From Xestospongia muta (taxonomy: Eukaryota; Porifera; Demospongiae; Haplosclerida; Petrosiidae), in contig OY848920.1 of the NCBI GenBank assembly GCA_963693285.1, positions 7,515,135 through 7,579,134 on the forward strand: a stretch of DNA of 64,000 nucleotides. Reading direction: 5' to 3'. Each line of letters starts with the position of its first letter. The stretch's first letter is position 1. Made by a program: the position numbers and the translations under genes. The notes beneath the pieces are model-generated. The model was given only the letters and a program-made list of their open reading frames with translations. It did no database searches and was not told the origin of the DNA. Positions 1 through 64,000 of this stretch are shown here, in pieces.

Positions 1-175
1 CATTGGCTGCTAAAAATCACCAGAATTTCAAACCAGGCTATAACATTTATACTATAAGAGTGACAAGTGTATTATAAGGGTATGTGTTACTGTATAGGCT
101 TGTAAATATAAGAAAATTAATGCTGATACATCAACTCAATTACAAGCACATTGTAATCCTAGTGAGGGCACATCT

Positions 176-1441
176 ATGACCATTCATGAGGTATGTGAAT
201 AGGAATAAGTTATAATGAACTTCATATATATTGTAGTGTGCCAGATAATTTTATATTTTTGATCATTTTTTACAAATTTCACATATTTCATTGCTATACT
301 CTCTTATATTTGTACATGTACAAAATCAGTTTGAGTGATATTGGTGATAAATTACGTGAGTGGATGTTTCTTAAAGGATTAAAATCAAGTCAACTAAACA
401 TTAACACTTTAAGAAAGACATCAGTATCATTTATATATACTTTCACTAAACTCATTCTATAGCAAATTAATCATAACATATACTTTTAAGTATTGTTTCT
501 TTCACAAATGACATTCAGCTTGCCCAAAAATGAGAGTCCATAACACTATGGAGCCAATCAGAACTGTGTAATCTAGGATTTATTGTATACACTAGTATAT
601 TATACCTTTTCTATATCCTAGCTTCCTCAATATCCACAAACATTATCATCAGAAATAGGACATCAGTGGGTACCAATTACCACAGGTATACAACATCCTG
701 TAAGTTACATAAGTTAAAAAATGGATCTATTTTAAGGTTACTTTATTTGAATCATTGATCATACAAAAATGGATGTATCCTGTAATCTCCTCTAAATTAT
801 GCATGTTTCATAATAGTATTTGAAAGTCTTATAATAATTTTTTATTGCTTATCTTTAATAACATTCATAATACAGGTACCTACTTTTGCTCCATGCCAAG
901 CTTTACAGACTCTTGGACAGCAAAATATTGCTCCAATACAAACACGTATGACTGATCATATATACAACTATTATAGTTTTGTTATTTCTTAGAACCTGTC
1001 CATTTTCGCCCAATAACAGTGGTTTTGCAAGAACAACAAAATGTAATTATCTTTTACTTTTTAAAAATATATTTTCATTTATATTTTACAGGGGACAGAA
1101 GAATTATCATATGTTAGACGTTTGAATAAAGAATGTTTTGCTGCTGTGTCTGTTTCACTAATGTTAATGATAATTTTTTTAATCATTGGAGGACCACTTA
1201 CTTTAGGATTTACCATCTCTGGTATGGTTTGCCTTACAAAGGTATATATCTCTCTTTAATAAGTTATTATATACGATTCATACAATTTCAGGCCTCTTAT
1301 AGAGGTGTTGGTAACAAGAAGAGAAACTTTAATGAATGGGGCTGTGGTTTGCATATAGCAGGTGGCATATTTGCTGTATACTCAGCTCCTATATGGGGTT
1401 GTGTAGTTGGATTGGTTGTTTGTTTAATAACTATACTCTAA
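176..1441 (+). CDS. 3' exons of a small two-TM membrane protein gene
   Basis: I do not recognise the family. Five exons join in frame: 622-699, 876-945, 993-1042, 1092-1241 and 1292-1441 (TAA), with GT-AG introns and matching phases. The encoded part starts with a proline/glutamine-rich stretch (LPQYPQTL..., VPTFAPCQAL...). It ends with two hydrophobic segments, one around AAVSVSLMLMIIFLIIGG and one around GIFAVYSAPIWGCVVGLVVC, separated by a basic loop containing NKKRNF. A cytosolic Pro/Gln tail followed by a two-TM hairpin resembles dispanin/CD225-type or other small tetraspan proteins in layout only. A possible upstream exon 176-190 (ATG ACC ATT CAT GAG, donor gtatgtg) is in the right phase, but the true start may lie before the window. 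Exon structure is well supported; function is unknown. Confidence 0.6.
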
Positions 1442-2120
1442 AATGAAAGTGGATTTGCTTCAAATATAGACTATGTTAATAGATTATATTTCTATTATCT
1501 CTGTATCTCTGTAGTGTGAACACAGTAAACATTAATTCTATAATAATTAGTAACAAATATTAACATTGTTTATTCACAAGAACTTTTTGTGAGCTTGTAA
1601 TTTAATTTTTGTTTCCGTATTCTAAATGGATAGTTTTAATATTAAATAGATACCAAAGAATATTTTACATTGATTGAATTCAGCTGTAATTAATTATGTC
1701 AGGAGAATTGGAAATAGCCAGTATGGCAGCAAAATTGGACCAAAGTTATTAAAGTATAGATCTAGTAGTGTTTAAGTCAATTAAAAAATAGGTTGGTCTA
1801 ACTTTAGCTACAATAATTAAAACTTTTTATTTGCGGAAGTCTCCATACCGAGCCTCACCCAATTTCATTGCAAAATGCGGAAGGCTCTTTTTGGCACCAG
1901 GAGCTATTACAAAAGCATTCGCTTTTGTTTGCATCGAACATTCTTTCTAAATGGCTCATGATCATTTACTTACCTCTAACGATTCTGAGGTATTGTTCCA
2001 GATGATGGAGGGTATAGACAGTGAGTTTAGCGACCACGATTTTGATGGCTTAATGACAAAAATGATGATAATTGTTTTTTTACATAAAGAAGTAACTAGT
2101 GGTGCTACTACAACTCTTTG
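1442..2120. other. Intergenic, with a possible truncated transposase start
   Basis: There is no clear gene. From about 1820 the base composition becomes less AT-rich. A short open stretch begins at ATG 1952 (MAHDHLLTSNDSEVLF...) and runs to a stop near 2120. Its acidic, Asp-rich start recalls the N-terminus of piggyBac-type transposases, but it is too short to assign. Confidence 0.2.
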
Positions 2121-2124
2121 AAGA

Positions 2125-2222
2125 AATTATCAGCTTGCAATCTCTTCAGTACCTCATATAAATTATTAATGTGGTCAGCAACTGAAAGTCCAGTTACCAG
2201 GATGTCATCCAAATAATATGTT
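2125..2222 (-). pseudogene. Reverse-transcriptase fragment (Ty3/gypsy-like)
   Basis: On the minus strand this reads YYLDDILVTGLS... followed by a stretch ending VLKRLQAD. It contains the Y-x-DD core of retroelement reverse transcriptase and the helix that follows in Ty3/gypsy RTs. It is about 32 codons long, with no flanking pol sequence. The longer remnant at 24370-24745 matches it closely, so both derive from the same element family. Confidence 0.6.
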
Positions 2223-2239
2223 AAACAATATCATTCAAC

Positions 2240-2400
2240 GTATAAAGCATGTCCAAATGACATGCTTTATACATTGATGTAAGTTGTCAATCATGCATTG
2301 GAATATAAAAGGTGCTAATAATTTTAATGCTAATTTATGTGACAATATTGTCACATATTATAATATGTATAAATATATATATATATAATTATATATATAT

Positions 2401-2449
<49 letters not shown>

Positions 2450-2780
2450 AAGACAAAATTTTGAATTATCATTCATTTACTAAAGAAAACAATTAATTTA
2501 GGCAAACGATTGTTGTATATACGTGAAGGTATATGATAGAATATTGCTTATGGTATCTGTGTCAGTGACATTAAACATGGCCATTGCTAAATAATATCTC
2601 ATATATTAACTATATAATAGATTGTTTTTTTCTCTCATGTATGATAATAAATGTTTCCTTAAATTTAAAATCCCATTAGAAAAGAATTACAGTAAACATC
2701 CATGTACAAACATGTGATCATACTCGGTGGCACATCAGGGTCTAGTTTCAAAGCAACAACTTTAACTGTAGGCAGAGTTT
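2240..2780. repeat. Repeat unit with TA microsatellite, paralogous to 5100-5730
   Basis: This stretch holds a (TA)n tract at about 2365-2445. Its flanks (for example gtgaaggtatatg near 2523 and gggtctagtttcaaag near 2740) recur in order at 5100-5730. The second copy carries an inserted MITE at 5249-5492 that is absent here, so this copy preserves the empty site near 2515. Confidence 0.6.
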
Positions 2781-2890
2781 GGTATGTCATGGTATTATAA
2801 TTATTATGTTCATATGCAATTACTTTCTTTCCTTCTCAAGCATTCATTACAACAAGTCTGTGATTAATTAAGAAGTTACCAGTTTAACTC

Positions 2891-3000
2891 AGATGAAATC
2901 CCACTCTTGTTGCCAGCAATGGTAGTCCAGACATTAATGACTGTAACATATATGTTGATGGTATTATTATTACTTCATTTGGTACTAACTCTTATGAAAT
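2891..3000 (+). pseudogene. Remnant of a fibrinogen-related gene
   Basis: The + strand reads SNGSPDINDCNIYVDGIIIT, matching the segment NAIPNINNCNTYVDGVTIT of the intact genes nearby (for example 34000-35139). About 35 codons are recognisable; flanking frames are lost. It marks an older duplicate of the family upstream of the first intact member. Confidence 0.6.
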
Positions 3001-3812
3001 TCTGTGACTCTTGTTTTATTCCATAAACATATATTTATATATGTGTGTTCATTATAATATTTTTTATTTTAAGATTGAAAATAACAAGTAGGAGGAGAAA
3101 TATTGCAGTTGTGATAGTAAGGAGGCTGGATAGCCCTCAGTATATTCAAAGGCATAGAAAACATTTTCAAATTTGGAGGGGAGGGGACTTTGTGCTCCCC
3201 TACCCATCCACTCTATACTCATTACACTCTTGTTTAATATCAGTATACCAACTGCTACCTCTCCTCATAATTAATTGACTAGATAAATAATTGTGTGTAG
3301 TTAATGTAATGAATCTATTACATCCTTTGATAATGATACTGTTTTAATATTTATTAACTATTATAAAATTGACAATTCATGTAACTAACTAACTATGTTA
3401 CTATATTTTTAGTGCTTAGCGCGGTCTATCACTATAAAATTTATTTTATACATTTCCAGCAATAAACATACTTATTAAGTACACAAGTTGTCATTCTATA
3501 GTAATTAGTAATCAAAACAAATACGTATGTTGTTATTGCTATTCAATGTATTTTCCAGGCATGGATGTCAAAATTGTGAATCAGTTAAAGCAACTAAACT
3601 ATTTTTAGTGATACTTGTTAATCAGAATTATTCAGGCTAAATAACAGATTAATTAGTATGCATGATTAATACATTAACAGCAGTTGCCTTGGCAATATTA
3701 TATATTCATGACATGTTAATTAGCGGTGTACTTGAAGCTATATATTACTGTAGCAATGATACAATTCTATATTTCACCACTCGTTTCTAGACAGAACTAG
3801 AAAAAGCTTAAA
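3001..3812. promoter_or_regulatory. Upstream region shared by three fibrinogen-related genes
   Basis: No gene is seen. From about 3110 to the ATG at 3813 the sequence is alignable with the regions before 8406 and 25872. Landmarks are cagtatattcaaaggcatag, acatttccagcaataaacat and gtcattctatagtaattag. A TATA-like gctatatattactgtagcaatg lies at about 3736-3757, some 70 bp before the start codon, and also occurs (as gctataaatactg) before the gene at 25872. This implies that promoter and gene were duplicated together. Confidence 0.45.
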
Positions 3813-4856
3813 ATGAATATAATTGTTTTTTGTTGTCTAATTGCTGGTCTACAAATTGTTGCTAGTGAAGGCTCCTCTGTTTGTATGGCTGACTGTACTA
3901 GTCTACTAACTCCATGTCCTCCCTCACTCTATGAACAATACTGTTGTATACCTAGTAACAATGGAAAGAAATTTAATGTGAAAGAAAATAATAGACTGAA
4001 TATGATACTCTGTCCATCTATAATACCAACATCTTGCAACAAATATGATTCTTGTAATGCCTTGCTCCAAGCCTTTCCTCTTGCTACTTCAGGTTATTAC
4101 ACTGTCATTTTAAGTAACGGTAGTATTATCACTGTCTATTGTGACATGAAGGGTAGTAACTGTGATAATAAGGGAGGCTGGATGAGAGTTGGATATCTCA
4201 ATATGAGTGAATCTGATGCTTCTTGTCCTTCTGGATTAACTTTTCGACAATTTAACAACATAGATCATGGGCTTTGTGGTCGACCTATGTCTTCATCTGT
4301 AACTTATTCTGCTCATGGATTTAATTACAGCAAAGTATGTGGCCAAATAAGAGGTTATCAGTTTGGTGTACCAGATGGATTTCCACCTTTAAATCTTGCT
4401 AAAGCTATTCCAAATATTGATAATTGTAACACATATGTTGATGGTGTTACTTTTACTTACGGCAGTAATCTTCATAAACACATCTGGACTTATGCTGGTG
4501 GTTCAAGAGAGACAGCAGGAGGAAATGATTTAAAACGTCCCTATGTTTGTCCATGTAATAGTGATAGTAGTGATACATATGCACCAGAATGGGTAGGTAA
4601 TGATTACTATTGTGAATCTGGATTACATTCATCACAATCTCACCACGAAGTATTATTCGCCAATGATCCATTGTGGGATGGTCAACAATGTAATGGAAAT
4701 GAAGGACCATGTTGTACTAACCCTAATATGCCATGGTTTATAAAGGCTCTCAATGAGACTACCACTGAAGATATTGAATTAAGAATGTGTGGTAGTGAAG
4801 ATCCATCAAATGATGAAGATACTCCACTGGATATTATTGAACTTTATATTCGATAA
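3813..4856 (+). CDS. Secreted fibrinogen-related protein (family member F1)
   Basis: A single-exon gene of 347 residues. Residues 1-18 (MNIIVFCCLIAGLQIVAS) form a signal peptide. A Cys-rich N-terminal part (about 20-85) is followed by a segment resembling the N-terminal subdomain of fibrinogen C domains: SGYYTVILSNGSIITVYCDM, then GGWMRVGYLNM near residue 123. The rest (CGRPMSSS, KVCGQIRGYQFG, DGFPP, NCNTYVDG, HIWTYAGG, CPCN, DYYCESG, LWDGQQC, CCTN, MPWFIKALNETTTEDIELRMCG) is a conserved Cys-rich module that I recall from sponge and cnidarian proteins rather than the canonical fibrinogen C-terminal half. Many NxS/T sites fit an extracellular protein. A recognition or lectin-like role is inference. 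An AATAAA follows near 4922. The start is fixed by the signal peptide. Confidence 0.85.
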   Translation: MNIIVFCCLIAGLQIVASEGSSVCMADCTSLLTPCPPSLYEQYCCIPSNNGKKFNVKENNRLNMILCPSIIPTSCNKYDSCNALLQAFPLATSGYYTVILSNGSIITVYCDMKGSNCDNKGGWMRVGYLNMSESDASCPSGLTFRQFNNIDHGLCGRPMSSSVTYSAHGFNYSKVCGQIRGYQFGVPDGFPPLNLAKAIPNIDNCNTYVDGVTFTYGSNLHKHIWTYAGGSRETAGGNDLKRPYVCPCNSDSSDTYAPEWVGNDYYCESGLHSSQSHHEVLFANDPLWDGQQCNGNEGPCCTNPNMPWFIKALNETTTEDIELRMCGSEDPSNDEDTPLDIIELYIR

Positions 4857-5130
4857 CTAATTTTACACTTTCATACTTTTGTGTTTATTTTCTCACTTTA
4901 CAGCTTATTGTTATTTTTTGTTAATAAATAGCCAGTTTTCATTTTCGGATATCATCATTGCCAGACAATTAGTGTTCAAACCTGTAGTCCGCAAAGATGA
5001 CTAACCAGTAATTACTGCATTGAACTATGCCTAAAACTATTGCTGTTGCTTTCAGACCTTGATGTGCATGTGACTACAATCACATGTTTGTACATGGATG
5101 TTTACTTTAATTTTAATGGTACTTTATGTG

Positions 5131-5180
<50 letters not shown>

Positions 5181-7100
5181 TAAAGACAACATTTAGGGTT
5201 ATCATTCATTAAGTAAAGTTAACAATTTATTTAAGTAAACAATGGTTGCACTGTAAAAATTGATTTGTTGATTTAACCAATATATTGTTATACAGGTTGC
5301 ATGTAGCAAATTTAGTGTAATGTGAAACTAAACATAATACTGTTTTGATTACTAATATACTACTGTTTATGTAACTAGTAGTATATTAGTCAAAAAAACA
5401 GTGTTATGTTTACTTTTGCATCATACTAAGTTTGCTATAGGCAACCTGTATAACAATATATTGATTAAATCAACAAATCAATTTTTACAGTGTGTACATG
5501 AAGGTATATGCTAGAATAATGCTTATAGTATACTGTGACATTAAACATGGCCATTACTAAATAATATTTCATATATGAATTATGTAAATTGTTCTCTCTC
5601 CTCATGTATGATTATAAATGTTATCTTAAATTTAAAAATGCCATCAGAGTTACAGAAAAAATCCATGTACAAACAAGTGATCATACTCACGCATGTACCA
5701 CAGGGTCTAGTTTCAAAGTTACAGCTTTAACTGAACACTAACCGTCCAGCAATGGTAATATTCGGACATGACCAGTGAATCACAATTTTTGTTTATGACT
5801 ATCACTAACGAATTGTAAACCAATTAGTGCAGCGAACCTGGTCAAGATATCATTTTCACATGATATAATAAACAATAGTTTATAATAGTTATAATAGTCA
5901 ATCAAACTTTATTAACTTATAAAAAGCCTAAACTCTACCTAATTTATATATATCTTATTTACAGAATTTAGAATAGAGAAAGCAACACTATTAAATTATT
6001 TAAAATTTACTTAAAATATGATGAAAATGTCCCATTTTCCTACTAAGTTAGAATATGCGAACTGCTTCCACCTTCTTCTATGTAAACTTGCTTCACGTTC
6101 TTTTTACTTAATGAGAAAGAATAGCTCACGTGGTGGTACAAAAAAACTTAATATTAGAGTATTACGGAATGACTTATTCACTTCGTCGTCGTCGTCATAG
6201 CAGTCCAAAATTGTCCATTGACATGACAAATGTGTGGCTCGCTCTAGTTCGCCCCACAATTTTTTTTCATTCATATTTATTTTGTTATAAGCAATGAAAG
6301 CTTATATACAAATGTAAAAATCAGAGAAAATTTAATTATTTTGGAACAATGAGTGATGCAATTGTAGCTATAATATTTAAAAATAATAACAACATACTGT
6401 ATACACACATAATGCACACACAACTGATGTTAGAACTTATTCATTATACTCATTATCTAACTGATATATTCATTATTTAACTGATGTTAGAACTTATTCT
6501 GATACAACTATTCTTTTTTTAAGTTGTGAAATGAACTGAAGACGTGTTCCATAGAAAAAGAAATGGTCAATCTGTAAACCTGTCACGATAACCTACATGA
6601 TGTAATAAATGTAGACAAACCATCCTTCTATAGGAAAATACATTTATGATCTGAAAAGAACAATGAAGGATATGTGTGCACGTGATCTACTTAATCTCTA
6701 AGACTTAAAAACAAAACTTTAAGTGCTTCTATCCACTTGGCCTGACCAAAAAAGGAATAATTACATTGAATAAAATATATTTTTAGAACATACCTAACTA
6801 ATAATAAACATATGACACTAATAGGTTCAATTACAAACTCAATCCATTATAAAGAGCAGTGTTGATGTCACAACAAGAATGACCATATAATCTTTTTATT
6901 CTGCTACAGTGTCACCTGTCATTGCCACATCAATAGTCATCAGTAGCGTTCTCTTGTTGGTCTACCTGCCATTCAAGCTCTGAGAATATTGTCACAAGTA
7001 CTCACAATTGATTACTCAAAGGATCATTGATTAATATCCAGCATTGTTTACAGGTCTAGGTACTTTCAAGGTCAGTTACGCTATCAAAATGAAGGCAGAT
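4857..7100. other. Non-coding, repeat-containing intergenic region
   Basis: No supported gene. It holds a TA microsatellite at about 5137-5176, the repeat unit shared with 2240-2780, and a MITE (listed separately). The rest is AT-rich unique-looking sequence with only short, unsupported open frames, such as a 60-codon one at 6018. Confidence 0.5.
5249..5492. mobile_element. MITE, CACTG termini, 244 bp
   Basis: Terminal inverted repeats of roughly 65 bp begin CACTGTAAAAATTGATTTG and end in the complement, with the motif tatacaggttgcatgtagcaaa inside each arm. The termini (CACTG/CAGTG) and a 2-bp flanking duplication (tg/tg) fit a non-autonomous CACTA/EnSpm-type DNA transposon. The insertion is absent from the paralogous repeat at 2240-2780. 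There is no coding capacity. Confidence 0.75.
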
Positions 7101-7119
7101 GTTCAACAATATTCCTTGT

Positions 7120-7750
7120 TTACTCCACAAAATGTCCCCCTTTCACTAAGGAAAGATTGCAGATGGGCTGATACAAATGAAGTCTCTAGGGGTTACTTCC
7201 AGAGATGACCAGCCAACTGATTGGTGCTCCTGAGTGCTTCAAAAGAAGGAGAAGTGATAGGCTAGCCAGTGAAGAAGGAGTACTTTGTCATATGGATAAT
7301 GTCCTTATCTTTGGAAAGAATTGTCAAGAACATGATGCTAGACTTCAGTCAGTACTGCAGAAGATCTTAACAGGAGGAGTGACTCTAAATAAGAATAAAT
7401 GTGAGTTCTTTAGACACTCTCTCCAATTTTTAGGTGATACAATCAATAAACGTGGAATTTCTCCAGAATCTAGTAAAACAGCTGCTATTCTCAAGATGGA
7501 AACACCCAAGACACTCACCCAACTTAGAATATGGTCAATCAGCTAGGGAAATCAGGCCTCATATGTCTGACCATTCTTGAGAATTTCAAGAAAGAGCTAA
7601 TGAAACCAGTCGTTCTAGCCCTATATGATCCTGCAGTTGAAACAAAGATATGTAAAGGTGGTTCTACACATGGATTAGGGGGGGGGGGGATCAAGTTACA
7701 GGGAAAAGGCAATCTTGACAGTTTACCAGCTCAAATTTTCCATTTCCGAC
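7120..7750 (+). pseudogene. Ty3/gypsy-like pol fragment (RT palm to RNase H start)
   Basis: Broken reading frames on the + strand show, in order: a degenerate RT N-terminus (LGVTSRDDQPTDWCS near 7185-7235), the RT core VLCHMDNVLIFG (about 7284-7320), the thumb-side NKNKCEFFRHSLQFLGDTI..GISPE, and an RNase H start (LALYDPAVETKI). Between RT N-terminus and core the central part is missing. A run of ten G interrupts the end. It is a dead internal fragment with no LTRs seen. Confidence 0.75.
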
Positions 7751-7800
7751 TTCGTCTTTCACCATTTGATCATTCCATTTCTCACCACATCCCTGAATAA

Positions 7801-8405
7801 CGTTTTTAGTGTAACATTTGCTAAATTTAGAATATAAAAAGTGTGAATTTAAAAATCATTTCAAGTTTGTCAGTATTATTAGAAAACTTCTTCATATTAG
7901 GGGGAGCGGGCTTTGTCATCCACCACCGACAGTATACTTATTACACTGTTGTTTAGTATGACTGTACCTACTGTTACCTCTCCTTATGGAGTAGACAGAT
8001 CATTACATGACATTGTGGTTAATGTTACTACTGTTGTAATCACTATTTTATTAGAAAATTGACAATTCATCTAACTAATTATCAAAGTTACAATATTTTA
8101 AATGCTTAGCGTTGGCTATCACTATAGAATTTATTTTTTTACATTTCCAGCAATCAACATATTTATTGAAGTACATAAAGTGTCATTCTATATTAATTAG
8201 TAATCAAAACAGTATACATATATGTACATGTTGTTAATACCATTCAATGTATTTTGCAGGCATACATGCCAGAAGTGTGGATCAGTTAAATTAACCAAAC
8301 CATTTTAACTGATACATATTAATCAGAATAACTCTGAGTAAATAACAGATTAATCAGTGCGCTACTGAACATGATATAAATAATTGTATACATGATTAAT
8401 TTGTA
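7801..8405. promoter_or_regulatory. Upstream region of pseudogene F2
   Basis: From about 7880 it aligns with the upstream regions of F1 and F3, but the last ~60 bp before the ATG differ. The TATA-like gctataaatactg block of the others is missing and is replaced by atgatataaataattgtatac. No gene is present. Confidence 0.4.
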
Positions 8406-9449
8406 ATGAATATAATTTTTTTTTGTTGTCTAATTGCTGGTCTACAAATAGTAGCTAGTGATGGCTCCTCTGTTAGTATGGTTGACTGTACTAGTCTACT
8501 AACTCCACATCCTCCCTCACTCTATGAACAATACTGTTGTATTCCTAGTAACAGTGGAAAGACATTTACTGTGAAAGAAAATGATAAACTGAATATGATA
8601 CTCTGTCCATCTATAATACCAACATCTTGCAGCAAATATGATTCTTGTAATGCCTTGCTCCAAGCCTTTCCTCTTGCTACTTCAGGTTATTACAATGTCA
8701 TCTTAAGTAATGGTAGTATTATCACTGTTTATTGAGATATGGAGGGTAGTAACTGTGATGGTAAGGGAGGCTGGATGAGAGTTGGATATCTCAACATGAC
8801 TGATCCTGGCAGCTCTTGTCCTTCTGGACTAACTCTTCGACAATTTAACAACATAGATCATGGGCTTTGTGGTCGACCTATGTCTTCATCTGTAACTTAT
8901 TCTGCTCATGGATTTAATTACAGCAAAGTATGTGGTCAAATAAGAGGTTATTAGTTTGGTTTACCGGATGGATTTCCACCTTTACAAGCTACTAATGCCA
9001 TTCCAAATATTGATAATTGTAACACATATGTTGATGGTGTTACTATTACTTATGGTAGTAATCCTCATAAACATATCTGGACTTATGCTTGTGGTGTGGT
9101 GGAGACAATTTCAGGAAATAATTACCTTATTCCTTTTACTTGTCCATGTAGCACTGACAGTAATGGTACATATGTACCAGAGTGGATAGGTAGTGATTAC
9201 TATTGTGAATCTGGATTACATTCATCACAATCTCACCGCGAAGTATTATTCTCCAATGATACATTGTGGGATGGTCAACAATGTAATGGAAGTGAAGGAC
9301 CATGTTGTACTAACCCTAAGATGCCATGGTTTATAAAGACTCTCAATGCAACTACCACTGAAGATATTGAATTAAGAATGTGTGGTAGTGAAGATCCATC
9401 AAGTGATGAAGACACTCCACTGGATATTATTGAACTTTACATTCGCTAA
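8406..9449 (+). pseudogene. Fibrinogen-related gene with two nonsense codons (F2)
   Basis: The sequence is collinear with the 347-residue gene at 3813 over its whole length and keeps signal peptide, CDM/GGWMRVGYLNM block and C-terminal Cys module. Two in-frame stops break it: TGA at about 8733-8735, in place of the Cys codon of VYCDM, and TAG at about 8953-8955, in place of the Gln codon of RGYQFG. The remaining frame is otherwise open to the TAA at 9449, so inactivation seems recent. From about 8737 onward it is nearly identical to 40079-40785 of F9, which lacks both stops. Confidence 0.85.
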
Positions 9450-12400
9450 CTACTTCACACTTCATGCTTTTACATATACAATGTTAAAATAGCATCACTA
9501 TCTCTGTCACCATTATTTTGTCAGGTTTGCCAAATGTGCCATGTACACTGTAAAAATTGATTTGTTGATTTAACTAATATATTGTTATACAGGTTATATG
9601 TAGCAAACTTAATATGCTGTGAAAGTAAACATAACACTGTTTTGATTCTAATATTATTAATATTATATTTATTAGTAATAAAAACAGTGGTATGTCTATT
9701 TTCACATCATATTAGTTTGCTACCTGCAACCTGTATAACAATACATTGGTTAAATCAACAAATCAATTTTTACAGTGTATGGTTACATAATTACATGTAA
9801 ATACATATCAATTTATTTGATGTAATAAAGTATTATGTACAGTTTTCATTAGTAATGTAATAAATCCACTATGGAATTGATTTATTATGTAGATAATTGT
9901 CATTAGAACTTTAAATGACGAGATGCTGAATCATAGCTATTTTATTCATACATATATACTATAATCTCTATATACATATACATATTCATACATGTATAAT
10001 GTAAGGGTACATGCAACCAAAATGTAATAAAACAACTAATCTGTTTATATGAGTTCCTAATTATGATTCTCTTATCTGAGTCTACTATGATTAAGTAGAA
10101 GAGAAGTAATTATAACTGTGATTATTATTAGGTAAATAATAAAGAAGTAGTTATTATGATAATCCTGATTTAGAAAAGTTCCTACAAAAATGAAACTCAA
10201 AACCATCAAGAAAATTATCTGTACAATCAGGTAAGACCATTCATTCATCTGTCAACTGATATATCTGTCCATCTGTTTATATCCCATTCATCCATTTGTT
10301 CCTATGTATATGTTCACATACACATACCTCTTCATCCTTCAATCAGTCATTTATTAATCCATCATTCTAGATCTAATAATTATAGACCAGATATTGTAAA
10401 CATAACTTTGACTAAACAACAAGAAAGTCTTAGCTAATAGATATCATCATGTAATACAAATCAATTGTGTGTCCATTGCTAGTCATATTTGCTATTGGAT
10501 CATGAAAAGAACAATTTCCTGAGTCAGCCGTTTTCCTGAGTCAGCACATTTTCCTGAGCTTATAGCATGCATATAGTAACATTTATGTTGCTAGAAATTA
10601 CTTAGAAACTATAGCTTTGAAGCTATTTTAACAATGACTTTTAACAATTGAAGAGCAAATTATTATAATTATGCTATAATCCAAATTAATTTTTATAAGA
10701 AATTTGAGTAAAAGTAGAAGACTCTAGTTTAACCCATAGTGTAGACAGTCTAAAACATGGCAGAATACGGATTCATGTCAGATCAATAAGATAACAAATC
10801 GTCTAGAGGTTTAGCTGGAAATCTATTATATATAATTAGTCTTGTGACCAGATGTCCATTTGGTTAATATGAGTTATAGAAGGTCATTAATAAATAGCAT
10901 AAAGAGTAATGACCAAGTTGAAAACCTTGTCTCACTCAAACATTACAGAATTATCTAGTCATGTGGCTAACTAAGTGATTTTTCGTAACCTTGTCTCTTA
11001 GGAAATTATGAGGCCTCTCTCCACTGGCTTGCATAGCTTATTGAGAGCCTGGAGAAAGACCAAACTAATTCTGTAAACTTTCATGTAGATTGAAGGAATC
11101 ATTTAATTAGACATACCAGTTTTATAATCAACCTCCACCAGAGAATTCAAGTTAATAATTAGTGTACAAATGGGATGATATTTGCAGACATATATGATGT
11201 TGTGAATTGCTTAATTTCTTCCACTAATCTATAGCCAATGTGCAATCAATTGGAAATCTATTGGTTGTCCTCTACACAGTCATTTAATAATATGTTAGTG
11301 TTGAGTCAGTTTCATTCTGAATAAATGTTACGTGTAAATACTCATTTATGTCTAAGATTAAAACTTATCCTCTAAATCTATCGGAAGTTATTGACTTCAC
11401 AGCTTAATTAATTTGCAGCAGTGTTTGTAGAAGAGAAATATAGGCAGAGAATCTTTAAGCACTATCAGTCACACCTAATGTTGTTATATGCATTATCATG
11501 ATCAGTCACTTTAATTTCATAAAACAATTTTTAAATTTATTTTTAAAATGTTTGTAATTTTGGCCTGGAATCATTTTCATGTGATTATTTCATGTACTTA
11601 GGGTTTATTTGTAATACATTACAAAAAGATTGATTAGTTTTCTTCACTTGTAGTGCAGTAGATGACATTTACAAAATGACAATTTTACCAGATGGTCAAT
11701 ACATTTTATTAGTGGTTTTAGTGTCAAAGTATATGTACAGATATATTATATAGAATGTTAGGTATTTATCCATATATATGAGTTATGTGAGACCATTATT
11801 GAAACATTATATATGTCACATGATAACAAGTGGGTGTGGTAAAAGCTATTACAGATGTATTGTGGGTATGTATATGGAAGTATTGTGAAAGAAATAGTAT
11901 ATGTGTTCTATGTAGCCTAGTAGTGAATGAGACTGAATTCAATTGTTTATACAAACAACTTTTATGGGTAGACATCATTGTTGACTCTTTTCAAGCACTC
12001 TTTCAATGTTACTCAAAGATAACAAATTTTATGGGTAGACATCATTGTTGACTGTTTTCAAGCACTCTTTCAATGTTACTCAAAGATATTTAAGAGATGT
12101 ACTATTTTGTCCAGTCATAATATAAGGTTTTAGATAAATATTCTCTCTGTAGATCTAGACTCCGTTTATATTATTGTTATGGATTGTATATAATGTTGTC
12201 TATCCATTTGTTTCTTTATTTATACATAATCATAATCATAGGCTCATATTTGCTAATCTAGTACTAGTACTGTCTTCTCGAAAGATTTTTGTATTAGCAA
12301 CTCAATAAAAATTTTTTGGAGCTAAATTTAATATACATACATATTGGAAAGTTTGTGTTATATATATATATTGGTGACAAACTTTACAATTACTACAAAT

Positions 12401-12557
12401 GAAAGAAATAACAAACCTTGTTATTGATACGTCATATGATAATACTATTATATATCGGTTGTTATTACATATTCTCACAAGAATATGATTATAATCAATG
12501 TGTTTTCGTAACATTTTGTATTCTATTGACACACCCATGCAAGCGCATAATTGATTC
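9450..12557. other. Non-coding spacer, duplicated at 40786-43795
   Basis: About 3.1 kb between F2 and GBP copy A with no supported gene; open frames here are short. It is nearly identical throughout to 40786-43795. A more diverged third copy of its middle part (about 10720-11330) lies at 56040-57000. It contains a MITE at 9546-9777 and a short local duplication near 11960-12070 (gggtagacatcattgttgac twice). Confidence 0.6.
9546..9777. mobile_element. MITE, CACTG termini, 232 bp
   Basis: Same family as 5249-5492: the left arm begins CACTGTAAAAATTGATTTG, the right arm ends CAATTTTTACAGTG, and the flanks are ta/ta. The identical insertion appears at 40882-41113 because the whole segment was duplicated. 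Confidence 0.75.
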
Positions 12558-15500
12558 ATGGCTACAAGAGATCATTCTTTTGAATCGTTTTTGGGAGAGA
12601 GTCCCACTCTTGACGAGTTATACGAGCATGTTAAACTTGGTACTAAATGGTATCAGTTTGGTGTACTTCTCAAGTTAGATTCAAAAAAGCTAAATGCTAT
12701 TGAAGAGCTGAATAAAGATGTTGATCGTAAAGCTTTAAAGATGTTTGAACACTGGCTGGATACTAGCATAAATGCTACTAGGAGGCAAGTTCTCGAAACA
12801 TTAAGAAAGGATAGTATCAGAGAGGTAGCTGTTGCGGAGAAGTATGAAAAGATATTAAGTCGTGAGTATACAGGTTCGTGATGCCTTTTTATAGTTATAT
12901 ATTAGAGTAACAGTACCAAAGGGATTCCCCTGACTGTATTGTCTACTGAATACTTAGAATACCTTAATACTTGTCAGTCCTTCTCCCTAGCATAATCTCT
13001 ACTAATATAATGTTTCTGAGCATTATAGTAGAAGTTGATGAAAAAGCTGAATTGCTCATCTTTCATCTTCTTCCACTATTGTCTGCACAATATCTCAGTG
13101 AGTAAAAGAAGACTTGCCACTATTTTCAAAGATGCAGCACAATCTGAAATAAACTATCCGACTTTGAATTTTTGTAGTTCGACCACTTTAGAAATGAAAC
13201 CATAGCAATATTTAATTGTTCCTTAGATCTATGACGTTTTCAGATTACATTAGGGAAAGCCACAACTGTAATGTATCAACTTCAATTATTTTGAATATAC
13301 AGTACACAAACATGAGGTAGTCAATTAACTCATAAGATATTTAACCTACAAGTAGGTAAAGTAACTATGATTAACCAATTGAGTACTTGAAATTGATCAC
13401 CTGTCTCTTAATGTATATTACAATTATAACCAAACTATTCTCTATTATTTCTAAACCATTAAGGGACTAAAATGTCAAATAAGAGGAAAAAATGTAATGA
13501 TGCAATATCAGGACCTCCTACTAAGACGTTTTGTAAGTACACTACTGTTTAAATTGATTAGTTCTTGAAACTAATAAGGCTATGGAACAAATATAGAATT
13601 TGTGCTACATGAAAGAATTATGGAAGCTTTAATGCATATTTTCTAACACTAATACATCATTTAGTGTATTCCAAAAAATTAAAAATGAGAGTTAGATTTT
13701 TAGTTGTTATTATTACGACAATGTATTTAGGAGAAATGTACTTCATGATGTGTTCTATCAGCTAAAATTAACTTCATTGTCACGTATACTATATAACTGT
13801 TAAGTTTGGTCACTTCTACACTCTATAGTTTATGACAACAGTGCTACCAATGGAAAAGTCATTCCCTTATGCCTTCCCAATGATTACGTGTGGGATAAAG
13901 AGAACAACACTTGCACAAAAAAACCAGTTAAACGGGATTCTCTTGTCATTAATGAGGAAGCAGTGAAAATCTTAAAAGAAATCACAAATCCTATTAGTGT
14001 AATAGCTGTGGTTGGGCCGTGTCGTTCTGGGAAGTCATATTTATTGAATCAACTGATACCATCTAAAGAATCTCTTTTCGAGTTAGGACATACAATGGAT
14101 CCAAAAACAAAGGGTATATGGATGTTGGACACTCCATTTCAACACACTCTTGAAAGTGGAAAAGAAGTAAAGGTAATTCTACTTGATACAGAAGGAGTAG
14201 ATGCTATCGAATCAGGTAGCCGAGGAGATACTCAAGTCTTTACACTTAGTGTTCTTTTGAGTTCTCTATTGGTATATAATTCTCCTCAAGTTCCAAAGCG
14301 TGAAAACTTGAATCAAATGACGTATGTTATTATTTATTATAAGTAAAATAATATTAAGATCCATCAAGAAGGCTACATTATACTGTCTAAGACTATATAT
14401 AATATAATTATAATATATTGCATGGCACAATTGTTGGTGGAATAATCATAAATGTATTCTATATTTCTGAGCTAATTTTATTTCTTAACTGCATGTGTTT
14501 GCTTTTAGTTTCATTGCCAATTTAGCTAAATCATTGGGAAGTAAAGGATCAGAGTCAACAAGTTCTTTCAAACAGATAGCACCATCATTTCTGTGGTTAC
14601 TAAGAGATGCTCTTCTTCAACCAGTGAATTCTCAAGGAAGTCACTGTAATTTTCAAGATTATTTATTGCATGAGGTGTGTTCTGTCATAAATAACTAAAA
14701 CGTTCAATTTTATACAGGTTTTAGCAGTTCCAGAAGACATTCCAGTTAATGACACCCAAACGCAAGCTAGCAAATGTCTTCTAGAATTTTTTGATTCATT
14801 AGATGCAGAAATGATACCACCTCCATCACTTGAGACTCAAGTTTTAGCTAATATTGAAGATCCAAGTTACAGACAATATATTAATCCAAAGTTTTTTCAG
14901 CAAATAGAGCATGTACATTGCAAAATTTTAGATGAATTGCAACCAAAAAGAGGCTATACTGAAGGTAGCTTGATGAATGGAATACGTAAGACATGTAACA
15001 TTAGGCATATTTATGTTATGAATTTCTGCATAGAATTTGCAGAAATACTAAGGATGTATGTTGGTGCTCTCAATTCAGAAGATGGTATTCCAAAGATTGG
15101 AACAGCATGGGATCAAGCTATGAAAAATCTGTACAATACTGCCATGACTAGAGCAAAGGAGACATACAAGAAAGCCATGGATATTCTTCAATTTCCAATA
15201 GAAGAAAATTTTTTACTGATGCATCATGAGGAGGCTTATAAAAAAGCTGTAAAGCTGTTTAGTCAGTTAACAGAACTTGATGGAGATAGAGATGCTTGTA
15301 AAAAGAATCTTGAAGATTTGACTGTATGTTCATTATATAATAAATAAATTTACTCTGTGTTATATAGGTAACCATTGCTACATATTCTGATGACAGTTCT
15401 GTGTGTAATGGTGGTCTTTTGTATGTTTACTTGGAAGAAAACAAGCAAGACTCTCAGAAATATTGTCAAGAATTACTTGGAAACCTCAGAATTCAGCATC

Positions 15501-16002
15501 TTAATCCAATCTTAGAAAATCTCTCTCATGAAACAAGCTATGACAAAATTGTCACCGTCATTGAAGAAATTAAGCAAAGCTACTTCAAGCAAAGCAAAGG
15601 ACCAGCTAAAGAAGATCAATTTAAAAAGTTCATGGAAGTAGGCTTGCTTTTAATAAATTTATCAGAATGACATTGCATTGTAGAACTTTGAAAGAGAAAA
15701 AAAGCAATTTATAACAACACTTAATCGCATGAAGAGCTATGATGATCAATTGCAAGATTTAATCAGGCATAAAATAGGTGACTTATATAATAGTATTGGC
15801 AGGAATTTAATTATAATGATTATGTTTTATAGAAACAGATAAAATATTAGAAGACAGGCAAAAATTAATAGAGGAATTACATGAACAAATAAAAATGAAA
15901 GATGAAAAAATCAATCAATTAATTGAAGAAAGCATGAAAAGTAAGAATCATATACATATATGGATTTTATTCACATCATTAGGCATGAAGTCTCTGTTTT
16001 AA
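12558..16002 (+). CDS. Death-domain GBP-like GTPase, copy A, 3' end cut by LTR element
   Basis: Nine exons join in phase: 12558-12861, 13464-13532, 13829-14321, 14509-14674, 14718-14985, 15034-15323, 15368-15637, 15684-15777 and 15833-15940, with a possible cassette exon at 13029-13097. Order of domains: death domain (about 1-101), basic linker (KMSNKRKK), GBP G domain with P-loop GPCRSGKS, switch TKGIW, DTEG and the GBP-type LRD motif, then the helical GBP C-terminal region and a Lys/Glu-rich coiled coil. GBPs hydrolyse GTP and assemble on microbial or vacuolar membranes. The 3' module present in copies B and C is absent. The donor at 15941 has no partner before the LTR, and read-through stops at 16000-16002 inside the LTR (about 707 residues). 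It may be a truncated product or a dying gene. Confidence 0.75.
13029..13097 (+). other. Probable cassette exon of GBP copy A
   Basis: A 69-nt stretch between exons 1 and 2 is open in the required phase (phase 1 in, phase 1 out). It has an AG just before and a strong donor (gtgagt) after. It encodes about 23 residues, including AELLIFHLLPLLSAQYL. The same exon with intact sites is kept at 18951-19019 (copy B) and 44275-44343 (copy C). It can be included or skipped without changing frame. Confidence 0.5.
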
Positions 16003-16253
16003 CTTACTTTTTAGGTTATTATTTCTGGTGACATTTTGTTTGTATGATGTAATTATATTTGTCATTTCCTGTCAGTCATGTATATAATCAATGAGTTGTG
16101 TATAGTTGTCAGTTGTCGTTAGTTATAGTTGTTGTTGTAGTTGTGGAAAAGAATATTATATTTGGTTTTTGTTCAGTATCTAAAGAAACTATATTGCTAC
16201 CACTTTGGCACTGGTTACAATATTTTGGCGACAAGGGTAAACTATCGTATCTG

Positions 16254-17030
16254 ATGGCAACTCATGGGAAAATCTCTGCTTTTAACGCTGGTACAGAGAC
16301 GTGGACATCGTACACGGAACGACTTGGTTTCTATTTTAGTGCAAACGATATTGAGGATCCGGGAAAGAAGCGATCCATATTACTAACTGTATGTGGACCA
16401 TCCACATACCAGCTCCTTAAAAGTCTCCTCCAGCCAGCTAGCCCTGCATACAAAACGTACGACGAACTAGTTCAAACCTTGAACAATCATTTTAGTCCTG
16501 TTCCTTCTCCCATTGTCCAACGTTTTAAATTTAACACGAGAATTCGCAAGTCTGGTGAAACTGTTGCAACTTACGTTGCTGAACTTAAAGCTCTCGGAGA
16601 ACACTGTGGATTTGGCGACCAACTAAATGACATGGTACGAGACCGACTCGTGTGTGGTATAAACGATAATCGCATACAACGGCGTCTATTACAAGAAACA
16701 GACTTAACTTACAAGAAAGCTCTTGAGATTGCACAGGTTATGGAAGTGGCCGCTCGTGATATCAATGACCTACAGAAACAATTGCCACATACTGCAACGG
16801 TGCAACGTCTACAAACACAAAAATATAAAGTCTTAGTATGCTATCGATGTGGTAACAACCATTTAGCAACCACGTGTCGTTTTCGACAGGCTGAATGTCG
16901 AAATTGTGGTAAAGTCGGCCACATTGCAAAAGTTTGTCGCAGTAAAATACAAAAGGTGTCAAAGAAGACCACAAAAGGTCAAGCCACTCAATATATGTTA
17001 CAAGACTCTCACCCTTTTGACGAAACCTGA
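16254..17030 (+). CDS. gag: Gag-like protein of the LTR element
   Basis: The frame from ATG 16254, just after the 5' LTR and primer site, gives about 258 residues. It has the capsid-type region of Ty3/gypsy gag proteins (WTSYTERLGFYFSAN... LLKSLLQPASPAYKTYDEL... ETVATYVAELKALGEHCGFG), followed by two CCHC zinc knuckles (CYRCGNNHLATTC and CRNCGKVGHIAKVC). The longer upstream frame from 16098 runs through the LTR and is not a likely start. The gag frame itself is intact. Confidence 0.8.
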   Translation: MATHGKISAFNAGTETWTSYTERLGFYFSANDIEDPGKKRSILLTVCGPSTYQLLKSLLQPASPAYKTYDELVQTLNNHFSPVPSPIVQRFKFNTRIRKSGETVATYVAELKALGEHCGFGDQLNDMVRDRLVCGINDNRIQRRLLQETDLTYKKALEIAQVMEVAARDINDLQKQLPHTATVQRLQTQKYKVLVCYRCGNNHLATTCRFRQAECRNCGKVGHIAKVCRSKIQKVSKKTTKGQATQYMLQDSHPFDET

Positions 17031-17119
17031 TCACCACCACCTGCGTCTCCACAGCAACAGTGCAAAAATGTTTATGATCTTTTCCCAGTCAAAGGTAAGT
17101 CCAACCCAATTGTTTTGAC

Positions 17120-18110
17120 AGTTTGTGTAAACAAGGCAGTCCTTCTGATGGAGCTAGACACTGGGGCTTCCCTGTCAATAATTAGTGAAGACACTTATAA
17201 ATCATTAGTAGTGCTACTGACAAATTGCAACCTACTGATGTGTCCCTTCGCACCTATACTGGAGAAATATTAACTACATTAGGATGTATAGATGTCCTTG
17301 TACAGTGTGAATCACAAGCCCTCATCCTGCCATTGATTGTTGTGAAAGGCCATGGTCCAAGTTTATTCGGACGGAACTGGCTTGAGAAAATTAAACTAAA
17401 TTGGTCTTCTCTTCACACTGTCACTATGTCATCTGCCTTAGATGACTTGTTACAACAACACCAGAATCTTTTTCATGATCAGCTGGGAACACTAAAAGGG
17501 TTTCATGCTCGATTAGCTGTAGATCCTACAGCTCAACCTCGTTTTTTCAAACCTCAACCAGTGCCATATGTACTTAAAGAGAAAGTCGAGAAAGAGTTAG
17601 AACGACTACAAGGTCTAGGTATTATTACACCAGTATCATTCTCAGATTGGGCTGCTCCAATTGTTCCTGTTGTGAAAAGTGACACCAACATTCATATTTG
17701 TGGTGACTACAAGGTGACTATTAACCAGGCGTCTCAAACAGACTCCTATCCATTACCTCGTGTTGATGACCTTTTTGCAGCTCTTTAACAAGTGGATTCC
17801 TGTAATTGTAACACGTATTTTGGGTCCTGTGTCATATCAAGTACAGACTTCTTCTGGCTCCACTCAATGCCGTCATGTTGATCAACTTAGATATCGTCAC
17901 TCCCTTGACAGTAATGGTCAAGAGTCAAATTATTTTGATGATTGTGATGATTGGCCTTTTTCGTGCACTACATCAAATACTGAACCAACTTCAAGTCCAG
18001 AACAAGGTCATTGTCAGTTGGAAGTTGCATCATTTACCACCACCTCTCTTCGACGTTCTAATCGAAACAGAAAAGTTGTCAATCGTTACGGACCTTACCT
18101 TTTAACTTAA
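17120..18110 (+). pseudogene. pol: Broken pol of the LTR element
   Basis: An aspartic protease motif (LELDTGASLSIIS) reads near 17149-17190 and is then frame-disrupted before the open stretch at 17225-17788. That stretch holds SLFGRNWLEKIKLNW and an RT N-terminus ending GDYKVTINQAS...YPLPRVDDLFAAL. Immediately after, the sequence jumps to a C-terminal integrase-like tail (ITRILGPVSYQVQTSSG...HVDQLRYRHS and RRSNRNRKVVNRYGPYLLT) in another frame. The deletion removed the catalytic RT and integrase cores. Confidence 0.8.
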
Positions 18111-18472
18111 AAAGGAAGGAATGTTGTAACTTACTTTTTAGAGTATTATTTCTGGTGACATTTTGTTTGTATGATGTAATTATTTTGTCATTTCCTGTTA
18201 GTCATGTATATAATCGATGAGTTGTGTATAGTTGTCAGTTGTCGTTAGTTGTTGTTGTAGTTGTGGAAAAAAATATTATTAATTTGATATTTGTTCAGTA
18301 TCTAGAAGAACTATTGCTACCACTTTGGCACTGGTTACAATAATACGTCATATGATAATACTATTATATATCGGTTGTTATTACATATTCTCACAAGAAT
18401 ATGATTATAATCAATATGTTTTCGTAACATTCGTATTCTATTGACACACCCATGCAAGCGCATAATTGATTC

Positions 18473-21400
18473 ATGGCTACAAGAGATCATTCTTTTGAAT
18501 CGTTTTTGGGAGAGAGTCCCACTCTTGACGAGTTATACGAGCATGTTAAACTTGGTACTAAATGGTATCAGTTTGGTGTACTTCTCAAGTTAGATTCAAA
18601 AAAGCTGAATGCTATTGAAGAGCTGAATAAAGATGTTGAACGTAAAGCTTTAAAGATGTTTGAACACTGGCTGGATACTAGCACAAATGCTACTAGGAGG
18701 CAAGTTCTTGAAACATTGAGAAAGGATGGTATCAGAGAGGTAGCTGTTGCGGAGAAGTATGAAAAGATATTAAGTCGTGAGTATACAGGTTCGTGATGCC
18801 TTTTTATAGTTATATATTAGAGTAACAGTATCAAAGGGATTCCCCTGACTGTATTGTCTAGTGAATACTTAGAATACCTTAATACTTGTCAGTCCTCCTC
18901 CCTAGCATAATCTCTACTTGTCACTAATATAATGTTTCTGAGCATTATAGTAGAAGTTGATGAAAAAGCTGAATTGCTCATCTTTCATCTTCTTCCACTA
19001 TTGTTTGCACAATATCTCAGTAAGTAAAAGAAGACTTGCCACTATTTTCAAAGATGAAGCATGATCTGAAATAAACTATCCAACTTTGAATTTTTGTAGT
19101 TTGACCACTTTAGAAATGAAACCATAGCAATATTTAATTGCCCCTTAGATCTATGACGTTTTCAGATTACATTAGCGAAAGCCACATCTGTAATGTATCA
19201 ACTTCAATTATTTTGAATATACAATACACAAACATGAGGTAGTCAATTAACTCATAAGATATTTAACCTACAAGTAGGTAAAGTAACTATGATTAACCAA
19301 TTGAGTACTTGAAATTGATCACCTGTCTCTTAATGTATATTACAATTATAACCAAACTATTCTCTATTATTTCTAAACCATTAAGGGACTAAAATGTCAA
19401 ATAAGAGGAAAAAATGTAATGATGCAATATCAGGACCTCCTACTAAGAAGTTTTGTAAGTACACTACTGTTTAAATTGATTAGTTCTTGTGACTAATAAG
19501 GCTATGGAACAAATATAGAATTTGTGCTACATGAAAGAATTATGGAAGCTTTAATGCATATTTTCTAACACTAATACATCATTTAGTGTATTCAAAAAAG
19601 TTAAAAATAAGAGTTGGATTTTTAGTTGTTATTATTACGACAATGTATTTAGGAGAAATGTACTTCATGATGTGTTCTATCAGCTAAAATTAACTTCATT
19701 GTCAAGTATACTATATAACTGTTAAGTTTGGTCACTTCTACACTCTATAGTTTATGACAACAGTGCTACCAATGGAAAAGTCATTCCCTTATGCCTTCCC
19801 AATGATTACGTGTGGGATAAAGAGAACAACACTTGCACAAAAAAACCAGTTAAACGGGATTCTCTTGTCATTAATGAGGAAGCAGTGAAAATCTTAAAAG
19901 AAATCACAAATCCTATTAGTGTAATAGCTGTGGTTGGGCCGTGTCGTTCTGGGAAGTCATATTTATTGAATCAACTGATACCATCTAAAGAATCTCTTTT
20001 CGAGTTAGGACATACAATGGATCCAAAAACAAAGGGTATATGGATGTTGGACACTCCATTTCAACACACTCTTGAAAGTGGAAAAGAAGTAAAGGTAATT
20101 CTACTTGATACAGAAGGAGTAGATGCTATCGAATCAGGTAGCCGAGGAGATACTCAAATCTTTACACTTAGTGTTCTTTTGAGTTCTCTACTGGTATACA
20201 ATTCTGCTCAAGTTCCAAAGCGTGAAAGCTTGAATCAAATGACGTATGTTATTATTTATTATAAGTATAATAATATTAAGATCCATCAAGAAGACTACAT
20301 TATACTGTCTAAGACTATATATGATATAATTATAATATATTGCATGGCACAATTGTTAGTGGAATAATCATAAATGTATCCTATTTTTCTGAGCTAATTT
20401 TATTTCTTAACTGCATGTATTTGCTTTCAGTTTCATTGCCAATTTAGCTAAATCATTGAGAAGTAAAGGATCAGAGACAACAAGTTCTTTCAAACAGATA
20501 GCACCATCATTCCTGTGGTTACTAAGAGATGCTCTTCTTCAACCAGTGAATTCTCAAGGAAGTCCCTGTAGTTTTCAAGATTATTTATTACATGAGGTGT
20601 GTTTTGTCATAAATAACTAAAACGTTCAATTTTATACAGGTTTTAGCAGTTCCAGAAGACATTCCAGTTAATGACACCCAAACTCAAGCTAGCAAATGTC
20701 TTCTAGAATTTTTTGATTCATTAGATGCAGAAATGATACCACCTCCATCATGTGACTCTTATGTTATTAAAAATATTGAAGATCCAAGTTACAGACAATA
20801 TGTTTATCCAAACTTTTTTCAGCAAATAGAGCATGTACATTGCAAAATTTTAGATGAATTGCAACCAAAAAGAGGCTACACTGAAGGTAGCTTGATGAAT
20901 GGAATACGTAAGTCATGTACCATTAGGCATATTTATGTTATGAATCTCTGCATATAGAATTTGCAGAAATACTAAGGATGTATGTTGGTGCTCTCAATTC
21001 AGAAGATGGCATTCCAAAGATTGGAACAGCATGGGATCAAGCTATGAAAAATCTGTACAATACTGCCATGACTAGAGCAAAGGAGACATACAAGAAAGCC
21101 ATGGATATTCTTCAATTTCCAATAGAAGAAAATTTATTACTGATGCATCATGAGGAGGCTTATAAAGAAGCTGTAAAGCTGTTTAGTCAGTTAACAGAAC
21201 TTGATGGAGATAGAGATGCTTGTAAAAAGAATCTTGAAGATTTGACTGTATGTTTATTATATAATAAATAAATTTACTCTGTGTTATATAGGTAACCATT
21301 GCTACATATTCTGATGACAGTTCTATATGTAATGGCGGTCTTTTGTATGTTTACTTGGAAGAAAACAAGCAAGACTCTCAGAAATATTGTCAAGAATTAC

Positions 21401-22862
21401 TTGGAAACCTCAGAATTCAGCATCTTAATCCAATCTTAGAAAATCTCTCTCATGAAACAAGCTATGACAAAATTGTCACTGTTATTGAAGAAATTAAGCA
21501 AAGCTACTTCAAGCAAAGCAAAGGACCAGCTAAAGAAGATCAATTTAAAAAGTTCATGGAAGTAGGCTTGCTTTTAATAAATTTATCAGAATGACATTGC
21601 ATTGTAGAACTTTGAAATAGAAAAAAAGCAATTTATAACAACACTTAATCGCATGAAGACCTATGATGATCAATTGCAAGATTTAATCAGACATAAAAAA
21701 GGTGACTTATATAATAATATTAGCAGGAATTTAATTATTATGATCATGTTTTATAGAAACAGATAAAATATTAGAAGACAGGCAAAAATTAATAGAGGAA
21801 TTACATGAACAAATAAAAATGAAAAATGAAAAAATCAATCAATTAATTGAAGAAAGCATGAAAAGTAAAAATAATATACATATATGGATTTTATTCACAT
21901 CATTAGGCATAAAGTCTCAAAAGGCAGATGGAAAAGAATTGAAGTTTAGTGATTCAGAAAAATTTAGTGAGGCACTAATTACTAAGACACTAATTACTAA
22001 GATTACAGTGATTAGATTATAATTGACCAATCAGATTGCATTATGCTGACTCTGTTTTGTAATAGGAGACATAGGAAGAGTTAAGTGGAGAATCGATGAC
22101 AGTACAATTCATATGATCTCACCAACTATTAAGCATTGTGAGGATGTTGTGAGTAGACTAAAGGAAGAACAACAGACAGGCAGTAAATGGAGTGTTTGGC
22201 TTCATACAGCAACTTCTGAAAGTGCTTTAGTAATTATTGTTAATCTTAATGAGTGTATAATCTGGAGACTTGGTATTTGGAACACTCCATTAAATGAAAG
22301 TTGTGTGTCAGCTTTGTCAGAGATATTTATTACTAATAAATCTTTAAAGAGACTGTTTCTCGAATCCTCTCCATTTGCTGATGTTGATGGTATCAAACAA
22401 TTAACGAATGTCCTTGCCACTAACACTACACTTGAAACATTAGAGTTATCAAATATTAATATTACAGATGAAGATACATCTTATTTATCCAACATGTTAA
22501 TGAACAACAAAGCATTGAAAGAACTAGACCTCACCGACTGTAATATCACCAATAGTGGCATCCAAAACATTTCTGAAGGACTCCAAAAAAACCAAACCCT
22601 GATTACATTGAACATCAGCAACAATCCATTAATCACTTCAGACAGTACTAGTCCATTATTTGAACTGATGAAAATGACTAAGTCATTGACACAACTATCT
22701 ATTAGCAATACTTCACTAAAAGATAATGACATTTTAACAATTTGTTATGCACTCACTACAAATAACACAATAAGGAAACTGGAGTTATCCATGCAGCATA
22801 AGGAGAGTTGTGAGAAGTTTGACTTTTATCAAGTTATTAAAGATAAACTTCGATTTTTGTAA
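18473..22862 (+). CDS. Death domain - GBP GTPase - coiled coil - LRR protein (copy B)
   Basis: Ten exons in consistent phase: 18473-18776, 19386-19454, 19751-20243, 20431-20596, 20640-20907, 20958-21247, 21292-21561, 21608-21701, 21757-21864 and 22066-22862 (TAA), giving 952 residues (975 with the cassette exon 18951-19019). Domain order: death domain (1-101), GBP G domain (P-loop GPCRSGKS, TKGIW, DTEG, LRD), GBP helical domain, Lys/Glu-rich coiled coil, then leucine-rich repeats from about residue 770 on (repeating LKRLFLESS..., LETLELSNINI, LKELDLTDCNITNSG, LITLNISNN, LTQLSISNTSL), of the type seen in NLR sensors. No disabling change was found. An intracellular sensor role, with LRRs for recognition and the death domain for signalling, is inferred from the architecture. 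Confidence 0.8.
18951..19019 (+). other. Probable cassette exon of GBP copy B
   Basis: Equivalent of 13029-13097: phase 1 on both sides, AG before, gtaagt after, encoding about 23 residues rich in Leu. Only a Ser-to-Phe change (LLFAQYL) relative to copy A was noticed. Confidence 0.5.
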
Positions 22863-23360
22863 TTACAATATTCTGTGTTGATATGCATTTTATTTTGATT
22901 AATTACAAATATTAATTGTTATGGCAAGAGTGTCATGCAATATTATAGAGAGGCATGCATTATCAGGTAAAAGGACAGTAATATTATGAAGCATTTGAGT
23001 GATATATAAGTCTTGTGAATGAGTGATTTTTATTGAACAAGTGGTGATGCAAACCTCGACATAAGAAGCTTAAAGTAAAATACTGTTAAGTTAGGTAGAA
23101 GGTGAGGGTTTAGAAGTGATTCTTTCATAATGTAGTAAAGTCTGATAAATTAATTTGCATTTTGCGAAGTGTTTTGTTGATAATTATTATTATTTAACTT
23201 TGCAATAGTTAATTAAACATAGTAAATATCATGTAGTGAAAAATATTAAAATTATTAGAGTAAAGCAGCAGCAACTATAATAATAATCAACAGTTACAGG
23301 AACATAACATCACAGGATAAAATAATTACCTTTGATCATTTCAATTTAGTTTATGTAATT
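22863..23360. other. Intergenic, nothing recognised
   Basis: AT-rich region after the LRR gene with no supported open frame. A stretch near 23155-23250 (attttgcgaagtgttttgttgataattattatt) recurs at about 24090 and 35630. Confidence 0.4.
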
Positions 23361-23364
23361 TGCA

Positions 23365-24150
23365 TCCTCTGAAGCCACTTCTCAAGATATTGAACTAAGA
23401 ATATGTGGTAGTCAACACTCAGCGGTTAAAGATAGTCATTAAGTTTTATATTCGTTATCTATTTGTAGGGTGAAAACTCCACTAGTAGTTGCTACGTTAC
23501 TAACTATATAAGCAATAATGCATTAAAATCACAACAATATTATGATATTTTTGATCAAAATAATGTGCTATATGTACTTGTATAACCACATATTGGTTAA
23601 ATCAACAATGTATTAACAATAAATAAACAATGTATATATAGTGTATGTTCATTCATTATGAGACTATAATGTTTACTGTAAACTTTGATTGATTTAACCA
23701 ATATTTTGTTATACAGGTTGCATGTAGCAAACTTATTATGATGTAAAAGTAAGTATAACACTGTTTTTAAACATAAACATAACACTTTTTTATAACTAAT
23801 TTACTATTAGCTACATAAACAGTAGTACATCAGTAATCAAAACTGTGTTAAGTTTACTTTTACATCATACTAGTTTTGCTACATTCAACCTGTATAACAA
23901 ATATATTGGTTAAACCAATCATCAATTGTAGTGTTGTAGTAATTGGTGGACAGTGCACATCCTCAAATAAAAAAGAGAACAAATGTTCCTTGTTGACTTT
24001 TTAGTTTGTAAAAATTTCTGTTTTTTATGTAAATTTATTATTGATAGTGGGCAGAATTTATTATTTGCACTGATATTAATTTGTTTTTTGTGAAATGTTT
24101 TGTTGATAATTATTATTATTGAACTTTACAATAATTAATTAAACATAATA
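23365..24150 (+). pseudogene. 3' end remnant of a fibrinogen-related gene with its downstream region
   Basis: The + strand near 23370-23455 reads ATSQDIELRICGSQHS followed by a stop and a degenerate LYSL, matching the end of F4/F6 (TTSEDIELRMCGSEHS). The following sequence (aaaactccactagtagttg..., ccacatattggttaaatcaac) matches the 3' flanks of F4 and F6. The 5' part of the gene is absent. A degenerate MITE (about 23670-23935) lies within it. Confidence 0.6.
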
Positions 24151-24369
24151 AGAATCACTCTTTAGTAATAGGTACTGTTTGTTCAGCTTTTAAGAAGACA
24201 TTTGCAAGCCCACATCTTTTTTGGGAGGAGATCATTGATATGAATACTCTAATAATTTGAATATTAAACACTGACACTATAATTAGCATTTCATGAGTCA
24301 TTAGTAATATAAACAACACATTCCTTATTTGGTATATTTATATTGTATATACTATTAGTAAATTCTTTG

Positions 24370-24745
24370 GCTTCCTGGAAGGATTTAGCTACATGAGATC
24401 CCCAGTGCCATGAATGAATTTTCTGAAACAGAGAATACAAAGGATTTAGTTTGGTTGATAGGTTAAGGAAAGCTTGCTGTACTAATTGAGAAGTCCTAAA
24501 ATGGTTTCTACTGAGTCAAATCCCTTGAAGCAGGAGCTTTCAGAATGGCTTGTACTTTGACTTGCATAGGATTGAGTCCTTTTTTGTCAATTAAATGTCC
24601 ATGTATTCTACTTGAGGGGACAAAATATGCACTTGTCTCTTGAAGACAACACCCAGCAGCTTGCAATCTCTTTAGTACCTCATCTAAATTACAAATGCGA
24701 TCAGTATCCGAAGTTCCAGTTACCAGGATATCATCCAGATAACCC
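24370..24745 (-). pseudogene. Reverse-transcriptase fragment on the minus strand
   Basis: Reading the minus strand from 24745 gives GYLDDILVTGTSDTDRICNL, then VLKRLQAAGCCLQETSAYF, HGHLIDKKGLNP and a stop. These are the Y-x-DD core and following thumb region of a Ty3/gypsy RT (the usual form is Y-L-G-H-x-I-x-x-x-G-L-x-P). The fragment is 5' and 3' truncated. It directly abuts a scrap of fibrinogen-related gene at 24750-24812. Confidence 0.75.
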
Positions 24746-24749
24746 TAAC

Positions 24750-24812
24750 CATAACATACCATAGTTTATGACTACACTCAATGAGACCACTACTGATGAC
24801 AATGAATAAGTA
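24750..24812 (+). pseudogene. Scrap of a fibrinogen-related gene
   Basis: About 18 codons reading FMTTLNETTTDDNE then stop match the segment FMTTLNETTSEDIE of F6. It is joined directly to the RT fragment, so the two were brought together by a deletion or insertion. Confidence 0.5.
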
Positions 24813-25871
24813 TATTCGCAGTGAACTCTCCTGAGATGACAACACTCTGGTGGAAGTAATTTGTCATAATGTGACATTTTGTATGACTGTAGTTTATACA
24901 CTGAAATACATACCTATAAAAAGTGTTAACAACACAATTTTCTACTGTTTTGATTATTAATTACTATGGAATTGACAATATTTATGTCCTTCAACAAATA
25001 ACATATCACATGATTAACACTTGCTAAATATTAAACATTATTGCATACAAAAAATAATCATTATGTTTTGACATAAACAACATAATCTCCACAAATCATG
25101 TTTGTATTTTTAGCAGTAACAACTTGAAACATTTTTAATCAAGGAATATAACAATACATAAATAAACAAACAAACATTAAGTGCAAAACAATTGCAGTCT
25201 CATTTAATGTAATGGCAGCTTTATTACTGCCTGTTGTAATAATGAGGAAGTGAAGTAAAGAGGCAAGACAGCGCTCAATATATACAAGGACATAGAAAAT
25301 GTCTTCAAATTAGAGTAGGGGCATCGTCCTCTTCACATACTTTAATATGAGTACTCGTACCTACTACCTGTTCTCATAGACAAGATAAATAATGGTGTGT
25401 GGTTAATGTTATCAATCTATTACATCCTTTGATAATTATATTGTTTTAATTACTAATTTTATTATCAAATTAACAATTCATGTAACTAATAATAATATTA
25501 TCTAAGTTGCAATTTTTTTTTTAATTCTTAGCATAGGCTATCACTATAGAATTTATTTTATACATTTCCAGCAATAAACATATTTATTGAAGTACATAGA
25601 GTGTCATTCTATAGTAATTAGTAATCAAAACAGTATATATACATATGTACATGTTGTTAATGCATTTCAGTGTACACTACCGAAAATAATAGATATATTT
25701 GTATGCATGGTTATTTACATTAACAGCATGTTGCCTTGACAATTATTAAATATTCGTGACATGTTAATTAGCGCTGTATTAAAAGCTATAAATACTGTAG
25801 CAATGATATATACAACTCCATATTTCGCCACACGTTTCAAGACTGCATGAACCATCCAGAAAGAGCTTATA
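24813..25871. promoter_or_regulatory. Intergenic and upstream region of F3
   Basis: No gene. From about 25245 to 25871 it aligns with the upstream regions of F1 and F2. A TATA-like gctataaatactgtagcaatg at about 25786-25806 lies some 70 bp before the ATG, at the same position as in F1. Confidence 0.45.
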
Positions 25872-26921
25872 ATGAATATAATTGTTTTTTGTTTTCTAAT
25901 TGCTGGTCTACAATTTGTGGCTAGTGAGGGCTCATCTGTTTGTATGGTTGACTGTACTAGTCTACTAACTCCACATCCTCCCTCACTCTATGAACAATAC
26001 TGTTGTATTCCTAGTAACAGTGGAAAGACATTTACTGTGAAAGAAAAAAATCGAGTGAAGATTATATTCTGTCCATCTACAATACCAACATCTTGTAACA
26101 AATATATGTATGGTTCTTGTAATGACTTGCTACAAGCCTTTCCTCTTGCTACTTCAGGTTATTATAGCCTCATTTTAAGTAATGGTAGTATTATCACTGT
26201 CTATTGTGATATGGAGGGTAGTAACTGTGATAATAAGGGAGGCTGGATGAGAGTTGGATATCTCAACATGAGTGAATCTGGCGGCTCTTGTCCTTCTGGA
26301 CTAACTCTTCGACAATTTGACAACATAGATCATGGGCTTTGTGGTCGACCTATGTCTTCATCTATAGTTTACTCTGCTCATGGATTTAATTACAGCAAAG
26401 TGTGTGGTCAAATAAGAGGTTATCAGTTTGGTGTACCAGATGGATTTCCACCTTTACATGCTACTAATACCATTCCAAATATCGATAATTGTAACACATA
26501 TGTTGATGGTGTTACTTTTACTTACGGCAGTTATCCTCGTAAACACATCTGGACTTATGCTGGTGGCTCAAGAGAGACAGCAGGAGGAAATGATTCAAAA
26601 CGTCCCTATGTTTGTCCATGTAATAGTGATAGTAGTGATACATATGCACCAGAATGGGTAGGTAGTGATTACTATTGTGAAGCTGGATTACATTCATCAC
26701 AATCTCACCACGAAGTATTATTCTCCAATGATCCATTGTGGGATGGACAACAATGTAATGGAAATGAAGGACCATGTTGTACTAACCCTAAGATGCCATG
26801 GTTTATAAAGGCTCTCAATGAGACTACCACTAAAGATATTGAATTAAGAATGTGTGGTAGTGAAGATCCATCAAATGATGAAGATACTCCACTGGATATT
26901 ATTGAACTTTATATTCGATAA
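25872..26921 (+). CDS. Secreted fibrinogen-related protein (F3)
   Basis: Single exon, 349 residues. The signal peptide is MNIIVFCFLIAGLQFVAS. The layout is that of F1: Cys-rich N-terminal part with CMVDCTSLLTPHPPS and YEQYCCIPSNSG, fibrinogen-like start (SGYYSLILSNGSIITVYCDM, GGWMRVGYLNM), then the conserved C-terminal Cys module ending MCGSEDPSNDEDTPLDIIELYIR. It differs from F1 mainly in residues 55-85, where it has a two-residue insertion (KYMYGSCND versus KYDSCNA). All conserved cysteines of F1 are kept, so it should be functional. Exact ligand unknown. Confidence 0.85.
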   Translation: MNIIVFCFLIAGLQFVASEGSSVCMVDCTSLLTPHPPSLYEQYCCIPSNSGKTFTVKEKNRVKIIFCPSTIPTSCNKYMYGSCNDLLQAFPLATSGYYSLILSNGSIITVYCDMEGSNCDNKGGWMRVGYLNMSESGGSCPSGLTLRQFDNIDHGLCGRPMSSSIVYSAHGFNYSKVCGQIRGYQFGVPDGFPPLHATNTIPNIDNCNTYVDGVTFTYGSYPRKHIWTYAGGSRETAGGNDSKRPYVCPCNSDSSDTYAPEWVGSDYYCEAGLHSSQSHHEVLFSNDPLWDGQQCNGNEGPCCTNPKMPWFIKALNETTTKDIELRMCGSEDPSNDEDTPLDIIELYIR

Positions 26922-27100
26922 CTGCTTTGCTCTTTCATGCTTTTTATATTTATTTACTTACTTTACTGACTCTTGTTTTATTCAATTGTATTTAGTCATA
27001 AGCTTTGCTGAGTTTTTCTAAATAACATTTTGATAATAACAAATTTAATTACAAAACTTCATGATCATATAAACTGTATTTGTGTTGTGTTATTATTTTA
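26922..27100. other. 3' flank of F3
   Basis: Short AT-rich region between F3 and the repeat element at 27103. The first ~60 bp resemble the F1 3' flank. Confidence 0.3.
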
Positions 27101-27102
27101 TC

Positions 27103-27954
27103 AACCTCGCTGTGCGTGGGCGCACAGCGAGGTTACTGTAGGTTGTCAGTGTGTGTGTGTGTCTGCACTGCCTGTTTTTTTGAACTGCTATAACTTGGCA
27201 AGCGAAGCGTTAGCAGCTACCAACGTTTAGCAACGAATAGAAAAACGTGTGGACTTTACAACAGTAGTATCAAGAACATCGTCAAGGAAAACGAAAGCTT
27301 AAAACTCGCAAAAGAATTTTCAGGCTGCAGAGGTCAAGTGCCGTTTCTCGAAAAGTAAAAAAAAACTTAATGTGGAGAGTTTTTAGTATGTTGTAGAGAA
27401 TCTTAGAGGAATACGGATCAGCAAGACAGAAGGCCGTTGGTCGAAGCTATCGTTAGAAAAGTTCTGAAAGGTGTTTTGTGGACTTGGAACGAAGTAACGC
27501 ATTCAGGAAACGTCTCAAAGCACTAAAAAAACTTCAACTAATAGATAATATATTGATTTATATTTGTACTACGGGACGTTTCCAAAGAACGCTTCATTTT
27601 CAAGTTACAATAAATTTTGTATATGAAATATTGAAACATTTTAAAGCGTCATGTAAAGGTTCAGAGAAACATTCATGACGAATCTAGCACTTAATCTTGC
27701 TTGGCAATTGAATGATACTATTACTTACTCAGTTACAGCTTCACAGACATGTCAATCAGAGTGCAATCCACCCAGTAAACGACAAAGCTTTTTTTCCCTT
27801 TGATTGAAGAGAAATGCTGAGTCATCAAACAACAGTTTGCAATGTGCATCACATGATCCCATGACTAATATGACCACGCCTTGTCCAATCTTTAATATAT
27901 ACATGTTACATGCACTCTGCAGTATAGATTTACACTGGGCACCGCAGCGAGGTT
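27103..27954. mobile_element. Probable non-autonomous element with a hairpin end
   Basis: A block of about 850 bp with less AT-rich composition than its surroundings. The left end is a perfect 14-bp hairpin (27103-27116 with 27121-27134, arms aacctcgctgtgcg and cgcacagcgaggtt). The right end (27944-27954) repeats gcagcgaggtt. The interior (gcgaagcgttagcagc, aacgaaagctt) contains only a short open frame of 66 codons at 27478. Sharp composition change and repeated termini suggest a transposed element; class not determined. Confidence 0.5.
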
Positions 27955-28454
27955 AAGCACTTTAGTGCATTTTTATTTAGAACTTGTTTTGATGTTAAGA
28001 CTTAAATATGAGTATTTGTGTTAATAGTGCAATAGCATATTTTTTGCTGACTGAGATGTGGCTTAGTCATTACTATACACAGGTATTTTATTTGTCCATT
28101 TTAAAGTGGCACAGAAAATTATAATAAGTTGATGCTAAATGGACATACCTATGTGTGTATTATACATATTAGGTGCTCAAATCAATCTTATGAGTTTCTG
28201 GTATGCACAAATAAGAAGTAATGATGATATGTATGAGTATAGCTCAGATGCATCAAGGTATTATGTGATATAGACTCCTAATAAATCTCTTATATCAGTC
28301 TATAGTGACTGATAAGAAAGTCGGTAGTAACTATAATTGTAATTTTAAGGGTAAAGTGAGTTGGCCAATGGCCATATTGGTTCGTAGAGCTACATAACTA
28401 TATAATGCACTGAATGTGATGAAATCTTACTGTCATATTTAACTTTAAACAGAC

Positions 28455-28680
28455 ATGGGGTAATAGTAATAGTAATGATTGCATGTTTTGAAGTAATAGT
28501 AATAGTAATAATTATATTACATTACAATTTAGTTGTAATAGTATAATATAATATAATAGGTAAAATTTCTGAGTAATAGTAATAGTAATATATTACATTA
28601 CAATTTAGTTGTAATAGTATAATATAATAGGTAAAATTTCTGACTAATAGTAATAGTAATATATTACAATACAATGTAAT
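28455..28680. repeat. GTAATA-type tandem repeats
   Basis: Repeated taatagtaatagtaat tracts, twice followed by attacatt/acaatttagttgtaatagtataatataataggtaaaatttctga. The larger unit is about 75-90 bp and is present about 2.5 times. Confidence 0.6.
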
Positions 28681-29148
28681 TGACCCCATGTCTGATTTTA
28701 AATATTTGAATGACTGTTAATTGTGACATGCACTATCAGGTCTGTACAGCAAACATATAGCATTTTGCATAAATTGATGAATATATCAGACTGTTTAGTA
28801 AATCTGATAGTATGTTCATGTAAACAGCATGATTTATATGCAACCTAAATATCCATATATTGGTTAAATTAATCAATCAATTTTGCTGACTGTGAAAACT
28901 TACATATAATCAGAGGGGTAGGAATGAAGCTTAAGTTGGGGGGGGGCTGACCTTATATTTAGCTGCATTATATTATTAAACATCAAAAATAATGTGGTAA
29001 TTGATTGTTAATGTACACAAATTAATACAATAACCACTTCAGTCAAGAGGCTATTGTTTATATAGTCTTGAGTGCAAACCAGGTGGGCTTAGCCCCTGAT
29101 ATTGAAGTTTGGGACTCAGCCCCCCTGCCCCTTTTTCCTACCCTATGC

Positions 29149-29184
<36 letters not shown>

Positions 29185-29437
29185 TATGATTGATGAACCA
29201 CGATATATCTAATAACTCATCATGAGATTCATATTAACCTGCCACTATGCACCATAATATAGTATGTGGTCATTGAACAACAGTCTTTTAAATTCTCATG
29301 TTGCCAGGATTATAACGCTTTAATAATGATATAAAGCTATTAATGTTATAGTGAAATCACAGTAATGAACAAGAGAATGAAAAAGAGATAATTTATTGAC
29401 TCTTTTCATGCACTCTTACAATGTTATTTTGTATGTA

Positions 29438-29667
29438 GGACCTGATTTACAATAAAGGACCACTTCTATCAAAACATTTGTGACCTGATTTATGAAAAGA
29501 GTCCACTGTTAAAATACCTATTGTATACATAAAGTTACCATGAATAGTTGTGCATATATAGCAACTGTATATATTCAAAAAAATTTAATGTGTTTTATCC
29601 ATGTTCCTTTTCAAAAATCAGGTAACAAATGTATTGCCAGAATGATCCCTTATTGCAAATCAGGTCA
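29438..29667. mobile_element. MITE with GACCTGATTT termini, about 230 bp
   Basis: The left arm gacctgatttacaataaagg is complementary to the right arm ending cccttattgcaaatcaggtc, with gacctgatttatgaaaag repeated inside. A second copy is at 52402-52640, and a degenerate one spans about 54830-55433. Non-coding DNA-transposon derivative; the autonomous family is unknown. Confidence 0.65.
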
Positions 29668-30599
29668 TCAAGAATACTCAAATATATTTAAGAGATGTAC
29701 TATATTTGTCCAGTCTTAATATATGGCTTTTGATAAATATTTTCTCTGTACATCTAGACTACACATATAAATATTATTGTCATATAATGTATAAAATGTA
29801 GTTATTAATTAATAGGATATGACAGAGTTAAGCCAGAGCAGATGACGGCTATAAAAGCTTTTATTATACTGCTGTTTAATTAATTTAACATTAATTAAGT
29901 TACTTCATATTTGGTCTAATTTCATTAATTGTCTATATATACCATTTTTTCTACTGCATACTTTAAGTACACCCAACAACCATATGTAATTATGTTACTA
30001 AAACAAGTAAAATAAACGAGTAACCTTAATATCAATACAAATTAATTAACTTAGTAAATGTGTCTACATATTTCAGATGGAAATTATATCTTTGTATAAC
30101 TTCTTTCCATAAAGAAAGCAAGGTATGCTAATGAGTCTACTCTTAATTATAACTATACATTAGGGATGTAGTATAGATACTTGTTCACAATGAGTATGGT
30201 AGTTCTAACACTAACAATACTTCTATGAAGTATAAGTGATCGTGAGCTCAGTCCTCTTCAAGCAAGATTCCAAGTTTAATCCAATTATTAGAGATTGCAC
30301 TGACAATTGTAGTCAGTAAACAATTTTGTGAAAGTCCTTTTTCTGCTCTCAAAATTATAGAAACTTATTTGTTCAACAATGACCGATAAGTATCTAGCAA
30401 ATTTTGTTTATATAGGACTTATCAAAGAACATTTAGATTCTGTGATTGACCAATTTATAGCTAAGGGCGATAACAGAAGAATAATGTGTTGTCATTAATG
30501 AATATTTACTAGATGAAAACATGATAAGGCGCGAACCTTGGCTCGCCCGTCAATAACTTTCTACTGTTTCTCAGGCACGCCTCATAACTAGATTTAGCA

Positions 30600-31781
30600 A
30601 TGGCACCCCTTTTTGCTAAGTGCTTTCTTTTATTTGGAGCTCTCATTTCTTGGTGTTATGGAGATGGTGTCCAAAAGCATCCACTTCAAAATATGACCAT
30701 TACAGATGTACCAGTTAAGGTCTATCAAGGTAACTTTCAATGTGTTCAGCAGAGGCTTTCTGAATCTTTAAATGTACTCTCAAATTTTTTCCCTCCCATT
30801 GAGAGTTGTAATGTCTGTAGTGAAAAGGACTATATGAATAATGAAATGATTACAAACTTTTATTCGTCACGACATTGTGTTGAAAAGTCTTATGAATGTG
30901 GTAGTATTACTGATCTTGGTGGAGAGTTGATGGGACAATTAGAAAAAATCTCTAAGTTTATTAACTCATATCCAACTACGTGTCTTGATATCAAACAGAA
31001 AAGTAACCTTTCTCTCTCAGGCTATTACATAATACGAGCTCCTAATGGTTCTCTTACATCTGTCTATTGTGATATGGAGGGTAGTAACTGTGATGGTAAG
31101 GGAGGTTGGATGAGAGTAGGCTACCTCAACATGACTGATCCTGGTGCTACATGTCCTCCTGGAATGACATTACGACAATTTAACACTATAAGTCATGGGC
31201 TTTGTGGTCGACCTACATCTGCATCTATATTTTATTCGTCTCATGGATATCATTATAATAAGATCTGTGGTCAGATAAAGGCTTATCAGTTTGGGACACC
31301 TGATGGATTTCCACCTTTGCATGGTATTTATGTCAGTCCAAACATTGAGAACTGTAACACATATGTTGATGGAATTAGTATTACTTATGGTAATAATCCT
31401 CGTAAACATATCTGGACTTATGCATGTGGTGCAAGAGAGAAAATTGAAATTAGTATTGATGCTGCTCAATATAATTGTCCATGCAATATTAACAGTACAG
31501 GAACAACTGTACCTAGCTTTGTAGGAAGTAATTATTATTGTGAGTCTGCATTATCTCCAGGATTACCTTACCTGTCAGTCTTATACCCCAATGATCCATT
31601 GTGGGATGGTCAAGGATGTGAAGGAGAAGAAGAACCTTGTTGTACTAACCCTAATATGCCATGGTTTGTGACTACACTCAATGAAACTACTTCTGAAGAT
31701 ATTGAACTAAGAATGTGTGGTAGTGAACACTCAGGTGATGAAGATACTCCTATTGAAGTCATTGATCTTTATATTCGTTAG
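30600..31781 (+). CDS. Secreted fibrinogen-related protein (F4)
   Basis: Single exon, 393 residues, the longest of the family. The signal peptide is about 1-21 (MAPLFAKCFLLFGALISWCYG). The N-terminal 140 residues differ from F1/F3 and contain CNVCSEKDY, YSSRHCVEKSYECGS and a predicted helical stretch GELMGQLEKISKFINSYPTTC. Then comes the shared part: SGYYIIRAPNGSLTSVYCDM, GGWMRVGYLNM, CGRPTSASIFYSSHGYHYNK, HIWTYACG, CPCN, NYYCESA, LWDGQGC, CCTN, MCGSEHSGDEDTPIEVIDLYIR. It is closest to F6 in the C-terminal half. Intact, with all the family's cysteines. Confidence 0.85.
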   Translation: MAPLFAKCFLLFGALISWCYGDGVQKHPLQNMTITDVPVKVYQGNFQCVQQRLSESLNVLSNFFPPIESCNVCSEKDYMNNEMITNFYSSRHCVEKSYECGSITDLGGELMGQLEKISKFINSYPTTCLDIKQKSNLSLSGYYIIRAPNGSLTSVYCDMEGSNCDGKGGWMRVGYLNMTDPGATCPPGMTLRQFNTISHGLCGRPTSASIFYSSHGYHYNKICGQIKAYQFGTPDGFPPLHGIYVSPNIENCNTYVDGISITYGNNPRKHIWTYACGAREKIEISIDAAQYNCPCNINSTGTTVPSFVGSNYYCESALSPGLPYLSVLYPNDPLWDGQGCEGEEEPCCTNPNMPWFVTTLNETTSEDIELRMCGSEHSGDEDTPIEVIDLYIR

Positions 31782-32486
31782 CTATTATGTTATTTGTAGG
31801 AATAAAACTCTACTAATAGTTGTAGACATTGCTACATATCATAGTAAATTAGTAACTAATTAGTAGTTATAAATTTACTATGAAATGTAGCAACATAAGT
31901 AATAATGTATTAAAATTAAAACAGTTTAGAATACTTTTTTGATCAAAATAATTTACTACACACATTTGTATAACCACATATTGGTTAAATTAACAATGTA
32001 TTAACAATAAATGAACAATGTATATGTAATGTATGTTAATTCGTTATGTTGTATTAATTGGTAGACAGTGCACATCCTCAAATAAAAAACAACAACAAAT
32101 GTTATTTGTTGACTTTTAGATTTTAATTTGTAAAATTTATCCATTATTTTCTGTGTATTTGTCACAAACTGAATTAATTACTGGCATTGAATATATTATT
32201 GAAAATAGATGGAATTTATAAGACGCCTGAATCTTTGACAATGTAGCAAACATTGATATATTAATTAGTATTTTGTGAAATGTTTTTATATGATTCATAT
32301 AAACACAAAGATTTAGGAGGAAGTGAAGGTGAAAGACAACAATGTACAAATCCTTTAATAGCTTATTTGATATTAATAAAGGGTGTGATTAGATATCAGC
32401 TCTGGACCACAAAATGTTTTAAAATGTTTAAAAATGTTTCTATGTGAATTTTGATACTTATCTAACAACTATTGATTGAAATAAGA
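31782..32486. other. Intergenic, duplicated at 35140-35640 and 36560-36750
   Basis: The first part (to about 32270) matches the 3' flank of F6 (35140-35640). The second part (32280-32486) matches 36560-36750 and leads into a 5'-truncated family member in both places. No gene. Confidence 0.5.
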
Positions 32487-32980
32487 GGTTATCAGTTTCA
32501 GATGGATTTCAACCTTTGTATGATAGCAATGAAAGTCCAAATATTGAGAACTGTAACATATAGGTTGATGATGTTACTATTACTTATGGTAGTAATGCTC
32601 GTAAACATATCTGGACTTACGCTTGTGGTGTGTCAGAGGCAACTAGAGATGGCGTACATCATCCACAATATGTTTGTCCATGTAATAATGATAGTAATGG
32701 TACATATGTACCAGATTGGATAGGTAGTCATTACTATTGTGAATCTGGATTACCTTCAGAACAAGATCACTACGAAATCTTATACTCCAATGACACATTA
32801 TGGGATGGACAACAATGTGGAGGAAATGAAATACAATGTTGTACTAATCACAAGATGCCATGGTTTATAAAGACACTCAATGAGACTACAACTGAAGATA
32901 TTGAACTGAGGGTATGTGGTAGTCAATCATCAAACAATGAAGACACTCCTGTGGATGTTATTGAAGTTTATGTTCAATGA
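32487..32980 (+). pseudogene. 5'-truncated fibrinogen-related gene (F5)
   Basis: Only the C-terminal third is present, starting at the RGYQF segment; everything before is unrelated sequence. A 7-nt deletion just after (cagtttcagatgg against cagtttcattcaccagatgg in F8) shifts the frame, and TAG near 32562 interrupts NCNTYV. From about 32630 the frame is open to the TGA at 32980 (CPCNNDSNGTYVPDW..., LWDGQQCGG, MPWFIKTLNETTTEDIELRVCG). It has no signal peptide and is not expected to be functional. Confidence 0.75.
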
Positions 32981-33407
32981 CTTTTCTTGTTTCTAGACTT
33001 GAAACATAATACTGTATATAGTTACTTTTATTTGTTTACATGTACTAGAATGTAGTTTCTTAGTTGCTTTATCTGGTCAATTACACAACTGTAGCTATAG
33101 GTAAACATGCACATTTGCTAATAAGAAAAATTAGGTTTGCTTATTCTTAAGACACTTCAATTACTATAATTAAAGTAGAATCAGGAAAAATATTTAGGTA
33201 AATTTCCATATCAGGATATTTTAATTTTAATTTTAATTATTGTTAACTAATTTAACTAGCACTCCCATAGATCCAAAAAGACCTTTGAACTTTATAAAAT
33301 CAATATTTCTCCAAGCAAGAAATCATATAAAGGAAACTGTATGAAGCTCAAGTGTTTTGTCAGAAGTGGTCTCTTATTGGAAATCAGCTCAAACATTATA
33401 GATAATA

Positions 33408-33659
33408 CACTGTAAAAACTGATTAGTTGATTTATTTACTATATGGCTATATTGATTAAATTGCATTATGCAAACTGCATAAAATGTTAAAACTAACAAA
33501 TATTTTTAAAGAAATAAAAAAAATTTCATTTGACAAAAATAATTAATTCCATCGGACAATAGTAATGAAAACTATATTATGTTTACTTTCAATTCGCATC
33601 ATGCAATTTGTATAACCATACATTATAATTAGTTAAATCAACCATTAGTTTTTACAGTG
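33408..33659. mobile_element. MITE, CACTG termini, about 252 bp, diverged
   Basis: Starts CACTGTAAAAACTGATTAG and ends TTTTTACAGTG with partly conserved inverted arms. The copy at 39112-39303 lacks most of the right arm. Confidence 0.55.
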
Positions 33660-33723
33660 AAAAGGTAAACAATAAATTATTTTATATATAACTTAGTGTA
33701 CGCTAACAACATTGGCAATTCAA

Positions 33724-33970
33724 CACTATAAAAATTAAATTGTTGATTTAACTAATGTATTGTTATACAGGTTGCAGGTAGTAAACTAATTTGATGTGAA
33801 AATAGACATAACATTGTTTTGATTTGATTACTAATTACTATTGTTTATGTAGCTATTAGTACATCAGTAATAAAAACAGTGTTATGTTTACTTTCACATC
33901 ATACTAAGTTTGCTACATGTAACCTGTATAACAATATATTAATTAAATCAACAAATCAATTTTTACAGTG
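33724..33970. mobile_element. MITE, CACTA/CAGTG termini, 247 bp, next to F6 start
   Basis: The left arm is CACTATAAAAATTAAATTG, the right arm ends CAATTTTTACAGTG, and the flanks are aa/aa. Same family as 5249-5492. Duplicated at 39367-39613 with the F9 upstream region. Confidence 0.7.
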
Positions 33971-33999
33971 AAGACTTCATATCATCAGCTACTTTAACA

Positions 34000-35139
34000 A
34001 TGTTCTTTAAATTTTTGGCTATTTGCTTTCTTTTGCTTCTACCTGTCAACTCTTCCAATTCAAACGATCCTATTAAGGTGTATTGGCCATGGAATAACTC
34101 TCTATGTGGTAAAGGTCCTTCTAGATCATTATCTAATTTTTCACTTGATGTTTCTCCCATTGGTCATTACTTAACTTGTAATAATGTCAACTATCGCAGC
34201 AAGTTTACAGTCTTCTATCCAACACAATATTGTATTGAAGTCTCTAATAAATGTGGTAGTGATACTGAAAATCTAGTTGATGGACTAATAGAACAGTTAG
34301 GAGCCATCTCTGAATTAATTTACTCATATCCTGCAGGGTGTTTTGAGATTCTACAGAAAAATAAAAATTCTCAATCAGGTTATTATACAATACAAGCTCC
34401 TAACAATTCTCTTATATCTGTCTACTGTGACATGAAGAGTAGTAACTGTGATGGTAAGGGAGGTTGGATTAGAGTGGGCTACCTCAACATGAGTGAACCT
34501 GGTGCTACATGTCCACTTGGAATGACATTAAGACAATTCAACACTATAGGTCATGGGCTTTGTGGTCGACCTACATCTGCATCTATATTTTATTCATCTC
34601 AGGGATATCATTATAATAAGATCTGTGGTCAGATAAAGGCTTATCAGTTTGGTACACCTGATGGGTTTCCACCTTTGTATGGTAGCAATGCCATTCCAAA
34701 CATTAATAACTGTAACACATATGTTGATGGTGTTACTATTACTTATGGTAGTAATCCTCGTAAACATATCTGGACTTATGCATGTGGTGCAAGAGAGAAA
34801 AGTGAAATTATTATTGATGCTGCTCAGTATAATTGTCCATGCAATATTAACAGTACAGGAACAACTGTACCTAGCTTTGTAGGAAATAATTATTATTGTG
34901 AGTCTGCATTATCTCCAGGATTACCGTACAAGTCAGTCTTATACCCCAATGATCCATTGTGGGATGGTCAAGGATGTGAAGGAGAAGAAGAACCTTGTTG
35001 TACTAACCCTAATATGCCATGGTTTATGACTACACTCAATGAAACTACTTCTGAAGATATTGAAATAAGAATGTGTGGTAGTGAACACTCAGGGGATGAA
35101 GATACTCCTATTGAAGTCATTGATCTTTATATTCGTTAG
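34000..35139 (+). CDS. Secreted fibrinogen-related protein (F6)
   Basis: Single exon, 379 residues. The signal peptide is MFFKFLAICFLLLLPVNSS. The N-terminal region (about 20-125) has its own type: IKVYWPWNNSLCGKGPSRSL, YPTQYCIEVSNKCGSDTENL and LIEQLGAISELIYSYPAGC. The shared part follows: SGYYTIQAPNNSLISVYCDM, GGWIRVGYLNM, CGRPTSASIFYSSQGYHYNK, DGFPPLYGSNAIPN, HIWTYACG, CPCN, NYYCESA, LWDGQGC, CCTN, MCGSEHSGDEDTPIEVIDLYIR. It is intact. Its N-terminal half also occurs in F9 and, degraded, in F8. The start is set by the signal peptide. Confidence 0.85.
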   Translation: MFFKFLAICFLLLLPVNSSNSNDPIKVYWPWNNSLCGKGPSRSLSNFSLDVSPIGHYLTCNNVNYRSKFTVFYPTQYCIEVSNKCGSDTENLVDGLIEQLGAISELIYSYPAGCFEILQKNKNSQSGYYTIQAPNNSLISVYCDMKSSNCDGKGGWIRVGYLNMSEPGATCPLGMTLRQFNTIGHGLCGRPTSASIFYSSQGYHYNKICGQIKAYQFGTPDGFPPLYGSNAIPNINNCNTYVDGVTITYGSNPRKHIWTYACGAREKSEIIIDAAQYNCPCNINSTGTTVPSFVGNNYYCESALSPGLPYKSVLYPNDPLWDGQGCEGEEEPCCTNPNMPWFMTTLNETTSEDIEIRMCGSEHSGDEDTPIEVIDLYIR

Positions 35140-36749
35140 CTATTATGTTATTTGTAGGGATAAAACTCTACTAATAGTTCTAGACATTGCTACATATCAT
35201 AGTAAATTAGTAACTAATTAGTAGTTATAAATTTACTATGAAATGTAGCAACATAAGTAATAATGTATTAAAATCAAAACAGTTTAGAATACTTTTTTGA
35301 TCAAAATAATTTACTATATACATGCACTTGTATAACCACATATTGGTTAAATTAACAATGTATTAACAATAAATGAACAATGTATATGTAGTGTATGTTA
35401 ATTCGTTATGTTGTATTAATTGGTAGACAGTGCACATCCTTAAATGAAAAAAAACAAATGTTATTTGTTGACTTTTAGATTTTAGTTTGTAAAATTTATC
35501 CATTATTTTCTGTGTACTTGTCACAAACTGAATTAATTACTGGTATTGAATTTATTATTGAAAATAGATGGAGTTTATAAGTCCCCTGAATCTTTGACAA
35601 TGTAGCAAACATTAATATATTAATTAGTATTTTGTGAAAAGTTTTGTTGATAATTATTATTATTTAACTTTACAATAGTTAATTAAACATAGTAAATTTT
35701 ATTTTACCACAAAATATTTACACAGACAGTATATAAATATAGGAAATAAACAAGAGATTACAGAATAAAAGTATTACCTTTGATAATTTCAAGTTACTTT
35801 ATATACTTTATATCCTCTCATTTCCATTGAATACAGTTAAAGATTTATGTTCAAACTCTTCCACTCTAAAGTCTCCTTTACAATAGGGATATGTAAATTG
35901 TTTATGAAATATAGAATATGTTCAGAACATCCTTTCATCCAATGAGGTAGTGTAAGCTCATGAGATTATTAAAAATGAGGCCCTACACAAATAAACTTAC
36001 AGGTGTCAGAATGACCAGTTGTGAGAGACAAAATGGTGTGATGTTAGAGAATAAGTGTTAAGTAAAACTGCTCTATTGTCTACTAGTTTTGTTAGAGAAA
36101 TAAATTGTTAATAAAATAAGAGAAGATAAAGTCAAGAGAAATTCAAACAGAAAATAAATTTACTATTTACTAACTAAGGTTACTATTGTAACAAGTTACA
36201 GGAGCCAGAATTTACTGATAATTTTGATACATTGTATGCTCTGTCGATGATATATTACATCAAAGGAGTTTATAGATTCAACTATAAAAACAATACATTT
36301 TGTTAGGCACAAATTTAATAGAATACCAGACATTACTCTGTAAACAAAAGGGCTGGTCTTTTTAGATTTATTAATACCCAAAATCTCTTATATCGTAAAA
36401 ATTGTTGTTAATATGATAGAATTACTTGTGGAAAAAGAATAATAGAATAATAATATCTGTGATATCAATGATTTTGTCTTTCATAATAGTTTTTAACTCC
36501 TCCCTATATGTCACCAATTTTTATCAACAGTTAAGTCTGACTCCACCCATGTATGGATTCATATAAACACAAAGATTTAGGAGGAAGTAAAGGTGGAAGA
36601 CAACAATGTACAAATCCTTTAATAGCTTATTTGATATTAATAAAGGGTGTGATTAGATATCAGCTCTGGACCACAAAATGTTTTAAAATGTTTAAAAATG
36701 TTTCTATGTGAATTTTGATACTTATCTAACAACTATTGATTGAAATAAG
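35140..36749. other. Intergenic, mostly duplicated sequence
   Basis: 35140-35640 matches the 3' flank of F4. 36560-36749 matches 32280-32486. The stretch between (about 35700-36550) shows no gene; open frames are short and AT-driven. Confidence 0.5.
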
Positions 36750-37195
36750 AGGTTATCAGTTTCAGATGGATTTCAACCTTTGTATGATAGCAAAGAAAGT
36801 CCAAATATTGAGAACTGTAACATATATGTTGATGGTGTTACTATTACTTATGGTAGTAATCCTCGTAAACATATCTGGACTTACGCTTGTAGTGTGTCAG
36901 AGGCAACTAGAGGTACATCATCCACAATATGTTTGTCCATGTAATAATTATAGTAAGGGTACATATGTACCAGATTGGATAGGTAGTCATTACTATTGTG
37001 AATCTGGATTACCTTCAGAACAAGATCACTATGAAATCTTATACTTCAATGAGACATTATGGGATGGACAACAATGTGGAAGAAATGAAGGACCATGTTG
37101 TACTAATCACAAGATGCCATGGTTTATAAAGACACTCAATGAGACTACAACTGAAGATATTGAACTGAGGCTATGTGGTTATTGAAGTTTATGTT
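36750..37195 (+). pseudogene. 5'-truncated fibrinogen-related gene (F7)
   Basis: Sister of F5: it starts at the same point in the family alignment and carries the same 7-nt deletion. A further 5-nt loss near 36912 (actagaggtacatc against actagagatggcgtacatc) shifts the frame again. The Cys of YACG is replaced (gcttgtagtgtg reads ACS), and a deletion near 37178 removes the conserved end (SEDP...DTP). The C-terminal stretch (VPDWIGSHYYCESG, LWDGQQCGRNEGPCC) is recognisable. Non-functional. Confidence 0.75.
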
Positions 37196-37756
37196 CAACA
37201 ATTTTTGTTGTTTCTAGACTTGAAACATAATACTGTATATACTTACTTTTATTTTGTTCACATGTACTAGAATGGAGTTTTTTAGTTGCTTTATCTGGTC
37301 AATTACATAACTGTAGCTATAAGTAAATATGCACATTTGCTAATACAAAAGTTTGGTTTTGCTTATTCTTAAGATAATAAAACATTTCAATTATTGTAAT
37401 TAAAGTAGAAATAGGAAAACTATTTAGATAAATTTCGATATTAGGATATTTTAATCTTAATTTAAATTATTGCTAGGTAATTTAAATAGCACTCCTATAG
37501 TTGCACAAAGACTTTGAATTTTAAAAAATCAATACACCTCCAAACAAAAAAGTAATATTGAGAAAACTGTATGAAGATCTTAATTTCATGTACAAATCAT
37601 AAATACATTGTACCATTTTCTTATATAATTTGGCTGAAAAAAATTATTGTCATAACTATTTTAACCTTGTCATGACTGATAGACAAAAAGTAATGTTGCT
37701 ATGGTAGACAATTAATAGAGGGTGAAGATAATAATTGGCAATTCAAAACTTCACAT
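37196..37756. other. Intergenic, nothing coding
   Basis: The first ~300 bp resemble the 3' flank of F5 (33000-33350) in diverged form. No open frame is supported. Confidence 0.4.
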
Positions 37757-38775
37757 CATCAGTTACTTTAACAATCTTTTTTTTAATTTTTGGCTATTTG
37801 CTTTCTTTTGCTTCTATCTGTCAACTCTTCCAATTCAGATGATTCTATTAAGGTGTATTGGCCATGGAATAACTCTCTATGTGGTAAAGATCGTTCTAGA
37901 TTGTTATCTAATTATTTACCTGACATTTGTCCCATTGGTCATTAGTATTACACCAACTTTACAGTCTTCTATCCAACACAATATTATATTGAAGTCTCTA
38001 ATAAATGTGGTAGTGATACTGAAAATCTAGTTGATGGACTAATAGAACAGTTAGAAGCTATCTCAGGATTCTTTAGCTCATATCCTGTTGGGTGTTCTGA
38101 GATTCTACAGAAGAACAACATTTTTCAATCAGATTAGTACATCATATGACCTCATAACAATTCATTAATATCAGTATACTGTGATATGGAAGGTAGTAAT
38201 TGTGATGGTACGGGAGGCTGGATGAGAGTGGGCTACCACAACATGAGTTATTCTGTTGTTACATGTCCACATGGACTAACTCTACCACAATTTGCCAACA
38301 CAGATCATGGTGTATGTACATTTTACTCTGCTCATGGATTTAATTACAGCAACATTTGTGATCAAATAAGAGGTTATCAGTTTCATTCACCAGATGGATT
38401 TCCACCTTTGTATGATAGCAATGAAAGTCCAAATATTGAGAACTGTAACACATATGTTGATGGTGTTACTATTACTTATGGTAGTAATCCTCGTAAACAT
38501 ATTTGGACTTATGCTTGTGGTGTGTCAGAGGCAGGTAGAGATGACTTACATCCTCCATAATATGTTTGTCCATATAATAATGATAGTAATGGTACATGTG
38601 TACAGGATTAGATAGGTAGTGAGTACTATTATGAATCTGGATTACCTTCAGAACAATATCACCACAAAATCTTATACTCTAATGACACATTATGGGATGG
38701 ACAACAATGTGGAGGAAATGAAATACCATGTTGTACTAACCACAAGATGCCATGGTTTATAAAGAGCTTTATCTG
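37757..38775 (+). pseudogene. Degraded fibrinogen-related gene (F8)
   Basis: Starts like F6 (ttaacaatcttttttttaatttttggctatttgc, the ATG lost) and is collinear with it. There are stop codons or frame breaks near 37944, 38138 and 38560-38615. The middle is best preserved (38186-38560: EGSNCDGTGGWMRVGYHNM, DGFPPLYDSNESPN, HIWTYACGVSEAG). It ends abruptly at ccatggtttataaaga (about 38765), where it is fused to sequence that follows F5 (33068 onward), so its 3' end was deleted. Confidence 0.8.
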
Positions 38776-39642
38776 GTCAATTACACAACTGTAGCTATAG
38801 GTAAACATGCACATTGGCTAATAAGAAAAATTAGGTTTGCTTATTCTTAAGACACTTCAATTACTATAATTAAAGTAGAATCAGGAAAAATATTTAGGTA
38901 AATTTCCATATCAGGATATTTTAATTTTAATTTTAATTATTGTTAATTAATTTAACTAGCACTCCCATAGATCCAAAAAGACCTTTGAACTTTATAAAAT
39001 CAATATTTCTCCAAGCAAGAAATCATATAAAGGAAACTGTATGAAGCTCAAGTGTTTTGTCAGAAGTGGTCTCTTATTGGAAATCAGCTCAAACATTATA
39101 GATAATACACTGTAAAAACTGATTGGTTGATTTATTTACTATATGGCTATATTGATTAAATTGCATTATGCAAACTGCATAAAATGTTAAAACTAACAAA
39201 TATTTTTAAAGAAATAAAAAAAAATTTCATTTGACAAAAATAATTAATTCCATCGGACAATAGTAATGAAAACTATATTATGTTTACTTTCAATTCGCAG
39301 TGAAAAGGTAAACAATAAATTATTTTATATATAACTTAGTGTACGCTAACAACATTGGCAATTCAACACTATAAAAATTAAATTGTTGATTTAACCAATG
39401 TATTGTTATACAGGTTGCAGGTAGTAAACTAATTTGATGTGAAAATAGACATAACATTGTTTTGATTTGATTACTAATTACTATTGTTTATGTAGCTATT
39501 AGTACATCAGTAATAAAAACAGTGTTATGTTTACTTTCACATCATACTAAGTTTGCTACATGTAACCTGTATAACAATATATTAATTAAATCAACAAATC
39601 AATTTTTAAAGTGAAGACTTCATATCATCAGCTACTTTAACA
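38776..39642. promoter_or_regulatory. Upstream region of F9, copy of 33068-33999
   Basis: Nearly identical to the F6 upstream region, including one truncated (39112-39303) and one full (39367-39613) MITE. No gene. Confidence 0.55.
39367..39613. mobile_element. MITE next to F9 start, copy of 33724-33970
   Basis: Same arms and flanks as 33724-33970, with one change in the right terminus (TTTTTAAAGTG). It ends 30 bp before the F9 ATG. Confidence 0.65.
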
Positions 39643-40785
39643 ATGTTCTTTAAATTTTTGGCTATTTGCTTTCTTTTGCTTCTACCTGTCAACTCTTCCA
39701 ATTCAGACGATCCTATTAAGGTGTATTGGCCATGGAAAAACTCTCTATGTGGTAAAGGTCCTTCTAGATCATTATCTAATTTTTCACTTGATGTTTCTCC
39801 CATTGGTCATTACTTAACTTGTAATAATGTCAACTATTGCAGCAAGTTTACAGTCTTCTATCCAACACAATATTATATTGAAGTCTCTAATAAATGTGGT
39901 AGTGATACTGAAAATCTAGTTGATGGACTAATAGAACAGTTAGGAGCCATCTCTGAATTAATTTACTCATATCCTGCAGGGTGTTTTGAGATTCTACAGA
40001 AAAATAAAAATTCTCAATCAGGTTATTATACAATACAAGCTCCTAACAATTCTCTTATATCTGTCTACTGTGACATGAAGGGTAGTAACTGTGATGGTAA
40101 GGGAGGCTGGATGAGAGTTGGATATCTCAACATGACTGATCCTGGCAGCTCTTGTCCTTCTGGACTAACTCTTCGACAATTTAACAACATAGATCATGGG
40201 CTTTGTGGTCGACCTATGTCTTCATCTGTAACTTATTCTGCTCATGGATTTAATTACAGCAAAGTATGTGGTCAAATAAGAGGTTATCAGTTTGGTTTTC
40301 CGGATGGATTTCCACCTTTACAAGCTACTAATGCCATTCCAAATATTGATAATTGTAACACATATGTTGATGGTGTTACTATTACTTATGGTAGTAATCC
40401 TCGTAAACATATTTGGACTTATGCTTGTGGTGTGGTGGAGACAATTTCAGGAAATAATTACCTTATTCCTTTTACTTGTCCATGTAGCACTGACAGTAAT
40501 GGTACATATGCACCAGAGTGGGTAGGTAGTGATTACTATTGTGAATCTGGATTACATTCATCACAATCTTACCACAAAGTATTATTCTCCAATGATACAT
40601 TGTGGGATGGTCAACAATGTAATGGAAGTGAAGGACCATGTTGTACTAACCCTAAGATGCCATGGTTTATAAAGACTCTCAATGCAACTACCACTGAAGA
40701 TATTGAATTAAGAATGTGTGGTAGTGAAGATCCATCAAGTGATGAAGACACTCCACTGGATATTATTGAACTTTACATTCGCTAA
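39643..40785 (+). CDS. Secreted fibrinogen-related protein, chimeric (F9)
   Basis: Single exon, 380 residues. Residues 1 to about 145 follow F6 almost exactly (same signal peptide MFFKFLAICFLLLLPVNSS, VYWPWKNSLCGKGPSRSL, SGYYTIQAPNNSLISVYCDM). From the GSNCDGKGG segment on it follows F2 (GGWMRVGYLNMTDPGSSCPS, CGRPMSSSVTYSAHGFNYSK, ACGVVETISGNNYLIPFTC, MCGSEDPSSDEDTPLDIIELYIR). The switch is at about 40078-40081. Neither stop codon of F2 is present. One Cys of F6 is replaced by Tyr (TQYYIEVSNKCGS) while another appears (NVNYCSKF), so the N-terminal disulphides may be rearranged. Intact and probably expressed from an F6-type promoter. Confidence 0.85.
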   Translation: MFFKFLAICFLLLLPVNSSNSDDPIKVYWPWKNSLCGKGPSRSLSNFSLDVSPIGHYLTCNNVNYCSKFTVFYPTQYYIEVSNKCGSDTENLVDGLIEQLGAISELIYSYPAGCFEILQKNKNSQSGYYTIQAPNNSLISVYCDMKGSNCDGKGGWMRVGYLNMTDPGSSCPSGLTLRQFNNIDHGLCGRPMSSSVTYSAHGFNYSKVCGQIRGYQFGFPDGFPPLQATNAIPNIDNCNTYVDGVTITYGSNPRKHIWTYACGVVETISGNNYLIPFTCPCSTDSNGTYAPEWVGSDYYCESGLHSSQSYHKVLFSNDTLWDGQQCNGSEGPCCTNPKMPWFIKTLNATTTEDIELRMCGSEDPSSDEDTPLDIIELYIR

Positions 40786-43700
40786 CTACTTCACACTTCA
40801 TGCTTTTACATATACAATGTTAAAATAGCATCACTATCTTTGTCATCATTATTTTGTCAGATTTGCCAAATGTGCCATGTACACTGTAAAAATTGATTTG
40901 TTGATTTAACTAATATATTGTTATACGGGTTATATGTAGCAAACTTAATATGCTGTGAAAGTAAACATAACACTGTTTTGATTCTAATATTATTAATATT
41001 ATATTTATTAGTAATAAAAACAGTGGTATGTCTATTTTCACATCATATTAGTTTGCTACCTGCAACCTGTATAACAATACATTGGTTAAATCAACAAATC
41101 AATTTTTACAGTGTATGGTTACATAATTACATGTAAATACATATCAATTTATTTGATGTAATAAAGTAAACATTATGTACAGTTTTCATTAGTAATGTAA
41201 TAAATCCACTATGGAATTGATTTATTATGTAGATAATTGTCATTAGAACTTTAAATGACGAGATGCTGAATCATAGCTATTTTATTCATACATATATACT
41301 GTAATCTCTATATACATATACATATTCATACATGTATAATGTAAGGGTACATGCAACCAAAATGTAATAAAACAACTAATCTGTTTATATGAGTTCCTAA
41401 TTATGATTCTCTTATCTGAGTCTACTATGATTAAGTAGAAGAGAAGTAATTATAACTGTGATTATTATTACGTAAATAATAAAGAAGTAGTTATTATGAT
41501 AATCCTGATTTAGAAAAGTTCCTACAAAAATGAAACTCAAAACCATCAAGAAAATTATCTGTACAATCAGGTAAGACCATTCATTCATCTGTCAACTGAT
41601 ATATCTGTCCATCTGTTTATATCCCATTCATCCATTTGTTCCTATGTATATGTTCACATACACATACCTCTTCATCCTTCAATCAGTCATTTATTAATCC
41701 ATCATTCTAGATCTAATAATTATAGACCAGATATTGTAAACATAACTTTGATTAAACAACAAGAAAGTCCTAGCTAATAGATATCATCATGTAATACAAA
41801 TCAATTGTGTGTCCATTGCTAGTCATATTGCTATTGGATCATGAAAAGAACAATTTCCTGAGTCAGCCGTTTTCCTGAGTCAGCACATTTTCCTGAGCTT
41901 ATAGCATGCATATAGTAACATTTATGTTACTAGAAATTACTTAGAAACTATAGCTTTGAAGCTATTTTAACAATGACTTTTAACAATTGAAGAGCAAATT
42001 ATTATAATTATGCTATAATCCAAATTAATTTTTATAAGAAATTTGAGTAAAAGTAGAAGACTCTAGTTTAACCCATAGTGTAGACAGTCTAAAACATGGC
42101 AGAATACGGATTCATGTCAGATCAATAAGATAACAAATCGTCTAGAGGTTTAGCTAGAAATCTATTATATATAATTAGTCTTGTGACCAGATGTCCATTT
42201 GGTTAATATGAGTTATAGAAGGTCATTAATAAATAGCATAAAGAGTAATGACCAAGTTGAAAACCTTGTCTCACTCAAACATTACAGAATTATCTAGTCA
42301 TGTGGCTAACTAAGTGATTTTTCGTAACCTTGTCTCTTAGGAAATTATGAGGCCTCTCTCCACTGGCTTGCATAGCTTATTGAGAGCCTGGAGAAAGACC
42401 AAACTAATTCTGTAAACTTTCATGTAGATTGAAGGAATCATTTAATTAGACATACCAGTTTTATAATCAACCTCCACCAGAGAATTCAAGTTAATAATTA
42501 GTGTACAAATGGGATGATGTTTGCAGACATATATGATGTTGTGAATTGCTTAATTTCTTCCACTAATCTATAGCCAATGTGCAATCAATTGGAAATCTAT
42601 TGGTTGTCTCTACACAGTCATTTAATAATATGTTAGTGTTGAGTCAGTTTCATTCTGAATAAATGTTACGTGTAAATACTCATTTATGTCTAAGATTAAA
42701 ACTTATCCCCTAAATCTATCGGAAGTTATTGACTTCACAGCTTAATTAATTTGCAGCAGTGTTTGTAGAAGAGAAATATAGGCAGAGAATCTTTAAGCAC
42801 TATCAGTCACACCTAATGTTGTTATATGCATTATCATGATCAGTCACTTTAATTTCATAAAACAATTTTTAAATTTATTTTAAAAATGTTTGTAATTTTG
42901 GCCTGGAATCATTTTCATGTGATTATTTCATGTACTTAGGGTTTATTTGTAATACATTACAAAAAGATTGATTAGTTTTCTTCACTTGTAGTGCAGTAGA
43001 TGACATTTACAAAATGACAATTTTACCAGATGGTCAATACATTTTATTAGTGGTTTTAGTGTCAAAGTATATGTACAGATATATTATATAGAATGTTAGG
43101 TATTTATCCATATATATGAGTTATGTGAGACCATTATTGAAACATTATATATGTCACATGATAACAAGTGGGTGTGGTAAAAGCTATGACAGATGTATTG
43201 TTGGTATGTATATGGAAGTATTGTGAAAGAAATAGTATATGTGTTCTATGTAGCCTAGCAGTGAATGAGACTGAATTCAATTGTTTATACAAACAACTTT
43301 TATGGGTAGACATCATTGTTGACTCTTTTCAAGATCTCTTTCAATGTTACTCAAAGATATTTAAGAGATGTACTATTCAATATTTGTCCAGTCATAATAT
43401 AAGGTTTTAGATAAATATTCTCTCTGTAGATCTAGACTCCATTTATATTATTGTTATACAATGTATATAAAGTTGTCTATCCATTTGTTTCTCTATTTAT
43501 ACATAATCATAATCATAGGCTCATATTTGCTAATCTAGTACTAGTACTATCTTCTAGAAAGATTTGGTATTAGCAACTCAATAAAAAATTTTTGGAGCTA
43601 AATTTAATATACATACATATTGGAAAGTTTGTGTTATATATATATATTGGTGACAAACTTTGCAATTACTACAAACGAAAGAAATAACACACCTTGTTAT

Positions 43701-43795
43701 TGATACGTCATACATATTCTCACTGATTATAATCAATGTGTTTTCGTCACATTTCGTATTCTATTGACACACCCATGCAAGCGGATAATTGATTC
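40786..43795. other. Non-coding spacer, copy of 9450-12557
   Basis: Nearly identical to the spacer between F2 and GBP copy A, with a few small indels (for example near 41165, 43380 and 43710). No gene. Contains a MITE at 40882-41113. Confidence 0.6.
40882..41113. mobile_element. MITE, CACTG termini, copy of 9546-9777
   Basis: Same element and same ta/ta flanks as 9546-9777, copied by the segmental duplication rather than by a new insertion. Confidence 0.75.
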
Positions 43796-46700
43796 ATGGC
43801 TACAAGAGATCATTCTTTTGAATCGTTTTTGGGAGAGAGTCCCACTCTTGACGAGTTATACGAGCATGTTAAACTTGGTACTAAATGGTATGAGTTTGGT
43901 GTACTTCTTAAATTAGATTCAAAAAAGCTAAATGGTATTGAAGAGCTGAATAAAGATGTTGAACGTAAAGCTTTAAAGATGTTTGAACACTGGCTGAATA
44001 CTAGCACAAATGCTACTAGGAGGCAAGTTCTTGAAACATTGAGAAAGGATGGTATCAGAGAGGTAGCTGTTGCGGAGGAGTATGAAAAGATATTAAGTCG
44101 TGAGTATACAGGTTCGTGATGCCTTTTTATAGATATATATTAGAGTAACAGTACCAAAGGGATTCCCCTGACTGTATTGTCTACTGAATACTTAGAATAC
44201 TTTAATACTTGTCAGTCCTCCTACCTAGCATAATCTCTACTTTGTCACTAATATAATGTTTCTGAGCATTATAGTAGAAGTTGATGAAAAAGCTGAATTG
44301 CTCATCTTTCATCTTCTTCCACTATTGTTTGCACAATATCTCAGTAAGTAAAAGAAGACTTGCCACTATTTTCAAAGATGCAGCACAATCTGAAATAAAC
44401 TATCCAACTTTGAATTTTTGTAGTTTGACCACTTTAGAAATGAAACCATAGCAATATTTAATTGTTCCTTAGATCTATGATGTTTTCAGATTACATTAGA
44501 GAAAGCCACATCTGTAATGTATCAACTTCAATTATTTTGAATATACAATACACAAACATGAGGCAGTCAATTAACTCATAAGATATTTAACCTACAAGTA
44601 GGTAAAATGACTATGATTAACCAATTGAGTACTTGAAATTGATCACCTGTCTCTTAATGTATATTACAATTATAACCAAACTATTCTCTATTATTTCTAA
44701 ACCATTAAGGAACTAAAATGTCAAATAAGAGGAAAAAATGTAATGATGCAATATCAGGACCTCCTACTAAGAAGTTTTGTAAGTACACTACTGTTTAAAT
44801 TGATTAGTTCTTGAAACTAATAAGGCTATGGAACAAATATAGAATTTGTGCTACATGAAAGAATTATGGAAGCTTTAATGCATATTTTCTAACACTAATT
44901 ACATCATTTAGTGTATTCAAAGCAATTAAAAATGAGAGTTGGATTTTTAGTTGTTATTATTACTACTTATAGTTGACAATGTATTTAGGAGAAATAGACT
45001 TCATGATGTGTTCTATCAGCTAAAATTAACTTCATTGTCAAGTATACTATATAACTGTTAAGTTTGGTCACTTCTACACTCTATAGTTTATGACAACAGT
45101 GCTACCAATGGAAAAGTCATTCCCTTATGCCTTCCCAATGATTATGTGTGGGATAAAGAGAACAACACTTGCACAAAAAAACCAGTTAAACGGGATTCTC
45201 TTGTAATTAATGAGGAAGCAGTGACAATCTTAAAAGAAATCACAAATCCTATTAGTGTAGTAGCTGTGGTTGGGCCGTGTCGTTCTGGGAAGTCATATTT
45301 ATTGAATCAACTGATACCATCTAAAGAATCTCTTTTCGAGCTAGGACATACAATGGCTCCAAAAACAAAGGGTATATGGATGTTGGACACTCCATTTCAA
45401 CACACTCTTAAAAGTGGAAAAGAAGTAAAAGTAATTCTACTTGATACAGAAGGAGTAGATGCTATCGAATCAGGTAGCCGAGGAGATACTCAAGTCTTTA
45501 CACTTAGTGTTCTTTTGAGTTCTCTATTGGTATACAATTCTGCTCAAGTTCCAAAGCGTAAAAACTTGAATCAAATGACGTATGTTGTTATTTATTATAA
45601 GTATAATAATATTAAGATCCATCAAGAAGGCTACATTATACTGTCTAAGCCTATATATGATATAATTAAAATATATTGCATGGCACAATTGTTGGTGGAA
45701 TAATCATAAAAGTATCCTATTTTTCTGAGCTAATTTTATTTCTTAACTGCATGTGTTTGCTTTTAGTTTCATTGCCAATTTAGCTAAATTATTTGGAAGT
45801 AAAGGATCACGGACAAGAAGTTCTTTCAAACAGATAGCACCATCATTCCTGTGGTTACTAAGAGATGCTCTTCTTCAACCAGTGAATTCTCAAGGAAGTC
45901 CCTGTAGTTTTCAAGATTATTTATTACATGAGGTGTGTTTTGTCATAAATAACTAAAACGTTCAATTTTATACAGGTTTTAGCAGTTCCAGAAGACATTC
46001 CAGTTAATGACACCCAAACTCAAGCTAGCAAATGTCTTCTAGAATTTTTTGATTCATTAGATGCAGAAATGATACCACCTCCATCACTTGACTCTCATGT
46101 TATAGCTAATATTGAAGATCCAAGTTACAGACAATATATTAATCCAAAATTTTTTCAGCAAATAGAGCATGTACATTGCAAAATTTTAGATGAATTGCAA
46201 CCAAAAAGAGGCTATACTGAAGGTAGCTTGATTAATGGAATACGTAAGTCATGTACCATTAGGCATATTTATATTATCAATCTCTGCATATAGAATTCGC
46301 AGAAATACTAAGGATGTATGTTGGTGCTCTCAATTCAGAAGATGGCATTCCAAAGATTGGAACAGCATGGGATCAAGCTATGAAAAATCTGTACAATACT
46401 GCCATGACTAGAGCAAAGGAGACATACAAGAAAGCCATGGATATTCTTCAATTTCCAATAGAAGAAAATGTTTTACTGATGCATCATGAGGAGGCTTATA
46501 AAGAAGCTGTAAAGCTGTTTAGTCAGTTAACAGAATTTGATGGAGATAGAGATGCTTGTAAAAAGAATCTTGAAGATTTGACTGTATGTTTATTATATAA
46601 TAAATAAATTTACTCTGTATTATATAGGTAACCATTGCTACATATTCTGATAACAGTTCTGTGTGTAATGGTGGTCTTTTGTATGTTTACTTGGAAGAAA

Positions 46701-49597
46701 ACAAGAAAGACTCTCAGAAATATTGTCAAGAATTACTTGGAAACCTCAGAATTCAGCATGTTAATCCAATCTTAGAAAATCTCTCTCATGAAACAAGCTA
46801 TGACAAAATTGTCACCGTCATTGAAGAAATTAAGCAAAGCTACTTCAAACAAAGCAAAGGACCAGCTAAAGAAGATCAATTTAAGAAGTTCATGGAAGTA
46901 GGCTTGCTTTTAATAAATTTATCAGAATGACATTGCATTGTAGAACTTTGAAATAGAAAAAAAGCAATTTATAACAACACTTAATCGCATGAAGAGCTAT
47001 GATGATCAATTGCAAAGACATAAAAAAGGTGACTTATATAATAGTATTGGCAGGAATTTAATTATTATGATTATGTTTTATAGAAACAGATAAAATATTA
47101 GAAGACAGGCAAAAATTAATAGAGAAACTACATGAACAAATAAAAATGGCAGGTATAAATAAGTGATAGTTGTTACTGTAGTTGTAATAATCATATCACA
47201 TGCCACACCTATTCATTAGAAATGTATATCTTATGAAAGAATTCAATTTATATGTTTTATTTATTCTTTCTTCCTGTTATTCAGAGCACATAATACTCAA
47301 TGGCCTTGTAATTGTTTGTGGACATGTGATTTTTTCCTAAACATTAACTTACAATATTATATTCTAAGTACTTAATTTGATAACATATGATGATCAGTGT
47401 TAGCGAAATCATTAAACGATAAAAGTAAATGGTATTAAAAGTAGAAGAATAGTAATATATATCAAATACTTTGGATTGTTCATAAATGCATGTCAAGCTC
47501 TTTACATAAATAGATTCAAAAATTAAAATTTATTTATATCCTTAGGTTTAACTTCACCGGACAGTCTTTTAGATGAACAGCCACCAATTTTAGAATTAAT
47601 TGAACATGCTAGGACTGCACAATGGAATCTTTTGGGTGTGAAACTAGAACTGGATACTGAGGCTCTAGCTGAATGTCATGACTATACAAGTATGTATCAG
47701 TTATGGCTTCAGGAGAAAGCTGAAAATGCCACTAGAAGAAACTTGATAGCTGCATTAAGAGCAATAAGACAAAATAATGCTGCCAGAAAATATGAAGATT
47801 ATCTGAAAACAAAAGTTAGTGACTTACTCAATGTATTATATTATTTTTATGAAGAAGATACATAAAATTGCATGGCTTTGTAGTATTATTATAATTGTGC
47901 TATATAAACAAGTAATGACCAAAGGAATGAAAGGAATGTCTAACTATTCTGATATGTTTTCTGCCAGGTTTGTTTGCCCATATAAGGAATTATAGTCTTA
48001 ACACCTTTTCAAGCACTTGCATGAGCAAACCATGAGCTTTATAGAACTTGTAATGTATGCTTTTGATCTCATGCCTAAGGTATGTTTATACTTAGCTTTA
48101 TTTAAAATAGTGTGCTGAGGGTACTTTCATTTGTTCTCTACTACTGTTTATTATGTGGTCACATATAATAATACTGATTTTTTCATTATAACAAATCGAT
48201 AATTATAAGGTTGTTCTCTTAAATAGTTTAATATATTAATCACTATATATATACAGGTAGCAGGAAATAAAGACACTAAAAAGACTACAAGAGATGGTGA
48301 TAGCTTACATATAACAGGACCAAGTAGTAAGTATGATGTACTAGAGGTCATATTATTCATATTTTAAGTAACTTTGAACATTGTCTCTATTTTGTTTCTA
48401 TACTTAAATATTGTCATCCCCTTGATACCAAATTAGGTTCATCAGGGCAGGCTGCCTCTACTGAGATGCTATATGACAGTAAGTGGTCAGTAAATAACAT
48501 ATATAACTATTATACAGTAGTCATTTTATAGACCATGTAATACATTATTTTTTAACATTTATCTTTACTGTTTATATTCCTCTATAATATTGTACAATTA
48601 ATGCATATTATATGATGATATTGATTGCTTGCATTTAATCATAGCTGTAGGTGAATACTTGTTGACAATTGAAAATAGAGTGTCTTTGGGTTATATATTA
48701 ATATAGAAGATGTTGATATATAAGCTTTTCTTTTGTCATTGTGGTTTATATTTGGCAGATATAGCTAAATTATTGAATAAACTTTAGTTCTCTTTCTTCT
48801 ATACAAGCCCATGACATTTATCTAAGTAATTCACTTTTTTAGGTAAATTATACAAAGAGTTTACTGAAGGGGTGATGGTAAATGCCAAAAAAGATCATAA
48901 AGTCGGTCTTGCTGTCATATTTGGTGTAGTAAATAGGACAGGACCTCAAGGAGCCGATTTAGATATTGAAAACGTCAAAACGACTTTTGATGACCTCAAC
49001 TATGCTACTTGGGTTATTAAAAATCCAACACCTACAATAATGGAGAGTGTAGTCAAGATTGTGTCAGAGTACAAGTACTTCTCCATTGAATTGAAATGGG
49101 TCGTTTTCTATTATGCAGGTCATGGTGGAAGTATAGATAAGAAAGGGTATTTTATTTTACCTTGTGAAAACAATGAACACAAAGTTTTCCCTATTGATTC
49201 AAAGGTTATTGATCCATTTCAACCCGGCTATCCAAATTGTCATCTTGAAGATCGTAAACGTTTGTTTCTCTTCGACTGTTGTTTAAAGGAAGACGCAACT
49301 GAAACATTACCAACAACAGCTCCACCTCCATTAGATCCTTATCTACCTTGCTATCAACCAGCTAATGATTACACTATCGTTGCACATGCTACGTATTACA
49401 GAGAAGTCGCTCGTGGTGATTTTTCAAACGGAGGTGTCTGGACAATTAAATTATGTCACAATATAAGAGAACATGCAACAAATATGGAAGTGAATGATAT
49501 TCTTATCAAGACAAGAGATGAAGTAGTTTGTGAGACAAAATATAAAGTCCAAGCTCCCTTTCAAATAGTGAATTGTGGACATGACTATCTTGTTTAA
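43796..49597 (+). CDS. Death domain - GBP GTPase - death domain - caspase-like fusion (copy C)
   Basis: Thirteen exons join with matching phases: 43796-44099, 44710-44778, 45087-45579, 45767-45932, 45976-46243, 46294-46583, 46628-46897, 46944-47028, 47084-47152, 47546-47814, 48257-48326, 48437-48478 and 48843-49597. They total 3150 nt, 1049 residues, with no stop. Domains: death domain 1-101; GBP G domain with GPCRSGKS (187-194), TKGIW (218-222), DTEG (244-247), LRD (320-322); GBP helical domain and short coiled coil to about 671; second death domain 672-761 (LGVKLELD, ENATRRNL, ARKYEDYL); linker; caspase-like domain from about 815, with YYAGHGG (His 892) and FLFDCC (Cys 944/945), and a p10-like GGVWTIKL segment. 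Expected role: GTP-driven assembly bringing protease domains together. Function is inferred; the splice model needs transcript proof. Confidence 0.8.
44275..44343 (+). other. Probable cassette exon of GBP copy C
   Basis: Same 69-nt, phase 1/1 exon as in copies A and B, with AG before and gtaagt after. If included the protein is 1072 residues long. Confidence 0.5.
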
Positions 49598-52500
49598 CCC
49601 AGCTAGGGTATGTTATATTATATTTGTTTAACTACAACAATAAGTTTGTCTTTAATTGATAACAATGAATTGTATATACAAATACAATATGAAATAAGTT
49701 GTAATTATTATACATTAAACATTATTTATACACATTTACTTGTCATTTTTTTTCGTTCTGTACAGAGACAAAGAAACTCAAGATGTGTGGATATATTAAC
49801 ACTAAAATATTTTAGTTCCTATCATCAAATCTATAGATAATATTAGGTATCTTGCTCAGTTATTGTAATAATCTGTTTTCCATATTAATACATTGAATTA
49901 TTTGTAATATGTAATGATTCCCTTTTTATATTTTTGGTTAATTATGGTTTAATTTGTTGCCATACATTATATAGTACAAGCAACAACAGGTACAGTTAGG
50001 TAATGTACTTTGTAGGTTCTACTGTAGAGTGTCATATTCCCTAGTGCTACAATTGACGTGACACAAACATTATAGTATTTCATGTGCTGACTTACCAATA
50101 TATTACTTAGTATATTTGTCTATAGATTAATCATAATCAGTTCTGCCTTATTATGATGACATGAGATCAGAGTTTGTCTAGCAACACAGATTTACTAAGT
50201 CAAACTATTATTATTCTCAAGCCTTTTTACTTAAACTATATTATTGTACAGTGATATGAAATTTACTGAGAATATGAATAATGTATAGACTTGTTAAAAG
50301 TTAAATGAAACAATTTGTACTTGTCTGCTGTAAATGTCTAACAACAGTTTAGTTGACTACAATCACTATTCCATTAACTGAACTATTCTCTTGATATCTC
50401 TGTCAGTGGCCATGTCAATGTATTATTAGTAATAGTAACTGCCATATTACTAATGAAAGCAGGGTATAATATAGTTCCAGTGAAAAAGAAAGCAAGAGGA
50501 AGGACTGGTCATATACAAAGACATAGTGTATGTTTCTTAAGTGACAATATAAATTTAGTTTGTGCCCTTTAATAGCAAATCCTTGGAAAAGAACTGGTAC
50601 ATGATTGTTGTTTTCATTACTTGAAGCTACATGTAGAAAACCTTTAGGATTATAGAAATAAACCTATTAATATTATTAAGACCTATTAATAATATTAAAA
50701 TTGGTATAAAAACAGTTGTATCAGCTATGATTTGAGAAAACATCAATTCAAATTGTATATAGTCATGAAGAAATAAAAGTGTCCTAGATGTGTCTGGTGT
50801 TGAAAATATTGTCACATTTCACATATTCAGAAGTACTGGTGCTAATATTCTATCTAAAAAGAGATAAAATGTAACCACTTTTCAGTATAACCTGTCTTTT
50901 GAGTTGTCAATCGGGCATGGCAGTTTAGTAAGACAAATAACTACTGGAATAGGTCTTCCCTATAGCACATGGTGTATATAGTTAGTTGAAAGAACAAATT
51001 GAAGAGCTCTGCATGAAAACACAAGAAAGACTTGGGATAACAGGGCTGGAATAATTATGGTTGTTCCTCTATTTTGTGAAGTGAATCCCAGCAGGACTAT
51101 AAAATGGAATGAATGTTACAACTTTAGACTTAGCTAATGCCTCTGGTTTAAGTTGAGTATAATTATTCTGCTTTGGTTAACTGAATGGCAAGCCTATTTA
51201 AAGGATACACACCAGTTGTTTTATATCCAGAAGTTATGTTATTTTCTGTAATAGTTATTGACTTATACTACTCTTGTGTAAAAACAGATCAAAGATCATA
51301 AATAATAGCTTGATGTTGACTTTTTGTAATAAAATTATAACTTTCACCATTCTATTTTAATAGTGCAAAAAATGCTTTCTAGAGGTTGGCTTAGGTGAGT
51401 AGTGTTCGAAAGAAGTACAAATATAATAATTCTATTAGGTGCAGCTGCCCTAATTACATTAAAGAATACTCATTTAAAAGCAATATCAAAGGAGTGCAGC
51501 AAGAAAGGACATATTTTAAAAGTGACTCATCGACGAACAGTTAAATATTTCCATATCCATCCCAACCCTTTGTACATAATCTATAAGCTGTTCCACATCT
51601 TACACTTAGCTAATGCGTACTTTTCTATGGCTAGTTATGGATTTAAACTTTCATGATCAAATGATACCAAAGGCAGAATAGCATAGACAACAATGCTAGT
51701 AAACTTAACTCTGTAATTTAAACACTTTGAATTGTAGGTAAGTAACTCATCATTTTTGTCCCTCGTTCATCAACTATTCTCAATACCTTTGCATTAAGTA
51801 ACATAGTTCTTTCATCACAGTTAAATAATATAATTATGATAGGATTTGTTAAATATGCCTTTTTATCAGTTACAGCAACCGTGAATAAAATAATTATAAT
51901 AGTTTACCATATCAAATTTTACCCAAATTGTGTTTCTGTGCAATATGATAGTATGATTTACAAAACTGTAGTTTATAATTTAAGTTAGTTCTGTCTAAAA
52001 CAAACTTTAAATTTAGTAGCTTAGTAGTTTGTTTAAAAACAAATCTACACTTGTATATGCATATATGTATCTTTATAAATTTTATTTCATCACAAACGTT
52101 GATGTTATTTGTTTTTGTAATGTAAACTTTGTACATGTTTTGTTATATCACACATTGACATTATATTTAATAAACATTGCCAAATAGAACAACAATGTTT
52201 CTCTTGACAAATGAACAATAAACAGCTTTTGATGTTTGATACTGAAAGGGAAGATTTAAAATCATGCAACAAAAAATAAAGATCATGCAACTAATATTTC
52301 AATATCATACAGATTTAAAATCATGCAGGAGATTATACGTTTTTACATATATTTAATGCAATAGAGAAGGAACTTCCAAGAATCAATAGTACTTCTATTT
52401 GTGACCTGATTTGCAATAAGGGACCACTTCTGTCAAAGCATTTGTGACAAGATATATGAAAAAAGACAACTGTTAAAACATTTTATACATGCATACATGC

Positions 52501-52912
52501 AGTTACTACGAGCAGTTGAGAATATATAGCAGCTGTGTGTATAATAAAACAATTTTTGGGATGTTTTAATAGTTGTCCTTTTCATAAATCATGTCATAGA
52601 TGTTTTTCTAGAAGTGGTCCCTTATTGCAAATCCGGTCACATTTATTTAAATTAGATTATGTGTATGCATATATAGTTTTTTATATTCTATGAAATTCAG
52701 ATATTATAATAGTAACAATGGCAATCAAGTCTGTCACTATCTTAAGTTCCGTCAGCAAAGATAATGTAATGTTTACATTCAATATTTTCAGATCCAAAGT
52801 TAGTTTTTATTGCTTATAATAATTGAATTTGTACTTGTTCAAAAAGGAACCTTTCACTTTCTGTAATACATCATTGTCTTAATTGAAAAATGTAACAAAC
52901 AAAATTAATAAA
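49598..52912. other. Non-coding region between copy C and the transporter gene
   Basis: No gene I can support on either strand. Open frames at 49610, 50627 and 51402 (60-84 codons) lack family resemblance. A MITE lies at 52402-52640. The region is AT-rich with scattered T and A runs. Confidence 0.45.
52402..52640. mobile_element. MITE with GACCTGATTT termini
   Basis: The left arm gacctgatttgcaataaggg is complementary to the right arm cccttattgcaaatccggtc. Second good copy of the element at 29438-29667. Confidence 0.65.
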
Positions 52913-54622
52913 TTAAAATGTAATACTGTTTGACAACGTTTTGTAGGAAACAGAATCTTTAACAAGAAATGTTTCACTTCTGCTATTACTTACATGCATT
53001 CTGTCATCAAACACCTTCATGTAATTATCTTCAAGTATCCTTCTAATATGTGTATCATAGTTCTCCTCTCTCTGTCTTGGTTTATACCATTTTGAAACAA
53101 TAAGATAAACTATTAATCCAGTCACACATATAACAAATTGAGTAAAGAGACTCCAAAAACTACAATTAAGCCTGCCAGGACCATTTAAATTAAAGTTTGT
53201 AAACAGCACTAAGAGATAAGCTCCTATATTAATATAAATTGCTCGTACCAACCAAAACATACCTGTTAGCATACCACTCATATTAACAGGTGCTTGACTA
53301 CATATAAACTCTAAAATAAAGATTATATGGAGTCCACCAACAATTCCAGAAAATATGAATGGAATGATGTAGTAAAGATAGGACATATCTACCAGAGAAG
53401 CAATTGATGACAAAGAACAACCTATTTCAAATTGAGTCTTGAAATGTCCAACTGTATCAATTGTAAGCATTGCTATTAATGATATACTCAACAGTACATA
53501 GGTAATACCAAATCCTCTTAGAGGATTAATAAGGAAATACTCAATTTTGGGAAAAAGAGGTATGATGCCAAGCTCTAATATTGGAACTACTATCACAATT
53601 AATTCGTTAAAAAGACTCCACAAAGCATATGAGCCATATCCGCTAAGTGAGTCAGTAGAGCCCTTAAAGGAATTTGTATATGACAGTACTCCCAATACTG
53701 TGTGATAATAAACTATAAAGAAACCAAAGGTACTTAGAATGACTATCATGATTCTCCAAAATGTCTTTGTATCTTCAACATCTTCCTCTTGAAAGGGTCC
53801 ACCATATTTGCACTTGCCAAGATTGATACGATTTGGTATCTTGTTCTCCCAATATGTCAGAGCACTCCTGTTTTCTGGATACTTATGTTGCCAGGCATAC
53901 TTAAGTACTAGGTAAACCATTTTATATGGATTTTTGACAAGTGTCTCACTGAGTTTAAATTTATGATCAAATTTAGAATGTAGACACAATGCAAATGAAG
54001 ATACAACAAAGATCACCATTGCTGTTGTCATTAACAAGTTTGGCTCATAAATTGATTTACTAACAAATGCAATATAATCAGTAGAGTAGCCAACATAAAT
54101 TCCCCAGACAGTCCAGTGTATAAAAGCCCTAGAATGTGTGTTCGATTTATCATAGAGCTGATCTAAGCCACATGGGGGAATATTAGTAAATAGCCCTGCT
54201 GAGCCAATAATTATCAACAACAGAGCAACACTTGATATTCCATATTTGGCTAAGTTAACTGGTAATCCACATAGCCCAAATTGAAGACAATAACTGACAA
54301 TTTGAAGAAGAACCCCTAACCAACAGGACCACAGACTCAAATGAATTGCTTTTTTCCGACCGATCTTTATGTCAGCAAACCAGCCAGTGAAAGGGTAGAG
54401 AATACAAAATACAATGAACTGTAGTGTGGATGTAATGAACATATGGCTTGAGTTAATACTGGGAAGAGGATAAAAACAAGATAGTTCAGCTGATGTACTC
54501 AAGGAGAGTACTATGTTAAAACCAACAGCAGAGCAGGCACCAACCACAATAGAGTCAATGACAAGAAGCCAACTGGTCAAATTCATTGATCTATTCTTTA
54601 ATTCACTAACATAATTGGACAT
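52913..54622 (-). CDS. 12-TM MFS transporter, POT/SLC15-like
   Basis: An intronless gene of 569 residues. It has about 12 hydrophobic segments, the first at LLVIDSIVVGACSAVGFNIV. After TM2 comes FTGWFADIKIGRKKAIHLSL, matching the MFS loop 2-3 pattern and resembling the signature of proton-dependent oligopeptide transporters (G-W-x-A-D-x-x-x-G-R). A long hydrophilic insert (about 215-290, with KMVYLVLKYAWQHKYPENRS and ALTYWENKIPNRINLGKCKYGGPFQEEDVEDTKTFW split over it) divides the two six-TM halves, as in SLC15 proteins. The C-terminal tail is cytosolic and basic/acidic (KWYKPRQREENYD). The substrate cannot be told. A single-exon structure in an intron-rich genome suggests either a family without introns or retroposition. 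Confidence 0.75.
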   Translation of the reverse strand: MSNYVSELKNRSMNLTSWLLVIDSIVVGACSAVGFNIVLSLSTSAELSCFYPLPSINSSHMFITSTLQFIVFCILYPFTGWFADIKIGRKKAIHLSLWSCWLGVLLQIVSYCLQFGLCGLPVNLAKYGISSVALLLIIIGSAGLFTNIPPCGLDQLYDKSNTHSRAFIHWTVWGIYVGYSTDYIAFVSKSIYEPNLLMTTAMVIFVVSSFALCLHSKFDHKFKLSETLVKNPYKMVYLVLKYAWQHKYPENRSALTYWENKIPNRINLGKCKYGGPFQEEDVEDTKTFWRIMIVILSTFGFFIVYYHTVLGVLSYTNSFKGSTDSLSGYGSYALWSLFNELIVIVVPILELGIIPLFPKIEYFLINPLRGFGITYVLLSISLIAMLTIDTVGHFKTQFEIGCSLSSIASLVDMSYLYYIIPFIFSGIVGGLHIIFILEFICSQAPVNMSGMLTGMFWLVRAIYINIGAYLLVLFTNFNLNGPGRLNCSFWSLFTQFVICVTGLIVYLIVSKWYKPRQREENYDTHIRRILEDNYMKVFDDRMHVSNSRSETFLVKDSVSYKTLSNSITF

Positions 54623-57600
54623 CTTACTTCATCTATAGCTGAGAATATTTCGAGTTCAGAAGCCTTATAAAATGTTTATTTTAATTGTTTACATTTTTTT
54701 ATAAACTATCGTGCTATATATGGAATAAGGACAGCTGTGCTATATATCATAAACAGTGTATATTATGATATAATTCCATAGTGATTTCAGTCAATTTGCT
54801 GACTCATAATGTGAATTGAAAGTCTACATATGTGACCTTATCATGAACTTCTGTCAAAATATTTATGTAAAACACTGGGTTATAAGCAGTTTATTATCAG
54901 GCACGCGGTAGCAGTGCTTATGTAGGGATAGTCCGAATTGTCCATTGAAATGTAGATACAATGAAATTTCACTCAAAATTGATCAAAATCATTCAATTTT
55001 TGCAGTATTTCCTTCTATAATAATCCTTTCAGCATAATAGTGCAAGTGGTACAAATAATTAATAATATTCACCAACCATCTAAACCACTAAAAATATCAG
55101 TGCTATGTTATGTCATTCCATTCTGTTCCTGAGCTATTATTACGTAGGGATGATGCAATTGTCTTCCCTACTGTTTTGTGTTCATTATTTGTTTTGGATT
55201 GATATTACCGTACATTTACTTTTTTTAGTATTTTTTAAAAAAAGGACTTCTTAATACAACACTTACAAACTTTTATAATTAAATAATCAATAAATGTTTT
55301 GAACAGAGATAGTAAACATCAACTGAAAATGTACAGTTATGTGTACATGGTACTGAATATATTCAAAACTGTTTTGAGATTTTTAATATGAGAGAAATGG
55401 TCTCTTTTCACAAATCATGATCAGGTCACATATTATACCTGTAATATCTGATGTATTAAAAGGACAAGATTGTGTGTTCTTTATTAGTCTGTACAGCCAG
55501 TTATAATGGTGTAATATAAAAGTTACATCACTAAGTCAAACATGTTAATTAAATTACTTTGCAATACATTGTGTATATCTCAGTTCTCACAGTAGAGAGA
55601 TCAGTATTGAAGTCCATGGACATATTCTATGAAACTCAATGCTTTCGATAACAAAGCTTTGCCTATCTGTCTGTAAGAAGTGAGTGCTACTTCATATTAT
55701 ACTGACTATAGTTTTAGAACACTATAGGGTTTTAATCCCAAACTGTCACACACCACAATTAAAAGGCAGTCTAGTACATACGTTTGATCACACTTATCAT
55801 AATTAAACATTTTGTTAGTAGACTAGTAGTGTCAATGTAACTAATACTAGTTCTAACATAGAGATGGTATGATGGAATCGTTTATGACAAAAACATTAGC
55901 ACTGCTAAGAACATTGTCATAATTTATCAACTAATGAATACAGGACAGGTCAGATAGTTATCATCATCAGAGCTATGTAAGGTTAGCTATTCTGATAACA
56001 CAGTTATAATCTCTGGACTAAGAAATTTGAGCAAATGTATCAGGCTCTATAGTTTAACTTATAATGTAGGCAATCTAAAACATGGCAGAGTGTGGATTCA
56101 TGTCAGATCAATAAAATAAAAAATTGTGTAGAGGTTTAGCTGGAAATCTGTTGTTACAATTAGTCTTATGTCCAGGTGTCCATTTGCTTAATATGAGAAA
56201 AGGCATCTGATGACATGTATTTAATTATTTACCATTTTAACAACATTTCAGCTAACCAATCAGAATGATCAAAATCTGACATCATCAGTCACATGAATCA
56301 TTATCAATAAAACATAAGTAAACATTATGGAAAAAGTATAGTTCTTCTGAAAGTACTTCTTGAAGCTATCACAAGTAAAATGAGATAGAAACTATATATA
56401 TTACCTGAACCAAATCTCCTTAACTGTGATCTGCCATCATTTCTCATGAATGACATTATCATGATATTATAAATAATGCAAAAGATTTGACTAACACCTC
56501 TAGTTATGGAAGGTCATTAATAAATAGTATGAACAGTAATGGACCAGGTTGAAAACCTTGTCTCACTCAAACATTACAGAGTTATCTAGACGTGTGGCTA
56601 GCTGTGTGATTTTTCGTAACCTCCTGCATGAGTTACATAGGAAAGTATGAGGCCTCCCTCTCCTGGCCTGCATACTTTCTTGAGAGCATTGGAGAGAAAC
56701 CAAACTGAATTTAAAAAATGTTCATGTAGACTGAAGGAACCATTCAATTAGACATACCACTTTTATTATCAACCTCCACCAGAGAGTTTAAGTTAATAAT
56801 TAGTGTACAAATGAGGTGATGTTTGCAGACATATATGATGTTGTGAATTGCTGACTTTCTTCTACTAATCTATAGCTAATGTGCAATCAATTGGAAATCT
56901 ATTGGTTGTCTTCTACATAGTCACTTAATAATATGTTAGTGTTGAGTCAGTTCTATTCTGAATGAATGTTACATGCAAATACTTATTTATGTCTATTTTA
57001 AAATTAGTGAATGGAGATAGTAAACTCAGACTGTATACATTACGTAAGAACAAGTGTCATGCTGAAAAAGTTAGGAAGCCTTGGAGATATGCCTTGACTA
57101 GCTTTTAAGTCATTAAACTTCAAATAGTTATGAGTTGACATCATAGGCCACTGACAACCTATACCAGTGGATGAACATTTGTCACAGCAATACTATTTGT
57201 TGAATGGGTCAAATGTAGTTGAAGATGAATTTCTCATTTTGATGAACTGCTGAAAATATTCTAATTATCTGTATTCTTTGCTCTTAATATGACATCGCGA
57301 CTTTTCATCAAGTCTTTCCTTCTCTATCTTCAAATAATATAATTATTAGATATGTCCCCTAACTCTTATTTTAGTATCTAAACACCACTATTGTTATTTT
57401 TTTTAGTTGCAATACCATATAATCACACACTATATAGATTGTTTTATTAGAGCGCCGCATCTTTAGAAGTATAACGGTAGCTTTTATTTATTTATAAACA
57501 TTAATAACCTACCAAAGGTAACATTACTTCGCCCACGACTTCCGATACGTCTTTTCATTTAAAAGATGTTTATCAATTTCGACATCATTATTGCTAGTTA

Positions 57601-57641
57601 ACAGACAACGATATTACAGTAGAAGTAGACTGACTTTCTCA
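54623..57641. other. Non-coding region with old repeats
   Basis: No supported gene. About 54830-55433 looks like a degenerate copy of the GACCTGATTT MITE, with distant inverted ends (gtgaccttatcatgaac and caaatcatgatcaggtcac). About 56040-57000 is a diverged third copy of the spacer at 10720-11330 and 42060-42660. The last ~120 bp before 57642 are duplicated at 59117-59243 and probably hold the promoter of the four-TM gene. Confidence 0.5.
56040..57000. repeat. Diverged copy of the F2-GBP spacer segment
   Basis: Collinear with 10720-11330 and 42060-42660. Landmarks are ctaaaacatggcagag, tcatgtcagatcaataa, gttgaaaaccttgtctcactc, caacctccaccagagag and tgttagtgttgagtcagtt. About 300 bp (56200-56500) is present only here. 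Conservation without coding potential could reflect an old duplication or a non-coding RNA or regulatory element. Confidence 0.55.
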
Positions 57642-58583
57642 ATGGCTAAAATTCGTCAATTTTTGCAGAAAATCGTTGTAGCGATACACATCGTGAGCAT
57701 TATTTTTCTTGTAATTGCTGCAGCACTTTTTAGCGATGGATATAAGCGTTACAATAGTGAGCAGAAAAGTGAGGACCCGGTGTGCTTTTTGTATAACAAA
57801 CTAAGTGGTTCTGAGCCTAAAACTGGTAAAGATTCCTATTGCATTTTATCCATCGCTAGTGAAGCCCTGTCTGTGCTAGGTTTGTTACCTTTGGTAATAC
57901 TAGGTATTGTCAAACTTGTACGTGGATTTGTGGGGTGAGTTTTAAAATTTTTTAATAGAATGAAAGGAGTAACTATTTTTTTTCAGAAATAAAATCTTTT
58001 TAATTGTGGAAATTTTGATCATGTTGTTCTCATGTATATTTGCTTTAATTGCTGCAATAACGATTACCTATGGATGGACACAGACATGTGATGCAATTAA
58101 GCAAATGTAAGTGTGTATTGATTTCAAAATATATTTGATAACATATTTTCATTTTTTTAATTATTCTAGAAATAACGATACCGGTATGAAGTGCAATACA
58201 ACCTATGCAAAACAAATAACAACATCAGCTGTAAGTTTAAAGAAGAAATATTTAAAATTTTTGCTTATGTGAAAATAACACTAAAAGTTGATATAACAGA
58301 ATTTCAATCATATATGCGTATTTAACAAAATATGTTTCTTCTCCAGTAATTATGTACGCATGGAAATATCTGCCACTATTATGCAAATAACAGAAATACA
58401 AACATGATCTATGTTATAATGACTTTTGAGTTTGTGATTGATTGCTACAATCTTACTCTATCTCAAGCCATAACTTGTTCTTGTGTATAGGTGTTTGCTG
58501 TCTTTGCTGTTGTTGCAGTTTTTGGAAATACTGTCTTCACTGTAGTCATTGCTATGCTTGAGACACATGAAAGCAAGAAATGA
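57642..58583 (+). CDS. Four-TM membrane protein, copy 1 (intact)
   Basis: Four exons, 57642-57934, 57987-58106, 58170-58230 and 58491-58583, with phases 2, 2 and 0, encode 188 residues starting MAKIRQFLQK. There are four hydrophobic segments: VVAIHIVSIIFLVIAAALF, LSVLGLLPLVILGIVKLV, IVEILIMLFSCIFALIAAIT and VFAVFAVVAVFGNTVFTVVI. Loop 1 has two Cys (DPVCFLYN, DSYCILS), and loop 2 has two Cys and NxT sites (TQTCDAI, NNDTGMKCNTTYA). The topology resembles MARVEL or claudin-like tetraspan proteins, but no signature motif is present, so the family is unassigned. The ATG at 57642 is chosen because the longer frame upstream lacks an ATG. The gene is duplicated in tandem downstream. Confidence 0.75.
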
Positions 58584-59243
58584 ACAAACTTCATTAAATT
58601 ATAATTGCTTTCTGGCATTCTTCTTAGTATTTTTTGCAGTAGTCAAGCCTCTTCTTGTTAATGTAGTGACATAATAACCTTTCTTACATTAAGTAAATGG
58701 ACATCTTAGCATAACTCTATGTCATAATAATAGCTAAAAGGTTCAGTATTAATATGAACAATATATGGACACCTGATGATTTTGTTTAGTTTCTAATCTC
58801 TCCCTTTACTTTGTATTAATAATTTGGACACTAAAGAAATCTTAGATGTTATATTTGGTATGACATATAAAGTTATTGTTAAAATAAGCAACTTGAATAC
58901 GTATGATGTAAAGTGGGTGTGGCATTGAAACAACATACACAGGCATCCACTAACTATTGCACCTTCTCCATATTAATAATTGAGTATCTGAGGACAAGAC
59001 TAACCTGCTGATACTGCTATTACTTCTTGTTCTCATGTACTCTTTTAATCACATAACTATTGAAAATAAGTAGCATCTCATAATCGTATGTTATGTTACA
59101 CTAACATTACAGTACAACGGTAACATTACTTCGCCCACGACTTCCGATACGTCTTTTCAATTAAAAGATGTTTATCAATTTCGACATCATTATTGCTAGT
59201 TAACAGACAACGATATTACAATAGAAGCAGACAGACTATCTCA
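58584..59243. other. Spacer between four-TM copies
   Basis: 3' flank of copy 1 (repeated after copies 2 and 3) and, from about 59117, the upstream region of copy 2, which matches 57515-57641. No other gene. Confidence 0.5.
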
Positions 59244-60178
59244 ATGGCTAAAGTTCGTCAATTTTTGTAGAAAATCATTGTAGCGTTACACATCTTGAGC
59301 ATTATTTTTCTTGTAATTGCTGCAGCACTTTTTAGCGATGGATATAAGCGTTACAATAGTGAGCAGAAAAGTGAGGACCCGGTGTGCTTTTTGTATAACA
59401 AACTAAGTGGTTCTATGTCTAAAACTGGTAAAGATTCCTATTGCATTTTATCCATCGCTAGTGAAGCCCTGTCTGTGCTAGGTTTGTTACCTTTGGTAAT
59501 ACTAGGTATTGTCAAACTTGTACGTGGATTTGTGGGGTGAGTTTTAAAATTTTTTAATAGAATGAAAGGAGTAACTATTTTTTTCAGAAATAAAATCTTT
59601 TTAATTGTGGAAATTTTGATCATGTTGTTCTTATGTACATTTGCTTTAATTGCTGCAATAACGATTACCTATGGATGGACACAGACATGTGATGCAATTA
59701 AGCAAATGTAAGTGTGTATTGATTTCAAAAAATATTTGATTAAATATTATCATTTTAATTATTATTCTAGAAATAACTATAGTGGTATGAAGTGCAATAC
59801 AAACTACACAAAACAAATAACAACATCAGCTGTAAGTTTAAAGAAGAAATATTTAAAATTTTTGTTTGTGTGAAAATAACACTAAAAGTTGATATAATAG
59901 AATTTCAATCACATATTTAACAAAATATGTTTCTTTCCCAGTAATCATGTACGCATGGAAATATCTGCCACTATTATGCAAATAACAGGAATACAAACAT
60001 GATCTATGTTATAATGACTTTTGAATTTGTGATTGATTGCTACAATCTTACTCTATTTTAAACCATAACTTGTTCTTGTGTATAGGTGTTTGCTGTCTTT
60101 GCTGTTGTTGCAGTTTTTGGAAATACTGTCTTCACTGTAGTCATTGCTATGCTTGAGACACATGAAAGCAAGAAATGA
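59244..60178 (+). pseudogene. Four-TM protein, copy 2, nonsense codon at position 9
   Basis: All four exons and splice sites of copy 1 are kept (59244-59536, 59588-59707, 59771-59831, 60086-60178). Codon 9 is TAG (59268-59270) where copy 1 has CAG. The next in-frame ATG (of MSKTGKDSYC) lies after TM1. The rest of the frame is open and close to copy 1. It is either a recent pseudogene or an allele-like null. Confidence 0.75.
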
Positions 60179-61636
60179 ACAAACTTCATTAAATTATAAT
60201 TGCCTTCTGGCATTCCTCTTAGTATTTTTTGCAGTAGTCAAGCCTCTTCTTGTTAATGTAGTGACATAATAACCTTTTTTACATTAAGTAAATGGACATC
60301 TTAGCATAACTCTATGTCATAATAATAGCTAAAAGGTTCAGTATTAATATGAACAATATATGGACATCTGATGATTTTGTTTAGTTTCTAACCTCTCCCT
60401 TTACTTTGTATTAATAATTTGGACACTAAAGAAATCTTAGATGTTATATTTGGTATGACATATAAAGTTATTGTTAAAATAAGATTACTTGAGTATGTAC
60501 TATGTAAAGTGGGTGTGGCATTGAAACAACATCCACTAACTATTGCACCTTCTTCATATTAATAATTGAGTGTCTGGGGACAAGTCTAACCTGCTGATAC
60601 TGCTATTACTTCTTAATTGTTCTCATGTACTCTTTTAATCACATAGCTATTGAAAATAAGTAACATCTCATGATCGTGGGTTATGTTATACTATTTTTGA
60701 GACAGTCTTGTCATAAAATGTAACAGTTTATGTTGACTTCACCAATAATATTGTTGTCATATTATATATACACTAATACCTCAAGTATTAACTTATCATA
60801 ATAGACTGTTAGAGGAAACAAAGTACATAATTAATGATGACATACACTTCAACAAATAGGTTTTGTATAGCAGATTGTCATCAGGAGGAGAAACTAGCTT
60901 AATTAATTACTCTAGTGTCATATTAAAGGGTTTGACTGATCGTTGTTAAAATTATTCAATGAATAACAGGAAACACTTGCTATTATTATTACAAAAATGT
61001 AATTATAAACATAGTGAACTGGTAGCTATCTATAGATAACTTAGTTAAAAGTAGATTTGTATTACAGACACAGTGTTCATGTTATTAATTAATTAAGTCT
61101 GGGAGTTTGATTACATCACTGATTATGACAACTCACAGCTCACCATATATGAATATATTATGATGGGAGTTGTGCTGTAAAGTAGTGGATGTGTGGCACA
61201 TAGTCTCATTTCCAAACTGCCCCGCGCTACAAGTGAAAGGTATTTTGTTCATGGAGCATTCCAGTCTGGGTACAAGAGTATGAGGTATGACATATAAAAC
61301 AATTTGTTGGTATTTTGAACTTCTACATGTAATCCAGCCATTGTTTGTTTATTGACAAACAACAATCTTTTTGGGAGGTTATTAAAATAATGACTGTTAC
61401 ACCCACATTAATGAGGTTATAAATTATGTAATTAAGGCATTTTGGGGGTAGTCTCAATGGAACAACATCTAGTACACCTCCAGAGCTATTGACTCTATCT
61501 AATGTCAGAAGGATCACCAACTCTATATAAATGACCACCAACTGTTCATTATTAAGTTATTACTGATTTAGATTTTACAAAATGAATCTGAAGGGACAGT
61601 TGTTAAATGATAAAACTTTTATTAACTTTGATATTT
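60179..61636. other. 3' flank of copy 2, duplicated at the window end
   Basis: 60179-61470 is repeated, with small differences and one deletion, at 62797-64000, so the tandem unit continues beyond the window. No coding sequence is supported. Confidence 0.5.
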
Positions 61637-62102
61637 TTATGACTTTCTTGTCACTATTGGTATAGTAGCCAAGACACAATCATAATAATCCTTCTTTAAT
61701 AATTCAAGTGTCTCCTGAGCTTTGTCAATAAGTGATGTTATTAGATTAAGTAAGAAAAACTGGTCATGCGCATGATGGTAGAGTTAACCTTCCATACAAC
61801 TCAAATCTGTTCAATTCCCTTATAACTGATTCAGCAAGGATATCTCGAATATCTTTCAAAGAGTAGCCAGTGGGGTCCCAGTCTAAGACAAAGACATTTG
61901 TCTCGTGTTCGAGAAAAAGAGAAGAATATTTGTCACTTTGAATGTTTTATTTAAACAAAAAGAAGCTTTCAGTTCTTTACAAAAAATGAACAAATTTATT
62001 GTATATTTGAATTTGTGTCTCAGCTTTCTTGATTTGAAATTTCTCCACAATACCCTCTAAGCAACTAATATTGATCAGTGTACAGTGATCATTCACAATC
62101 TC
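61637..62102 (-). pseudogene. Minus-strand exons of an unidentified helical-domain gene
   Basis: Two exons join cleanly across a 45-bp GT-AG intron: 62102-61981 (IVNDHCTLINISCLEGIVEK, then QIQIYNKFVHFF) and 61935 down to about 61785 (KYSSLFLEHETNVFVLDWDP, then GYSLKDIRDILAESVIREL). A further open stretch to the TAA at 61637-61639 reads FFLLNLITSLIDKAQETLEL, then KKDYYDCVLATIPIVTRKS. The frame between second and third parts does not connect without a 29-bp intron or an indel. The pattern (short helical repeats, D-W-x-x-x-x-x-L-x-x-I) resembles an uncharacterised helical region that I recall beside death domains in sponge and cnidarian proteins; this is a weak resemblance. The upstream exons are cut off by the copy 3 fragment. 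Confidence 0.45.
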
Positions 62103-62200
62103 CTGTATTCAACAATGGAGGCAGAAAATAATATTTGAGTAAATAATATTTGAGCTTAAAACTTAGTAATAGAACGAAAGAAGTATCTCTTTTTTTTCAG

Positions 62201-62796
62201 AAATAAAATCTTTTTAACTGTGGAAATTTTGATCCTGTTGTTCTCAAGTATATTTGCTTTAATTGGTGCAATAATGGTTACCTATGGATGGACACAGACA
62301 TGTGATGCAATTTAAGCAAATGTAAGTGTAAAATATACTGATTTCAGAATATATTTGATAACATATTATCATTTTAATTATTATTCTAGAAATGACCATA
62401 GTGGTATGAAGTGCAATACAAACTATGCAAAAGAAATAACAACATCAGCTGTAAGTTTAAAGAAGAAATATTTAAAATTTTTGCTTGTGTGAAAGTAACA
62501 CTAAAAGTTGATATAATAGAATTTCAATCATATATTTAACAAAATATGTTTTTCCCCAGTAATCATGTATGCATGGAAATATCTGCCACTATTATGCAAA
62601 TAACAGAAATACAAACATGATCTATGTTATAATGACTTTTGAATTTGTGATTGATTGCTACAATCTTACTCTATCTCAAGCCATAACTTGTTCTTGTGTA
62701 TAGGTGTTTGCTGTCTTTGCTGTTGTTGCAGTTTCTGGAAATACTGTCTTCACTGTAGTAATTGCTATGCTTGAGACACATGAAAGCAAGAAATGA
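62201..62796 (+). pseudogene. Four-TM protein, copy 3, lacks exon 1
   Basis: Only exons 2-4 are present (62201-62322, 62390-62450, 62704-62796). Exon 2 has one extra T (gatgcaatttaagc) that shifts the frame into TAA. Exon 1 and its promoter are replaced by unrelated sequence carrying the minus-strand exons at 61637-62102. Non-functional. Confidence 0.8.
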
Positions 62797-64000
62797 ACAA
62801 ACTTCATTAAATTATAATTGCCTTTTGGTATTCTTCTTAGTATTTTTTGCAGTAGTCAAGCCTCTTCTTGTTAACGTATTGACAAAATAACCTTTCTTAC
62901 ATTAAGTAAATGGACATCTCAGCATAACTCTATGTCATAATAATTGTTTAAAAGGTTCAGTATTAATATGAACAATATATTTACAACTGATGATTTTGTT
63001 TAGTTTCTAACCTCTCCCTTTTACTTTGTATTAATAATTTGGACACTATAAAGAAATCCTAGATGTTATATTTGGTATGACATATAAAGTTATTGTTAAA
63101 ATAAGCATTACTTGAGTATGTACTATGTAAAGTGGGTGTGGCATTGAAACAACATCCACAGACATCCACTAACTATTGCATGTACTCTTTTAATCACATA
63201 ACTATTGAAAATAAGTGACATCTCATGATCATGAGTTATGTTATACTATTTTTGAGACAGTCTTGTCATAAAATGTAACAGTTTATGTTGACTCCACCAA
63301 TAATATTGTTCTCATATTATATATACACTAATACCTCAAGTATTAACTTATCATAATAGACTGTTAGAGAAAACAAAATACATAATTAATGATGACGTAC
63401 ACTTCAACATATGGGTTTTGTATAGCAGAATGACAACAGGAGGAGAAGCTACCTTAATTAATTACTCTAGTGTCATATTAAAGGGTTTGACTGATTGTTG
63501 TTAAAATTATTCAATGAATAACAGGAAACACTTGCTAATATTATTACAAACATGTAATTATATAAACATAGTGAACTGGTAGCTATCTATAGATAATCTA
63601 GTTAAAAGTAGATTTGTATTAAAGACACAGTTTTCATGTTATTAATTAATTAAGTCTGGGAGTTTGATTACATCACTGGTTATGACAACTCACAGCTCAC
63701 CATATCTGAATATATTATGATGGGAGTTGTGCTGTAAAGTAGTGCATGTGTGGCACATAGTCTCATTTCCAAACTGCCCTGCACCCCAAGTGAAAAGGTA
63801 TTTTGCTCATGGATCATTCCAGTCTAGGTACAAGAGTATGAGGTATGACATATAAAAAAATTTGTTGGTATTTTGAACTTCTACATGTAATCCAGCCATT
63901 GTTTGTTTATTGACAAACAACAATCTTTGGGGGAGGTTATTAAAATAATGAACTGTTACACCCACATTAATAAGGTTATAAATTATGTAATTAAGGCATT
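62797..64000. repeat. Repeat of the 3' flank at 60179-61470
   Basis: Collinear with 60179-61470 to the window end (shared ends gttataaattatgtaattaa). A stretch equal to about 60547-60626 is missing near 63180. No gene. Confidence 0.6.

Follow-up and report, generated by a model that had tools for sequence, protein, structure and literature searches.

A locus at 43796..49597 (+) in the 64,000-nucleotide stretch of Xestospongia muta DNA analysed here (the window) poses the question of whether a GBP-type GTPase and a caspase could be made as one polypeptide, or whether two neighbouring genes have been read as one. An earlier note had described thirteen exons with matching phases and no stop, and this is borne out by a 13-exon in-frame model in which all 12 introns are GT...AG, every phase matches, and a protein of 1053 aa ends at a single terminal stop; there are no internal stops, frame shifts or broken splice sites across the 13 exons. 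We refer to this locus (C4:7558930-7564731), which has a transporter gene as a neighbour, as gene C.

The predicted order along the chain is death domain, GBP GTPase, helical stalk, death domain and caspase, and the order of death domain, GBP, death domain and caspase given in the earlier note is correct according to the Pfam domains, with both death domains above cut-off. All exons lie on the + strand. Exon 1 (43796..44111) carries the start codon and the first death domain (DD1; residues 1-106 in the exon model, Pfam Death 17-91) and exon 2 (44710..44778, exon model) is a Lys-rich linker that is present too in two paralogues in the window, copies A and B. The GBP G domain begins in exon 3 (45087..45579; Pfam GBP, with a PDB match to GBP2), which contains the P-loop GPCRSGKS as well as TKGIW and DTEG, continues with the LRD motif in exon 4 (45767..45932; exon model, Pfam and motif position) and ends in exon 5 (45976..46243; exon model and Pfam), where the GBP helical part starts. 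The helical domain occupies exon 6 (46294..46583; exon model, Pfam GBP_C 430-674) and exon 7 (46628..46897; exon model and Pfam), and its tail is exon 8 (46944..47028), which at about 47015 has a 9-nt in-frame gap relative to copies A and B. Downstream of exon 9, to which we return below, exon 10 (47546..47814; Pfam Death) encodes the second death domain (DD2), exon 11 (48257..48326; exon model) is a linker that is a conserved exon in L038, a stand-alone DD-caspase gene, exon 12 (48437..48478; exon model and L038 comparison) is a Ser/Thr-rich linker, and exon 13 (48843..49597) holds the caspase domain with H896 and C949, and the stop (Pfam C14, structure model and caspase matches). All of the motifs that had been claimed are located in the protein, at residues 191 (GPCRSGKS), 222 (TKGIW), 248 (DTEG), 324 (LRD), 892 (YYAGHGG) and 944 (FLFDCC).

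Pfam GBP (PF02263) covers residues 165-421 (E 2.6e-42; 145.2 bits against a cut-off of 21.1), and the best solved relative of exon 3 alone, by sequence, is GBP2 in the PDB (E 2.1e-24). GPCRSGKS aligns to GLYRTGKS of GBP2, retaining the Arg of GxxRxGKS that has a catalytic role in GBPs. Pfam GBP_C matches residues 430-674 (E 1.4e-11; 44.8 bits, cut-off 24.3) over positions 1-233 of the 297 in the profile, whose end is not covered, and at E 0.01 it is not listed in the closely similar copy B. Pfam Death recognizes two stretches (E 5.4e-11, best 17-91), DD1 scoring 32.9 bits and DD2 alone 27.5 against a cut-off of 22.6; no TRADD-N is listed by Pfam in the protein. Peptidase_C14 is found at residues 824-1037 (E 1.3e-17), and structure prediction, which the earlier note had suggested for residues 672-1049, was favourable for the caspase part, where the model (pLDDT 82, pTM 0.85) together with the caspase matches supports a caspase fold, and weak for DD2, whose AlphaFold2 model, all helical at pLDDT 56 from an alignment of four sequences, was set aside, and which has no match by sequence among solved structures. 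The catalytic residues (H93 and C146 of the exon-13 peptide, corresponding to H896 and C949) are nearly invariant (at least 90%) in 26 sequences, and the Cys box reads DCC as opposed to the QAC of textbook caspases. At the level of sequence, then, the P-loop of the GBP and the His/Cys pair of the caspase are both kept.

The structure of the joint bears most directly on how this gene arose. Exons 1-9 match the DD-GBP copies A and B, with homology ending at 47148, and exons 10-13 with their introns match L038, a gene at another place on C4, to which homology sets in at 47143. The fusion point is a 6-base overlap, AAAATG (47143..47148, +), that is common to both parents; its ATG is read in frame as Met in the GBP gene and is also the apparent start codon of the caspase gene. 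Exon 9 (47084..47152) is chimaeric, its acceptor side coming from the DD-GBP gene and ATGGCAG plus the donor from the DD-caspase gene. The 3′ part of gene C and L038 are about 85% identical at the DNA level and exons 10-13 recur gap-free, but the stop codon TAA is CAA in L038, which reads on beyond the end of gene C, so the very ends differ. L038 has an in-frame stop 7 codons upstream of its ATG and an AG 17 bases before it; in L042, a second relative of the DD2 family, MA-(SA)-G stands just before the death domain and the frame upstream of the ATG is open. Both start codons are therefore putative. That the parents share only six bases at the joint might suggest an assembly error joining two unrelated loci, but assemblers generally misjoin at long repeats and not at 6-base overlaps, and both sides are distinct copies, the 5′ side having 31 copy-specific changes relative to A and B in exons 1-9 and the 3′ side diverging from L038 to the extent just given; we consider such an error highly improbable.

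Stand-alone DD-caspase genes of this genome (L038, and likely a C6 array) are the counterparts of the 3′ half of gene C, and L038 begins at its own apparent ATG without the GBP part that gene C has; a tblastn search with the gene C protein finds no match to the GBP part upstream of that ATG. A search of the window for the DNA upstream of the L038 ATG turned up nothing but two weak pieces in the LRR exon of copy B, and because of this the caspase half probably needs the promoter and frame of the GBP gene, and a single gene is favoured over two neighbours. Two separate neighbouring genes are not favoured for the same reason. The single-gene reading is accordingly better supported than could have been known to the author of the earlier note, given a breakpoint that falls on an ATG in frame in both parents. 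The longest open frame within 47149-49800 is 255 codons, and none of 1000 first-order Markov sequences matched to it in composition attains that length (maximum 176).

A single locus could nonetheless have two outputs, with most transcripts ending in or retaining intron 9 to give a DD-GBP protein of about 680 aa, and the DD-caspase product being rare or initiated separately at this ATG (47146). Translation that continues past the donor of exon 9 does yield MAGINK followed by a stop, a possible short DD-GBP form, intron 9 contains three ATTAAA signals (47411, 47434 and 47522), and around the ATG position -3 is A and position +4 is G. ATTAAA is expected often at the 31% GC of the window, however, and no AATAAA is seen in intron 9; the sequence directly before the ATG belongs to coding exon 9 of the GBP, and the L038 upstream region is represented in the window by no more than the two weak pieces mentioned above; and L038 preserves both splice sites of this intron, the donor GT after exon 9 and the acceptor AG before exon 10. 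We therefore regard the two-output arrangement as unlikely, and prefer one transcript encoding one chain.

Relatives of the 5′ half lie within the window. Copy A (12558..15897, +) has nine exons intact to the same Met, after which comes an ORF with matches of zinc-knuckle and PNMA (gag-like) type, and copy B (18473..22862, +) can read on into an LRR exon (22066-22862) to give 956 aa; exons 1-9 recur without stops in both. Gene C shares with copy A and its 5′ flank (8719-15897) a block spanning 40055..47148 (+), the left edge of which is inside a fibrinogen-like gene. Three closely similar DD-GBP copies thus lie within 37 kb with three ends, one cut off beside a gag-like ORF, one LRR and one DD-caspase, forming a natural tail-swap series. 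The joint in gene C illustrates how a new immune gene can be born in one step, where a start codon coincides by chance with an in-frame Met codon, and the shared codon turns the 5′ end of one gene into the tail of another.

The joined form itself was found once, in one genome. When the DNA spanning the joint was used as a query, 40 of 62 candidates were scored, and the 40 matches include no second joined copy; in exon-level tables listing at least 36 and at least 106 matches, none of the remaining GBP matches lies within 15 kb of a caspase match on the same strand. Co-occurrence of GBP and C14 domains in other proteomes, which the earlier note had proposed looking for, was not seen in a protein search: all 78 matches at E ≤0.001 have a GBP domain and none has C14 among its precomputed domains, scoring having covered those 7993 candidates that had most words in common with the query, and few of the matches are from named animals. 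A protein search with the DD-caspase part gave 25 matches, up to 94% identical, with PF00656 the only listed domain in each. A limited literature search for GBP with death domain or caspase in sponges, corals and other invertebrates showed, among the titles and abstract openings listed (at most 20 per search), none that has GBP and caspase in one chain, and the impression that no protein of this exact order has been described agrees with these searches within their limited scope.

Is the chimaera merely a recent rearrangement, functionless and decaying, on a chromosome full of shuffled death-domain genes? Its single occurrence would fit, as would the flank at 41001-43000, which differs from copy A by only 0.4-0.5%, and the large numbers of death-domain and LRR exons (150 scored Death matches from 1488 candidates, and 144 scored LRR matches from 537). 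Of the 71 copy-specific changes that A, B and C show in exons 1-9, 45 are nonsynonymous against an expected fraction of 0.787 (p 0.002), but the deficit in gene C alone (20 of 31) is only marginal at p 0.049. Against decay stand the intact reading frame and splice sites, the catalytic positions kept in both enzymes, and a sole coding gap that is the in-frame one of 9 nt, compared with four gap sites in the introns. In 22% of trials 31 random substitutions leave no stop, so that an uninterrupted frame in the GBP half is weak support when taken alone. Between gene C and L038, dN/dS is 0.31 across exons 10-13 and 0.25 in the caspase part with no gap, and 1.24, on few sites, in the linker between DD2 and caspase; since most of the caspase divergence probably predates the fusion, these ratios do not prove use after it, and dN/dS was rejected as too weak a proof that the fused form functions. 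Constraint after fusion is weakly supported by the sequence comparisons, and we think a functionless product quite improbable.

We therefore favour, with a probability of roughly 0.6, the interpretation that gene C is a young chimaera in which a DD-GBP copy with its 5′ flank became joined to the DD-caspase start, and whose caspase would be activated through GBP assembly. As the gene anatomy suggests, joining at the AAAATG overlap would have placed the caspase under the DD-GBP promoter, to be expressed as a tail on the GBP. What is known of GBPs and caspases suggests that the GBP part would self-assemble when driven by GTP, perhaps on membranes that are microbial or damaged, and would so crowd the attached caspase domains and activate them by proximity; the two death domains may reinforce the cluster and could recruit free-standing DD-caspases and DD proteins encoded in this genome, and the protease may be set free by cleavage in the Ser/Thr/Asp-containing linker at about residues 766-803. 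One chain would thereby unite sensing platform, adaptor and protease. More tentatively, and somewhat short of an even chance, the polypeptide may constitute a whole inflammasome, in which a GBP that senses its target or coats it is combined with a death-domain scaffold and a caspase of its own, all through a single in-frame joining at the caspase start codon; the "self-contained inflammasome-like device" imagined in the earlier note is likewise a conjecture. We know of no other GBP with a built-in protease, and gene C, if this is true, would be the first. Vertebrate GBPs and caspases are brought together in a single pathway by coats, adaptors and recruitment; if gene C is expressed as one chain, this would suggest that coupling GBP assembly directly to a caspase may be enough, and would make gene C a one-protein test of such coupling.

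Several known systems resemble parts of gene C. Human GBP1-4, to our knowledge, have no death domain. For Dysidea avara, one account (PMC12909245) describes NLR proteins of the form DD-NACHT-LRR, and copy B (DD-GBP-LRR) has this layout with GBP replacing NACHT, its enzyme being a GTPase of the GBP family where DD-NACHT-LRR has a STAND ATPase; gene C is without LRR. In the sponge Amphimedon, Death-TRADD-N proteins have variable C-terminal domains, some of them caspase, and among animal TRADD-N proteins there are fusions with GBP GTPases (PMC8195603). Gene C resembles the Amphimedon proteins in its N-terminal death-fold unit, in a variable C-terminus that includes caspase as a possible effector, and in belonging to large lineage-specific families, but in the relevant part of that account the caspase and GBP fusions fall in different TRADD-N clades, whereas gene C has both in one chain without a listed TRADD-N. 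In human cells a GBP1-led coat recruits and activates caspase-4 (PMC7314798), and gene C would be alike in using a GBP assembly platform for caspase activation; human GBP1-4 and caspase-4 are, as far as that source goes, separate and unfused proteins, and gene C is one predicted chain. The earlier statement that GBPs and caspases are separate proteins in vertebrates holds for the protease but is incomplete, since in zebrafish Gbp4 a CARD forms the C-terminal domain, and this GBP, together with Asc, activates a caspase in a way that needs its GTPase activity (PMC4932187), in addition to the GBP fusions of animal TRADD-N proteins. Gbp4 is similar in plan, its GBP GTPase being followed at the C-terminus by a death-fold domain that leads to a caspase, but it ends in its CARD and needs Asc and a separate caspase, whereas in gene C DD2 and the protease follow in the same predicted chain and DD1 leads it.

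Genome-wide comparisons (158 Mb in 28 contigs, with the window at C4:7515135-7579134) trace gene C, the predicted 13-exon chimaera at 43796-49597 on the forward strand, to two parents. When 46900-47620 is used as a DNA query, copies of the death domain (DD)-GBP gene cover bases 1-249, and L038, a stand-alone, minus-strand DD-caspase gene that falls within C4:6288800-6297000 and matches the rest of gene C, aligns from base 244. The six bases common to both parents at the joint (47143-47148) are AAAATG. On the GBP side, the DNA shared with copy A, a DD-GBP paralogue at 12558-15897 in the window, extends from 40055 (8719 in A) to 47148 (15897 in A), and that shared with copy B, a second paralogue at 18473-22862, likewise ends at 47148 (21821 in B); beyond the equivalent base A and B stay alike for about 97 bases. 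The left edge falls inside a fibrinogen-like gene at 39610-40785, one among several similar genes in the window. On the caspase side, homology to L038, interrupted by gaps, begins at 47143, takes in all four introns and reaches about 660 bases downstream of the stop codon; where gene C has its stop codon L038 has CAA, and its frame continues past the end of C. Exon 9 of gene C takes its acceptor from the GBP gene and its donor from the caspase gene.

In the GBP gene the ATG at the joint is an internal methionine codon (...HEQIKM). In L038 the bases after the ATG are GCAG and then a GT donor, an in-frame stop precedes the ATG by seven codons, and no GBP match was found with the C protein within the 4.8 kb upstream of L038 exon 1, where the sole matches to the window are two weak pieces in the copy B leucine-rich repeat (LRR) exon. 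A more distant relative, L042, reads MASAG directly before its death domain, although the frame upstream of its ATG is open. Together, the L038 stop, the absence of a GBP match upstream and the MASAG of L042 indicate that the DD-caspase gene most likely had its ancestral start codon at the joint ATG. Because this ATG would be both a caspase start and an in-frame GBP methionine, joining there preserves the frame automatically. Read on the reverse strand, the first 490 bases of the L038 region, situated about 4.3 kb ahead of the stand-alone gene, hold an LRR-like coding stretch that is 38% identical to the LRR of copy B.

The joint also bears on whether gene C is instead two independent genes lying side by side. 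As judged from sequence, the 5′ DNA that belonged to the caspase gene is missing from gene C: upstream lies GBP coding sequence and then the DD-GBP 5′ flank common to A (99% identity over 2.4 kb), so that two neighbouring genes are unlikely. A short DD-GBP form produced by reading into intron 9 (47153-47545), ending MAGINK-stop, is possible. About 100 bases of this intron (47356-47460) recur in at least 36 copies at 75-77% identity, those listed all being on C4 between ~2.85 and 5.36 Mb.

The other DD-GBP copies end differently. In copy B an in-phase splice into an LRR exon is possible, giving a predicted DD-GBP-LRR protein of 956 aa; LRR_6 scores 29.7 bits when the exon is scanned alone and 20.3 bits in the whole protein, above and below the cut-off of 23.4, respectively. 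This is the layout of an NLR with GBP replacing the NACHT domain. A tblastn search with the copy B LRR part found no LRR after copy A, the sole window match being copy B itself. Adjoining copy A, 16095-18110 contains open frames, the first of which matches a zinc knuckle and has a PNMA (gag-like) match below the PNMA cut-off. There is probably a fourth DD-GBP at C3:11725010-11728257 (identity 77% in the DD and 83% in the GTPase exon). At C4:7582391-7582880, ~3.3 kb past the window end and ~18 kb downstream of gene C, there is a 490-base piece of the LRR exon of copy B with 98% identity, perhaps a relic of a lost GBP tail.

Across exons 1-9, pairs among A, B and C show 46-56 differences per ~2,020-2,030 bases, with dN/dS of 0.48-0.52 in the three pairs. 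Nonsynonymous changes account for 45 of 71 copy-specific changes against an expected fraction of 0.787 (p 0.002), and for 20 of 31 in C alone (p 0.049); among the three copies, four gap sites fall in introns and a single one in an exon, where C lacks 9 bases without loss of frame. Two figures weigh the other way: random sets of 31 substitutions leave no stop in 22% of cases, and dN/dS for the G-domain part of A versus B is 1.0. These figures are compatible with use of gene C but fall short of proof. For the DD2-caspase part, dN/dS between C and L038 is 0.31 (0.23 in the death domain, 0.25 in the caspase and 1.24 in the linker), but this divergence is probably older than the fusion. Whereas the 5′ flank of C at 41001-43000 is only 0.4-0.5% different from that of A (flank and gene of A together spanning 9665-15897), the genes differ at 56/2022 exon bases (2.8%) and 39/1309 intron bases (3.0%); gene conversion with another copy may be one explanation.

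The DD2-caspase query has at least 108 genome matches (108 scored of 429 candidates), most to its DD part; Pfam Death has at least 150 (scored of 1488 candidates), and the LRR exon type at least 144 (scored of 537), mostly on C4. In an array on C6, each DD exon cited precedes a same-strand caspase exon, the spacing being ~1.3-2.2 kb (for example, 820718 to 822829 and 896875 to 899290). With DD exons so abundant, a new combination alone is unsurprising; gene C stands out by the parts chosen and the exact legibility of its joint. Tandem-like blocks of ~0.8-1.6 kb with 93-95% identity occupy 57513-64000.

Each part of gene C belongs to a known family. Among the open-access papers listed in searches covering sponges, corals and other invertebrates, we saw none that describes a single chain combining GBP and caspase. 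GBPs cluster upon GTP binding and hydrolysis. From GBP and caspase biology we infer a working scheme in which caspase domains tethered to clustering GBPs would be brought into direct proximity; DD2, putatively a handle for recruiting stand-alone DD-caspases, would be fixed to the GBP platform. Other DD proteins could still be drawn in by either death domain. Gene C is of real interest in that it makes GBP-to-caspase coupling testable within a single protein. Among known systems, sponge death-fold proteins with variable tails, caspase included, and animal TRADD-N proteins fused to GBP have been described (PMC8195603); caspase-4 is recruited and activated by a GBP1-led coat (PMC7314798), and zebrafish Gbp4 is a GBP with a CARD whose activation of a caspase requires its GTPase activity and Asc (PMC4932187).
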